Source of the DNA: a virus
Direction: 5' to 3' (one strand)
DNA length: 34,065 bases
Virus record (IMG/VR): IMGVR_UViG_3300045482_000073
Location: 1-34,065 of that record
Shown here: positions 1 through 34,065 of the stretch, piece by piece
Layout of the letters: the number at the start of each line of letters is the position of its first letter
Numbering within the stretch: position 1 is the first letter of the stretch
Made by a program: the position numbers and the translations under genes
Notes under the pieces: generated by a model
Told to the model about the DNA's origin: nothing
Seen by the model: the letters and a program-made list of their open reading frames with translations, nothing else
Databases searched by the model: none

Positions 1-44
1 GCCGCCAGGCCTACTTCGAACCGTGGCTGCTCCGTACTCGCTGA
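1..44 (+). CDS. 3' end of an unidentified gene
   Basis: The third reading frame is open from the window edge and ends at TGA 42-44, giving a 13-residue tail (RQAYFEPWLLRTR). The amino-acid mix looks protein-like, and the end lies just before the ribosome binding site of the next gene, as expected in a packed phage operon. There is too little sequence to say what the protein is. Given the replication genes downstream, another DNA-metabolism gene is a reasonable guess. Confidence 0.35.
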   Translation, partial: RQAYFEPWLLRTR

Positions 45-79
45 TGTGACAAGTTCATTTCTCTCACCAGGACCACTGC

Positions 80-616
80 ATGATGATCACGTTGACCGTG
101 TTGAAGCCCGTTCGCGTCGTCTCCAGGTTGACGGCCACCGTGCCTGCGCCACTGATCTACATCGCCGCGCCCTACACTGAACCGGACCCGGTGACGAACA
201 CCCACAAGGTCATTCGCATCGCCGATGCGCTCCTCGCGGCCGGGTTCGCGCCGCTGATTCCGCATCTCTCGCTGGCTTGGCAGCTTGTCTCGCCGAAGCC
301 TTACGAGACCTGGCTGGCATATGACCGACACCTGTTGGCCCGCTGCGATGCGCTGCTCCATGTGCCGGGCAATTCGGTCGGTACGCTCCAGGAATGCCTG
401 TTCGCCGACGAATTGGACATTCCTGTGATTCAATCTCCGTCCGCCGATCCCGTCCCCTGCGTCGCCGCCGTGCTACGGCTTTTCTCTGATCGGAAAGCCA
501 CTGCATTGAGCGAATCCACCATCGTCCAGTGCGCGGATTGCGATGAAGAACAGCCGGAGTGCACAGACTGCCAACGCTGCCACGTCTGTTGCCGTTGCGG
601 CGCTGGGGAAGGCTAA
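80..616 (+). CDS. DUF4406-like / nucleoside 2-deoxyribosyltransferase-like protein with a Cys-rich tail
   Basis: This 178-aa protein has a Rossmann-like core at about residues 25-120. It opens with a YIAAPYT strand-loop (residues 27-33) and continues with a D-x-LL-x-RCDALL segment and a PGNSVGT-x-x-E motif, the pattern of DUF4406 and nucleoside 2-deoxyribosyltransferase-like phage proteins. Family members are thought to act on nucleotides or nucleosides, but the substrate here is unknown. The last 35 or so residues carry eight cysteines in CxxC-like pairs, probably a zinc-binding knuckle. ATG 80 has an AGGA box (69-72) seven bases upstream. In-frame TTG 128 and GTG 140 would remove a poorly conserved leader. 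The next gene is a likely dNTP diphosphohydrolase, so a role in nucleotide-pool control is inferred. Confidence 0.75.
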   Translation: MMITLTVLKPVRVVSRLTATVPAPLIYIAAPYTEPDPVTNTHKVIRIADALLAAGFAPLIPHLSLAWQLVSPKPYETWLAYDRHLLARCDALLHVPGNSVGTLQECLFADELDIPVIQSPSADPVPCVAAVLRLFSDRKATALSESTIVQCADCDEEQPECTDCQRCHVCCRCGAGEG

Positions 617-676
617 AAGCCAATCTGCTCAATCACTGCGATGCGCCACCTCACTGGCCCCACCTAGGACACCGAT

Positions 677-1105
677 TTGTTCACCGAGCACGATCCGACA
701 CGCAGCGACGCGCCGGAGGTCGAGGGCGAGAATCCCAAAGATCGCCTCGGCCAGGCCAAGCCGCCGCTGCATCTGATCCCGCCGGCGGCGGAGATTCTGG
801 AAGCGGTCGTGATGGGACTCGGTGCGCGGAAGTATCAGCCCTATAACTGGCGGACGTCGAAAGTTCGCGCCACGGTCTACATCGCTGCCGCGAAGCGGCA
901 TCTCGCGCAGTGGCTGGATGGCGAAAGCAACGACCCGGAGAGCGGCGTCTCGCACTTGGCGCACGCTCGCGCTTGCCTGGGCATACTGCTCGACGCGCAG
1001 GCCACCGGCAGCATGGTCGATGACCGCCCGGCACCAGGAGCAGCGTCCGCATTGATCAAACAGCACACCAGCGAGGTTCAGATGGCCCAGGAACCAGGGC
1101 AATAA
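677..1105 (+). CDS. dATP/dGTP diphosphohydrolase-like protein (DUF5664 type)
   Basis: This 142-aa protein contains the hallmarks of the phage dATP/dGTP diphosphohydrolase N-terminal family: NPKDRLGQAKPPL (about residues 19-31), a GARKYQPYNWR block (about 49-59) and a SHLAHARACLGILLDA helix (about 91-106). Members are predicted to remove diphosphate from purine dNTPs in the cytoplasm and so shape the nucleotide pool during infection. The start is TTG 677 with AGGA about seven bases upstream; an upstream ATG at 641 in the same frame is closed by a TAG at 665-667. The gene ends five bases before the replication gene, consistent with one operon. The last 25 residues look unstructured. Confidence 0.8.
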   Translation: MFTEHDPTRSDAPEVEGENPKDRLGQAKPPLHLIPPAAEILEAVVMGLGARKYQPYNWRTSKVRATVYIAAAKRHLAQWLDGESNDPESGVSHLAHARACLGILLDAQATGSMVDDRPAPGAASALIKQHTSEVQMAQEPGQ

Positions 1106-1110
1106 TCGAC

Positions 1111-3372
1111 GTGGCGACTCAAACGGAGAGGATGTCCACCGTTTTCCTCGAAGCCGCACGAGAATACGTGCGACGCGGTTGGAGCGTTGTGCCCGTCCCG
1201 TTCAAGCAGAAGCGACCGATCCTCAAGGAATGGGAAAAACTCCGGCTGGCCGAAACCGATCTCGACCAATACTTCGACCAGCCTGCGAACGTAGGGCTAA
1301 TACTCGGCGAACCTTCCGGTTGGCTGGTCGACGTCGATCTCGACTGCGTCGAGGCCCGAGCCATCGCCGCGAATTACCTGCCGCCCACGCCGGCCAAGTC
1401 GGGACGAACCAGCGCTCCCGATTCGCACTGGTGGTACATCGCCGAAGGTACGAAGACGTTCCAGCATCGTGATCCAGTCGCGAGGCAGATGATTGTGGAG
1501 CTTTGCTCCACTGGTGGTCAGACCGTCGTGGGCCCAAGCATTCATCCGACCGGACAACAGTACGATGTCCTGTCTGGTGAACCGGCAGTCGTTTCCGCCG
1601 AAACACTCACGGCGTGTGTCGGGGCACTGGCCAAACGCGTGATTGAACTCCGGCACGGAGACCAGCCGGCCGAACCTAAACGTAAGTCTGTTATCCCCGC
1701 GCCAGATCGAACGCGGATCGAGTCACCAACGGAGATCGAACGCCGTGCCTTGGCGTACCTCGATAAACTACCATCGGCCATCAGTGGCAACGGCGGGCAT
1801 GCGGCAACGTATGCGGCCGCAACCGTCCTGGTCCACGGCTTCGAGATCGATCCTGAGCGGGCGCTGACGCTATTGCTCGACTATTACAATCCGAGGTGTG
1901 AACCGCCGTGGACCGAGAAGGAACTGCGGCACAAGGTCACGAGCGCTGCCAAGAAACCCCACAACCAGCCTCGCGGCTGGCTGCTGAATGAGCAACGCGA
2001 ACCACCGCCCGATCCTGGCGTCGACATCACAGCGCTGGTCAGTAAGGCGACCGAAGCTACAAAGCCAACGGCAATCGAAGTCGTTGAGGACGATGAAGAA
2101 ACATCCGAGCCGCTCCCTGGTGATCCCGGCCCGCTGCCTGACGATCTGCTGCGAATCCCCGGTTTCATCTCCGAAGTGATGGACCTGTCGCTGCGGGCCG
2201 CTCCTTATCCGAACGTCCCCTTGGCGTTCTGCGGCGCTCTGGCGTTGCAGGCGTTTTTCGGCGGTCGCAAGGTCCGCGATCCCGCTGACAACCGCACGAA
2301 CCTATATCTGATCGGACTGGCGTATGCCTCATCCGGCAAGGAATTCCCACGCAAGGTCAATGCCGCCACGATGCATGCAGTTGGCCTGGCGCACTGTCTG
2401 GGCGAGAGCTTCGCGTCCGGTGAAGGTCTCCAGGACTGCCTGAACGACGATCCCTGCATGCTGTTTCAGACCGACGAGATCGATGGTCTGCTGCAATCGA
2501 TCAACAAGTCCAAGGACGCCCGGTACGAGATCGTCCTCGGCACTCTGCTGAAGATGTACTCGACGGCCAACGGCTTCTATCCCATGCGGAAGAAGGCCGG
2601 GAAACAACGGGCCGAAACGATCGAGCAGCCGTGCCTGATCATCTATGGCACGGCGATTCCGAATGAATACTACTCGGCGCTCAGCGAGCGAATGCTGACG
2701 AACGGCTTCTTCGCTCGCTCAATCATCATCGACGGAACGAAACGTGGTGACGGTCAGGAACCGAGCGATTGCACCCCGACGCCGCGCATTCTGGAAACAG
2801 CCCAGTACTGGGCGAACTTCAATCCCGGCAAAGGGAACCTGGAGAAGTTCTATCCCACGCCAAAGATCGTCCCATACACCGACGATGCCAAAGCCCTGCT
2901 CACCGATGCCCGCAAAGCCTGCGAAGTCGAGTACAAGCTGGCCGAACAGGCTGGTGATCCGATCGGCACAACCGTCTGGGGGCGAACCAGCGAACACATC
3001 CGCAAACTGGCGCTGATCTACTCGATCAGCGTCAACCATCGCGAACCATCGATCGACGTGAATGCCGCGAACTGGGCAACGCAGTTCATGATGCATCAGA
3101 CACGCCGCATGCTGTTCATGGCTCAAGGCCATGTCGCTGCCAATCCGTTTCATGCCGAATGCTTGAAGCTGCTCACGAGGCTGCGAGCTGCTGGCGGACG
3201 TTTGGGTCGGAGAGAGCTGATGAGAGCGATGCACCTCAAGATGGCGGACTTTGACCAGATCGTCACCACATTGCTCACACAAGGGGACATCGTGGCATGC
3301 GAAATCCCAACCAAAACGAAACCCGCTTTTGGCTATCAACTGGCTGCTGGAATCCGTCGCAACCGAGACTGA
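1111..3372 (+). CDS. Replication protein: PrimPol + PriCT + DUF3987-type ATPase
   Basis: This 753-aa multidomain replication protein begins with a bifunctional primase-polymerase domain (about residues 10-200), with the acidic metal motif DVDLD at about 73-77 and a SGRTSAPDSHWWY segment after it. A primase C-terminal (PriCT-like) helical domain follows at about 208-290. The last half (about 345-640) resembles the DUF3987 helicase/ATPase-like domain: a degenerate P-loop (ASSGKE, near 405) and a Walker B-like LFQTDEID near 450. It is expected to prime and unwind phage DNA. GTG 1111 starts five bases after the previous stop; ATG 1132 (residue 8) is an alternative, but its GGAGAG box is too close. 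The P-loop lacks the classic GxGK[ST], so ATPase activity is uncertain. Confidence 0.85.
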   Translation: MATQTERMSTVFLEAAREYVRRGWSVVPVPFKQKRPILKEWEKLRLAETDLDQYFDQPANVGLILGEPSGWLVDVDLDCVEARAIAANYLPPTPAKSGRTSAPDSHWWYIAEGTKTFQHRDPVARQMIVELCSTGGQTVVGPSIHPTGQQYDVLSGEPAVVSAETLTACVGALAKRVIELRHGDQPAEPKRKSVIPAPDRTRIESPTEIERRALAYLDKLPSAISGNGGHAATYAAATVLVHGFEIDPERALTLLLDYYNPRCEPPWTEKELRHKVTSAAKKPHNQPRGWLLNEQREPPPDPGVDITALVSKATEATKPTAIEVVEDDEETSEPLPGDPGPLPDDLLRIPGFISEVMDLSLRAAPYPNVPLAFCGALALQAFFGGRKVRDPADNRTNLYLIGLAYASSGKEFPRKVNAATMHAVGLAHCLGESFASGEGLQDCLNDDPCMLFQTDEIDGLLQSINKSKDARYEIVLGTLLKMYSTANGFYPMRKKAGKQRAETIEQPCLIIYGTAIPNEYYSALSERMLTNGFFARSIIIDGTKRGDGQEPSDCTPTPRILETAQYWANFNPGKGNLEKFYPTPKIVPYTDDAKALLTDARKACEVEYKLAEQAGDPIGTTVWGRTSEHIRKLALIYSISVNHREPSIDVNAANWATQFMMHQTRRMLFMAQGHVAANPFHAECLKLLTRLRAAGGRLGRRELMRAMHLKMADFDQIVTTLLTQGDIVACEIPTKTKPAFGYQLAAGIRRNRD

Positions 3373-3893
3373 ATCCGGCTCAAGTCGTCACGACTTTCTG
3401 GTCACGGACAGGACAATTGGGAGGTTTGGGATGGAGCGAATAGGGAATCGTCACAATCTGTCACCTCCCGTTTGTGACGGATTCGGTGACGGATTTCGGA
3501 TGAGAAAACATAGGGAATTATATGAAAAAGACTCTCTCTCTATCCCTCTATGGGAATCTGTCACAGTACCCCCCTCGCGCTATCAATATCTGATTGTGAG
3601 AGAGGGGTGACGGATTTTTGTGACGGATTCGATTCTGCGTGACCAATGCAACCACGATTAACGTGTTGCGAATGCGTCGCCCACGATCGCGTCAGTGGCG
3701 TTCAAGAACGAACCACGATCGATCCTTCAACCGGCGGTCAGACGCCACTGAGGGCCCACGGGTGGCCGACAACGCGCCGTCCATTGCCAACCCGGTCGCC
3801 TGGTTCCTTCCCCGCCAAGAATTTCCGTCGATACCACGGGGAACCGTCGCGGGGTCGGGCTGACTTTCGTTCCTGTACAGAATTTAACCCGCG
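3373..3893. other. 521-bp non-coding region after the primase
   Basis: No convincing gene is present. The left part (3440-3630) holds repeated GTGACGGATT-type motifs on both strands around an AT-rich, polypyrimidine-containing core at about 3500-3560 (see the repeat entry). The right part contains a 9-bp inverted pair, CAGTGGCGT at 3693-3701 and ACGCCACTG at 3742-3750. Candidate reading frames here are not protein-like. The region probably holds a replication origin and/or the control region for the following genes. Confidence 0.6.
3455..3629. repeat. Iteron-like GTGACGGATT cluster, candidate replication origin
   Basis: There are four exact direct copies of GTGACGGATT (3474-3483, 3486-3495, 3607-3616, 3620-3629) and two inverted near-copies AATCTGTCAC (3455-3464, 3555-3564). 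Further GTCAC cores lie at 3387, 3401 and 3450. The direct copies come in two pairs spaced 12 and 13 bp apart, flanking an AT-rich stretch with a CTCTCTCTCT tract. Paired iterons next to an AT-rich segment directly downstream of a replication gene are typical of an origin or initiator-binding site. Function is inferred from layout only. Confidence 0.6.
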
Positions 3894-4133
3894 ATGCCGC
3901 ATGACCTTGTGACGCAGGATGAACTGGAAGTCGGCGTCACCGAACTGCGGGATTCACTGGGGTTCACGGTCCGCCACGTCGCCGAATCGGGCACGCCCAT
4001 CGTCGTGCGGCGCTACCGGCGGGCGGAAGTGATCCTGGTCCCGCTGGCGGAATGGCGGCGTCTCAAGCAACTCGAAGCGGAACTTGGCGATCCCGATCCG
4101 TTCGACTTCGACGATGAACCAACCGAACTCTGA
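3894..4133 (+). CDS. Phd/YefM-family antitoxin-like protein (solitary)
   Basis: This 79-aa protein has the Phd/YefM layout: an N-terminal ELRDSLGFTVRHVAESGTPIVVRR segment with the beta-alpha DNA-binding fold, a strand ending VILVPLAEW, then an acidic C-terminal tail (DPDPFDFDDEPTEL) of the kind that normally wraps a toxin. Family members repress their own promoter and neutralise a partner toxin. No toxin gene (Doc, YoeB, PIN) is adjacent; the next gene is a methyltransferase. It could be an orphan used as a small repressor near the presumed origin, or an anti-defence antitoxin against a host toxin. Both are inference. The start at ATG 3894 follows the non-coding region. Confidence 0.7.
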   Translation: MPHDLVTQDELEVGVTELRDSLGFTVRHVAESGTPIVVRRYRRAEVILVPLAEWRRLKQLEAELGDPDPFDFDDEPTEL

Positions 4134-4156
4134 CCCCACGCACAGGAGCATCCCCC

Positions 4157-5470
4157 ATGCAGATCGAGACCTGGCCGATTGGCCGTCCGCAGCCGTATGA
4201 CAAGAACCCGCGTCTGAACGATGACGCCGTCGAGGTCGTGGCCAAGTCCATCCGCGAGTTCGGATTTCGGCAGCCGATCGTCGTCGATGAGGATGGCGTC
4301 GTCATCATTGGGCATACGCGGCTCAAGGCGGCGAAGATGCTCGGGCTAAGTGAAGTCCCTGTTCACATCGCTCGCGGCTTGTCGCCGGAGCAGGTGAAAG
4401 CCCTGCGCATCGCCGACAACAAGACGGCTGAGATCGCCGAGTGGAACTTGGAACTGCTGCCGATTGAACTCTCTGAACTGCAGGGAATGGACTTCGACCT
4501 TGGGCTGCTGGGGTTCGATCAAGACGAACTGGCCAAGCTGCTCGATCCCGGCGTGCAGGAGGGACTGACCGATCCCGATGAGATTCCCGCGCCGCCTGAC
4601 GAAGCGATCACCAAGCCCGGTGACCTGTGGATTCTCGGTGAGCATCGGCTGCTCTGCGGCGACAGTAGCAAGCCTGCCGACCTCGACCGCTTGCTGGATG
4701 GCCAGCCGATTCATCTCTGTAACACCGATCCACCATACAACGTGAAGGTTGAACCCCGCAGCAACAACGCCATCGCGGCGGGTCTGTCATCGTTCCAGGG
4801 AACCACGCATCATCAGTCGATGGATGTGGCCCGGCATCCAGAAAAGTCGAAGCCCACGCAGAAAAAGCTGCGGGCCAAAGACCGACCGCTGGCCAACGAC
4901 TTCGTGTCGGACGAGGAGTTCGACCGGCTGCTCGACGCCTGGTTTGGCAATATCGCCCGGTTGCTGATGCCGGGGCGCGGGTTCTACATTTGGGGCGGCT
5001 ACGCGAATCTCGGCAACTATCCGCCGTTCCTGAAACAGCATGGACTCTATTTCAGCCAGAGCATCGTCTGGGACAAGCAGCATCCCGTCTTGACTCGTAA
5101 AGATATGATGGGTTGTTTTGAGCTCGCGTTCTACGGATGGCGCGAAGGAGCCGCCCACGAGTTCTTCGGCCCGCATAACGCCACCGACCTCTGGCACGTC
5201 AAGAAGGTGAACCCGCAGAGCATGGTTCACCTGACGGAGAAGCCGGTCGAACTGGCGGTGCGGGCGATGCAGTACTCCTCGCGGACCGGCGAGAACGTCC
5301 TCGACCTGTTCGGCGGCAGCGGTTCCACCCTCATTGCTGCCCAACAAACCGGACGACGCGCGTTCCTGATGGAACTCGACCCGCTGTATTGCGACGTGAT
5401 CGTCCAGCGGTGGGATCAGTTCACCGGTCTGAAAGCGGAACGTATCTCAGCGGCCAAGTCCGCCGCATGA
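4157..5470 (+). CDS. ParB-like domain fused to N4-cytosine/N6-adenine DNA methyltransferase
   Basis: This 437-aa protein has an N-terminal ParB/Srx-like domain (about residues 1-110) with the signature IIGHTRLKAAKMLG near residue 50. The C-terminal amino-methyltransferase domain has the catalytic DPPYN at about 191-195 (motif IV) and the SAM-binding FGGSGST near 385 (motif I). Motif IV precedes motif I, which fits the beta class. It should transfer a methyl group from S-adenosylmethionine to adenine N6 or cytosine N4 in a short target. No restriction endonuclease is adjacent, so it is probably an orphan phage methylase that protects the genome from host restriction or marks it for control. 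An AGGAG box (4143-4147) precedes ATG 4157. Confidence 0.93.
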   Translation: MQIETWPIGRPQPYDKNPRLNDDAVEVVAKSIREFGFRQPIVVDEDGVVIIGHTRLKAAKMLGLSEVPVHIARGLSPEQVKALRIADNKTAEIAEWNLELLPIELSELQGMDFDLGLLGFDQDELAKLLDPGVQEGLTDPDEIPAPPDEAITKPGDLWILGEHRLLCGDSSKPADLDRLLDGQPIHLCNTDPPYNVKVEPRSNNAIAAGLSSFQGTTHHQSMDVARHPEKSKPTQKKLRAKDRPLANDFVSDEEFDRLLDAWFGNIARLLMPGRGFYIWGGYANLGNYPPFLKQHGLYFSQSIVWDKQHPVLTRKDMMGCFELAFYGWREGAAHEFFGPHNATDLWHVKKVNPQSMVHLTEKPVELAVRAMQYSSRTGENVLDLFGGSGSTLIAAQQTGRRAFLMELDPLYCDVIVQRWDQFTGLKAERISAAKSAA

Positions 5471-5585
5471 CCGTCCGTGTTGGCGGATGCCGCGAATGCT
5501 ATGGGAAGTGGAAGAAGTTCACGACCAACGACAAAACGCCCGCACGGTTGAGCGTGGGGCGTCACGGGGCGAACCCGTTGAGGCT

Positions 5586-5873
5586 TCAATTGCCGGGGCT
5601 GTAGATCGTTCCGCAGGTGTCGCAGCGGACGAATTCGTCGTCTTGCCAGATCAGGCGATCTGAGTTCGCTTCGCCGCACTCGGGACATGGGAACGCGACG
5701 TCGTTCGTCGTCTCCCGCACCGGCGGGTCGAGGCGGTCGGCGATGGACAAGAGCACCTCGACCAGATCATCGGCGTCGATCATCCGGGAGCGATATCCCT
5801 CGGCAATCGCCGACTGTACGGCGGCGGCCACCTCGCGGATCGCATCGGCGATCTGTGTGTTGGCGTTGGTCAC
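5586..5873 (-). CDS. Small zinc-ribbon protein
   Basis: This 95-aa leftward gene has a helical N-terminal part (about residues 1-55) followed by a compact zinc ribbon with knuckles CPEC (about 63-66) and CDTC (about 83-86). The protein ends seven residues after the second knuckle. Such ribbons bind nucleic acids or stabilise small adaptor proteins; no specific role can be assigned. Only nine bases separate it from the leftward gene upstream, so the two probably share a transcript running against the flanking rightward genes. It converges with the methyltransferase gene. Confidence 0.6.
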   Translation of the reverse strand: MTNANTQIADAIREVAAAVQSAIAEGYRSRMIDADDLVEVLLSIADRLDPPVRETTNDVAFPCPECGEANSDRLIWQDDEFVRCDTCGTIYSPGN

Positions 5874-5882
5874 GATGGCACC

Positions 5883-6596
5883 TCAGATCTTGAAGAGTTC
5901 GGAGACCGCCTTGGGGCCGGGCGTCCCATCGGCGGGTTTGGCATCCGACTTCTTGGCGGACTTCTTCCCCGTGGCCTTGGCAGCAGCCTTCGGCTTTGGC
6001 GTGGCCCCGCCGTTGAGGGCGAATTGACCGCGATCGATCTTGGTGAACCGGGCGTCGGCCCCCTTCTTCTGCAGCTCGCGCAGAATCGCGGAGTACAGAG
6101 TTTGCGCTGGGGTGGCTCCACCGGGGCTGGTCCAGTACCCCTTGGCGGCCATCGCTTCGATCATCGCCTTGGTCGTCATCGACTCGCCCGATTCGGTGAG
6201 CACCTTGACCGCCGCGTCGAGCTGGCTGAGCTTGCCGTCCGCCTTCGCAGCACGCCTTGTCGTCTTAGTCGCCGCCTTCGCGGAGGCCTTGGCGGCCTTC
6301 TTGGCCGAAGCCTTCTTCGAGGTCTTTTTGGTGGCCATCGTCATGTCCCTTTCATAGAGGGGTAAACAGGAAAGGGCCTCGACCACCACGGTCGGGGCCC
6401 AGGAAGTCTCGTGATTGCGTGAGGCCCGGAAGGTTCTGGTCGAGCCATCCGGGCCGGTGAACTCGACCACCTGCTGTGGCTGGTCGAGCCGGACGCGCGC
6501 CCGGCATTCGTTGACCATCAACAGCGTGCCGGTGATGTCGAGTTCCACTTGCCGGAACCGCGTTCCCGGCGGGAGTTGGTTCAGGGGTCGTCTCAT
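5883..6596 (-). CDS. HARE-HTH winged-helix protein with histone-H1-like Lys/Ala arm and N-terminal extension
   Basis: Read leftward, the frame encodes three parts. Residues 1-84 from ATG 6596 form a small beta-rich domain (MRRPLNQLPPGTRF onward). Next comes a Lys/Ala-rich segment resembling a histone H1 tail. The C-terminal part contains a HARE-HTH winged helix (KLSQLDAAVKVLTE through RGQFAL), then another Lys/Ala tail. HARE-HTH domains bind DNA or link chromatin and modification enzymes; H1-like versions are common in planctomycetes (family knowledge). It probably coats or regulates DNA. ATG 6596 has AGGA upstream; an in-frame ATG at 6626 is possible. A second good ribosome site sits before ATG 6338, so the 151-aa HARE-HTH part may be made on its own. 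Confidence 0.75.
   Translation of the reverse strand: MRRPLNQLPPGTRFRQVELDITGTLLMVNECRARVRLDQPQQVVEFTGPDGSTRTFRASRNHETSWAPTVVVEALSCLPLYERDMTMATKKTSKKASAKKAAKASAKAATKTTRRAAKADGKLSQLDAAVKVLTESGESMTTKAMIEAMAAKGYWTSPGGATPAQTLYSAILRELQKKGADARFTKIDRGQFALNGGATPKPKAAAKATGKKSAKKSDAKPADGTPGPKAVSELFKI
6336..6351 (-). promoter_or_regulatory. Internal ribosome binding site and ATG for the HARE-HTH part
   Basis: On the minus strand AAGGG (6347-6351) lies eight bases before ATG 6336-6338, which would start the protein at MATKKTSKK. This spacing is near ideal and coincides with the border between the beta-rich N-terminal domain and the Lys/Ala arm. It could give a short isoform, or mark the original boundary of two genes that now share one frame without a stop. 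Confidence 0.45.
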
Positions 6597-6718
6597 GATC
6601 GTCCTGCTTCGTTTTCTTGTCCGCATCGCTGTTGCGACGTGACATTAGTTACCTCGACTTGGGAATGACATCCACTCAGTTCCCAGCCGAAAACACAGGA
6701 ATTCAGCAGGTTTTCCCG

Positions 6719-6922
6719 ATGTCCGACGAACCCCGCATCAATCCCCAGGCGCTGGCGATTCCCGATGCCGCCCAACTATTGTCGAAAGCGGGCGGACGCG
6801 CGATCCGGCCCGACCAGATCGAGGCGGACGTAGCGGCGGGTGCGCCGCAGAACTCCGACGGAACTGTCAACCTCGTCACCTATGCCGCCTGGTTGGCGCG
6901 GGAGCGAGGCCGTGGCGATTGA
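6719..6922 (+). CDS. Small protein resembling the N-terminus of the next-door terminase
   Basis: This 67-aa protein starts at ATG 6719, eight bases after AGCAGG; an upstream in-frame ATG at 6617 would add a poor leader. Its body (IPDAAQLLSKAGG through NLVTYAAWLARER) matches, position by position, the first 60 or so residues of the terminase encoded immediately downstream, including the ending YAAWLA-x-ER. The pattern could be a small helical DNA-binding unit. A small-terminase role is plausible from position, because it directly precedes and overlaps the large subunit gene, but the protein is shorter than typical small terminases. Its TGA lies inside the start of the terminase gene, suggesting coupled translation. 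Confidence 0.7.
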   Translation: MSDEPRINPQALAIPDAAQLLSKAGGRAIRPDQIEADVAAGAPQNSDGTVNLVTYAAWLARERGRGD

Positions 6923-9233
6923 CCCCCGACATCTCAAGCCGAGCGAGCTTGTTCGCCTGTTGAACTCGACGCCGCTGGGCGAGGTCACGAACGAGCGGCA
7001 GCTCTACCGCGACCGCCAGCGGGCCGGGTTCCGCATCGGCGACGGCAAGCATCTTGATTTGATTCGCTATGCCGCGTGGCTCGCCTGGGAAAGGCACAAC
7101 CCCAAGCCTGCGCCATCCACCGAGTCCTATGAGCAGCACAAGGACCGGGCGGCCCGCCGCAGCGCCGAGTTGTCAGCGTCGGGACGAGATATCGGCAAAT
7201 TGCGTGGGATTGCCGATTCGCAACGACGGAGCAAGGCCGCAACCAACTTTCAGTTCTTCTGCGAATCCTATTTCCCGCAATCGTTTCACCTGGCGTGGTC
7301 TGCGGACCATTTGAAGGTCCTGCGAAAGATTGAACAGGCCGTGTTACTCGGCGGTCTGTTTGCGATGGCGATGCCGCGCGGATCAGGAAAAACGTCGATC
7401 TGTGAGTGCGCCTGCATCTGGGCGGTCCTCAATGGTCATCGCGAGTTCGTCTGCCTGATCGGTTCGGACGAAGGGCATGCGATGGACATGCTCGAGTCGA
7501 TCAAGACGGAACTCGACGCCAACGAACTCTTGTTGGCCGACTATCCCGAGGTCTGCCATCCCATCGCGGCGCTGGACGGGATCGCCAACCGCTGCAACGG
7601 CCAGCTGTATCAGGGGGAACGAACCCATATCGGCTGGACCGCCAAGTACATTGTCCTGCCCACGCTGCGGCCGAAGGGCTGGCCAGACGATGCGTCCCAT
7701 CGTGACTTGGTGCGTCCCGAAGGTCGGGCACTGGCCAGCGGCGCGATCATCAAGGTCGCGGGCATCACGGGGCGCATTCGCGGGATGAAGTTCAAACGGC
7801 CGGATGGCAAATCGGTCCGTCCGTCGCTTGTGGTGCTGGACGATCCGCAGACCGACGAATCGGCTCGTTCGATCTCGCAATGCCAGCAGCGTGAGAGCAT
7901 CCTCGCCGGAGCTGTCCTTGGTCTGGCCGGTCCCGGACAAAAAATTTCCGGGATCATGCCCTGTACGGTGATTCGCCCCGGAGACATGGCCGACCGGATT
8001 TTGAACCGGGACCACCATCCGCAGTGGCAGGGGGAACGGACCAAGATGGTCTATGCGTTTCCTACCGAGATCAAACTGTGGGACCGCTACGCCGAAATCC
8101 GGGCCGAGGGACTGCGCAACGAAGATGGCGGCCGAGCGGCGACCGAGTTCTATCGCCAGCATCAGGCCGCGATGGACGCCGGGGCGAAGATCGCCTGGCC
8201 GGTGCGGTTCAACCATGACGAACTGTCGGCCATCCAGCATGCGATGAACCTCAAACTGCAGGACGAGGCGGCGTTTTGGGCGGAGTACCAGAACGAACCG
8301 CTCCCCGAAGTGCAGGCGGATGAGAATGAACTGACGGCGGATCAGATCGCGGCCAAGCTGAATGGGCTGCCGAAGGGCCGCGTCCCGCTTGGCTGTCAGC
8401 ATCTGACGATGTTCATCGACGTCCAGCAGAAGTTGTTGTTCTACGTCGTCTGCGCGTGGGCGGAAGAGTTCAGCGGGGCCGTACTGGAATACGGTGCCTG
8501 GCCCGATCCGCAGCGGGCGTACTTCTCGTTGCGGGATGTCACGAAGTCGCTCGCGTCGGTGACTCCGGGTACCGGTCTCGAAGGAGCGATCTATGCGGGG
8601 TTGCAGGCGCTCACGGAACGCCAACTGGCCCGTGAATGGCAACGTGAAGATGGGGCATCCCTGCGCATCGAACGCTGCCTGATCGACGCCAACTGGGGCA
8701 CCTCGACCGATGTGGTGTATCAATTCTGCCGCCAGTCACCGCATGCGGCGCTGTTGCTGCCGAGCCACGGGCGGTTCGTCGGCGCGTCGAGCCTGCCGTT
8801 CGCCGACTATAAGCGCCGGCCCGGCGACCGGGTCGGCCTCAACTGGCGCATCCCCGGCGTGATGGGGAAGCGCGCGGTCCGCCACGTCTCGTTCGACACC
8901 AACTTCTGGAAGTCATTCGTGTTCGCCCGACTGGCGGTGGCGATGGCCGACAAGGGATCGCTGGCGCTGTTCGGTCAGAAACCCGAGCTGCATCGATTGT
9001 TCGCCGAGCACCTGACCGCTGAGTACCGCGTGCGGACCGAAGGGCGTGGACGAACCGTTGATGAATGGAAGTCTCGTCCTAGCCAACCCGACAACCATTG
9101 GCTCGACGGGATCGTCGGGTGCGCGGTGGCGGCATCGATCACAGGCGCTCGGCTGCTGGGAGGCGACCCGGACACAGGCCGCTCCTCCGCGCGCCTGAAA
9201 CTCTCGAACATGCGAACGAAACACAGAAAGTAA
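6912..9233 (+). CDS. Phage terminase large subunit
   Basis: This 773-aa packaging motor drives ATP-dependent DNA translocation into the prohead and cuts concatemers. Residues about 10-60 form an extra domain shared with the preceding small protein. The ATPase core has Walker A MPRGSGKT (about 154-161) and Walker B LVVLDDP (about 305-311). The nuclease half contains acidic motifs in LTMFIDVQQK and RCLIDANWGT, matching the RNase H-like fold of large terminases. GTG 6912 has GGAG seven bases upstream and overlaps the previous stop; a longer in-frame start at 6840 would run deep into the upstream gene and is less likely. It opens the rightward late operon with the small gene. Confidence 0.92.
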   Translation: MAIDPRHLKPSELVRLLNSTPLGEVTNERQLYRDRQRAGFRIGDGKHLDLIRYAAWLAWERHNPKPAPSTESYEQHKDRAARRSAELSASGRDIGKLRGIADSQRRSKAATNFQFFCESYFPQSFHLAWSADHLKVLRKIEQAVLLGGLFAMAMPRGSGKTSICECACIWAVLNGHREFVCLIGSDEGHAMDMLESIKTELDANELLLADYPEVCHPIAALDGIANRCNGQLYQGERTHIGWTAKYIVLPTLRPKGWPDDASHRDLVRPEGRALASGAIIKVAGITGRIRGMKFKRPDGKSVRPSLVVLDDPQTDESARSISQCQQRESILAGAVLGLAGPGQKISGIMPCTVIRPGDMADRILNRDHHPQWQGERTKMVYAFPTEIKLWDRYAEIRAEGLRNEDGGRAATEFYRQHQAAMDAGAKIAWPVRFNHDELSAIQHAMNLKLQDEAAFWAEYQNEPLPEVQADENELTADQIAAKLNGLPKGRVPLGCQHLTMFIDVQQKLLFYVVCAWAEEFSGAVLEYGAWPDPQRAYFSLRDVTKSLASVTPGTGLEGAIYAGLQALTERQLAREWQREDGASLRIERCLIDANWGTSTDVVYQFCRQSPHAALLLPSHGRFVGASSLPFADYKRRPGDRVGLNWRIPGVMGKRAVRHVSFDTNFWKSFVFARLAVAMADKGSLALFGQKPELHRLFAEHLTAEYRVRTEGRGRTVDEWKSRPSQPDNHWLDGIVGCAVAASITGARLLGGDPDTGRSSARLKLSNMRTKHRK

Positions 9234-9339
9234 CGAGCCGGCGAATTTCACAACGGAAACTGCGGGACGATGCCGCTCGGCAAACGTATAAAGAGTAATA
9301 GAGGGACATTAGTTCGCAGATGGAAATCGACAACGCCGA

Positions 9340-9540
9340 ATGCCCGACCAACCGCTCGACCAATCGATTCGGGACAACGCCCAGGGGCCGGCCGAGGCCC
9401 ACGGTGACTCGGGCGGCGTGAAGCAGCACCCTCTCCCGGACCAGATCGAGGCCGATCGCTTTCTCGCCTCGAAAGCCGCTGTGAAGTCGAAATCGCGCGG
9501 CGTGCGGTTCACCAAACTGGCTCCGCCCGGCGCGTCGTAA
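9340..9540 (+). CDS. Small conserved head-module protein, function unknown
   Basis: This 66-aa protein lies between terminase and portal, the place where gpW-like head-joining or small scaffold proteins often sit. The N-terminal 30 residues are polar and probably disordered. The C-terminal half (LPDQIEADRFLASKAAVKSK then RGVRFTKLAPPGA) is amphipathic and basic and looks like the conserved part. No known domain is recognised with confidence. No strong ribosome site precedes ATG 9340. Confidence 0.55.
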   Translation: MPDQPLDQSIRDNAQGPAEAHGDSGGVKQHPLPDQIEADRFLASKAAVKSKSRGVRFTKLAPPGAS

Positions 9541-9611
9541 CGGCGTGCGGCGGTTCTTGATCGCGGCCCTCTTGGCACGCGGTCTTCTCTTTTCCACGGA
9601 GAGACCGGCCC

Positions 9612-11114
9612 TTGCTGGACTGGTTGCGTCAACTGCTGCCGGCACGACTGCGCGGCCCTTCGCCGCAGGTCGTCCAGGCGCTGCGGTTGATCCGAGCCCG
9701 GTATGACGCGGCCGTCACGAACGATGAGAACCGCCGCCACTGGGCCAACGCCGACAATCTGTCCGCGAACGGGGCGAACAGTCCGCTGGTGAGGAGACTG
9801 CTACGGAACCGCTCCCGCTACGAAGTCGCCAACAACAGCTATGCGCGGGGAATCGTCCTCACGCTGGCGAACGATGTGATCGGCACCGGTCCGCGCTTGC
9901 AGATGCTGACGGACAATGCCGAGGCGAATCGGTTCATCGAACAGGAATGGATGACGTGGTCCAAAGCGGTCGGCCTGCCCGAAAAGCTGCGGACGCTGCG
10001 GATGGCCCGCGCCTCCGACGGCGAAGGGTTTTCGATTCTGACGAGTAACCCGAATCTCGCCACGACGGTGCAACTGGACGTGAAACTGGTCGAAGCCGAG
10101 CAGGTCGCCACGCCCGATCTGCGGATGGACCTGGCCAATGCCGTGGATGGCGTGGAGTTCGATTCTTATGGCAACCCGGTCGCCTACCACGTCCTCAAAA
10201 AACACCCTGGCGACACCTCTGGCAGCCTCTCGATTCAGTACGACCGAGTGCCTGCCGAGAACGTGATCCATTATTTTCGGCAGGACCGTGCCGGTCAGGC
10301 CCGCGGCATCCCTGACATCACTCCAGCCCTGCCGCTGTTCGCTCATCTGCGGCGGTACACGCTGGCGGTGATCACAGCCGCTGAGATCGCCGCACTTCCT
10401 GGCGGCGTCCTCTACACCGACGCCCCGGCGAATGGGGAAGCCGATGCGGTCGAGCCGATGGACCTGATCGAGCTCGAGCGGGGCATGCTCATGACCATGC
10501 CCGGCGGCTGGAAGATGAGCCAGATGGAGGCTCAGTTCCCGACGACCACCTACGGTGAGTTCAAGCGGGAAATCCTCAACGAGATCGCCCGCTGTCTGAA
10601 CATGCCGTTCGCGATCTCGGCCGGAAACTCCTCGGGCTACAACTACGCCTCGGGACGTCTGGATCACCAGATGTACTTCAAGGCGATCCGGGTCGAACAG
10701 GCCCATCTCGAAGCGGTCGTGCTCGATCGCATCCTCGCCGCCTGGCTCGCTGAAGCCGCGCTGGTGGAGAGCTATCTCCCGGACCAGGGCACGGCCCTGG
10801 ACCCGGCGCCTGCGCACGGCTCCGCCGAGCTTCGGCGATGGGACCACACCTGGTTCTTTGACGGGCACGAGCATGTCGACCCCCTCAAGGAGTCGAGCGC
10901 CCAGGCCCTGCGCCTCGCCAATCACACGACGACGTATGCCGACGAATACGCCCGGCGCGGTCTCGACTGGGAGACGCAGCTCCGCCAGCGCGCCAAAGAA
11001 CTCGCCCTGATGACCGAGCTCGGGCTGACTACGCCCCATGCCACGAACTCGAATTCACCCGACCACGAGGACTCTGATGCCGAACGCGACGCTCCGCCCC
11101 CGGAAGAAGATTGA
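9612..11114 (+). CDS. Phage portal protein (lambda gpB-like family)
   Basis: This 500-aa protein has the lambda-type portal features: an N-terminal RARYDAAVTNDENRRHW segment (about residues 28-44), a long helix-rich clip/stem region and a C-terminal segment containing the conserved NMPFAISAGNSSGYNYASGR stretch (about 330-350). Portals form the dodecameric DNA entry channel at one head vertex and bind terminase and connector proteins. TTG 9612 is chosen because GGAGAG (9598-9603) stands eight bases upstream and no better ATG exists. The 3' end overlaps the start of the protease-capsid gene by 38 bases, indicating coupled translation. Confidence 0.93.
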   Translation: MLDWLRQLLPARLRGPSPQVVQALRLIRARYDAAVTNDENRRHWANADNLSANGANSPLVRRLLRNRSRYEVANNSYARGIVLTLANDVIGTGPRLQMLTDNAEANRFIEQEWMTWSKAVGLPEKLRTLRMARASDGEGFSILTSNPNLATTVQLDVKLVEAEQVATPDLRMDLANAVDGVEFDSYGNPVAYHVLKKHPGDTSGSLSIQYDRVPAENVIHYFRQDRAGQARGIPDITPALPLFAHLRRYTLAVITAAEIAALPGGVLYTDAPANGEADAVEPMDLIELERGMLMTMPGGWKMSQMEAQFPTTTYGEFKREILNEIARCLNMPFAISAGNSSGYNYASGRLDHQMYFKAIRVEQAHLEAVVLDRILAAWLAEAALVESYLPDQGTALDPAPAHGSAELRRWDHTWFFDGHEHVDPLKESSAQALRLANHTTTYADEYARRGLDWETQLRQRAKELALMTELGLTTPHATNSNSPDHEDSDAERDAPPPEED

Positions 11115-13017
11115 CGCTCAGTCACCACCGACGCAGTTGCAGCTGACGGCTGCCGCACGGATCGATCTGGAAGCGGCGGCAGAGGGCTCATCGACCGCGC
11201 TCCCTCGGTTCCGCATGGTCGGTTACACGGGTGGACCGATGCGCGTGGCGGGCTGGAAGTATCCCGTGATCCTCGACCTGGCGGGGTTGTCGATCCCGTC
11301 CCAGTCCCGGCCAATTCGGTTCGGCCACGACCCGCTGGCCGGCGTCGGACACACGGACTCGATCCGCGTGGAACAGGGGCAGCTGGTGGCTGCGGGTGTG
11401 GTATCGCGCGACACGGCCGCCGCACGTGAAGTGGTGACCAGTTCCAAGAACGGGTTCCCGTGGCAGGCTTCGGTCGGGGCCAGCGTCGAAGAGTTCGAGT
11501 TCGTCAAGGAGCACCAGCAGGTGACGGTCAACGGCAAGCAGCACGCCGGTCCGGTCAACGTCGTCCGCAAGTCCACGCTCGGCGAGATCAGTTTCGTCGA
11601 TCTCGGGGCCGACGGGGCCACCAGCGCGAGCGTCGCCGCCAATCAAACGACGGACGGTGATGCGGATGTCAACGAGGAACCGGTGATGACTCCGACCGAA
11701 ACCGTTCAGTCCATCCGCGCCGCCGCGATCGCCGAAACCGAGCGGATCGCGGCGATCCGGCGCGTCTGCGGCGGGCGCCATCCCCAGATCGAAGCCCGTG
11801 CGCTCCAGGAGGGCTGGTCAGAGCAGCGGACCGAACTGCAGGTGCTCCGCGAGGACCGACCCGCTGCGTCAGCCATCCACAGCCGCGACGCCACGGTGAC
11901 GGCGCTGGTGCTGGAAGCGGCCTGCATGCTCGCCGGCAAGGCCCCCGACATCGAAGGACAGTATGACGAGCCGACGCTCGATGCGGCCGACCGCCGGTTC
12001 AAGGGAAGCATCAACTTCCAGGAACTGCTCCTCGAAGCCGCGTGGGCCAACGGGTACGACGGCCGTTCCTTCCGCGATCACCGCACCGTGCTGCGGTTCG
12101 CCTTCGGCCACGGGATCGCGGCGGCATCGACCACGATCGACATCGGCGGGATTCTCTCGAACGTCGCCAACAAGTTCCTGCTGGATGGTTTTTTCAGCGT
12201 CGAGCGGACCTGGCGAAATCTCTGCGCCATCCGCAACGTCAGCGACTTCAAGACGGTCACCAGCTACCGACTGATCGGCAAAGATCAGTACGAACTGGTC
12301 CAGCCGGGCGGGGAACTCAAGCACGGATCGCTGGGCCAGGAGACCTACTCGAACAAGGCCGACACGTACGGTCTAGTGCTGTCGATCGATCGCCGGGACA
12401 TCATCAACGATGACCTGGGGGCCATCACCACGGTCCCGCGCAAACTCGGTCGCGGCTCGGGTCTCAAGATCAACGACGTGTTCTGGACGGTGTTCCTGAA
12501 CAATGCGGCCTTCTTCGTCGCCGGCAACAAGAACTATCAGGCGGGGGCCGACACCGTCCTCAACATCGACGGTCTGACGAAAGCCGACGTCCTGTTCAAT
12601 GACCAGGTCGACTCCGATGGCAAGCCGAACGGCATCATGCCGGCGATCCTGCTGGTCCCCACGGCGCTGAATGCCATCGGCACGCAGCTCTACAAGTCGC
12701 TCGAAATCCGGGACACGACCGCCAACTCCAAGACGCCGGTCGGCAACCCGCACGTCGGTCGGTTCCGGGTCGAAGTCTCCCGTTACCTGGCCAACGCCCA
12801 ATACACGGGCAACTCCTCGAAGGCGTGGTATCTGCTCGCCGAACCGGTCGATCTGCCGGTGATCGAGGTCGCGTTCCTCAACGGCCAGGAGTCTCCCACG
12901 ATCGAAACCGCCGACGCCGACTTCAACCAGCTGGGGATCAAGATGCGGGGCTACCACGATTTCGGCTGTGCGATGCAAGATCCTCGCGGCGGGATCAAGA
13001 GTAAGGGGGAAGTCTGA
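11077..13017 (+). CDS. Fused prohead protease and major capsid protein
   Basis: This 646-aa protein has two parts. Residues about 20-190 resemble a herpesvirus-type/S78-like prohead protease, with a probable catalytic His in RFGHDPLAGVGH (about 80-92) and a probable nucleophile Ser in WQASVGAS (near 131). A helical linker (about 205-270) could act as scaffold. The remainder (about 300-646) looks like an HK97-fold major capsid protein of the Mu gpT-like type. Self-cleavage would free mature capsid subunits. ATG 11077 has GAGG six bases upstream; an in-frame ATG at 11038 lies further inside the portal gene. A possible internal ATG at 11686 precedes the linker and could give a protease-free capsid form. 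Confidence 0.88.
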   Translation: MPNATLRPRKKIDAQSPPTQLQLTAAARIDLEAAAEGSSTALPRFRMVGYTGGPMRVAGWKYPVILDLAGLSIPSQSRPIRFGHDPLAGVGHTDSIRVEQGQLVAAGVVSRDTAAAREVVTSSKNGFPWQASVGASVEEFEFVKEHQQVTVNGKQHAGPVNVVRKSTLGEISFVDLGADGATSASVAANQTTDGDADVNEEPVMTPTETVQSIRAAAIAETERIAAIRRVCGGRHPQIEARALQEGWSEQRTELQVLREDRPAASAIHSRDATVTALVLEAACMLAGKAPDIEGQYDEPTLDAADRRFKGSINFQELLLEAAWANGYDGRSFRDHRTVLRFAFGHGIAAASTTIDIGGILSNVANKFLLDGFFSVERTWRNLCAIRNVSDFKTVTSYRLIGKDQYELVQPGGELKHGSLGQETYSNKADTYGLVLSIDRRDIINDDLGAITTVPRKLGRGSGLKINDVFWTVFLNNAAFFVAGNKNYQAGADTVLNIDGLTKADVLFNDQVDSDGKPNGIMPAILLVPTALNAIGTQLYKSLEIRDTTANSKTPVGNPHVGRFRVEVSRYLANAQYTGNSSKAWYLLAEPVDLPVIEVAFLNGQESPTIETADADFNQLGIKMRGYHDFGCAMQDPRGGIKSKGEV

Positions 13018-13040
13018 CAGCCACTGAATTCAGCGAAACA

Positions 13041-13550
13041 GTGAACGAACCGCGGATGGAAGTGTGGCAGGACATTCCAGGTTTTCCATCGTATCAGGCC
13101 AGCACGAATGGCCAGATACGAAGTGCCAAGAGCGGCACCTGGAAACTCCTTCGCGTCACGGGACACCCAAAGACTGGTTATGTCGCGGTCAGTCTCCGGG
13201 TCAATGGGCGCTACATCACAAGGAGTGTGCATCGGCTGATCGCGTTGACGTTCATCGGTCCTTCCAATGGCTGTGATGTCAACCACATCAACGGCGACAA
13301 ACGCGACAATCGACTGGCCAACCTGGAGTACTTGACCCGAGGGGACAACCATCGACACGCCTACGCGACCTGTCTTCGTGCTCCAGTCGGAAAAAAGCTG
13401 ACCGACGAGCAAGTGCGATGCATCGCCGAGATGCGTGGTCAGGCCATTCAGACTGTGATTGCCCGACAATTTGGCGTCAGTCGCTCGACAATCGCATTCA
13501 TCCACAACCGCAAGCGTCATCAACGATTGCTGCAAACCCAGAGAGCTTAA
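13041..13550 (+). CDS. HNH homing endonuclease (NUMOD4-HNH-HTH)
   Basis: This 169-aa protein has a NUMOD4-like DNA-contact motif (EVWQDIPGFPSYQASTNGQI, about residues 7-26), an HNH nuclease core (HRLIALTFIG, then VNHINGDKRDNRLANLEYLT near 79-98) and a C-terminal helix-turn-helix (about 117-160, with ARQFGVSRSTI). Such free-standing enzymes cut intron- or gene-less alleles and spread by repair. It sits between the capsid gene and the decoration gene, 23 bases after one and three bases before the next, so it has inserted without breaking either. GTG 13041 is used; ATG 13056 is an in-frame alternative. Confidence 0.92.
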   Translation: MNEPRMEVWQDIPGFPSYQASTNGQIRSAKSGTWKLLRVTGHPKTGYVAVSLRVNGRYITRSVHRLIALTFIGPSNGCDVNHINGDKRDNRLANLEYLTRGDNHRHAYATCLRAPVGKKLTDEQVRCIAEMRGQAIQTVIARQFGVSRSTIAFIHNRKRHQRLLQTQRA

Positions 13551-13553
13551 CCC

Positions 13554-13883
13554 ATGCCTCAATCTGCCTTCGTCTGTGATGGTCTCAACATCGATTACAC
13601 GCCGACGGTCGCCGTCGCCGCCGGGGATGTGATCGTGCAGGGTGATCTCGTCGGCGTCGCCGGTCGTCCGCTGGCGGCGAACGAACCCGGGGCGCTCGCC
13701 GTGACCGGGGTCTTTGACTTCGCCAAGGCGACGAACGTCGCCTACACGGTGGGCACGATCCTGTACTGGGACGACACGAACAACATCGTGACGCTCACCG
13801 CGACCGGGAACAAGCAACTCGGCAAGGTCGTCCGGACCGCTGCCACGACCGACCCGACCGTCCGCGTGCGGATGACCCAGTGA
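13554..13883 (+). CDS. DUF2190-type capsid decoration protein
   Basis: This 109-aa, almost entirely beta-strand protein has the DUF2190 pattern: an early VAVAAGDVIVQGDLVGVAG strand-turn-strand, a central AYTVGTILYWDD block and a final TVRVRMTQ strand. Members bind the outside of the capsid and stabilise it. It follows the capsid gene (interrupted only by the HNH gene) as expected for a cement protein. Its TGA overlaps the ATG of the next gene (TGATG). Confidence 0.82.
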   Translation: MPQSAFVCDGLNIDYTPTVAVAAGDVIVQGDLVGVAGRPLAANEPGALAVTGVFDFAKATNVAYTVGTILYWDDTNNIVTLTATGNKQLGKVVRTAATTDPTVRVRMTQ

Positions 13884-14236
13884 TGGGTGATCTCCTGGCT
13901 TCGGGCGCAGCGTGGCTGGAACAACAGCGGAACAAACATCTCACCACGACCGTCACCTATGTGCGGGGTGAGATCGAGCTTGCTGTTCAGGCCACGATCG
14001 GTCGGACCAAGTATGAAGCCGACGACGGCCATGTCGTCCGCGTGGAGTTCACCGACCGCGATTTTCTGATTCTGGCGGCGGACTTGGTTCCTGATGGCGA
14101 CGTCACTGAACCGCAACGCGGCGATCTGATCCGCGAGGGACCACGCGAGTTCGAAATTCTCGATTGGCGCTACTCCGACCCGTATCGCCAGACGTTTCGC
14201 ATCACGACGAAAGAAGTCGGAACCACGGAGCCTTGA
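13883..14236 (+). CDS. Probable head completion / connector protein
   Basis: This 117-aa protein has a short N-terminal helix (LLASGAAWLEQQRNKHL) followed by a beta-rich region ending EFEILDWRYSDPYRQTFRITT, a layout like head-tail adaptor proteins of siphophages. Position right after the decoration protein and before the tail-completion genes supports a connector role, but no named family is recognised with certainty. ATG 13883 overlaps the previous TGA; a GTG directly before it (13880) is in frame. The stop overlaps the next ATG (TGATG), so three consecutive genes are translationally coupled. Confidence 0.65.
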   Translation: MGDLLASGAAWLEQQRNKHLTTTVTYVRGEIELAVQATIGRTKYEADDGHVVRVEFTDRDFLILAADLVPDGDVTEPQRGDLIREGPREFEILDWRYSDPYRQTFRITTKEVGTTEP

Positions 14237-14664
14237 TGCCGCTGATCACTCAAGTTGCCGATGCTGTCGTTGCGGAACTGAATGCGACGACGTTCAGTCA
14301 GCCGATCACGGCAACAAGATCGTACCTGCCCCGCGTTGAACTGGCCGACCTCAAGACGCTGAAAGTGACGGTGGTCCCCAGCAGCGTCACGGTCGCGGCC
14401 GCGTCGCGGTCGCAGACCCAACGCGATGTGGCGATCGACGTGGCCGTGCAGAAGAAACTCGGCCAAGAGCAGAACCCGTCGCTTGATCCGCTCTTGGCGC
14501 TCGCGGAGGAGATCGCCGAGCACTTCCGGGCCAAGCGACTCGACAGCTTTCCGGGAGCGCTCTGCGTGAAGACGGAGTTCAAGCCGATCTACGCCCCGGA
14601 ACACATCGAGCAGCTGCGGACGTTCACGAGCGTGCTGACGCTGACGTTTCGGGTCATCGAATAG
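14236..14664 (+). CDS. Probable neck / tail terminator protein
   Basis: This 142-aa alpha-beta protein opens with a helix (PLITQVADAVVAELNA), passes through strands (LKTLKVTVVPSSVTV; DVAIDVAVQKKL) and ends LTLTFRVIE. The alternating helix-strand pattern with a C-terminal strand resembles tail terminator or minor tail proteins that cap the tail tube next to the head. Assignment is by gene order and fold impression, not by a recognised motif. ATG 14236 overlaps the preceding stop. Confidence 0.6.
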   Translation: MPLITQVADAVVAELNATTFSQPITATRSYLPRVELADLKTLKVTVVPSSVTVAAASRSQTQRDVAIDVAVQKKLGQEQNPSLDPLLALAEEIAEHFRAKRLDSFPGALCVKTEFKPIYAPEHIEQLRTFTSVLTLTFRVIE

Positions 14665-14667
14665 CCG

Positions 14668-15108
14668 ATGTCGTTCATCGGATTTCGGCTCGAGCAGGCC
14701 AAAGGCCTGTTCTTCGACCGCCAGAAAGTGCAGTCGGCGGTCAACCGGGCGCAGCGCCGCGTCTTCTCGAAGTTTGGCTCGTTTGTCCGGCAGGACGCCC
14801 AGCAGCGGATTCGCCGCCGCAAGCGGTCCTCGTCGCCGGGGGAATCCCCGACGAACCGGACCGGGCTGCTCAAGCGGCACATCTACTTTGTCTTCGATCC
14901 CGACCGCCGCTCGGTCGTGATCGGTCCCGTGCTGCTGAATCGCAGCACCGGCGCTCCCGCCACGCTCGAACACGGCGGCGAAACCACGATCGAGACCCGG
15001 CGTCGGCAATCGATCCGCGTCGAGATCGAAGCCCGGCCGTTCATGGGACCGGCGTTTCAGCAGGAGCTTCCCAAGTTGCCCGCCCTGTGGCGGGATTCTG
15101 TCACCTGA
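14668..15108 (+). CDS. HK97 gp10-like tail completion protein
   Basis: This 146-aa basic protein has an N-terminal helical part (VQSAVNRAQRRVFSKFGSFVRQDAQQRI), an Arg/Lys/Ser-rich loop (RRRKRSSSPGESPTNRTGLL), a beta region and a C-terminal RPFMGPAFQQELPKLPALW helix. The features 'RTGLLKRH' and 'ARPFMGPAF' are the usual landmarks of gp10-like or virion-morphogenesis proteins, which take part in joining or completing the tail. It begins three bases after the upstream stop. Confidence 0.7.
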   Translation: MSFIGFRLEQAKGLFFDRQKVQSAVNRAQRRVFSKFGSFVRQDAQQRIRRRKRSSSPGESPTNRTGLLKRHIYFVFDPDRRSVVIGPVLLNRSTGAPATLEHGGETTIETRRRQSIRVEIEARPFMGPAFQQELPKLPALWRDSVT

Positions 15109-15404
15109 AAGGAGCCGTCATCAGCACTGAACACGAAACTTCTGAACCGCCAATGCATGCCCTCGGGAGGAACGGCAACGGCTACGTCGTCATTCCCAAG
15201 TGGTTCGTGTCATTCCTGAGTTTCACTGTCTCGGTGGTGTTTGTCGGGGCCATTCTCTGGGCCTGGCAGATGTCGTCGGATGTCGCCTCGATCAAGGCCG
15301 AAGTCCGGGCGCAGAACGAACTCCGCTCCAAGGAACTGGAGGACATTCATCGCCGGCTGGCCCGCCATGACGAACTGCTCGATCGGCTGCGGGAGGGGCG
15401 ATGA
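15087..15404 (+). CDS. Small single-pass membrane protein
   Basis: The protein has one clear transmembrane segment (WFVSFLSFTVSVVFVGAILW) followed by a charged helix (SIKAEVRAQNELRSKELE to LDRLREGR) likely to form a coiled coil. It could be a holin- or spanin-like lysis factor or an anchor for the enzymes encoded next; this is inference. The start is uncertain. GTG 15087 gives 105 aa but lacks a ribosome site, and ATG 15153 gives 83 aa, also without one. The only strong box, GAAAGGAG (15107-15114), points to a GTC/ATC codon at 15117-15122. The stop overlaps the next ATG (ATGA). Confidence 0.65.
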   Translation: MAGFCHLKGAVISTEHETSEPPMHALGRNGNGYVVIPKWFVSFLSFTVSVVFVGAILWAWQMSSDVASIKAEVRAQNELRSKELEDIHRRLARHDELLDRLREGR

Positions 15405-16024
15405 CCGATTTCCCGTTCGAACCCCTCGATATCGCGGCCTGCTACGGCACCGGGGTCACGGCGAATGCGATCCGCTGGGGCACGGCCTCTCTGCTGGCCC
15501 CGCCGCGACTGCGAATCGGACCCTCACACGTCGCCGTGCTGTGCGAGTTCCACGGACGGCAGATCTGGGTGGAGTCGACGACCCTCTGTCCCCATCCCTG
15601 CGTGATCCTGGCCCGGCACATCAACGGCTGTCAGGCCCACTTGCCGGAAATTCGGATTCATGACTACGTCAGCGCCGGGGGACGCGTTGACCTCTATCGT
15701 CTCTCGCCCATCGAGAAGCTCTCCAGAAATGAGAGCGAACTGCTGACGCGAATTCTGGTGCGGCACTTCATCGGTCAGGAAGTGACCTACGACCTCGGTG
15801 GGGCGCTCCTGTCCGGAACGCGGCTCTTCAAGCGGACCCGACTGCTGCCGTCCGCTGATCTCAACGAATTGTTCTGTTCGGAACTCGTGGCCGCCGTCTG
15901 CATGCGGCTGGGGCGGATGAACCGCTCCAACCCAACCCGGTTCAACCCCGCCTGCTTGCTGCGGGAACTTGTCCGCCACGGGACGTTCCAGTTCCACCAC
16001 TCATTCACCAGGGAGACTCTTTGA
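15401..16024 (+). CDS. Permuted NlpC/P60-like (YiiX/DUF830 type) cysteine peptidase or amidase
   Basis: This 207-aa protein matches the circularly permuted NlpC/P60 pattern: an early catalytic His in GPSHVAVL (His43), an acidic residue in WVEST (Glu59), and a late nucleophile Cys in LFCSELVAA (Cys159). Enzymes of this fold cleave peptide or amide bonds, often in peptidoglycan or in lipids and small molecules. It could be the phage endolysin or a tail-associated cell-wall enzyme. No signal peptide is visible. The neighbouring single-pass membrane protein and the membrane protease-thioredoxin overlap it at both ends (ATGA, TTGA), so the three are translated together and may act together at the envelope. 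Confidence 0.8.
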   Translation: MTDFPFEPLDIAACYGTGVTANAIRWGTASLLAPPRLRIGPSHVAVLCEFHGRQIWVESTTLCPHPCVILARHINGCQAHLPEIRIHDYVSAGGRVDLYRLSPIEKLSRNESELLTRILVRHFIGQEVTYDLGGALLSGTRLFKRTRLLPSADLNELFCSELVAAVCMRLGRMNRSNPTRFNPACLLRELVRHGTFQFHHSFTRETL

Positions 16025-17532
16025 TCGACTTTCTCCTCACCGCGCTGTTCTTCGCCTACGGACTCTGTCTGCTGCTGGCAATCCTGATCCCGCTCTGGAA
16101 CCGGTTTCTCGTGATTCCGTTCGTGCTGGCGATCGCCAGCGCGGCCTCAGCCGGAGTCCCGGAGTCGGTGGTCCTGGTCGGCGACTGCTCCGGCGTCTGC
16201 GTCGATCCGACGGGACTCGTGCTGACCGTCAAGCACTGCGACCTGCCGCCGGTGACGGTGGTCCGATTCCAGGACCGGACGGTCAGCGCTCGGCGGGTCT
16301 ATGTGTGCCCCGAAACGGAAGGCCCGGTCGTCTTCGACTGCGATGGCGAGGGCTTTCCGTTCGCCCGACTGGCTCAGGCGATCCCGCCCAATGGCGAGAA
16401 GGTCTGGTCGGCCGGGTATCCCGATGCGGCGGGTCGTCGTGAGCTTCGCTGGGCGTCGGGGCCGATCCTGGGCGGCAGCCAGTTCCGGTATCGGGACGGA
16501 ACCTTCCGAGGGAACGTCGTCGCATTCTCGACCGGACCGGGCTGGAGCGGCGGGCCGCTCTTCAATCCGCAAGGCGAGGTCTGCGGACTGCTCAACAGCA
16601 GTGATGGCTGCACGAGTGTGTTCGTATCCTACGCGGCGACACAAGAGGCCTATGTCGCCTGCCGCAATCGCCCCGCCAAGAAACCGACGCTGTATGTGTT
16701 CGGCTCGGTCCACTGCGGACCCTGCCTGAGGTTCAAGCAGCATTACGCCGAGCGGACTGCGCTGCGCCAACGGCTTGATGCTCAGTTCACAGTCGTGTTC
16801 GTCGACATCGACGTCCATCCCGGCACGGCGGACCAATTCGGGATCAAGGAAGTCCCCGCGTTCGTCGTCCCTGGCGAACCAGCCATCACCGGCTACACCG
16901 AGCCGGATGTGCTGCTCGGCAAACTGGGCGTCGTCGAGGAGCCAGCAACGCAGGCCACGGTGCCGACACCGCCGCTGGCCACGCCCCTGACGGAGCCGGT
17001 CCGCGAACCGGAGCAAACACCAGCGCCGCCACCCGCGCAAACCGTTACGGTCGAGAAGCCGCCGCCGGTCGCACCAAGCGTCACGCCAGCGGTCGGGGAA
17101 CCGGACCGTTCGGTCGCTGACCGGCTTGATCGCCTGAGCGGCCTGGTCCAGACCGGCGTTTCGATTGCGACCTGGCTGGGTGTCGGCGGCCTCACGGGTG
17201 GGGCCGGAGGGCTGGTCCTCGGCGGATTGGCCCTCTGGCGCACGTTGCGGCGACGTCGAGAAGCAAAAGCCGCCAGAGATTCCCCGGTGATCGCCACTCC
17301 GTCGACGCCCCGCGCACCACCGGTGGTCACGGTCGATAGTCCCCCGCCGCCACAAGCGATCGTCCCGGAAACCCGCTTCGCTCCATATGAGCGGGACACA
17401 TTTGCCGAAGCGTTCGCTTGGGCCGAGACGGAATTGGTCCGCAAGTACCCCGGCGCGGTCTCGACGCTCGAGACCCTCAAGGGGCTGATCAACCAGTTCC
17501 TGTCGGCCAAGGGCCTGAAGCCTAAGCCGTAG
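16021..17532 (+). CDS. Membrane-anchored trypsin-like protease fused to a thioredoxin domain
   Basis: This 503-aa protein starts with two hydrophobic segments (about residues 4-24 and 29-45, the second possibly a signal). A trypsin-fold domain follows at about 48-215: catalytic His in LTVKHC (His72), likely Asp in VVFDCDGEG (106 or 108) and Ser in GPGWSGGPLF (Ser176). A thioredoxin domain (about 220-305) has the redox centre HCGPC (231-235) and the cis-Pro loop EVPAF (277-281). A Pro/Thr linker, another membrane segment (about 381-406) and a basic, Pro-rich tail with a final helix complete it. It probably acts outside the membrane on disulfide-containing proteins. The TTG start overlaps the previous stop. 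Such a fusion inside a phage late operon is unusual. Confidence 0.85.
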   Translation: MIDFLLTALFFAYGLCLLLAILIPLWNRFLVIPFVLAIASAASAGVPESVVLVGDCSGVCVDPTGLVLTVKHCDLPPVTVVRFQDRTVSARRVYVCPETEGPVVFDCDGEGFPFARLAQAIPPNGEKVWSAGYPDAAGRRELRWASGPILGGSQFRYRDGTFRGNVVAFSTGPGWSGGPLFNPQGEVCGLLNSSDGCTSVFVSYAATQEAYVACRNRPAKKPTLYVFGSVHCGPCLRFKQHYAERTALRQRLDAQFTVVFVDIDVHPGTADQFGIKEVPAFVVPGEPAITGYTEPDVLLGKLGVVEEPATQATVPTPPLATPLTEPVREPEQTPAPPPAQTVTVEKPPPVAPSVTPAVGEPDRSVADRLDRLSGLVQTGVSIATWLGVGGLTGGAGGLVLGGLALWRTLRRRREAKAARDSPVIATPSTPRAPPVVTVDSPPPPQAIVPETRFAPYERDTFAEAFAWAETELVRKYPGAVSTLETLKGLINQFLSAKGLKPKP

Positions 17533-17580
17533 ACCTCTGCTGCTCTCTGTTTCTTCCCACCCCCATCCTGAAAGAACCTC

Positions 17581-18375
17581 ATGTCCGGAAACGACGCCTT
17601 CCTCTGGTACAACGTCGGTGATTGGGGCCGGTTCGGCCTCGCGATTCCCAACTTCTCCAACGACACCAAGTCGCAGAACGACACGATCCGCTATCTGACC
17701 GACGTGGTCGGGCGGAACCTGCAGGCGATCCTGTGGCATCCTGATGCCCGGCTGCGGACGCCCCCGTCGATCAACACGCTGACCCGCATCCACAAGCTCT
17801 GCACGCGGGCGCGGTCGATTCTCGCGTCGCGGGCGGTGCCGGCCAACATCCTCAACATGGAGACGGCCCACGCGCTCCCGGCTCCCGAGGAGTTCCTGGT
17901 CTACCCCACGCCCTACTTCATGGTGCGGAATCAGTGGCTCAAGCAGTACGCCGGGCTGATGCTGCTGGCGCTGACCGAAGCGATGCAGCACCAGGAAAAC
18001 GCCCGGCCGCTGGAGATTAGCGAGGCGTTCGCGGGACTGATCGGCCAGTATGTCCAGCGGGTCTACCGGCTCGTGGCCACGGAACTGTTCCGCGTGCCGC
18101 TCGCCGATGCCGCGAAACCGGACTTCGCGCTGACCGATGCGCAACTGGCGGCCTACAACCCGTCGGCCTGGTTCACGAGCACCGAGATGATCGACACCGT
18201 TGCTCCACTGGATGACTGGCCGACCGAGGACGACCTCGAAGTCCTGACCAACGGCATCCCGATCAGCCATCTGCCGGTCCTCGGCCGCTGGCCGTCGGGA
18301 CCGAGTGGCTCGGTCGGTTCCAGCCAGTCGAATGTTCCTGCGAGCGAATCGTTCGCACGAGCGCCTTCGGCTTAG
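17581..18375 (+). CDS. Conserved-looking tail-module protein, function unknown
   Basis: This 264-aa, mostly helical protein opens with NDAFLWYNVGDWGRFGL and has a central aromatic YPTPYFMVRNQWLKQYAG stretch. No family is recognised. Its place before the tail tube suggests a structural or assembly role. The last 30 or so residues are Gly/Ser/Ala-rich and look different from the body. They are encoded partly by a palindrome (18339-18357), and the TAG stop itself is the first three bases of an inverted-repeat arm, so insertion of that element may have reshaped the C-terminus. A GAAAG box precedes ATG 17581. Confidence 0.7.
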   Translation: MSGNDAFLWYNVGDWGRFGLAIPNFSNDTKSQNDTIRYLTDVVGRNLQAILWHPDARLRTPPSINTLTRIHKLCTRARSILASRAVPANILNMETAHALPAPEEFLVYPTPYFMVRNQWLKQYAGLMLLALTEAMQHQENARPLEISEAFAGLIGQYVQRVYRLVATELFRVPLADAAKPDFALTDAQLAAYNPSAWFTSTEMIDTVAPLDDWPTEDDLEVLTNGIPISHLPVLGRWPSGPSGSVGSSQSNVPASESFARAPSA

Positions 18376-18404
18376 GCTGAAGACTGGAGGCTGAAGACTG
18401 AAGG
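18373..18404. repeat. Left arm of the cassette (heptad repeats)
   Basis: After TA, the arm consists of 7-bp units GGCTGAA, GACTGGA, GGCTGAA, GACTGAA and a final GG. It pairs with 18776-18807. Confidence 0.8.
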
Positions 18405-18406
18405 TG

Positions 18407-18766
18407 TCACGCGCGGTCCCGCAACGAGCGGATGAGGCCGTTGAGTACCTTCGATGTCTCGATGGCGTGAGCCTCCAGCTTCTTGAACGCCTCGTCCGTC
18501 AGGTATCCGAGGCGGACTGCGATTGATGCCTGGTAGGCCAATTCCCGCGAGGAACCGTAGGCCATGTCCAGGAATCGCAGGTACTCCGCCTCGGATGCTC
18601 TCGCGGAGCCCTCGACGATGTTGGACGCAATCGACACCGAAGCACGTCGCATCTGGTTGGTCAGACCAAACTGTTCATGCGACGGAAACGATGTCGTGGA
18701 CCGGTAGGTCAACAGCACGAGTTGATCGGCCAGTTCGAACGCCCTGAGTTTCGTGTGATCTCGCAT
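18407..18766 (-). CDS. Four-helix-bundle protein (23S rRNA intervening-sequence protein family)
   Basis: This 119-aa leftward gene has the full family pattern: an opening helix with LRAFELADQLVLLTYR, the signature FGLTNQMRRASVSIASNIVEG (split here around residues 33-53), and the closing SSRELAYQASIAVRLGYL helix. Relatives are encoded in 23S rRNA intervening sequences and resemble the Avd accessory protein of diversity-generating retroelements; they form positively charged oligomeric bundles that bind nucleic acid (family knowledge). Its ribosome site AAGGAG (plus-strand 18774-18779) straddles the inner end of the right inverted arm. It is the only leftward gene in the tail module, which supports arrival by insertion. 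Confidence 0.9.
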   Translation of the reverse strand: MRDHTKLRAFELADQLVLLTYRSTTSFPSHEQFGLTNQMRRASVSIASNIVEGSARASEAEYLRFLDMAYGSSRELAYQASIAVRLGYLTDEAFKKLEAHAIETSKVLNGLIRSLRDRA

Positions 18767-18775
18767 CGATGTTCT

Positions 18776-18807
18776 CCTTCAGCCTTCAGTCTAAAGCCTT
18801 CAGCCTA
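18776..18807. repeat. Right arm of the cassette (inverted heptad repeats)
   Basis: On the minus strand the arm reads, after TA, GGCTGAA, GGCTTTA, GACTGAA, GGCTGAA, GG. It overlaps the first base of the tail tube start codon and leaves no obvious Shine-Dalgarno for that gene. Confidence 0.8.
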
Positions 18808-19247
18808 TGTCTGTGAAACTCGGCCTTGATGCCAAGCTCTACCGCAACACGGGCAACTACGCCGCGCCCAACTGGCAGGAGATGAAGAACGTCAAAGATC
18901 TGACGCTCTCCGTCGAAGCGGGCGAGGCCGATGCCACGACGCGCGGCAATGCCGGCTGGAAGGCGACGCTGGCCACGCTCAAGGATGGCTCGATCGAGTT
19001 TGAGATGGTGTGGGACACGGCCGACGCTGGGTTCACGGCGATCCGCACGGCGTTCTTCGGGAATTCGCCGATCGAGTTCGCAGTTCTCGACGGCGACAAG
19101 GCCACGACCGGTACGCAAGGATTGCGGGCGTCGATGGCGATCACCAAGTTCAGCCGCAACGAACCGCTGGAAGAAGCGATCACGGTTTCCGTGACGGCGA
19201 AACCGACCTACAGCGACCATGCGCCGGAATGGATGGTGGTGCCGTAG
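18807..19247 (+). CDS. Phage tail tube protein
   Basis: This 146-aa protein has the tail tube pattern: KLGLDAKLYRNTG at the start, a VKDLTLSVEAGEADATTRG block (about residues 29-47), a central SIEFEMVWDTAD strand, and a C-terminal EAITVSVTAKPTY strand. These form the beta-sandwich ring that stacks into the tail tube. It precedes the G/T chaperones and the tape measure, the canonical order. No ribosome site is visible because an inverted-repeat arm abuts the ATG, so translation may depend on coupling or be altered by the insertion. Confidence 0.88.
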   Translation: MSVKLGLDAKLYRNTGNYAAPNWQEMKNVKDLTLSVEAGEADATTRGNAGWKATLATLKDGSIEFEMVWDTADAGFTAIRTAFFGNSPIEFAVLDGDKATTGTQGLRASMAITKFSRNEPLEEAITVSVTAKPTYSDHAPEWMVVP

Positions 19248-19249
19248 GC

Positions 19250-19284
19250 CAGTCGAGAGGCAAGAGTCCAGAGTCGAGAGCAAG
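19250..19284. repeat. Heptad repeat run between tail tube and chaperone genes
   Basis: Five consecutive 7-bp units read CAGTCGA, GAGGCAA, GAGTCCA, GAGTCGA, GAGCAAG. They occupy most of the 53-bp gap. The period and composition match the arms of the four-helix-bundle cassette and the hairpin at 22882-22957, suggesting one repeat family. Confidence 0.65.
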
Positions 19285-19300
19285 CCCCACGGAACCAGCC

Positions 19301-19762
19301 ATGAAATCGTTCGCCGACGCCAAAGGGCAGGCCTGGACCATCGAGATCAATGTCACGTCGCTGCAGCGCGTCCGCGCCGGGACGGGGCTTGATCTCACCA
19401 AATTGGTCGATCGACAGGCTGACGTGTTTCCCAAGCTGGCGGGCGACCTGTTCGTCCTGTTCGACGTCCTGGCGGAGCTGTTGCGGCCGCAGCTGGAAGC
19501 CAAGGGGATGACGGCCGAGCAGTTCGGCGAGTCGCTCGATGAAGAGGCGGCCGAACGGGCGGTGACGGCGTTGATCGAGGGGATTCTCGATTTTTTCCAG
19601 GAAGGGAAGCGGATGCTCCTGAAGCGGGCGTTCGCGAAGGTGACCCAGGCCGCTCAACACCGTCGCGCGACAACGCTCAACTCGGCGCTGCAGAAGGTCG
19701 AGAGCCTGGAGTTCGACCAGGCGCTGGAGACGGCGCTCGCCGCACCGACACCTGGCGGCTGA
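19301..19762 (+). CDS. Tail assembly chaperone (lambda gpG-like)
   Basis: This 153-aa protein begins MKSFADAKGQAWTIEINV, a short strand-rich start followed by helices (LTKLVDRQ; ELLRPQLEAKGMTAEQF; AVTALIEGILDFFQ). It lies between tail tube and tape measure, where siphophages encode the G/GT chaperone pair that coats the tape measure before tube assembly. ATG 19301 is used; an in-frame start at 19010 would lie within the tail tube gene and is rejected. Near residue 97 the mRNA contains a perfect T TTT TTC slip heptamer in the right phase, and the conserved T-like sequence continues in the -1 frame past this gene's stop. Confidence 0.8.
   Translation: MKSFADAKGQAWTIEINVTSLQRVRAGTGLDLTKLVDRQADVFPKLAGDLFVLFDVLAELLRPQLEAKGMTAEQFGESLDEEAAERAVTALIEGILDFFQEGKRMLLKRAFAKVTQAAQHRRATTLNSALQKVESLEFDQALETALAAPTPGG
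19591..19597 (+). promoter_or_regulatory. Candidate -1 ribosomal slip site (T TTT TTC)
   Basis: In the chaperone frame the codons read GAT TTT TTC, so both P-site and A-site tRNAs can re-pair after a one-base backward slip. The -1 frame is free of stops from here to the T-like end at 20055. In other phages the slip site lies nearer the end of G, so a less obvious site close to 19740 is an alternative. Confidence 0.45.
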
Positions 19763-20055
19763 TTTACGAACTGGCGGGTCTGCTGCGGATCGATCCCGGC
19801 CCGTTCACGCTGCGGCAACTCTGCTGGATGGCCGACGCCGCGTCCCGTGATCGCTGGCAGCACACCGCTTCTCTCATGGCCCTGCTGGCCAATTGCCATC
19901 GCGATCCCCAGAAATCGCGCGCCTTCCGTCCGAAGGACTTTCATCCGTTCGAGAAGTCACGCCGGCGTCTGTCCGGTCAGAAACCTCCCAAGGTTGGGAT
20001 CGAAGTCCTCAAGCAAGTCTTCGTGGATCGTCGCCCGCTCGTGGCGACGGAGTAG
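19747..20055 (+). CDS. T-like extension of the tail assembly chaperone (-1 frame)
   Basis: In the frame -1 to the chaperone gene the sequence reads DTWRLIYELAGLLRIDPGPF, LRQLCWMADAASRDRW and LMALLANCHRDPQK, ending VDRRPLVATE. The first 20 or so residues are protein-like and overlap the end of the upstream gene, but the only ATG is at 19828, in the middle of this block. The natural way to make the whole block is a -1 frameshift giving a G-T fusion, as in lambda GT. A CTG start at 19759 cannot be excluded. The coordinates give the recognisable part, not a defined start. Confidence 0.7.
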   Translation, partial: DTWRLIYELAGLLRIDPGPFTLRQLCWMADAASRDRWQHTASLMALLANCHRDPQKSRAFRPKDFHPFEKSRRRLSGQKPPKVGIEVLKQVFVDRRPLVATE

Positions 20056-20064
20056 TTCCCCTCT

Positions 20065-22062
20065 ATGCCCGCTTCCTCGCAATCGATCCGCGCCGGGAAG
20101 GCGTATGTCGAACTCTTCGCCGACGACTCCAAGCTCGTCCGCGGGTTGCGGTCTGCCCAGCGGAAGCTCCGGGCCTTCGGCTCGGCGGTGCAGACGTTGG
20201 GCAAGGGCGTGTTCGGAATCGGCGCGGGACTGGCCACGCCGTTCGTCACTGCCGCCAAGCTGTTTGCGGACATGGGGGGCGACCTGGATGACATGAGTCA
20301 GCGAACCGGGGTCTCGATCGAGTCGCTGTCGGAACTGGATTACGCCGCTCAACTCTCAGGCAGCAACCTGGAAACGCTGGAGGCGGGGCTTCGCAAGATG
20401 CAGAAGGCGGTCGTGGCCGCCGCCGAGGGTTCGGACTCCGCCGTGGCCACTTTGGGTCAGTTGGGACTGACCGCCCAGCAGTTGCAGCGACTCAGTCCCG
20501 ATCAGCAGTTCGAGTTGATCGCCGACCGGCTCTCGCAGATCCAGAATCCGGCCGAGCGCGCGGCGCTGGCAATGGAACTCTTTGGCAAAACCGGGACGGC
20601 GCTGCTGCCGCTGATGACCAACGGGGCGAAGGGAATCATCGCCCTGCGGCAGCAGGCGCGGGAACTGGGAGTGGTGCTGTCGACGGAGGACGCGCTGGCG
20701 GCTGCCAAGTTTGGCGACACGCTCGACACCCTCTGGAAAATCCTGCGAATGGGAGTCGTGCAGATCGGCGCGGCCGTGGCTCCCGTTTTGTCCGATCTCG
20801 CCGAAACGATCACCCGCGTCGCCGTCACGGTCGCCAGTTGGGTCAAAGAGAATCGCGCGTTGCTGGCCACGGTCTTCAAGGTGGCCCTCGGCATTATGGC
20901 GGCCGGCGCGGCGCTCTTGGCCCTGGGAGCCGTGATTTCCGGGATTGGCTCCGGGTTGGGATTGCTCGCCACGCTCGTCACCGGGCTCGGGACCGCGATC
21001 GGGTTCATCGGAACGGTTCTGGGCGCGATCCTGACGCCGGTCGGTGCCGTCACGGTCGCCATCGCAGCCCTCGGCGCATACGTCTTATCTGCGTCCGTCG
21101 CGGGAACCGCGGCGCTGGAGTGGCTCGGACAGCAGTTCGCGACGCTGCAGGCGGAAGCCCTCGGGGCGGTTCAGGGGATCAGCGATGCCCTGGCAGCAGG
21201 CGATCTGGCGCTCGCGGCCAAGATCCTCTGGCTGACGCTCAAGTTGCAGTGGCAGAAGGGGATCAACGCTCTCAATTCGCTGTGGCTGAATGTCAAAGCG
21301 TTCTTCGTCTCGGTCTGGACGGAGGCGGTTTACAACGTCGCCGCGATCGCGACCAATGCCTGGGCCGGGCTGCAAACCGGCTGGACCGAAACGGTCGACT
21401 TCCTGGCGGATGCCTGGTCCCTCTTTTCGACCGGACTGATTCAGGGTTGGCACACGACGATCGGGTTCATCCGCAAGGCCTGGGTCCGGCTCAAATCGCT
21501 GTTCGACTCCGACGTCAACGTCGATGCCGAGGTCACTCGGATCAATGACGATGTCGCGGGCAAGAACGCGGCGGCGACCGCAGCGCGCGATCAGTCGATC
21601 TTCGCACGAGATCAGGCCCGTCAGCAGCGGCTGTCTGAGCTCGACCAAGGCCGCAGCGGCACCCTGGACGAACTCGAACGGATGCGCGAGGCCGACCAGG
21701 CCCGACACCGCCAGCAGTTCGAGGCCGACCTGCAGGAATCGGACGCCGCACTCGCCGCCGCCCGGCAGGAATGGCAGGCGGCCCTCGAAGCCGCGTCCGA
21801 GAAGCAGGCCGCTGTCGAAGGCGAAGCGGGAGGTCGCCCTGACCGGATGCAGGAATTGGAAGACCTGTTGGCCCAGGCCGGCGATGGACTCGATGGAGCC
21901 GCCGCCAAAGTCAGCGTCAGCGGATCGTTCAATGCGGCGGCCGCGCGGGGGCTGGGCGCGGGAACCCATGCCGAACGGACTGCCAAAGCGACCGAGGAGA
22001 CCGCCCGCAACACCAAGCGGCTCCTGGACGAAGCCCATCACGGCGGGTTGCAGTTCACCTGA
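20065..22062 (+). CDS. Tail tape measure protein
   Basis: This 665-aa protein has an N-terminal domain typical of phage tail tape measures (AYVELFADDSKLVRGLRSAQ; then GGDLDDMSQRTGVSIESLSE), helix-rich spacing sequence, and a strongly hydrophobic central block (about residues 275-345) of the kind that inserts into the host membrane. The C-terminal region (about 505-600) is rich in Arg, Gln, Glu and Asp and should form a long coiled coil. Tape measures set tail length and help DNA entry. By the usual relation of length to tail size this suggests a tail of roughly 100 nm (inference). It begins nine bases after the T-like stop without a clear ribosome site. Confidence 0.9.
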   Translation: MPASSQSIRAGKAYVELFADDSKLVRGLRSAQRKLRAFGSAVQTLGKGVFGIGAGLATPFVTAAKLFADMGGDLDDMSQRTGVSIESLSELDYAAQLSGSNLETLEAGLRKMQKAVVAAAEGSDSAVATLGQLGLTAQQLQRLSPDQQFELIADRLSQIQNPAERAALAMELFGKTGTALLPLMTNGAKGIIALRQQARELGVVLSTEDALAAAKFGDTLDTLWKILRMGVVQIGAAVAPVLSDLAETITRVAVTVASWVKENRALLATVFKVALGIMAAGAALLALGAVISGIGSGLGLLATLVTGLGTAIGFIGTVLGAILTPVGAVTVAIAALGAYVLSASVAGTAALEWLGQQFATLQAEALGAVQGISDALAAGDLALAAKILWLTLKLQWQKGINALNSLWLNVKAFFVSVWTEAVYNVAAIATNAWAGLQTGWTETVDFLADAWSLFSTGLIQGWHTTIGFIRKAWVRLKSLFDSDVNVDAEVTRINDDVAGKNAAATAARDQSIFARDQARQQRLSELDQGRSGTLDELERMREADQARHRQQFEADLQESDAALAAARQEWQAALEAASEKQAAVEGEAGGRPDRMQELEDLLAQAGDGLDGAAAKVSVSGSFNAAAARGLGAGTHAERTAKATEETARNTKRLLDEAHHGGLQFT

Positions 22063-22071
22063 TGAAGACTC

Positions 22072-22869
22072 ATGAGCGTCACCGTCACCGAGAAATGGGA
22101 ATCGCGCGAGCAGTCGGCCGGGGAGCAGCCCTCGGTCGATCTGCGGTTCCTGGTCGTCGGGACAGCGGATGACATCAGTGCGCACAGCGAACTGATCGCC
22201 CAGACGCCAACGACCTACAACGGTCTCGTCCGGCAGTCGACGCACCTCGAACGCATCGCCGAGGAAGCCTGGGAAGGTTCGGTCCGGTACGGTCCCTATG
22301 AACCGCCCCAGACCGGGGACTCGTCGTTCTCGTTCGACACCGGCGGTGGCACGCAGCACATCACGCAGTCGCTGGGGACGGTCGGCGCGTGGGGCGCGGC
22401 GGGCATCTTTCCTCCCAACTTCCACGGGGCGATCGGAGCGACGCAAGACAGCATTGAAGGCGTGGACATCACCGTCCCGATCTACAACTTCAGCGAGACG
22501 CACTACATCGATCCGATCTTTGTGACCGGAGCCTACAAGGCGGCGCTGTTCTATCTGACGGGGACCGTCAATAACGGCGGCTTCCGGGGCTTCGCCGCCG
22601 GTGAAGTCCTGTTCCTCGGTGCGGCGGGTTCAGTGCGAGGACAAGAGCACTGGGAGATCACCTATCGTTTCGCGGCGAGTCCCAACGTCGTCGGGCTGTC
22701 GGTCGGATCGATTGGCGGCATCGCCAAACGAGGCTGGGATTACCTGTGGGTCCGCTACGCCGACGTTGAGGACTCGGCCGCCAAGATGCTGGTGAAGCGT
22801 CCGCTGGCGGTCTATGTCGAACAGGTCTACCCCTTCACCAACTTCTTCGGACTGGGGATCGGAACGTGA
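22072..22869 (+). CDS. Probable distal tail / baseplate protein
   Basis: This 265-aa beta-rich protein follows the tape measure directly (nine-base gap), where siphophages encode distal tail or baseplate-hub proteins. Visible landmarks are a SFSFDTGGGTQHITQS strand region, several Gly/Phe/Tyr-rich turns and a C-terminal KRGWDYLWVRYAD block followed by VEQVYPF. No named family is recognised. The role is inferred from position and beta composition. Confidence 0.65.
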   Translation: MSVTVTEKWESREQSAGEQPSVDLRFLVVGTADDISAHSELIAQTPTTYNGLVRQSTHLERIAEEAWEGSVRYGPYEPPQTGDSSFSFDTGGGTQHITQSLGTVGAWGAAGIFPPNFHGAIGATQDSIEGVDITVPIYNFSETHYIDPIFVTGAYKAALFYLTGTVNNGGFRGFAAGEVLFLGAAGSVRGQEHWEITYRFAASPNVVGLSVGSIGGIAKRGWDYLWVRYADVEDSAAKMLVKRPLAVYVEQVYPFTNFFGLGIGT

Positions 22870-22881
22870 CGAAAGGCTGAG

Positions 22882-22957
22882 GGTCGAGAGTTGAGAGTTG
22901 AGGGCCGGATTCTCTGCTTTCTTCTGACTCTCCACCCTCAACCCTCAACTCTCAACC
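22882..22957. repeat. Heptad-repeat hairpin between tail genes
   Basis: Left arm 22882-22904 and right arm 22935-22957 are inverted and match at 21 of 23 positions with a 30-base loop. The left arm reads GGTCGA then GAGTTGA units. The hairpin fills the gap between two tail genes. It has no T-run directly after it and so is not a classical terminator, although it might cause partial termination or RNA processing. It resembles the cassette at 18373-18807 without a gene inside. Confidence 0.75.
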
Positions 22958-22963
22958 ACTGTC

Positions 22964-23569
22964 ATGGGCGACCCACTCCAGAAAGTCCAGCGTGGTGAGC
23001 GGCTCCGCATTCCGGCGGAGACGTTTAACACGTTCATCGACGCCGCCAAGGACTTTCGGCAGCGAACCCAGAATCGCGGCCAATCGTCATTGGCCAACTT
23101 CGCCGACTCCGGGATCGTGCTGGTGAAGAACGCCAGCGGCGGAGATCGCGATCGCTACGACGTGCTGGGCATCGAACGCCCGATCTTTCTGCCATCGGAG
23201 AACCTGCTCAGCTTCACGAACCAACTGGCCGTCGTCGGTGTGACGCCTGACGAAGACAAGCATGTCGGGCGGTTCATCGTCCTGCTGGAACCGCTTAAGA
23301 ACGGACTCATCGGTCGTGGGCTGATCAGCGGGATCACGCCCGTGCGGCTCAATGTGCTTGATCCCGAACACGAGTGGGCCGACATCGAGGACGGGGAAGC
23401 CGACAGCCTCAAGACCGACACGGCCGGGAGTGCGTTCATCCTGTGGCGCGACGGGCCGGGGAGTGGTTACGGCGGCTACGGCTACGGGTATAGCTACTAC
23501 GGCAGCCCGTCGTGGGGACTGGTGCGGATTGGAAACCTGAGCGATGGGGACCAATGGGGGAGTGTGTAG
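22964..23569 (+). CDS. Tail-tip / structural protein with a Gly-Tyr-rich segment
   Basis: This 201-aa protein begins GDPLQKVQRGERLRIPAETF, followed by strands with DSGIVLVKN and FIVLLEPLKNGLIG. Near the C-terminus lies a Gly/Tyr/Ser run (GSGYGGYGYGYSYYGSPSWG), flexible and tyrosine-rich. No family is recognised. Placement after the probable baseplate gene suggests a tail-tip component. Because the next genes are modification enzymes beginning only three bases after this stop, its tyrosines and serines are possible modification targets (speculative). Confidence 0.65.
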   Translation: MGDPLQKVQRGERLRIPAETFNTFIDAAKDFRQRTQNRGQSSLANFADSGIVLVKNASGGDRDRYDVLGIERPIFLPSENLLSFTNQLAVVGVTPDEDKHVGRFIVLLEPLKNGLIGRGLISGITPVRLNVLDPEHEWADIEDGEADSLKTDTAGSAFILWRDGPGSGYGGYGYGYSYYGSPSWGLVRIGNLSDGDQWGSV

Positions 23570-23572
23570 CGC

Positions 23573-25948
23573 ATGTCAGCACCCGTCGCCGAACTCCTCG
23601 CGGAATTGACGCGGCGCGGTGTGACCCTGGAACCGCGTGGTGACGCGCTGGCGTTCCATCCCCGCTCGAAAGTCACTGGCGAACTCCGGGACCGCCTGCA
23701 GCAACACAAGTGGGAAATTCTTGGTCTGTTGCGAGGTGAGGTCGCGGCATCGACTCCCCAGTTCGTTGCAGCCACGTCGGTGGCAGCGGCGATTGAGTAT
23801 TCGGTCGCCGTGCTGGAACCCCGGACCGAGACCTTTGAATCGGCGCTGTTGAGTCTGTTTGCGCAGCCCACGCCATCACGTGAGGTTCTTGTCTGCGGTC
23901 CTGTTTCGAAGGTGATCCGCAAGACGATCCGAACCTATGCGGGCCGCCATGTGCGGATCGCCTCCTCACCCGCAGAGGCTCGTTGTGATCACGTCGTGTT
24001 GCTCGATGGCCGGACGTTGCTCGGGCGAGACTGGATCGTGTCCGCCTGTGCGGCGCTCACCGATGGCGTGGGCGCCGTCTACAGCGACCATGAACTCCTG
24101 ACGACCGGCGGTCGCACGCAGTACCCCGATCAGGTCATGGGGGACGACCTCGCCCGATCCGGCTTGGAGGCCCCGACCCTGCTGGTCCGCCGCTCGGCGC
24201 TGGTTGAGGCTTGGCAGCCAGGCGATTCGCTCAGCGGGCTTTTGCGGAAGCTCTCTCGGAACGGCTGGCAGATCCGCAAGCACGCGGTGGCGGTGCTGTT
24301 TCGGGGCGGTGGCGACGCCAGTTACTTCGCTCGCCAGGAGTTGGCTCGCGAGACGATGACGCTGTTCATCCCGCTCGCCGGTCGTGAATCTCTGTGGCGC
24401 GAACTGCGGAGGTTCCTCGATCGACAGACGTGGCCGCATTCACAACTCCGGTTGATCCTGTGCGATACCAGCCAGGACGAGCAGTTCGCCCGTCTCGTCC
24501 GGGACTGGATCAGCCGGTCCGACTATCCCGATGTCCGGCATCTGCGGTTCGCGCCGGGAACGAAAGGGCTGGCCGATCTCCCCCGCGACCAGCAGATCGT
24601 CGCCGTCAATGAGGCGATGTGCCGCATCTACAACCAGCTGCGGCAGTGCCTGACGACCGATTACGTGTGGGTGCTCGAAGACGACGTCGTTCCGCCGGAC
24701 GATGTCCTCCCGCGACTGATGCAATCCTTCGACGAACACACGGCGTCGGTCTGTGCGCCCTATCGGTCGCGGTTCGACGGCTGGTATCTCGTCTGGTCCC
24801 GCGAGCGTCTCGGCGACAACGGCGTCCATCAGCTCACAAAGCCGCTCCCCGACAGTCCTCAGGTCCACGAGATTCGGGGGAGCGGGTTCGGTTGCGTCGT
24901 GCTCCGGGCGGAAGTGCTGCGCCAGCACATCTTTCATCTGCCCGGCCAGGATCGTTGGTACGACGTCCGGTTCTTCCGCGACCTGCCGGGCCGCTGGAAA
25001 CGCAAGGTTGATTGGTCCTGCGAATGTCGGCACCTGCACAACACGCCGCGTCCGGCCACCACGATCGCGAAACGAAATCTGCTGTATCACGTCACGCCGT
25101 TTGCCTCGAACGACATCTGGCTGCGGAACATCCGACAGTTGGTGAAGCGGATCGACCTGTTCAACGGTCGGCGAGTAATTGCAGTGGCGACGGGCGAGGG
25201 GCTGGCATCTCCTGATGAAGTCCGCGCCGCGTTCGGCTCCCACGAGATCAAGATCATCCCGCATCCGAACTCGCGTGAGTTGCGTGAGAACGCCACGTTC
25301 CTGAAGCTGATGGAACAAGTCGAGTCGACCGATCCCAACGAAGCCACGTTCTACGCCCATGCCAAGGGCGTCGCCAAGGACATCCATTGCTCGGGCGATC
25401 CACTGGGTTCACGGTATTGGCGGAACGCCATGTACCACGAACTCCTGGACGGCTGGGGTCGAATCGCGGAACTGCTCGAAGAGTACCCGGTCGTCGGCTC
25501 GCATCGCAGGCATCATCCGCACCACCCCACGATCTATCCGGATGGTCAGAGTTCGTCCGACTGGCATTTCGGAGGAACGTTCTTCTGGTTCCGAAACCGG
25601 GATGTGTTCGCGACCGATCGCTGGCGTGAGGTCTGGCAGCCGACCGGCTGGGGAGCGGAAGCATGGGTGGGCCGCATGTTCTCATTCGATCAGTCCGCCT
25701 GCGTCGCCTACGACGGCCTCGAAGACGCTTACAACCCCGACAGCTACTTCCCACAGATCGATGACGAGGTGCCCGCCGATGGACGTGACGCTGACGACGA
25801 TTCTGTATCAGCCCGATTGGTCCCGGACGGGACCGATCATCGAGCAGAACCTCGCCGCACTCGACGCCAGCGGACTCAGCGGCGAACTGCTGATCGTCGA
25901 CAACTCGCCGATGCCCACGGTTCCAGCATTGGAACTGGCGGCTCGTGA
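23573..25948 (+). CDS. Multi-domain glycosyltransferase with TubC_N-like docking domain
   Basis: This 791-aa protein has an N-terminal helix-hairpin-helix module (about residues 1-57, LLAELTRRGVTLEPRGDALA then ELRDRLQQHKWEILGLL) resembling the TubC_N docking domain of NRPS/PKS enzymes. Residues about 80-255 look like a degenerate GT2 domain. A second GT domain (about 258-560) has WPHSQ, LCDTSQDE and the metal-binding VLEDDVVPPDD (near 366-376). A third region has ATFYAHAKGV (near 595). It should move sugars from nucleotide donors to an unknown acceptor. It begins three bases after a tail gene. The last 57 or so residues are Arg-rich, overlap the next gene by 170 bases and look like read-through after loss of the original stop. 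Confidence 0.85.
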   Translation: MSAPVAELLAELTRRGVTLEPRGDALAFHPRSKVTGELRDRLQQHKWEILGLLRGEVAASTPQFVAATSVAAAIEYSVAVLEPRTETFESALLSLFAQPTPSREVLVCGPVSKVIRKTIRTYAGRHVRIASSPAEARCDHVVLLDGRTLLGRDWIVSACAALTDGVGAVYSDHELLTTGGRTQYPDQVMGDDLARSGLEAPTLLVRRSALVEAWQPGDSLSGLLRKLSRNGWQIRKHAVAVLFRGGGDASYFARQELARETMTLFIPLAGRESLWRELRRFLDRQTWPHSQLRLILCDTSQDEQFARLVRDWISRSDYPDVRHLRFAPGTKGLADLPRDQQIVAVNEAMCRIYNQLRQCLTTDYVWVLEDDVVPPDDVLPRLMQSFDEHTASVCAPYRSRFDGWYLVWSRERLGDNGVHQLTKPLPDSPQVHEIRGSGFGCVVLRAEVLRQHIFHLPGQDRWYDVRFFRDLPGRWKRKVDWSCECRHLHNTPRPATTIAKRNLLYHVTPFASNDIWLRNIRQLVKRIDLFNGRRVIAVATGEGLASPDEVRAAFGSHEIKIIPHPNSRELRENATFLKLMEQVESTDPNEATFYAHAKGVAKDIHCSGDPLGSRYWRNAMYHELLDGWGRIAELLEEYPVVGSHRRHHPHHPTIYPDGQSSSDWHFGGTFFWFRNRDVFATDRWREVWQPTGWGAEAWVGRMFSFDQSACVAYDGLEDAYNPDSYFPQIDDEVPADGRDADDDSVSARLVPDGTDHRAEPRRTRRQRTQRRTADRRQLADAHGSSIGTGGS

Positions 25949-26417
25949 TAACCGGGTTCGGTTGCTCTGGAACGATGGACACAACCTCTACATCGCGGGA
26001 GCATTGAACCGCGTCCTGGGCGTGGCCCAGAGTCCGAAACTGGTCTACTTCTGCGCATCGCACGGATTGGCTCGTGATCCGACTTGGCTCCAGGACATCC
26101 TGAGGCCGCTCGACGATCCGGCAATTGGAGCGGCGGGTTGCGTGCTGCCGTGCCAGTTCAGCGCCGTCGCGGCAGTCCCGGAAGACATCATCGATCCCCA
26201 GCATCACATCCAGGGAGGCGTCTGGTCGGCGCGGATGGAAGTGCTGCGACAGATCGGCTTCAGCCATCGGTTCCCTTTCGAGTTCTGCGATGTCGATCTC
26301 TCCCGTCGTCTGCTGGCAGCGGGATACCAACTCGCTTCCACCGCCACGATCGTCTCGGTCGCAAGCGGCATCATTCCTGACCCGGAGCGTTACAAATATG
26401 TCCACGACTACCGCTGA
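25779..26417 (+). CDS. GT2-family glycosyltransferase
   Basis: This 212-aa protein begins MDVTLTTILYQPDWSRTGPI and contains the GT2 signature GELLIVDNSPMPTVPAL, then NLYIAGALNRVLGVAQSPKL and FFCASHG-like sequence where DxD usually sits, a GGVWSARMEVLRQIGF acceptor loop and FEFCDVDLSRRLLAAGY near the end, the usual GT2 finale. It is a short single-domain transferase, likely cytoplasmic. ATG 25779 has GAGG nine bases upstream and lies well inside the 3' part of the preceding gene. The canonical DxD is not evident, so activity is not certain. Confidence 0.85.
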   Translation: MDVTLTTILYQPDWSRTGPIIEQNLAALDASGLSGELLIVDNSPMPTVPALELAARDNRVRLLWNDGHNLYIAGALNRVLGVAQSPKLVYFCASHGLARDPTWLQDILRPLDDPAIGAAGCVLPCQFSAVAAVPEDIIDPQHHIQGGVWSARMEVLRQIGFSHRFPFEFCDVDLSRRLLAAGYQLASTATIVSVASGIIPDPERYKYVHDYR

Positions 26418-27036
26418 CCCCAAAGCACCGGTCACGGGACGGTTCGAGCTCCCGTTCCGGCATCTGGTCCTCGACAACTGGGCGGAACCGGAACTCGTCC
26501 GGGCGGCTGAGATCGAATGGCCGAAGCCCGACTGGCCACACTGGCATCGCTACGACTGCGGCAAGCTGGCCACGAAAGACCCGCTCCGATTCCCATCGGC
26601 ATGCGCTGAACTAATCCGTCGCCTGCTCTGCCTTCGCGTTGGCGAACTGATGGGGCTGGAGGACACGTTCGGCGACTGGAATTGTCACGGGGCCGGGCTG
26701 CACACTTCACCACCGGGCGCGAATCTCGGTGTCCATCTCGACAGCGACCATCACCCGAATACCGGCTGGCAACGAGCCTGCAATGCAATCCTGTTCGTGA
26801 GTTCCAGTTGGCGACCCGACTGGGGCGGCGAACTGGAACTCTGGAATGCCGATGGCACCAAGTGCCTGAAGCGGATCGCTCCCCGGTTCAACCGGCTGGT
26901 TCTGTTCGAACCGAGCGACGTGGCGTTCCACGCTGTCGCCAGAAACGCCGGTCCTGAAACCCGGAAAACGCTGGCCACATTCTACTGGCGCGCAGCACTG
27001 ACCACCGGCATCCGTCCCCGCGCCCAGTTCTGTTGA
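26398..27036 (+). CDS. 2OG-Fe(II) dioxygenase (prolyl 4-hydroxylase-like)
   Basis: This 212-aa protein has the double-stranded beta-helix iron site: HxD in GVHLDSDHHP (His113, Asp115), distal His in DVAFHAVA (His178), and the 2-oxoglutarate-binding Arg in ETRKTLATFYW (Arg189). Such enzymes hydroxylate protein side chains, bases or sugars using 2-oxoglutarate and O2. Placed among glycosyltransferases, it may create hydroxyl groups that are then glycosylated, as in collagen-type or hypermodified-base pathways (inference). It overlaps the previous gene by 20 bases; GGAG stands ten bases before ATG 26398. Confidence 0.88.
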   Translation: MSTTTADPKAPVTGRFELPFRHLVLDNWAEPELVRAAEIEWPKPDWPHWHRYDCGKLATKDPLRFPSACAELIRRLLCLRVGELMGLEDTFGDWNCHGAGLHTSPPGANLGVHLDSDHHPNTGWQRACNAILFVSSSWRPDWGGELELWNADGTKCLKRIAPRFNRLVLFEPSDVAFHAVARNAGPETRKTLATFYWRAALTTGIRPRAQFC

Positions 27037-27044
27037 GGTGATCG

Positions 27045-27578
27045 ATGGATTTCACGAGCGACTGGCACAGCATGCATATCCCGTTCTGGCAGGAACATCT
27101 CGGTGAATTCGATGGCCGCCCCGTGCGCTGCCTGGAGATCGGCAGCCACGAAGGCCGCAGTGCCGTTTGGATCGCCCAGCATCTGCTGTCACATCCGTCG
27201 GCCTCGCTGACCTGTATCGACACCTGGCTCGATGCGGAAGCCGAACGCCGCTTCGATGCCAACATCGCCGAGACTGGGCGGGCATCCCAAGTCCGTAAAC
27301 TCAAGACGGACTCGTGGCGGGGACTGCTAAGCCAAGGGCCGGGGTTTGACCTGATCTACATCGACGGCAGCCACGAAGGCCGACAGGTCCTGGAAGATGC
27401 CATCCTGGCGTTCCGCGTCCTGAAACGTGGCGGGCAATTGATCTTCGATGACTACGAGAACGTACCGAATGACGTTCGACAGCCGCCCAAACCGGCGATC
27501 GATGCGTTTTTGCTGCTGTGGGGCGACCAGTTTACCGTCCTCCATCTGGAATCGCAGGTCATCGTTCGCAAATGTTGA
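27045..27578 (+). CDS. Class I SAM-dependent methyltransferase (Methyltransf_24-like)
   Basis: This 177-aa protein has a SAM-binding motif CLEIGSHEGRSAVW (about residues 29-42), the acidic ribose-binding residue in LTCIDTW, and LIYIDGSHEGRQVLEDA (about 103-119), typical of small methyltransferases found in glycan clusters, where they methylate sugars or small molecules. A GAGGTGA box precedes ATG 27045 by a few bases, and it begins eight bases after the dioxygenase stop. The substrate is unknown. A hairpin terminator follows its stop. Confidence 0.87.
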   Translation: MDFTSDWHSMHIPFWQEHLGEFDGRPVRCLEIGSHEGRSAVWIAQHLLSHPSASLTCIDTWLDAEAERRFDANIAETGRASQVRKLKTDSWRGLLSQGPGFDLIYIDGSHEGRQVLEDAILAFRVLKRGGQLIFDDYENVPNDVRQPPKPAIDAFLLLWGDQFTVLHLESQVIVRKC

Positions 27579-27606
27579 TTGCCTCTGAATCTGTTTCAAC
27601 CCGTTG

Positions 27607-27635
27607 AACCGCGATGGACTCGTGCCATCGCGGTT
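27607..27635 (+). terminator. Hairpin terminator-like stem (perfect 11 bp)
   Basis: AACCGCGATGG (27607-27617) and CCATCGCGGTT (27625-27635) form a perfect 11-bp stem with a 7-base loop, followed by T-rich TCGTTGTTCC. It lies between the methyltransferase stop and the next ATG, so it may partly terminate the late transcript inside the glycan block. Confidence 0.7.
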
Positions 27636-27656
27636 TCGTTGTTCCCGGAGTTCCGC

Positions 27657-30611
27657 ATGTCCACCACTCTTGAAGCCTTTCGCCAGCAGTTCGACGCCTT
27701 CGGCCCGTGGACGACACGATTTCGTTTGCGCGGCGAAGTGTTCGGAGGCGGTTATGAAGTCAGCGAAGACGATCCGCTCATGCGGATGTTCATCGAACAC
27801 ATCCCCTCGGCTCGCCGAGTTCTGGAACTCGGCTGCATGGAAGGGGGAAGAACATTCCCGCTTGCCCGCCGCGTTGGCCATGTCGTGGGACTAGATGCCC
27901 GGCGCGAGCATCTCCAGCGGGCCCGGTTCGTCGAGAAGGAACTGGGCGTCTCGAATGTGACATTCCTGGAGAGCGACCTCGAATCGGGTGACCTGGCGTC
28001 GCTTGGTTCATTCGATGCCGTGTTCAACGTCGGCTTGCTCTATCACCTGAACGATCCGGCCCGGTTGCTGCGACAATGTGCAGAGGTCGCCCCGGAAATG
28101 CTGCTCTGGACGCACGTCGTCGATGACGCGGACGCCGAACATCGTGGCTACCGCGGCAGGTTCGCCGGAGAGAATCCATCTGATCGAATCGGCGGACTGC
28201 GATCCAAATCATTCCGCCCCGAGCGGTCCGAACTGGTCCGCATGCTGGATGACTGCGGCTGGCGGGACTTGGAATGGCTCCAGGACGATGCATCCTCCAT
28301 GACGCTCTGGTGCCGGACGACGATCGGCCCGCGTCCAAAACGAACCGTGCAGCTGTTGCCCACGCTGGCGGTCATCATCACTGCCCACAATTACGGGCTG
28401 TACCTCGACGAATGCCTGCAAAGCGTCCTGAATCAGAGCCGCCGTCCGGATGAGATTCTCGTCGTCGATGACGCCTCGACCGACGATACGCCTGATGTCG
28501 TGGCCCGCTGGTCCGATCGGGGCGTGCGGTCTCTCCGCGTGGACCATCACGACCCCCGGCAATCGCGGTTATCGGGGCTCCAGGCGACGAGCGCCGAGTT
28601 CGTTTGTTTCCTCGACGCCGACGATCGCTTGGCCCCCGACTACCTGCGGGGCGGTCTGGCGGGTTTCGATCGCTACGACATTGGCATCGTCTATTCCGAC
28701 GTTGATTACTTCGGCGACTGGAACCGCTGTCACCAGGAGCCGGAAGAGATCACGCTGGCCGACATGGGGAAGCTGAACTATGTCCACAACGGCTCGATCG
28801 TCCGCCGCGAGGCGTTGGAGATGAGCCGGGCGCTGGAAGTGCCCTGCGATTCGCTCTGTTCCCACGAAGACTGGCTCGCCTGGCGGCGCATCCTCGAACA
28901 AGGTTGGAAGGCGAAGAAGCAACGGGGCATCTACGGTTATCGCCGGCACGAGGCCAACCGGACGAACTCGAAATACAAGACGGCAAACTACTTCAACCAG
29001 CGGGCAATGGAGACCGAGACCGTCACGCTGTTCGTGGCGTTGTCGGGTCGCACCGCCGTCTGGCCCCGGTTCCTGCAGTTTCTCGAGCAGCAGTCGTGGC
29101 CCCATTCACAGGTCAAGCTCTGGCTGCTCGACACCAGCCAGGACGAGCGTTTCGGTCGCCGCATCCGGCGCTGGATCAGCCAGTGCGACTATGCCGACGT
29201 GCGCTATCGCGCCGAAGCCGTGGCGACGCCCGGCCTGGCGGATGCCCCTCGCGACAACGGAGCCACTCTCGACGCGGTGCGGATGGCGGCGGCCAGGATT
29301 TACAACCGGCTGGCCCGTGAGGTCACTGGGCATTACGTCCTGACCGTCGAAGATGACGTCATCCCGCCGAATGACGTGATTGAACGATTGCTGCGTGGAT
29401 TCGACCACCAGGTCGCCTCCGTCGCCGCGCCGTATCCTTCCCGATTCCACAAAGGGTATGTCGCCTGGTCCACCGGGCGACAACTGATTGAAGAAGGGCC
29501 TGCTCCCGCCACGGAACCGAAGATTTCAGATTCCAGCGAGCCGAACCTGCGATTCGCTCAGGTGGAAGGTAATGGGTTTGGCTGCACGATGTTTCGCAGC
29601 GACGTGTTCCGCGAGGCGCTGTTCACCGCCCGCCAGCAGCCTTACGTCGATTTCGACCCAGCGTTCTATGAGCGGCTGAAATCGACGGGTTTGCAGGCCA
29701 AGCTCTGCTGGGATGCTGAGTGCCAGCATCTCGCCAACGATGAAGCCCAGATCATGCTGGCGGGGCATTGGCCCGAGGCTTGGGAGACTCTCGACCTGGC
29801 CGAATACCGCTCGAACATGCTCCACGGCCGCGAAGCGATGGAATGGATCGTCAAGACGCTGAATGGTTCCGAACCCGCCGCAATCTGGGGCCTATCCGAC
29901 GGCGACGTCGCCTGGTGGTGCTACGACGCATTGGCTCGGGAACTGAAGGAGGCGAGGAGGGCCGAGGGGGCAAACGCTCCGGACTACCTCCGCTGGCTTC
30001 GTTTCCTGGCCGACACGAGTGGCCTGCACCCCGAAGACCGGGACGAACTCTGGCCCCTGTTCGATCAGGCGTGCCGCAACACCCCGCACTGGCTGGTTCA
30101 ACACTGGTGGGAACCTGCCGAGCGATTCACACTGCAGGCGCTGAAAGCCCAAGGCGTGACGGTCGATGCGGAAGGATTCGGCTACGCTCGAAGCCGCAAA
30201 CAAAAGATCGACTGCAATGCTGTCTACCGGCTGATGGATGAGGGGTTGTGGTGGCCGATCCTGGCCAACAAACGCCTCGCCATCGTCAGTGGCCACGCCG
30301 ACGCATTCGCCGCCCGCCTGCTGGACTCGGACTTTGTCCGGGCCAGCGGCGGCGGCGAGATCACATGGAACATCGCGGCGAAGGTCACATGCCCGTCAGT
30401 CCATGAACCAAAGCACTCGCACTTACAGTGGATGCGAGACGATTTGCTCTCGTCACGATGGGATCTGCTGTTGTGCTCGGCAGGATCGCTGTCGACGATC
30501 CTTTGCAGCCAAGCGGCACATACAGGCCGACTGGCACTCGACGTGGGTGCGTTGGATCGACAACTTATCGAATGTTCCGCCAACGAATTGTTGACACCCA
30601 AGTTTTGCTGA
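27657..30611 (+). CDS. Four-part methyltransferase-glycosyltransferase protein (MTase, GT2, GT, GT-D)
   Basis: This 984-aa protein has an N-terminal SAM methyltransferase (VLELGCMEGGRTFPLA near residue 60), a GT2 domain (AVIITAHNYGLYLDECLQS near 238; VVDDAS; FLDADDR near 318), and a further GT-like domain (about 451-720) with WPHSQ, LLDTSQDE and TVEDDVIPPND near 562 that is paralogous to one in the 791-aa protein upstream. The C-terminal region (about 723-980) resembles the GT-D family: IWGLSDGDVAWWC, DLLLCSAGSLST and RLALDVGALD. It probably builds and methylates a multi-sugar chain. ATG 27657 has GGAG seven bases upstream; a TTG at 27579 would run through the terminator and is rejected. Confidence 0.87.
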   Translation: MSTTLEAFRQQFDAFGPWTTRFRLRGEVFGGGYEVSEDDPLMRMFIEHIPSARRVLELGCMEGGRTFPLARRVGHVVGLDARREHLQRARFVEKELGVSNVTFLESDLESGDLASLGSFDAVFNVGLLYHLNDPARLLRQCAEVAPEMLLWTHVVDDADAEHRGYRGRFAGENPSDRIGGLRSKSFRPERSELVRMLDDCGWRDLEWLQDDASSMTLWCRTTIGPRPKRTVQLLPTLAVIITAHNYGLYLDECLQSVLNQSRRPDEILVVDDASTDDTPDVVARWSDRGVRSLRVDHHDPRQSRLSGLQATSAEFVCFLDADDRLAPDYLRGGLAGFDRYDIGIVYSDVDYFGDWNRCHQEPEEITLADMGKLNYVHNGSIVRREALEMSRALEVPCDSLCSHEDWLAWRRILEQGWKAKKQRGIYGYRRHEANRTNSKYKTANYFNQRAMETETVTLFVALSGRTAVWPRFLQFLEQQSWPHSQVKLWLLDTSQDERFGRRIRRWISQCDYADVRYRAEAVATPGLADAPRDNGATLDAVRMAAARIYNRLAREVTGHYVLTVEDDVIPPNDVIERLLRGFDHQVASVAAPYPSRFHKGYVAWSTGRQLIEEGPAPATEPKISDSSEPNLRFAQVEGNGFGCTMFRSDVFREALFTARQQPYVDFDPAFYERLKSTGLQAKLCWDAECQHLANDEAQIMLAGHWPEAWETLDLAEYRSNMLHGREAMEWIVKTLNGSEPAAIWGLSDGDVAWWCYDALARELKEARRAEGANAPDYLRWLRFLADTSGLHPEDRDELWPLFDQACRNTPHWLVQHWWEPAERFTLQALKAQGVTVDAEGFGYARSRKQKIDCNAVYRLMDEGLWWPILANKRLAIVSGHADAFAARLLDSDFVRASGGGEITWNIAAKVTCPSVHEPKHSHLQWMRDDLLSSRWDLLLCSAGSLSTILCSQAAHTGRLALDVGALDRQLIECSANELLTPKFC

Positions 30612-30652
30612 GCCGCTTTTCTTTGATCACTTGACGCGATCCCGAATCACAT

Positions 30653-30698
30653 AGCCCAACGTGCCGGCGAACGCTGGTCCGTTGGGCTGTTTTGTTCT
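30653..30698 (+). terminator. Strong rho-independent terminator ending the late operon
   Basis: AGCCCAAC (30653-30660) pairs perfectly with GTTGGGCT (30681-30688), with a nested near-perfect inner stem (CCGGCG / CGCTGG), and is followed by the T-rich GTTTTGTTCT. It sits just before the last three-gene glycan set and probably ends transcription of the main late unit. Confidence 0.8.
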
Positions 30699-30707
30699 CA
30701 AAGAGAT

Positions 30708-32063
30708 ATGGCCTCACGTAAGCCGCCGCACAGACTGTTTTCGATTTCAGTTCGATCTCATGCTGACATCGTGGAGAGAAATCTTCAGAATATGAACGCA
30801 GCCGATCCGCTCAGCCTCCTCTCTGGGAATCAAAGCATGCCAGTTCCAGTGGCGTGGGAGCGTACCAAGTTTGGTAAGCCCACTTGTCGTCCGACCGAGT
30901 TCCATTCACTGGTCGCTGACGCGCCGTCCCCCGTCTTTCGGGGAACGGTAGCGTTGCGACGCCGACCGGTGCGAGTAGCTTTCTTAACGCCGACTTTGTT
31001 GATGGGAGGGGCCGAACGCTGGATGGTAAGCCTGGCCCAGCGGTGCGACCGTCAGCGGATCGTCTGGACGGGCACCGCCCTGTCGGATTGGGCTCCGGCG
31101 AAGCCAGAGATCTGTCGCGAGATGTCTGCTTATATGCCGATTTACGCTGGGCCGGGGGCAGGACCGGCAGAGGAGTGTCCTGCCGTCGTGCGGTGTCAAT
31201 CGACGAGCGAAGCGATTCGGCGAGCTACGCGAGATGCAGACATCCTGGTGACATGGGGATTGCCCGACCTCGGACCATTGTTGACCGGGATCGATCTGCC
31301 CGTCGTGTTCGTCTCACATGGGGCAGGCGACTGGACAGCCCGTGCTGTGCAAAGCAGCGAATCGGCCTGCTCCCATTTCGTCGCCGTCTCGGAAACCGCG
31401 TTGTTGCCGTTTCGACCGCATACACGAGCTCGTGCGATCGTGTTGCACAACGGCGTCGATGTCGAGCGCTGCGCGCCGACTCAACCACGGGAAATCACTC
31501 GGCACAACCTCGGCTTTGACGACCAAGACATCTTGATTGGATACGTCGGCCGCTTCTCCTTCGAGAAGAATCCGTTGGCAGCGGTGATCGCCGCCCGCAA
31601 ATTGGGAGGTCGATTCCATGCGGTGTATTGCGGCGAAGGGTGGAAGGAAGCGGAAGTCCGATCCGCGGCCGAGAAGATTGCCGGTGACCGGGTGCGCTTT
31701 GTGCCGCATCAGCGGGTTGTGGGGAATATTCTGTCCGCGCTTGATGTGTTCCTGCTGGCTAGTCCGGCGGAAGGGTTTTCTCTATCGCTGACCGAAGCCT
31801 GGTATGCCGGGGTTCCGACTGTAGCCACACGAGTGGGGGCGGTGCCAGAGCTCGAACGAAACAATGGCGAACTCGTCTCGGCCGTTCCAGTGAATCCGTC
31901 ACCGCGCATTCTGGCGAGAGCGGTGCTGCGCGCTCACTCCCCGACTTTTCGTCAGGAGATCGTGCCTCGCGCCCAAAAGCTCGTTGCCGAACGGTACACC
32001 TCGACGGCGATGGCGCGGCGCTGGACCGATTACCTGGAGACGATCTGCGGCGACCAACCATGA
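30708..32063 (+). CDS. GT4-family glycosyltransferase
   Basis: This 451-aa protein has an N-terminal acceptor half starting at about residue 87 (VRVAFLTPTLLMGGAERWMV) and a C-terminal donor half with LIGYVGRFSFEKNP (about 276-289), CGEGWK and the GT-B E-x7-E motif PAEGFSLSLTEAWYAGVP (near 353-370). It is a retaining GT-B enzyme, probably cytoplasmic. The first 80 or so residues are not conserved-looking; internal ATGs at 30792 and 30838 are possible starts. It follows the strong terminator, so it needs its own promoter; none is obvious. The coding sequence reads as less GC-rich than the phage genes, which may indicate separate acquisition. Confidence 0.88.
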   Translation: MASRKPPHRLFSISVRSHADIVERNLQNMNAADPLSLLSGNQSMPVPVAWERTKFGKPTCRPTEFHSLVADAPSPVFRGTVALRRRPVRVAFLTPTLLMGGAERWMVSLAQRCDRQRIVWTGTALSDWAPAKPEICREMSAYMPIYAGPGAGPAEECPAVVRCQSTSEAIRRATRDADILVTWGLPDLGPLLTGIDLPVVFVSHGAGDWTARAVQSSESACSHFVAVSETALLPFRPHTRARAIVLHNGVDVERCAPTQPREITRHNLGFDDQDILIGYVGRFSFEKNPLAAVIAARKLGGRFHAVYCGEGWKEAEVRSAAEKIAGDRVRFVPHQRVVGNILSALDVFLLASPAEGFSLSLTEAWYAGVPTVATRVGAVPELERNNGELVSAVPVNPSPRILARAVLRAHSPTFRQEIVPRAQKLVAERYTSTAMARRWTDYLETICGDQP

Positions 32064-32956
32064 GACGGACTATCCTACATATTCTGTCCACATCCTATTC
32101 TGGCAGCAGCCTGCTCACGCTGCTGCTGGACTGTCAACTTGGCGTGCGTGGTCTCGGAGATGCCGTGCATCTTGCAGAACGCAGCCAGTCCGCCGAGTGT
32201 CTCCGTTGCGGGGTTCCCGCTAAAGATTGTCAACTTGCCAGAGTCGTCTCGGATGACGCCTTCTATGGTCCGATCTTGGACTATTATGGTAGCCCGACAA
32301 CAGTACTCGTCGACGCCTCCAAGAGCCTGTGGAACTCATTGCTGCGGCACCCCTCCGAACCTGATCTCGATCACTTGTGCATTTTGCTGAGCAAGTCTCC
32401 GCACGAATTCGCCGCATCCTGGGTGGGACATCACTTCGAAGCGTCCGTTGACGATGCGTTTCGCCTCTACCTGGCTTTCTACCGAGCTGAACTGGAATTC
32501 TTGTGGAATGTGTATGGCGTTGCTCCCGATTGCGTGACCACCGTCACCTATCAAGATCTCGCGCGACAGCCGCATGTCGTCCTGCAGTCGCTCTGCAACT
32601 TTGTGCACATCGTGGCGAGGCCGCTGGTCGACTGTCGCTGGTGGGAAAGCGACAGTCATGTGATTGGGGGCAACTGGCTGGTGAACGCTCAGGTGACCGG
32701 TTTTGACGAAACGCTGCAGCGAGCGGGACCGCAAGACCGAGTCCGCTATGCCGGACGCGAACACGCCGTTTTCTACGATCCACACTGGGAGTCGGATCGG
32801 GAGTTTGTGCAAGAATGCCTTGTCGCCTACGACCAGTGGAAATCTCCATTGACTCCAATACTTCGGGAGCTCGGACAGCCCGCCGTGGAACGACTATACC
32901 AAGAAGCTTTTCTGGTAAGTCGGTCGCCTCCAATCGAACAATCCCGCGAGCTGTGA
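32060..32956 (+). CDS. Sulfotransferase-family protein
   Basis: This 298-aa protein has the PAPS-binding P-loop-like start HILSTSYSGSSLLTLLLD (residues 7-24) and a later TVLVDASKS loop that fits the 3'-phosphate site. Family members transfer sulfate from PAPS to hydroxyl groups of sugars or tyrosines. ATG 32060 overlaps the preceding stop (ATGA), so it is coupled to the GT4 gene and probably sulfates the glycan that enzyme makes. Two cysteine pairs (ECLRCGVPAKDC) resemble the Cys-rich insert seen in some bacterial sulfotransferases. Confidence 0.82.
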   Translation: MRRTILHILSTSYSGSSLLTLLLDCQLGVRGLGDAVHLAERSQSAECLRCGVPAKDCQLARVVSDDAFYGPILDYYGSPTTVLVDASKSLWNSLLRHPSEPDLDHLCILLSKSPHEFAASWVGHHFEASVDDAFRLYLAFYRAELEFLWNVYGVAPDCVTTVTYQDLARQPHVVLQSLCNFVHIVARPLVDCRWWESDSHVIGGNWLVNAQVTGFDETLQRAGPQDRVRYAGREHAVFYDPHWESDREFVQECLVAYDQWKSPLTPILRELGQPAVERLYQEAFLVSRSPPIEQSREL

Positions 32957-32969
32957 AAGAGCATCGACA

Positions 32970-33848
32970 ATGTCCGCAATTTTACCGCAGCATGTGGCCT
33001 TGCCTCCACGCGAAATCGTGGGCGAAGAACCCTATCGCCAACTCTGTTGGGATTACTTGCGCTCGACGCTAAACCCCTTGCCCGTCACGGTCGAACTCGA
33101 CGACACGCTGACCGCCGTTTGTCCCGGTGCATTTGCGATTCGCGTCGATGGCGTCCCGGCGGTTTATGATTACAGCGACTACCTGCTGGTCGATGGCGCT
33201 CAACAACATCATCGGCACTGGTTCCGCTTTCACCATACTCAGGGATACGTCCCGCACGACAACCTGTCGTCGTTTCCTCCCATCAGCTTTCTCGATTGGA
33301 ATGAATTCCACGAAACCAGTTCCCGGCTTCACTACGATGCTTTTGGTGACACCATTCTGCATTCACAGTCCTTCGAGTTTCTTGCCGGTTCCTCTATGAC
33401 CCGCGATCATGATCTCTACGTGCGTCGCAAAACGGTCCGGGACCGGCTGCTCACTGAGTTCGGCACGCTCGTGCAAGCAGAGCGATTGTCCCAACGCGAC
33501 TTCTGGCAGGCCGCCTGTCGCGCGCTCATCTCCATCCACATTCCAGGGAGCTGGCGGCATTCGTTGGATCGCGGCCAGCATCAGTTGCTGGGGTTCGGGG
33601 TCTGCACATTATCGCCGGAGATCTGGACCACGGCGCTCGACCGACGGATCGAGGCCTATCAACACTATGTTCCGGTGCGGGACGATTTCTCCGATCTGAT
33701 TTCACAGGTGCTGTGGTGCCGGGATCATCGTGCCGAGTGCGTAGCGATGGGTGGCCGAGCCAAAGCGTTCTTTCTGGAGCATTCGACCCCGGCCGCCATT
33801 TGGTCTTTCATCGCTAGGAAAGTGCGCGTCGGTGCATCGGTGACCTAA
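32970..33848 (+). CDS. CAP10/GT90-like putative glycosyltransferase
   Basis: This 292-aa protein carries a C-terminal motif typical of CAP10/KDELC/GT90-like or exostosin-like transferases: YQHYVPVRDDFSDLISQVLW followed by AMGGRAKAFFLEH (about residues 230-270). The N-terminal half is poorly conserved and lacks an obvious donor-binding motif. The protein is shorter than most of the family, so it may be reduced or divergent. It begins 13 bases after the sulfotransferase stop and completes the three-gene glycan set. Confidence 0.65.
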   Translation: MSAILPQHVALPPREIVGEEPYRQLCWDYLRSTLNPLPVTVELDDTLTAVCPGAFAIRVDGVPAVYDYSDYLLVDGAQQHHRHWFRFHHTQGYVPHDNLSSFPPISFLDWNEFHETSSRLHYDAFGDTILHSQSFEFLAGSSMTRDHDLYVRRKTVRDRLLTEFGTLVQAERLSQRDFWQAACRALISIHIPGSWRHSLDRGQHQLLGFGVCTLSPEIWTTALDRRIEAYQHYVPVRDDFSDLISQVLWCRDHRAECVAMGGRAKAFFLEHSTPAAIWSFIARKVRVGASVT

Positions 33849-34051
33849 GGAACTTGCTTCAGCGCGATTGGGTCGTCGATGTCCCTCGATCAGCAAACGC
33901 ATTTCGCAATTCCTTGTTAAGAATTTCGCCGTCCGTACAAAGGTCTTGAAGGGCTGCACGAAGCTCGGTACGCTTTGCCAGAAGCTTATCAGATTGCGGG
34001 TCTCCTCCGAATCGTGCTGTTCTGCGCGTCCACGTCTTTCAGGAGCATTCC

Positions 34052-34065
34052 ATGCGTTTGAGCCT
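34052..34065 (+). CDS. Start of the next gene (cut by the window edge)
   Basis: ATG 34052 begins a frame reading MRLS and is preceded by AGGAG (34041-34045) with six-base spacing. The 203-base gap before it holds no visible gene. A weak promoter-like pair (TTGAAG 33946-33951, TACGCT 33969-33974, 17-base spacing) lies inside it. The product is unknown. Confidence 0.5.

Follow-up and report, generated by a model that had tools for sequence, protein, structure and literature searches.

Phages of planctomycetes carry a previously undescribed gene pair, which encodes an exported membrane protein with a variable head and a constant partner protein of 264 residues, g264. In the window, that is, the complete 34,065-base IMG/VR virus record analyzed here, the membrane protein is a polypeptide of 503 residues that joins a trypsin-like protease to a thioredoxin domain (Table 1). 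These enzyme domains belong to known superfamilies; what is new is the two-gene module. Its constant core consists of the C-terminal tail of the membrane protein and g264, and was missed by an earlier note on this DNA; it is this core with its interchangeable heads that is the thing to study. As the protease lacks a strict His-Asp-Ser triad and g264 belongs to no known family, the module is filed here under no described system. Literature searches on the protease-thioredoxin architecture, on DUF2570 together with spanins, and on proteinaceous cystine walls found no paper that contained all of the combined terms.

Table 1. Features of the module and its immediate neighbors (positions in the window)
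Feature	Position	Strand	Basis
105-aa single-pass membrane protein; C-terminal stretch coiled-coil-looking (by eye)	15087..15404	+	DUF2570, E 8.6e-4, below cut-off
Candidate permuted NlpC/P60-like cysteine hydrolase; His43 and Cys159 invariant	15401..16024	+	Alignment of 9 members
503-aa exported, membrane-anchored protease-thioredoxin protein	16021..17532	+	Pfam, AlphaFold2, dN/dS
N-terminal hydrophobic export segment(s), residues 1-46	16021..16158	+	Hydropathy; AlphaFold2 helix 2-49
Trypsin_2 domain, residues 56-190; His72, Glu100 (acid position), Ser176	16186..16590	+	Pfam, Foldseek, VIA, alignments
Thioredoxin domain, residues 219-299; CGPC 232-235, Pro279	16675..16917	+	Pfam, alignment, AlphaFold2
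Pro-rich linker, residues 306-375	16936..17145	+	Relaxed constraint, dN/dS 0.21-0.26
Gly-rich membrane segment followed by RRRR, residues 376-415	17146..17265	+	TM score, charge balance
Conserved cytosolic C-tail, residues 430-500: PETRFAPYERDTFAEAFAWAE motif and the helix after it	17308..17520	+	Alignment, tail profile
g264, 264-aa partner protein without a known family; more conserved than any other gene of the module	17581..18375	+	Alignments, scans

Domain architecture and conservation of the membrane protein

The gene for the 503-aa protein begins with a TTG codon that is preceded by an AGGGAG ribosome-binding site, and its start shares 4 nt with the stop of the preceding gene. The N-terminal hydrophobic region ends in an AxA-like site, ASAASAG, which by eye reads as a signal-peptidase site, and the internal membrane segment spans approximately residues 382-415. 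This segment reaches a TM score of at least 1.2 in 37 of 39 members and K/R residues are more numerous after it than before it in 33 of 39; this membrane-segment and charge analysis gives a type I topology. Both the N-terminal and the internal membrane segments described in the earlier note are thus present by hydropathy and TM scoring. The structure prediction and domain search that it had proposed also bear out the two enzyme domains, both of which score above the curated Pfam cut-offs. In the AlphaFold2 model, built on an alignment of 19 sequences, the protease and thioredoxin regions are confident (pLDDT of about 90 and 87, respectively), the Pro-rich linker is disordered and the membrane segment forms a helix. 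Compared with three relatives, dN/dS is 0.07-0.085 in the protease, 0.08-0.11 in the thioredoxin domain, 0.21-0.26 in the linker, 0.02-0.04 in the membrane segment and 0.11-0.17 in the tail. These low region-wise values, together with the 17 full-length proteins of the window clade that possess both domains (the window's own counted), indicate that this is a real gene under purifying selection.

The protease region is recovered by the Trypsin_2 profile (E 1.7e-13), and Foldseek searches with its model matched DegS, DegP, MarP and MamO, with the best E-value, 5e-10, to MarP. VIA gave Z-scores of 21-23 to DegS/DegP over residues ~42-217. All three methods point to a chymotrypsin-type double β-barrel fold, as the earlier note had supposed. 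The His/Asp/Ser triad that it described is present only in part: His72 and Ser176 occupy the expected positions, and instead of Asp there is a glutamate, Glu100, in all 17 members of the window clade. This residue is the likely acid of the triad, as a sister protein (L185) has Asp at the aligned position, whereas the nearby D106 is not kept, being Asn in L025 and Arg in L185. It is L185 on which this assignment depends, because alignment to more remote trypsins puts the Asp at Gly101, immediately after Glu100. Ser176 is identical in all 13 aligned relatives, and His72 is replaced in one relative (L005) by Asp, a codon one base away from His. Five cysteines (56, 60, 73, 107 and 188) are invariant in the thioredoxin-fused protease domains (A1). 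We considered whether cysteine enrichment, with 6-10 cysteines in 17 thioredoxin-fused domains against 0-6 in 14 others, proves that the protease is under redox control, and set it aside as only a lead, because the 17 fused domains constitute one clade. A separate oddity, seen in one contig (L031:1452-2996), is an in-frame stop between the signal peptide and the trypsin domain.

The thioredoxin domain is detected by the Thioredoxin_2 profile (E 5.9e-8). Cys232, Cys235 and Pro279 are unchanged in all 13 aligned relatives, so that the CGPC center and cis-Pro loop noted previously are both upheld and, with the profile match, place the domain in the thioredoxin superfamily. Its fold is assigned from sequence profiles and the predicted secondary structure, as the matches of the fold search spanned residues 29-218.

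Neighboring genes

In the product of the gene overlapping the start of the 503-aa protein, the conserved His precedes the Cys, an order which is consistent with a permuted NlpC/P60-like hydrolase. Pfam gave a weak match to Peptidase_C92 in 1 of 9 members of the family (E 0.066), and a comparison with the PDB gave none. The gene-neighborhood survey suggested in the earlier note placed an NlpC-like hydrolase gene upstream in 37 of 48 loci, whereas inspection of distant modules did not reveal the 105-aa membrane protein. The cassette originally envisaged is thus partly right, and its translational coupling to the NlpC/P60-like gene stands. No holin, endolysin, spanin or other lysis family was recognized in scans of the window and of a related record (G014), apart from the sub-threshold DUF2570 match. 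The idea that the thioredoxin activates the adjacent cysteine hydrolase was rejected as inconsistent with three loci (L033, L040 and L093) that possess a thioredoxin and have no NlpC match within 4.2 kb.

Several other features of the window deserve mention. The prohead protease and major capsid protein appear, by eye and by position, to be encoded by a single 659-aa ORF (11038-13017) with homologs in relatives. Between the capsid gene and a decoration-like gene lies an ORF (13041-13550) that by eye resembles an HNH homing endonuclease and has a counterpart only in L060 among the loci compared. Positions 23573-33848 form a glycan-decorating island that encodes family 2 and other glycosyltransferases, one of which carries a TubC_N docking domain, as well as a 2OG-Fe(II) oxygenase, methyltransferases and a sulfotransferase-like protein; a similar gene set recurs in G014.

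g264 and its coupling to the C-terminal tail

g264 is encoded by the next gene downstream of the 503-aa protein and has no match in our searches of Pfam, PHROGs, NCBIfam, PDB, INPHARED or PLSDB; the best E-values were 0.41 in a profile search of the PDB and 0.03 in NCBIfam, the latter in 1 of 21 members. Its AlphaFold2 model is poor (mean pLDDT 58), and BFVD has no match at E <=0.001. Within the window clade g264 proteins are 81-90% identical, as against 49-81% for the 503-aa protein, and across members identity to the window copy ranges from 47 to 90%.

The best-conserved part of the 503-aa protein is its C-terminal tail, and the coupling of this tail to g264 is well supported. Among distinct g264 genes with at least 300 nt of upstream sequence, 59 of 61 directly follow a protein ending in this tail, a count that is partly self-fulfilling for the 29 proteins from which the tail profile was built. 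Both exceptions occur in one genome (G613): at L247 the upstream protein retains the protease and membrane segment and its tail is divergent, and at L228 a protease match lies upstream with no matched tail. In the set as it stood before the last loci were added, the tail was found without g264 only at two contig ends.

The strongest evidence that tail and g264 probably work as a pair comes from a natural recombinant pair, L093 and L094, of the same metagenome. From the thioredoxin through the membrane segment their DNA is 84% identical; the tails are then strongly different, the g264 proteins share only 108 of 263 residues, and 88% DNA identity resumes directly past the g264 stop. Tail and g264 have thus been exchanged en bloc between modules with like heads and flanks on both sides, which indicates that they move together. 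Since the two stay together in inheritance as well as in exchange, physical binding of the tail to g264 is most likely, a prediction drawn from sequence comparison.

In two related isolate elements (L076, L077) the anchor protein upstream of g264 is frameshifted before the tail, which might reflect decay, sequencing error or a programmed shift. Between g264 and the tail-tube gene of the window there is a 119-aa ORF on the opposite strand (18407-18766, -), with a near copy close to g264 in L050; we take it to resemble the four-helix-bundle/S23 family.

Interchangeable heads

The head is far more variable than this core. Across the 55 loci with at least 1900 nt upstream of g264, the protease occurs alone in 30, protease and thioredoxin together in 18, the thioredoxin alone in five, and neither in two. 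The combination on which the earlier note had built its proposal is therefore not essential to the module. In a relative from another phage (L023), for example, the protease is absent and the thioredoxin, membrane segment, tail and g264 are kept. The two head-less members (L074, L194) retain the hydrophobic N-terminus, a Cys-containing segment, the membrane segment and the tail, suggesting that catalysis is not always needed. A g264 tree (35 rows, inferred by a quick method and with several long branches) implies at least four changes of head type. On this tree the fused form branches within the thioredoxin group, which suggests that the protease was added onto a thioredoxin form.

Various other ORFs are found beside the module. 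An α/β hydrolase-looking ORF lies upstream in L043 and L046 and downstream in L194, with weak Pfam support in L043 only; SNase-like ORFs (by eye) occur nearby in L023, L033, L040 and L046; and a DUF1353 gene lies upstream in L040. The record G014 contains a second, different phage module (L107:17798-18826) with its own secreted trypsin-like protein of 343 aa, which adjoins a DUF1353-like ORF and has neither tail nor g264. In a prophage of G219 (L058/L045) the module lies between two terminase-like copies, a degenerate one immediately upstream and an intact one downstream.

Phyletic distribution and accessory status

Scans for the 503-aa protein recovered 10 viral contigs and seven loci in Planctomycetota MAGs, in agreement with the phage and planctomycete origin initially proposed. 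The protease-thioredoxin architecture has no match in INPHARED and is not represented as one PHROG, which accords with the earlier remark that no standard virion or lysis protein has this make-up. A host origin of the fusion was considered and rejected: in 294 Planctomycetota genomes, among the matches listed, only two had one match spanning both domains, and both were the prophage module itself.

Wider scans with g264 yielded 34 viral loci plus further genome loci, and the module is spread over unrelated phages and prophages; in G039 and G305 the prophage copy is part of contigs longer than 6 Mb. It lies between the neck and tail-tube genes, near TerL, or ahead of a prohead-protease-like gene. 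Many isolate records with g264 are just 13-16 kb long and contain TerL and portal genes, which prompted a gene-transfer-agent interpretation. As a general interpretation it was dismissed on account of the sporadic occurrence of g264, which is present in five of 392 Planctomycetota genomes, three of 199 in one family and 23 of 386 in one order.

Related planctomycete-type phages contain a parallel cassette (L119, L124, L152, L171; L150, L160, L183) at the same genomic site or nearby. Like the module, it combines a signal peptide, a trypsin or thioredoxin-like head (the latter by eye in L124, L152 and L171), a membrane segment and a short C-terminal tail; unlike the module, its tail is of an unrelated type (LLSDEQF..LL, by eye) and there is no g264. 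In L119, L124 and L152 it is preceded by a secreted ORF that by eye is papain-like; Pfam gave no confirmation of the papain-like and several of the thioredoxin-like assignments. The 105-aa gene, the NlpC-like gene and the protease-thioredoxin head are all retained at the sister locus L185, where the tail and g264 have no match.

Functional implications

Nothing in our searches explains how phages exit from planctomycetes, a group in which many members are without conventional peptidoglycan genes. According to PMC8567305, planctomycete walls are largely protein, with Cys-rich YTV proteins, and most Planctomycetales lack peptidoglycan genes; on that account an exit enzyme might need to be a protease. 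PMC10945688 describes a planctomycete phage that is released without lysis.

Our favored reading, held tentatively and at somewhat below an even chance, is that the module is a late, membrane-anchored device for attacking the envelope, probably for exit, with swappable heads and a tail coupled to g264. In the window the head consists of an HtrA/trypsin-type protease and, after it, a CGPC thioredoxin; the N-terminal signal would send this head across the inner membrane. The Pro-rich linker and the single Gly-rich membrane segment would keep it anchored there, and the conserved tail of about 65 residues, back in the cytosol, would bind g264, which might cluster or time the membrane proteins. The head would be swapped between phages; the module would be made late, from the structural region and usually alongside an NlpC-like hydrolase, and would act on the host's own envelope, releasing progeny. 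The module is located inside the late gene region, among structural genes, and this site, the frequent NlpC-like neighbor, and the predicted export and anchoring of the protein leave envelope attack, as first suggested, the best reading.

A role in lysis might also seem indicated by the 23 ORFs scanned in the window-type part of G014, where Pfam recognized no other lysis enzyme. This argument is weak, however, as Pfam likewise reveals no lysis enzyme in G596, a relative that lacks the module, among the 25 families listed out of 31. Further points count against an exit function: with its tether in the inner membrane, an enzyme has no obvious route to an outer wall; two members have no enzyme head; and the acid position is Glu in the window clade and His72 is lost in L005.

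The hosts provide another such point, in that the thioredoxin does not track those without peptidoglycan and was seen only in transpeptidase-positive ones. All six hosts of thioredoxin-bearing modules possess a peptidoglycan transpeptidase, as against four of the 22 hosts of protease-only or head-less modules; host kinship confounds this comparison, genome completeness is not given for it, and G717 (module cut off) and G648 are left out of it. Hosts without transpeptidase thus have protease-only or head-less modules. YTV wall proteins do not discriminate, since they were found in all nine hosts tested, transpeptidase-positive and -negative. With thioredoxins in only 23 of the 55 loci, these observations speak against the sequence of events in the earlier note, in which a disulfide-rich wall is first reduced and then cleaved. 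An apparent restriction of the type-1 NlpC gene to transpeptidase-positive hosts disappeared when 20 more hosts and a second NlpC-like profile were included, and NlpC-like genes were also found in transpeptidase-negative hosts. A more far-reaching version of the exit hypothesis, which we regard as unlikely, would see in the module a new exit system for cross-linked-protein walls, in which anchored proteases or disulfide reductases on a g264-organized inner-membrane platform, with heads matched to the host, replace the endolysin-holin-spanin set.

A function in virion assembly or docking appears quite improbable. Here g264 would be capsid- or tail-associated, the tail would tether virions or assembly intermediates to the membrane, and the head would be secondary, in keeping with the strong conservation of g264, its position among structural genes and the existence of head-less members. 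Phages sharing those structural genes argue otherwise. A portal scan found 551 relatives, and among the best 80 of these 551, 41 possess both the neck and the tail-tube genes; g264 is missing from 40 of the 41, and the two genes adjoin (<300 nt apart) in 26. In L023, moreover, the cassette lies away from the neck and tail-tube genes, which then adjoin. Since the module is usually missing where these structural genes are present, it is not core virion machinery.

We give less credence to superinfection exclusion or phage-phage competition, whereby the anchored head would cleave or reduce incoming tail-tip or ejection proteins and head swapping would reflect an arms race. An exported, membrane-anchored enzyme with diverse heads, accessory in status and spread over unrelated phages and prophages, would fit such a role, but a conserved late cytosolic partner would not be expected, and the genes lie in the late structural region rather than in a lysogeny or early region.

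Less probable again is a transmembrane sensor, whose head would read the periplasmic redox state or damage and signal through the Gly-rich segment to g264, for instance to time or inhibit lysis. This would account for a constant membrane segment, tail and g264 under an exchangeable outer domain, and for the Glu in place of Asp, the single loss of His and the five invariant cysteines of the thioredoxin-fused protease domain; yet Ser176 and the CxxC are invariant within the clade and both enzyme domains are under strong purifying selection, which points to catalysis. Very improbable, finally, is an HtrA/Dsb-like quality-control factor that folds or clears exported phage proteins late in infection: the protease fold is nearest to DegS, DegP and MarP and the thioredoxin has a CGPC center, but Pfam reported no PDZ domain, heads swap between unrelated chemistries, and the window has no obvious exported virion protein.

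The tail-plus-partner core with its swappable protease and thioredoxin heads makes planctomycete phage exit directly testable. The module would also represent a natural platform for enzyme display at the periplasmic face of the inner membrane.

Comparison with known systems

Phage lysis cassettes, with their endolysin, holin and spanins, are sets of overlapping late genes that encode a wall hydrolase and membrane proteins. The window resembles them in its overlapping, probably late genes for a candidate wall-hydrolase-like enzyme and membrane proteins; it differs in having no recognized holin or spanin family, in its protease and thioredoxin heads, and in a partner, g264, of no known family. 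With membrane-anchored periplasmic HtrA/S1-type proteases, such as DegS and MarP/Rv3671c, the 503-aa protein shares the protease fold, the membrane anchor and the periplasmic side. Unlike these, it is a phage gene product in which no PDZ domain was found, with its anchor C-terminal to the enzyme, a glutamate where the triad acid is expected, a fused thioredoxin and a dedicated cytosolic partner. Membrane-tethered periplasmic thioredoxins of the TlpA/CcmG/ResA type likewise have a CxxC thioredoxin domain on the periplasmic side of the inner membrane, as is predicted for the window protein. The latter differs from them in being phage-encoded, tethered at its C-terminal side, fused to a protease and equipped with a conserved cytosolic tail.

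Follow-up and report, generated by a model that had tools for sequence, protein, structure and literature searches.

A heptamer-armed IVP cassette in a phage structural operon as a probable member of a family of small mobile DNA elements

Between two genes of a phage structural operon lies a 435-nt cassette that carries one small gene inside mirror-image arms of 7-base repeats (positions 18373-18807 of the window, i.e., the whole stretch of 34,065 nucleotides analyzed here). Cassettes of this kind form a family whose members move as discrete pieces of DNA bounded by inverted ends. We read the cassette as a small transposable element that moves as DNA, has MITE-like derivatives and may rely on a new mobility factor, and estimate a probability of about 0.7 that it represents a small mobile DNA element consisting of inverted tandem-heptamer arms around one IVP (S23-type, Avd-like) gene. 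What the IVP/S23 protein does and where the rRNA intervening sequences (IVSs) come from have been standing questions since the 1990s. Sharp-ended armed cassettes, together with their target duplications and arms-only offspring in phages as well as in bacteria from many phyla, offer a concrete test system outside rRNA, and would explain many intergenic heptamer repeats as the footprints of one element family.

Results

Structure of the cassette

The window, a virus record of 34 kb, encodes TerL, portal, capsid/protease, tail tube and tape measure proteins. The arms of the cassette fill the entire gap separating the two neighboring genes, and read on the strand of the enclosed gene the layout is 32 nt of arm, 9 nt, an ORF of 360 nt, 2 nt and again 32 nt of arm. 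Each arm consists of about four heptamers with the units AGGCTGA/AGACTGR and variants (in the left arm, after a leading T, AGGCTGA AGACTGG AGGCTGA AGACTGA AGG). Re-measurement of the arms and the family matches given below confirmed the first-pass annotation, which had described 32-bp inverted heptamer arms with 27/32 matches around a leftward gene of the 23S IVP family. Across the window, no other inverted pair of 32-mers with at least 25/32 matches, spaced within 3 kb, was found. An Rfam search gave no match in the window, nor in 16 of the other loci.

As had also been proposed, the right arm ends on the A of the downstream ATG. The left arm had been taken to supply the TAG of the upstream gene; the stop codon is placed alike in relatives without the cassette, and L017 uses TAG too, which is consistent with either origin. 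The description of the site as lying between two tail genes held for the downstream gene, which matches tail tube profiles, and did not extend to the upstream gene, for which no match was found in Pfam or PHROG. Just in front of the upstream gene, a phage gene at 16021-17532 combines trypsin-like protease and thioredoxin-like domains in a single frame.

Table 1. Positions of the cassette, its neighboring genes and further heptamer tracts in the window.
Feature	Position	Strand	Basis or remark
Upstream gene, 264 aa, no family	17581..18375	+	stop position kept in relatives with other gap occupants
Left inverted arm (3' arm on the gene's strand)	18373..18404		27/32 complementary to right arm
IVP/S23 four-helix-bundle gene, 119 aa	18407..18766	-	profiles, structure
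Shine-Dalgarno-like AAGGAG, overlapping inner end of 5' arm	18774..18779	-	sequence
Right inverted arm (5' arm on the gene's strand)	18776..18807		outer A is the A of the tail tube ATG
Downstream gene, tail tube / major tail protein	18807..19247	+	PF06199 1.5e-7, phrog_1407 5e-15
Single heptamer tract AGTCGAG/AGTCCAG, not inverted	19246..19282		3' of tail tube gene; kept in L016/L328
Second heptamer hairpin, arms-only	22870..22963		arms ~22872-22908 and ~22921-22961

The IVP protein

The IVP gene is the only gene with a family match between the arms, and no RAYT (Y1) transposase is present there. Its product scored well above the respective cut-offs of PF05635 (E 9e-33, 113 bits; curated cut-off 33.8) and TIGR02436 (E 3e-32, 111 bits; cut-off 24), matched PDB 2gsc (8e-22) and was modelled as a four-helix bundle; profile scores and fold together place it within these families. 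The model was alignment-based (pLDDT 96), as a single-sequence model reached a pLDDT of 46. The nearest structures were XCC0516 (2gsc; Z 19.9) and BT_0352 (2rld; Z 18.6), followed by Avd of the DGR reverse transcriptase complex with Z 14-16, values that arise by chance more readily among helical bundles. A weak Avd profile match (phrog_3206, 7e-10) agrees with a kinship of IVP and Avd, and the protein is not itself a DGR Avd by the profile NF033474 (22 bits vs a cut-off of 80). IVP proteins are under purifying selection (dN/dS 0.04-0.39), showing that selection keeps them functional.

Movement of the family

Elements 92-96% identical to each other (L133/L134/L166) were found in unrelated flanks, their similarity ending at GTAACTACTCAGG and CCTGAGTAGTTAC. 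The GTAACTACTCAGG end occurs in tens to about 200 copies per genome in many of these genomes as compared to 0 to 8 copies of reversed controls, one genome having 196 copies with a control of 0. Where GTAACTACTCAGG ends are paired 56-472 bp apart, the space between them holds an IVP gene, either intact or internally deleted, or hardly more than the arms, and among the members of this end family below 700 bp those bearing IVP are the largest. Just outside the paired ends, an 8-bp direct repeat was perfect in 11 of 33 cases and had 7/8 matches in a further four, whereas swapped controls yielded 0/1056, perfect or 7/8. IVP-deleted and arms-only copies also carry such 8-bp target duplications, indicating that only the ends are needed in cis. 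The duplications show that the GTAACTACTCAGG lineage transposes with an 8-bp staggered cut. The earlier suggestion of a mobile element that can live outside rRNA is thus well supported by the near-identical copies in unrelated flanks and by the duplications in one lineage; such copies were found for the family and not for the window copy itself.

When target duplications were sought across the armed elements as a whole, by strict and relaxed measures, no excess appeared beyond the GTAACTACTCAGG lineage, and no duplication was detected for heptamer-only or phage-type elements, including that of the window. No pair of filled and empty alleles was found; at the phage site a nuclease-like gene is replaced, which differs from a plain insertion. 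Likewise, a search of the 46 genomes of the G014 family (including G014) gave no empty site for three target-duplicated insertions, the sites being insufficiently conserved.

Two further groups of dispersed elements were observed. Four genomes (G012, G014, G021, G024; loci L303-L322) harbor GTAACTACTCAGGT miniature elements with at most about 200 end copies per genome and 8-bp target duplications, and the interiors of some of these are neither IVP nor empty (L312, L318). A second PF05635 subfamily accounts for a dispersed repeat in Neorhodopirellula pilleata; its copies, about 610 bp long and 80-98% alike, lie in unrelated flanks, and several are decayed (L220, L222, L223, L224, L225, L227, L229).

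Candidate transposase

IS66 elements have GTAA ends and generate 8-bp target duplications. An IS66 copy in genome G012 has the similar end GTAACTTCTCACG, and the ends together with the duplication size suggest that an IS66-like transposase acts in trans, with the Avd-like protein as an accessory. The window cassette starts with TAGGCTGA and hence lacks the GTAA end of an IS66-type MITE. Matching ends were not found to enclose a transposase. Of the eight genomes searched that possess the ends, most of them MAGs, six lack IS66 genes, and IS66 was rejected as a universal mobilizer on that ground. The existence of a larger autonomous element sharing these ends was also rejected, as a 1.4-kb end pair holds a prfB-like gene (identified by eye) and a 1.8-kb pair turned out to be an IS66 copy with its own ends. 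In L277 (690-2126), matching element ends flank a prfB-like gene, representing either two elements or a composite.

Distribution and arm evolution

Inverted arms were scored at 94 loci, comprising the window, 14 viral loci and 79 loci from bacterial genomes, the latter including Planctomycetota, Verrucomicrobiota, Nitrospirota, Hydrogenedentota, Zixibacteria, Actinomycetota and Bacteroidota as well as MAGs labelled Desulfobacterota and Myxococcota, and others. The median score was 19.5 as compared to 10 with swapped flanks. In a set of 151 PF05635 genes that includes more distant members and spans many phyla, phages and cyanobacterial plasmids, 71% scored at least 15, in contrast to 8% of swapped pairs and 17% in direct orientation, the loci being partly non-independent; the arms are mostly heptameric. 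The combination of arms and IVP family is therefore found widely elsewhere, and the reservation that such arms might never recur with this family does not apply.

At 70-80% IVP identity, the two arms of a locus agreed with each other better than with the arms of relatives (median 17 vs 11 across loci, n = 451 pairs), which shows that arms within a locus evolve in concert and are kept alike. Relatives on cyanobacterial plasmids have the identical layout with other heptamers (GGGTGTA, AGTCAGG, AGCTGTT). Genomes carry up to 25 IVP copies each, with a patchy distribution (48/99 Planctomycetota).

The first-pass annotation had stressed the antisense placement of the gene. This applies to the window phage and to 12 planctomycete loci, some of them orthologous, at which the cassette is flanked by the tRNA genes of an array and is antisense to them throughout (L096, L097, L116, L117, L125, L127, L143, L145, L159, L160, L168, L170). 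It does not apply to Desulfobacterota, where copies are mostly in sense orientation within operons (neighboring genes called by a simple longest-ORF rule), and a general antisense rule was rejected because of the many sense insertions. 23S rRNA near IVP loci was represented by one single-probe hit only, in L144. The exact fit from stop to start codon can be explained by selection for harmless sites in compact, transcribed DNA, and a targeting rule is not needed.

The junction in related phages

The closest relatives at the junction (L016/L328 and L025/L327; tail tube 96-97% and upstream gene 89% identical) have a small nuclease-like gene on the + strand where the window has the cassette. This gene, called SNase-like by eye, occurs at the same junction also in L017/L329, L018/L331 and L333, and is internally deleted in L330, while in L334 and L337 (L043) the gap is near-empty, with about 44 and 26 nt past the stop codon, respectively. 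Among the relatives, an IVP cassette at this junction was found in L038/L332 only. Its protein is 75% identical to that of the window, the heptamer is altered to AGGCTTC/AGGCTCC in both arms of L332, and one arm is expanded to about 27 units (L038/L332). The closest relatives thus lack the IVP gene at this site, contrary to the case considered by the first-pass annotation in which relatives would always carry it there without arms. A tblastn search against 50,697 known phage records gave no match.

In a tree of the flanks, the window clusters with the nuclease phages (support 88/90; 92% identity) and away from L332, so that the IVP phages are separated by nuclease phages, whereas the IVPs of the window and L332 are nearest to each other (SH-aLRT 85). 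This disagreement indicates that the cassette probably arrived at the junction twice or by exchange, and simple inheritance fits poorly. In related phages, the junction serves as a swap site for small accessory genes, the nuclease-like gene being absent from the window. The tail tube gene is duplicated or triplicated in tandem in three related phages (L087, L090, L069).

Arms-only hairpins in phages

The second hairpin of the window fills the gap from the stop of gene 22072-22869 to the ATG of gene 22964-23569. At the homologous junction of relatives, the gap was 15 nt or less in 61/73 (counted from the table of relatives), and a heptamer hairpin was present in 0/73. Across 188 phage loci, hairpins containing IVP measured 433-501 bp and those lacking it 82-162 bp, forming two size classes; shuffled window sequence yielded zero such hairpins. 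In L009, L011 and L015, the short hairpin and the IVP cassette of the same phage have a common heptamer, while in the window the two differ. The single heptamer tract 3' of the tail tube gene is perhaps a solo arm.

Discussion

Our preferred reading would work as follows. The element would be mobilized at the DNA level by a trans-acting transposase, in Desulfobacterota plausibly an IS66-like one, while an IVP oligomer may bind the paired arms, as a DNA hairpin or as RNA, and recruit or protect. Slippage within an arm combined with template switching between arms might maintain their likeness. In the window phage, the cassette would have come to lie at a junction between genes of the tail operon, a place where neither gene need suffer, and an arms-only derivative of the element would sit at another junction.

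The same data can be read with the IVP having no part in movement, i.e., with MITE- or REPIN-like hairpins moved by an independent transposase and IVP as captured cargo that brings a benefit of its own, e.g., RNA binding or regulation. The target duplications on arms-only and IVP-deleted copies are in line with this, as are the resemblance of ends and duplication length to the IS66 copy with GTAACTTCTCACG in one genome. However, the same gene is found in such arms across many phyla although the heptamers differ, and the IVP-bearing members are the largest of the end family under 700 bp, which speaks for an enduring partnership; we give this explanation somewhat less than even odds. A wider proposal gives IVP the leading part: a transposable class in which the four-helix-bundle IVP oligomer is the mobility factor that recognizes the arms and recruits a shared transposase or reverse transcriptase, the heptamer arms co-evolve with IVP, arms-only hairpins in phage and host are non-autonomous offspring, and rRNA IVSs are landed copies. 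We hold it tentatively and regard it as less likely than not. A mobility role for the IVS ORF has been voiced before (Ralph and McClelland, 1993, cited in PMC4990558).

An element acting at the RNA level, as in rRNA IVSs, would have its paired arms cut from the transcript by RNase III without religation and would spread by reverse transcription aided by the Avd-like protein. The Coxiella 23S IVS, which is excised by RNase III (PMC4990558), encodes the same protein family and has similar dimensions (428-444 nt and a 28-bp stem vs 435 nt and 32 bp here). The strong predicted fold of the cassette (z -6.9, arms as outer stem), the placement of cassettes in transcribed units, among them tRNA arrays, and the structural kinship of IVP to Avd point in the same direction. 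Against this, 8-bp target duplications and terminal inverted repeats typify DNA transposition, cassettes occur in both orientations, and no reverse transcriptase family was found among the window genes scanned. RNA-level selection should moreover result in a G-U asymmetry of the arm mismatches, but the strand bias was not significant (125 vs 101, p = 0.13). We consider this explanation unlikely; RNA excision might possibly occur in parallel, by analogy to rRNA IVSs. Finally, the cassette could be an ordinary accessory gene that occupies a variable phage junction and whose arms are slipped tandem repeats acting as attenuator or terminator, since slippage expands heptamer arrays, as in L038, and junction occupancy varies among relatives. 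Slippage, however, cannot explain the inverted agreement of arms 370 bp apart, and dispersed near-identical copies and arms-only hairpins at other junctions would be left unexplained. The target duplications refute this explanation for the family; for the window copy alone it could still hold, and overall we rate it as very improbable.

The pieces that the mobile-element reading brings together are already known separately, namely rRNA IVSs with an ORF (PMC4990558), REPINs (PMC3116915) and heptamer repeats (PMC4679880); in the open-access literature we found no description of heptamer-armed IVP cassettes and no paper joining these pieces. Like the 23S rRNA IVSs with S23p/IVP ORF of Coxiella and Leptospira, the cassette has one PF05635 gene, a size within about 430-445 nt and complementary ends of about 28-32 bp around it, 27/32 matching in the window. 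Unlike IVSs, which occupy helix 9, 25 or 45 of the 23S rRNA, it lies in a phage structural operon; its family is further set apart by heptamer arms, by target duplications and by the existence of short derivatives. As in REPIN/RAYT systems, arms-only hairpins accompany a larger one-gene element with the same arms, and copies per genome are numerous. Those systems differ by their Y1 transposase and by REP palindromes instead of tandem heptamers, the 8-bp duplication of one lineage being a further difference. GTAA ends and the 8-bp duplication are shared with IS66-family MITEs in the Desulfobacterota-type relatives only, and an intact conserved IVP gene, heptamer arms and the lack of an IS66 gene in several end-bearing genomes set the cassettes apart. 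The likeness to DGR Avd comprises the fold (Z 14-16) and the weak match to phrog_3206, but the protein falls below the NCBIfam and Pfam bAvd cut-offs, and the genes scanned include no reverse transcriptase.

A term search of the TAACTGA paper (PMC4679880) gave no mention of the IVP protein. The intergenic 7-nt tandem units of cyanobacterial heptameric STRR and of the Beggiatoaceae TAACTGA repeats resemble the cassette heptamers, which in contrast occur in inverted pairs around an IVP gene. On a plasmid of Pseudanabaena galeata (L177), a heptamer-flanked IVP gene lies between cas6 and cas4, and very long AAAAGCT arrays are present.

Follow-up and report, generated by a model that had tools for sequence, protein, structure and literature searches.

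In the tail module of the virus studied here, three gaps between genes are filled by imperfect 7-bp repeats (heptads), and one of these gaps also holds a small gene. This arrangement raises the question of what the repeats are, whether they belong together and how they came to stand between tail genes. The window is the whole stretch of DNA analysed, 34,065 bp, and is itself an IMG/VR virus record. In this neighbourhood the tail tube gene (PF06199) starts at 18807, and there is a tape measure gene at 20065. Both reading of the sequence and Tandem Repeats Finder, which reported period 7 at 18377-18403, 18776-18806, 19251-19280, 22878-22902 and 22930-22957, confirmed that period-7 runs occupy the three gaps, as the initial annotation had claimed. 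The features are as follows.

18374..18404, plus strand: element 1, left arm (3' arm of the IVP gene), AGGCTGA AGACTGG AGGCTGA AGACTGA AGG; score 34.4.
18407..18766, minus strand: gene for IVP ('23S rRNA intervening sequence protein'), a four helix bundle protein of 119 aa (PF05635/TIGR02436); antisense to the tail genes.
18774..18779, minus strand: AAGGAG, read from the sequence at the 5' arm's inner end, likely the Shine-Dalgarno site for IVP.
18776..18806, minus strand: element 1, right arm (5' arm of the IVP gene), inverted, AGGCTGA AGGCTTT AGACTGA AGGCTGA AGG; score 38.0.
19251..19284, plus strand: lone arm, AGTCGAG AGGCAAG AGTCCAG AGTCGAG AGC; score 15.2; without a partner arm.
22874..22904, plus strand: element 3 (empty hairpin), left arm, AGGCTGA GGGTCGA GAGTTGA GAGTTGA GGG.
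22925..22957, minus strand: element 3 (empty hairpin), right inverted arm, a period-7 run found by heptad detection.

The left arm of element 1 starts within the TAG stop codon (18373-18375) of the upstream gene, and the right arm stops at 18806, one base short of the tail tube ATG. The runs had been thought to share a G/A-rich strand bias. This was not the case: 18374-18404 is G/A-rich on the plus strand and 18776-18806 is C/T-rich, so that the arms are inverted; in 22874-22957, which is geneless, a G/A arm comes first and a C/T arm second, with a short loop between them; and 19251-19284 is a lone G/A arm, which we regard as a one-armed remnant or partial copy. A same-strand repeat family is ruled out by the inverted arms. 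The empty hairpin carries no PF05635 gene and, taken alone, would be an ORF-less member. A separate 33-bp tandem repeat (11 codons) lies at 21719-21794, inside the tape measure gene.

The product of the gene in element 1 scored 113 bits against PF05635 (cut-off 33.8), and its relatives with solved structures are 2gsc and 2rld. It also matched PHROG 3206 (Avd-like) at 7e-10 and shares a homologous four-helix-bundle fold with Avd of diversity-generating retroelements, but reached only 22.1 bits against NF033474, for which the cut-off is 80. Together with the lack of a reverse transcriptase among the tail-module neighbour genes tested, this keeps it from being classed as a retroelement Avd.

To score the runs, we used a heptad detector trained on IVP flanks, with an array threshold of at least 13. 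The window contained eight such arrays, seven of them in the three gaps (38.0, 34.4, 20.8, 19.0, 15.5, 15.5 and 15.2), compared with a mean of 1.25 (maximum 4) in 40 order-2 Markov simulations of the whole window. Because simulated scores never exceeded 22.2, the arms at 18.4-18.8 kb are far beyond chance. The hairpin of element 3 folded with a z of -3.75 (1 of 200 shuffles was equally good), which, together with the empty orthologous gaps described below, supports the hairpin at 22.88 kb. Element 1 in its entirety folded into one closed hairpin with a z of -6.6.

Relatives of the IVP gene were compared at 14 loci from viral contigs and 80 loci from genomes (Planctomycetota, Verrucomicrobiota, Desulfobacterota, Nitrospirota, Bacteroidota, Zixibacteria, Actinomycetota and others). 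Heptad arms flanked the gene on both sides in 86 of 104 cases and on one side in 13 of 104. Lag-7 autocorrelation in the flanks was 0.42/0.44, compared with 0.22-0.32 at lags other than multiples of 7, and the arms shared the inward unit A.91 G.94 G.56 C.81 T.61 G.51 N. Within 150 bp of IVP genes the density of heptad arrays was 3.3 per kb; in the rest of these loci it was 0.35 per kb, or 0.20 once tRNA arrays were left out. Similarly, none was found in 360 kb of ordinary chromosome of Planctomycetes bacterium CA13 versus 28 in its 40-kb tRNA/IVP region. The earlier claim that the repeats lie in intergenic gaps and are tied to a four-helix-bundle gene is thus supported, and it withstood both of the refuting conditions set out in the initial annotation.

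The IVP gene itself is under strong purifying selection (dN/dS mostly 0.02-0.15), and about ten charged or polar residues (R2, R8, D14, E31, Q38, R40, S45, E52, E75 and E103) are invariant across phyla, though copies are often truncated or interrupted. When 20 loci were scanned with Rfam for rRNA genes around IVP relatives, the only hit was one tRNA. The gene was antisense in 33 of 40 cases in phages and tRNA arrays and sense in 23 of 25 in a Desulfobacterota-type clade, which rules out antisense orientation as a general rule.

Arms within one element aligned with a mean of 30, compared with 17 between elements and 13.7 for shuffled flanks. This likeness of partner arms would be expected if short tandem repeats were born by slippage in each gap, with inverted arms arising through hairpin-templated correction and nothing moving. 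Such an origin in place is difficult to reconcile with the recurrence of one consensus heptad in many phyla, specifically around one gene family.

We then compared full and empty members. In CA13, IVP-bearing and empty heptad hairpins are interspersed between consecutive tRNA genes. The phage loci (772 kb) contained 26 inward arm pairs, 16 enclosing an IVP gene and 10 empty (79-200 bp), and GAGTTGA and GGGTCGA, the heptad variants seen in the empty hairpin of the window, recur beside an IVP gene of Neorhodopirellula pilleata (L226), on both of its sides. The proposal of a single family with gene-bearing and empty members was essentially right. N. pilleata also carries, in at least eight dispersed copies (L296-L325), an IVP element of ~600 bp with 6-bp-periodic inverted arms (GTGCTC/GAGCAC), and heptads are accordingly not the sole arm type. 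The right-end hairpin of this element (~85 bp) is also found alone, REP-like.

Orthologous gaps differ in the presence of these elements. Of 31 relatives, 29 have no more than 9 nt between the genes at 22072 and 22964, where the window has 94 nt. The slot between the genes at 17581 and 18807 holds IVP elements in the window and in the related phages L002 and L038 and is 26 nt in L043, and in L016 (5604-6000), L017, L018 and L025 another small gene, by appearance a putative thermonuclease, takes the place of the window's IVP element (18376-18806). In other phages, IVP stands next to the gene at 19301, upstream of the tube gene, or in the interval that separates the tape measure gene from the gene at 22072. 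The phage IVPs required 7-9 label changes on an IVP tree of few columns and many unresolved forks, suggesting repeated acquisition of IVP by phages. The insertion junctions are not readable to the base because the closest phages with an unoccupied site are only 60-80% identical in protein; no phage deposited in INPHARED had this IVP.

Expansion, which the initial annotation had also proposed, is not evident in this phage, whose lone arm, weak when taken alone, is kept in the relative L016. It was seen only in L002/L038, where one arm beside the IVP gene consists of ~25 near-perfect tandem AGGCTCC heptads, a recent expansion. In the gap between the tube gene and the next gene, L038 (6436-7515) has a heptad arm with an apparent decayed second IVP copy and the related phage L060 (2110-2178) has octad-like AGGCACGA repeats. 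One phage contig, L009, has two different IVP elements from separate parts of the IVP tree, and two or three tandem tail tube paralogues are present in the related phages L069, L087 and L090.

The placement of the elements bears on whether they are functional phage or host RNA signals (terminators, attenuators or RNase III sites) selected for operon regulation, with IVP as a separate accessory gene. Consistent with such signals, 74 of 87 elements with both neighbours called (by a simple gene caller) sit between co-directional genes, elements often abut stop or start codons or stand 5-7 nt from tRNAs, and the fold is stable. However, the same gap lacks the hairpin in nearly all related phages, no T run follows the hairpin, and IVP-free relatives manage without hairpins, which makes this explanation very improbable.

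Direct evidence of movement came from Desulfobacterota, in which the elements have sharp ends (GTAACTACTCAGG...) and exact 8-bp target-site duplications (TSDs) and form a size series from 453-bp IVP-bearing elements to 56-bp hairpins. The full-length 453-bp IVP elements L133, L134 and L166 had exact 8-bp TSDs at their ends (AAGCAGAT, TATTTTAA and AAATTGAA). Copies with internal deletions are scattered among unrelated flanks in G008, a draft deltaproteobacterial genome; most are 90-97% identical. They have sharp ends (GTAACTGCTCAGGT...ACCTGAATAGTTAC), range in size from ~310 bp to a bare hairpin of 56 bp, and show exact direct repeats of 8 bp at L267 (GATAATAG), L293 (ATGAATTC) and L295 (CGATTTCC). 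In a flank-match test, 3 of 82 had matches of at least 8 bp, all exactly at the ends, versus 0.5 for swapped pairs. Three related genomes contained 77-209 ends each, compared with 3-10 for the reversed motif, and more exact duplications were seen; many of the MITEs have an exact 8-bp TSD. Copies dispersed among unrelated flanks were found in G008, G011-G014 and G005. The Desulfobacterota elements are therefore genuine transposable elements with MITE derivatives, and the empty hairpins clearly spread there on their own as MITEs.

Overall, the comparative data show a transposable element with inverted arms, which the initial annotation had not proposed, and we consider it likely that the heptad runs are the terminal arms of one small transposable-element family, here called IVP elements. 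An origin of the runs by slippage in place still draws on the long near-perfect array in L002/L038, which shows that slippage occurs, and on the absence of TSDs in planctomycetes and phages, but near-identical dispersed copies with unrelated flanks and 8-bp TSDs speak against it, and we regard it as improbable. Slippage has probably shaped the arms after insertion.

How these IVP elements move was considered separately for the two groups. IS66 ends begin with GTAA and the family generates 8-bp repeats (PMC11946415), and an IS66-family element in the genome G014 has the ends GTAACTTCTCACG, of which only about the outer 11 bp are common with the heptad elements; this IS66 element is itself without a TSD. 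IS66-like transposition in trans is therefore the likely route in Desulfobacterota, although a transposase was not seen inside any heptad element. A contig sample of G014 gave only six elements in 273 kb, none with IVP, too few for a census of autonomous partners. In the window and in planctomycete and phage members, the ends lack GTAAC and no TSD was detectable, and the window's elements consequently do not have the GTAA-starting ends and 8-bp TSD of IS66. The planctomycete and phage elements may for this reason move differently or be old, although related chemistry could also serve this class.

Alternatively, IVP itself could provide mobility by acting on the heptad arms, as a small transposition or retro-mobility factor of a new kind that lacks any known nuclease fold. 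Intact heptad elements were found to contain no gene other than IVP, and the conserved residues and purifying selection described above would suit such a role, as would the relationship of IVP to Avd, which is essential for retrohoming (PMC10053308). Moreover, an IS66 transposase was not found in five of seven Desulfobacterota drafts hosting GTAAC-ended elements, but these drafts are incomplete and one transposase family alone was sought. The fixed 8-bp TSD and GTAA ends indicate a DDE transposase, and IVP-free derivatives are more numerous than IVP copies. In addition, L365, L375 and L386 share ends but have quite different repeat arms, so that the ends, not the heptads, seem to be recognised there. 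On balance, we think it unlikely that IVP moves the elements by itself, though less so than an origin by slippage.

The latter three loci belong to a set of GTAAC-ended elements with other periodic arms (GGCACAAAG, CACAGATNNAC and ACAGGATA units), seen at L393 (15923-16053), L386 (14845-14967), L365, L375 and L360, with an exact 8-bp TSD in L386 and L360. We regard these as a wider class of periodic-arm MITEs. GxxExxY genes (TIGR04256) were examined as candidates for another resident gene. Repeat-like flanks, without heptad arms, occur beside some of them, and in L410 and L412 such flanks are present on both sides (CACAGATTACGCAGATT; CTCTGCGTCTCCGCG). These loci may represent a parallel family of elements built round a different gene.

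Returning to IVP elements as mobile DNA, an intact element is ~430-450 bp long, with two inward arms of four to five degenerate heptads (consensus AGGCTGN) around the IVP gene, and loss of the interior leaves empty hairpins of ~55-200 bp. On this reading the window holds three members, all in intergenic gaps: one copy with the gene, one empty copy and one remnant with a single arm. Movement would take place as DNA through a transposase acting in trans, and IVP may bind the arms or the folded RNA and aid either movement or tolerance. By analogy with the Coxiella 23S rRNA intervening sequence (IVS), the paired arms may allow RNase III to cut a transcript that bears the insert, and insertion into operons, tRNA arrays and tail modules would then do little harm.

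Several known systems resemble these elements in part. REP elements with RAYT genes (REPtrons) likewise combine one small gene between inverted repeats with many geneless genomic copies, but RAYT is a Y1/HUH transposase rather than a four-helix bundle, and REPs are single palindromes rather than tandem heptad arms. Heptamer tandem repeats also occur in other bacteria, among them the STRR of cyanobacteria. The heptamer TAACTGA of Beggiatoaceae consists of 7-bp units in intergenic gaps (PMC4853749); both of these differ in their unit and are reported mainly as direct repeats, with no tie to one gene family. The elements carry terminal inverted repeats, as MITEs and other transposable elements do, and the Desulfobacterota members share with MITEs and IS66 the GTAA-type ends, the 8-bp TSD and internally deleted copies (PMC11946415). 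Unlike IS66, however, their interior is IVP with heptads, and the planctomycete and phage members do not have these ends or TSDs.

The closest likeness is to the 23S rRNA IVS with an S23p/IVP ORF (Leptospira, Coxiella, and 16S/23S insertions of CPR bacteria, which encode IVP; PMC11270868), in which a PF05635 gene lies in the loop of a ~430-bp insert with paired ends. The Coxiella IVS has tandem heptamers (GACAGAT) upstream of the ORF, and excision of IVS by RNase III has been shown experimentally for Coxiella and others (PMC4990558). Element 1 has both the PF05635 gene and complementary ends that pair round the ORF, but it lies between tail genes, and its relatives lie between tRNA or protein genes and in phages rather than within rRNA; it would therefore work like an IVS but is not filed as one. 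In addition, unlike the IVS, the present elements have geneless derivatives, dispersed multicopy families and TSDs. The Coxiella 23S rRNA IVS looks like an rRNA-resident form of IVP elements.

IVS, MITEs and IS66 are thus known. What appears to be undescribed is that IVP genes in general belong to heptad-armed elements that lie outside rRNA, in phages and tRNA arrays, and that have MITE derivatives. Searches of the open-access literature yielded no account of IVP genes with such arms away from rRNA, which is weak evidence of novelty. How bacterial rRNA IVS arose and what they do has long been an open question, as it has for the 'four helix bundle protein' family, and mobility of the IVS has so far been only hypothesised (PMC4990558). 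Because IVP sits in a common multicopy element with recognisable ends, geneless derivatives and, in one clade, exact TSDs, both movement and the part played by IVP can now be tested directly. It is a tentative suggestion, and one that we hold with considerable doubt, that PF05635 proteins serve specifically as the mobility factor, or the RNA-tolerance factor, of cross-phylum heptad-armed elements, of which the classic 23S rRNA IVS is one variant; if true, this would answer both where the IVS come from and what IVP does. IVP elements would also provide one explanation for heptad repeats in the phage, tRNA-array and operon gaps of many phyla.

What the first reader, a model, noticed from the sequence alone, without database searches (positions are those of the whole stretch)
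23573..30611. Large glycan-modification block in the tail-fibre position of the late operon
Directly after tail-tip genes (three-base gap) come a multi-domain GT, a GT2, a 2OG-Fe(II) dioxygenase, a methyltransferase and a 984-aa MTase/GT2/GT/GT-D protein. No receptor-binding fibre is recognised. The phage may hydroxylate and glycosylate its own tail tip (the Gly-Tyr-rich protein is adjacent), or remodel the host surface to block superinfection.
Basis: inference. Interest (0 to 1): 0.7.

Follow-up and report, generated by a model that had tools for sequence, protein, structure and literature searches.

The report
Phage tail-end sugar-modification gene block
A virus of Planctomycetota bacteria ends its tail-gene operon with enzymes that probably hydroxylate and glycosylate its own virion; its relatives repeatedly keep sugar-transferase genes in exactly this spot, right after the fibre gene, so sugar-coated phage fibres may be common in this poorly studied group.

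Summary
After the tail genes and a 3-nt gap come a TubC_N/tandem-GT protein, a GT2-like protein, a prolyl-hydroxylase-like 2OG-Fe(II) oxygenase, a methyltransferase and a 984-aa MTase/GT2/GT/GT-D protein, closed by a strong terminator hairpin. The block belongs to the phage: its core recurs behind the same tail genes in other phages or prophages of Planctomycetota, with different flanks.

New here: the gene just before the block (P201, with the Gly-Tyr segment) is the conserved base of a fibre family found across Planctomycetota phages. Elsewhere it usually carries 80 to about 1000 further residues (Ser-rich, collagen-like or other). In the window's clade the fibre is missing and the Gly-Tyr stretch is a disordered loop in a beta-hairpin. 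In 49 contigs with this tail module, Pfam GT2/GT4 domains occur in 12, always on the same strand within 6.4 kb 3' of P201. The same GT family also lies among virion genes of other phages.

Best explanation: self-encoded virion glycosylation (about 0.6), with P201's loop the likeliest acceptor. Superinfection exclusion is second. Acceptor, sugar and activity are unproven. The Gly-Tyr/TubC-GT link is a single evolutionary event. New variant of a known kind.

The parts
20065..22062 (+). tail tape measure protein
   Evidence: PHROGs tape measure, E 4e-38
22072..22869 (+). conserved tail-end protein P265, marker of this tail module in Planctomycetota phages
   Evidence: relatives in 155 candidate stretches of viral contigs and 41 of 392 Planctomycetota genomes
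22964..23569 (+). P201: fibre-base domain (about 144 aa) without the long fibre that homologues carry
   Evidence: comparison of homologues; predicted model mean pLDDT 76.8
23450..23506 (+). Gly-Tyr-rich loop of P201 (residues 163-181); candidate acceptor site
   Evidence: insert in the ILW..WALVR beta-hairpin; residues 167-178 pLDDT under 50, between strands 157-162 and 182-189
23573..25948 (+). TubC_N docking domain + degenerate GT-A domain + GT-A domain with EDD motif + C-terminal conserved domain; homologous part ends near 25774
25761..26417 (+). GT2-like protein with CASHG where a DxD motif is expected
   Evidence: Glycos_transf_2 E 7e-4, below cut-off; same motif in L003 and L005
26398..27036 (+). 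2OG-Fe(II) oxygenase, prolyl-hydroxylase-like, HxD...H and R conserved
27045..27578 (+). Methyltransf_24 family methyltransferase (accessory: found again only in L006)
27657..30611 (+). 984-aa protein: methyltransferase, GT2, GT-A with EDD motif, GT-D-like domain
   Evidence: homologues in L005 (lacks the GT-D part), L006 and L007
27606..27636 (+). hairpin in the gap before the 984-aa gene (possible attenuator)
   Evidence: z -2.6
30651..30690 (+). terminator-like hairpin followed by a T-rich tail; probable end of the operon
   Evidence: fold of 30612-30700: -35 kcal/mol, z -4.65
30708..33848 (+). GT4, sulfotransferase-like and GT90-like genes; not assigned to the block (host flank or extra cargo)
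   Evidence: GC3 0.62-0.67 against 0.72-0.76 in the block; not found in relatives

Best explanation
The block is a late-expressed cassette by which the phage modifies its own virion. After the tail genes are translated, cytoplasmic enzymes of the same operon hydroxylate (2OG oxygenase) and O-glycosylate (TubC-GT, GT2, GT2/GT/GT-D) a virion protein and trim the glycan with methyl groups (and, in some relatives, sulfate). The likeliest acceptor is P201, the fibre base that lacks its protein fibre and shows a flexible Gly-Tyr loop; the TubC_N domain may dock the first enzyme on it. The glycan would serve attachment or shielding in place of a fibre. Shown by sequence comparison: phage membership, order, conservation, missing fibre, position rule. 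Inferred: late expression, enzyme activity, acceptor, docking, purpose.
For: Same order behind the same tail genes in L003, L005, L006, L007, with the TubC-GT alone confirmed in L008 (contig ends inside it) and L033. Tight packing: 3 nt from P201 to the first enzyme, overlaps of 14 and 20 nt next. No membrane-segment-like stretch in the block proteins except one marginal window in GT2. Of 49 tail-module viral contigs, 12 carry PF00535/PF00534 matches, all within 6.4 kb 3' of P201 on the same strand. GT genes go with Gly-Tyr, Ser-rich, Thr-Gly and collagen-like fibres: GY 9/9, other low-complexity 8/10, rest 1/58. The same GT family lies among tail genes of other phages, e.g. L221 after a tape measure protein and L220 after a tail-like protein. 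The oxygenase profile matches a putative hydroxylase, OGFOD1, 4iw3 and HIF prolyl hydroxylase. Precedent: Che8 and Rita are reported to carry glycans on capsid proteins (PMC11256854).
Against: No acceptor, sugar or activity is demonstrated. Gly-Tyr loop and TubC-GT occur in one group of the P265 tree (one change), so they count as one event; independent pairs for low complexity versus GT are only 3. One GT domain is degenerate and GT2 lacks a DxD. The block lies at the prophage end, a usual place for lysogenic-conversion genes. P201's fold resembles head-decoration proteins weakly (Z at most 6), so even its place in the virion is open.
Confidence: 0.6

Rival explanations
1. The enzymes alter the host's surface glycan, so that lysogens or infected cells are no longer recognised by the same phage (superinfection exclusion, lysogenic conversion).
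For: Two longer records place a large serine recombinase at the far end of the element from the block, as in a temperate phage; the block lies at the other end, beside unrelated flanking genes. Sulfotransferases, methyltransferases and GTs are usual tools of surface polysaccharides (general knowledge).
Against: No flippase, bactoprenol GT or polytopic GT is encoded; block proteins lack clear membrane segments. Only 3 nt separate the block from a tail gene, which points to late expression. GT genes follow the fibre gene specifically.
Confidence: 0.22
2. The GT-fold proteins are themselves virion parts: with TubC_N as an anchor they sit on P201 and bind host glycans as receptor-binding modules in place of the fibre.
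For: They occupy the slot where homologues carry a fibre; TubC_N is a docking domain; the first GT domain is degenerate.
Against: The EDD motif and the Fe/2OG ligands are conserved, as expected of enzymes; an oxygenase and methyltransferases have no role in binding.
Confidence: 0.08
3. The enzymes hypermodify phage DNA (oxidation of a methylated base, then glycosylation).
For: Oxygenase, GTs and a DNA methyltransferase in one phage.
Against: The oxygenase is 2OG-FeII_Oxy_3, closest to prolyl hydroxylases, not TET/JBP; the DNA methyltransferase is N6/N4 type, so no 5-methylcytosine substrate is in sight.
Confidence: 0.03
4. The block is host DNA beyond the phage end.
For: The record is linear with no end repeats; composition drifts a little (GC3 0.72-0.76 against mostly 0.77-0.83 in the structural genes).
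Against: Core of the block conserved in order with the tail genes in several phages whose downstream flanks differ.
Confidence: 0.02

Closest known systems
Virion glycosylation by mycobacteriophages Che8 and Rita (cited in PMC11256854)
   Same: phage-encoded GTs and, there, glycans on virion proteins
   Different: there the reported acceptors are capsid proteins; in the related phage Maravista the GT genes lie near the 3' genome end; here the GTs directly follow the fibre-base gene and include an oxygenase and methyltransferases
Serine-rich repeat adhesin (Fap1) glycosylation with dGT1 (PMC5063993)
   Same: GT cluster acting on a surface protein; a GT-D domain joined to a GT-A domain; Ser-rich acceptors resemble the Ser-rich fibres of relatives
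   Different: bacterial, not phage; DUF1792 of dGT1 was not matched here (the match is PF22882 GT-D-like); the window's P201 is not Ser-rich
Mimivirus and animal collagen modification (L230, R699, LH3, ColGalT1; PMC9546862)
   Same: viral hydroxylase plus GTs on fibre-forming proteins; tandem GT-A folds match LH3, ColGalT1 and R699 structures
   Different: fold-level match only, identity 10-14%; no collagen in the window phage; hydroxylase and GT on separate proteins
gtr serotype-conversion cassettes of temperate phages (general knowledge)
   Same: phage GT genes near a prophage end
   Different: no GtrA/GtrB/GtrC-like membrane proteins here

Membership tests
Self-glycosylating phages (Che8 type) | GT genes carried by the phage | tested here: met
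Self-glycosylating phages (Che8 type) | glycan covalently attached to a virion protein | not testable with these tools
   needs mass spectrometry of virions
gtr-type serotype conversion | small flippase, bactoprenol GT with membrane segments, polytopic GT | tested here: not met
   no membrane-segment-like stretch in block proteins apart from one marginal 19-aa window in GT2; Pfam shows no such families
TET/JBP-type DNA hypermodification | TET/JBP oxygenase and C5 methyltransferase | tested here: not met
   PF13640 oxygenase; N6_N4_Mtase
Prolyl-hydroxylase-like 2OG oxygenases | HxD...H iron ligands, 2OG-binding Arg, similarity to protein hydroxylases | tested here: met
   substrate unknown
LH3/ColGalT collagen GTs | sequence homology to the collagen GT families | tested here: inconclusive
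   only structural matches shared with generic GT-A folds
TubC-type docking domain | TubC_N sequence and alpha-beta-beta-alpha-alpha fold | tested here: met
   Pfam E 3e-10; predicted elements H3-15, E18-22, E25-29, H36-44, H46-53; partner unknown
SRR adhesin glycosylation system | Ser-rich acceptor with its GT cluster | tested here: not met
   window P201 has no Ser-rich region; relatives L037, L047, L048, L144 do and are followed by GTs

The most novel reading that the evidence does not exclude
A clade of Planctomycetota phages has replaced its protein tail fibre by a glycan: the fibre base ends in a Gly-Tyr loop that is hydroxylated and glycosylated by docked enzymes, and the glycan itself mediates attachment. 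More widely, Planctomycetota phages would carry interchangeable fibre-glycosylation cassettes.
Probability: 0.2. Interest if true: 0.85.

Novelty: new variant of a known kind. Interest (0 to 1): 0.62.

Why it matters
Glycosylated phage virions are known from few phages. Here the gene order predicts them for a widespread and little-studied phage group: the tail marker was found in about one in ten Planctomycetota genomes sampled. The acceptor is predicted down to a loop, so the idea can be tested in one experiment. It would bear on how phages attach to Planctomycetota and on how sugars can take over a fibre's role.

Tried and rejected
Fisher tests of fibre type against GT presence look strong (3e-7 and 5e-8), but the P265 tree shows the Gly-Tyr group as one change and only three independent pairs for low complexity against GT, so I do not use them as proof. 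The random-placement figure (log10 p -13.6) ignores relatedness of the contigs and is descriptive only. A first P201 profile iterated into an overlapping wrong frame (profile length 369) and was rebuilt on the N-terminal 150 aa. No direct repeat longer than 11 bases between the two ends of the G005 element, so att sites remain undefined. tblastn against 50,697 phage records found no relative of the TubC-GT or of P265. A search of the sulfotransferase-like gene 32060 in 392 Planctomycetota genomes gave only weak matches, so the origin of 30708-33848 stays open. The Foldseek match to chondroitin polymerase, LH3 and ColGalT1 is generic for tandem GT-A folds and is not taken as homology. The P201 match to head-decoration proteins and the phi29 head-fibre base is weak.

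Full report
Observation. The window is a complete IMG/VR record of 34,065 bases, classed linear. It holds a siphovirus-like late region: terminase, portal, fused protease/capsid protein, decoration protein, major tail protein and tape measure protein. Then come P265 (22072-22869), P201 (22964-23569) and, after 3 nt, the block. None of the block proteins has a clear membrane segment.

The block is phage-borne. A scan with the first protein found relatives in L003, L004 and L005, then in two Planctomycetota MAG contigs, L006 and L007, and in further viral contigs. Mapping the window's proteins shows tail genes, P265, P201, TubC-GT, GT2 and 2OG oxygenase in that order in L003, L005, L006 and L007, followed by the MTase/GT2/GT protein in L005, L006 and L007; L003 ends before that point. 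L008 and L033 have the TubC-GT directly after P201 and L009/L010 a diverged version. The Methyltransf_24 gene recurs only in L006; L003, L005 and L007 carry a sulfotransferase-like gene instead. What follows the block differs: an insertion-sequence-like gene in L005 (my reading of the sequence), unrelated minus-strand genes in L006. Two longer records have a large serine recombinase at the far end, so these are probably temperate phages with the block at the end opposite the integrase.

Where the operon ends. The fold of 30612-30700 gives a hairpin of -35 kcal/mol (z -4.65) at 30651-30690, followed by a T-rich stretch. The three carbohydrate genes beyond it (30708-33848) have lower GC3 and no counterpart in relatives. 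I leave them out of the block.

P201 is a fibre base. P265 relatives are common: 155 candidate stretches in viral contigs and 41 of 392 Planctomycetota genomes. The N-terminal part of P201 (about 144 aa) is conserved with them. In other phages it is usually followed by 80 to about 1000 residues: Ser-rich (L037, L047, L048, L144, L141), Thr-Gly-rich (L168), collagen-like (L043, L075) or other sequence. In the window's clade only 54-69 residues follow, and the Gly-Tyr stretch is an insert between ILW and WALVR, where others have a short turn. The predicted model (mean pLDDT 76.8) shows strands 157-162 and 182-189 around a mostly low-confidence loop. Weak fold matches to head-decoration proteins and the phi29 head-fibre base (Z at most 6) leave its position in the virion open.

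GT genes follow the fibre gene. In 49 viral contigs with this tail module, PF00535 or PF00534 matches occur in 12. All lie on the same strand and within 6.4 kb downstream of P201, some only 3, 5 or 20 bases away; none lies elsewhere on these contigs. The matches are of several kinds: GT2, GT4, GT2 with methyltransferase, and in another branch the Mannosyl_trans3 family. Low-complexity fibres go with GT2/GT4 genes: Gly-Tyr 9 of 9, others 8 of 10, rest 1 of 58. These counts are not independent: on the P265 tree the Gly-Tyr group needs one change, and only three independent pairs are available for low complexity against GT, about two agreeing and none opposed.

The same GT family in other phages. 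The GT domain with the EDD motif was sought in 392 Planctomycetota genomes; 18 had a match, 8 of them strong. Of the strong loci inspected outside this tail module, L221 lies after a tape measure protein and a tail-like protein and L220 after a tail-like protein. In the marine contigs L012 and L014 the gene sits among virion genes. L223-L226 have unclear surroundings, and L222 is an isolated fragment.

Enzymes. TubC-GT comprises a docking domain, a GT-A domain that has lost its DxD (LDGR against VDAD in L009), a GT-A domain with invariant EDD, and a C-terminal conserved part. Tandem GT-A structures such as chondroitin polymerase, LH3, ColGalT1 and mimivirus R699 are among the best structural matches; I read this as fold only, as the model is of middling confidence (mean pLDDT 64.9). 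The oxygenase keeps HxD, H and R, and its profile is closest to a putative hydroxylase, OGFOD1, 4iw3 and HIF prolyl hydroxylases; this points to a protein substrate but does not prove one. GT2 (25761) has CASHG in place of a DxD.

Mechanism. I favour self-encoded virion glycosylation with P201 as likeliest acceptor (0.6). Shown: phage membership, order, conservation, missing fibre, positional rule. Inferred: late expression, activity, acceptor, docking, purpose. Superinfection exclusion (0.22) stays possible because the block lies at a prophage end, but no membrane GT or flippase is present. DNA hypermodification is unlikely: the oxygenase is not TET/JBP and the DNA methyltransferase is N6/N4 type.

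Known systems. Phage virion glycosylation has precedent in mycobacteriophages Che8 and Rita (PMC11256854). GT-D plus GT-A proteins act on the Ser-rich adhesin Fap1 (PMC5063993). Mimivirus glucosylates collagen hydroxylysine (PMC9546862). No relative of TubC-GT or P265 is among 50,697 phage records. A new variant of a known kind.

Noticed in passing
window 22870-22963: 94-nt spacer between P265 and P201 that folds into a long hairpin (-40.4 kcal/mol, z -3.75); L006 has about 4 nt there, so it looks like a small inserted palindromic element.
   Followed up: partly
window 16021-17532: One protein joins a hydrophobic N-terminus, a trypsin-like peptidase and a thioredoxin-like domain, in the late operon of a phage; homologues in L005, L007 and L009.
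   Followed up: no
L059 11294-12604, L073, L097, L101 and others: A Mannosyl_trans3 (mannosyltransferase) gene lies 0.9-2.2 kb after P201 in 14 contigs of another branch of these phages.
   Followed up: partly
L004 4354-4857: P265 and P201 appear fused by a deletion, and a minus-strand ORF sits between TubC-GT and GT2.
   Followed up: no
L019 381-5705 and L009 16207-20622: The G005 element is flanked by McrBC genes near its recombinase and by a large helicase-like gene beyond the GT block (my reading of the sequence), possibly a defence island.
   Followed up: no
L223-L226: The same GT2+GT family lies beside roughly 1500-1800-aa Cys-containing proteins and series of short proteins of the kind 'NPxC...PP'; nature of this element unknown.
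   Followed up: no
G363, G383, G314: Single Planctomycetota genomes carry four to six matches to the P265 tail protein, suggesting several related prophages in one cell.
   Followed up: no
window 3894-4133: Phd/YefM-like antitoxin gene next to a ParB/DNA methyltransferase gene.
   Followed up: no
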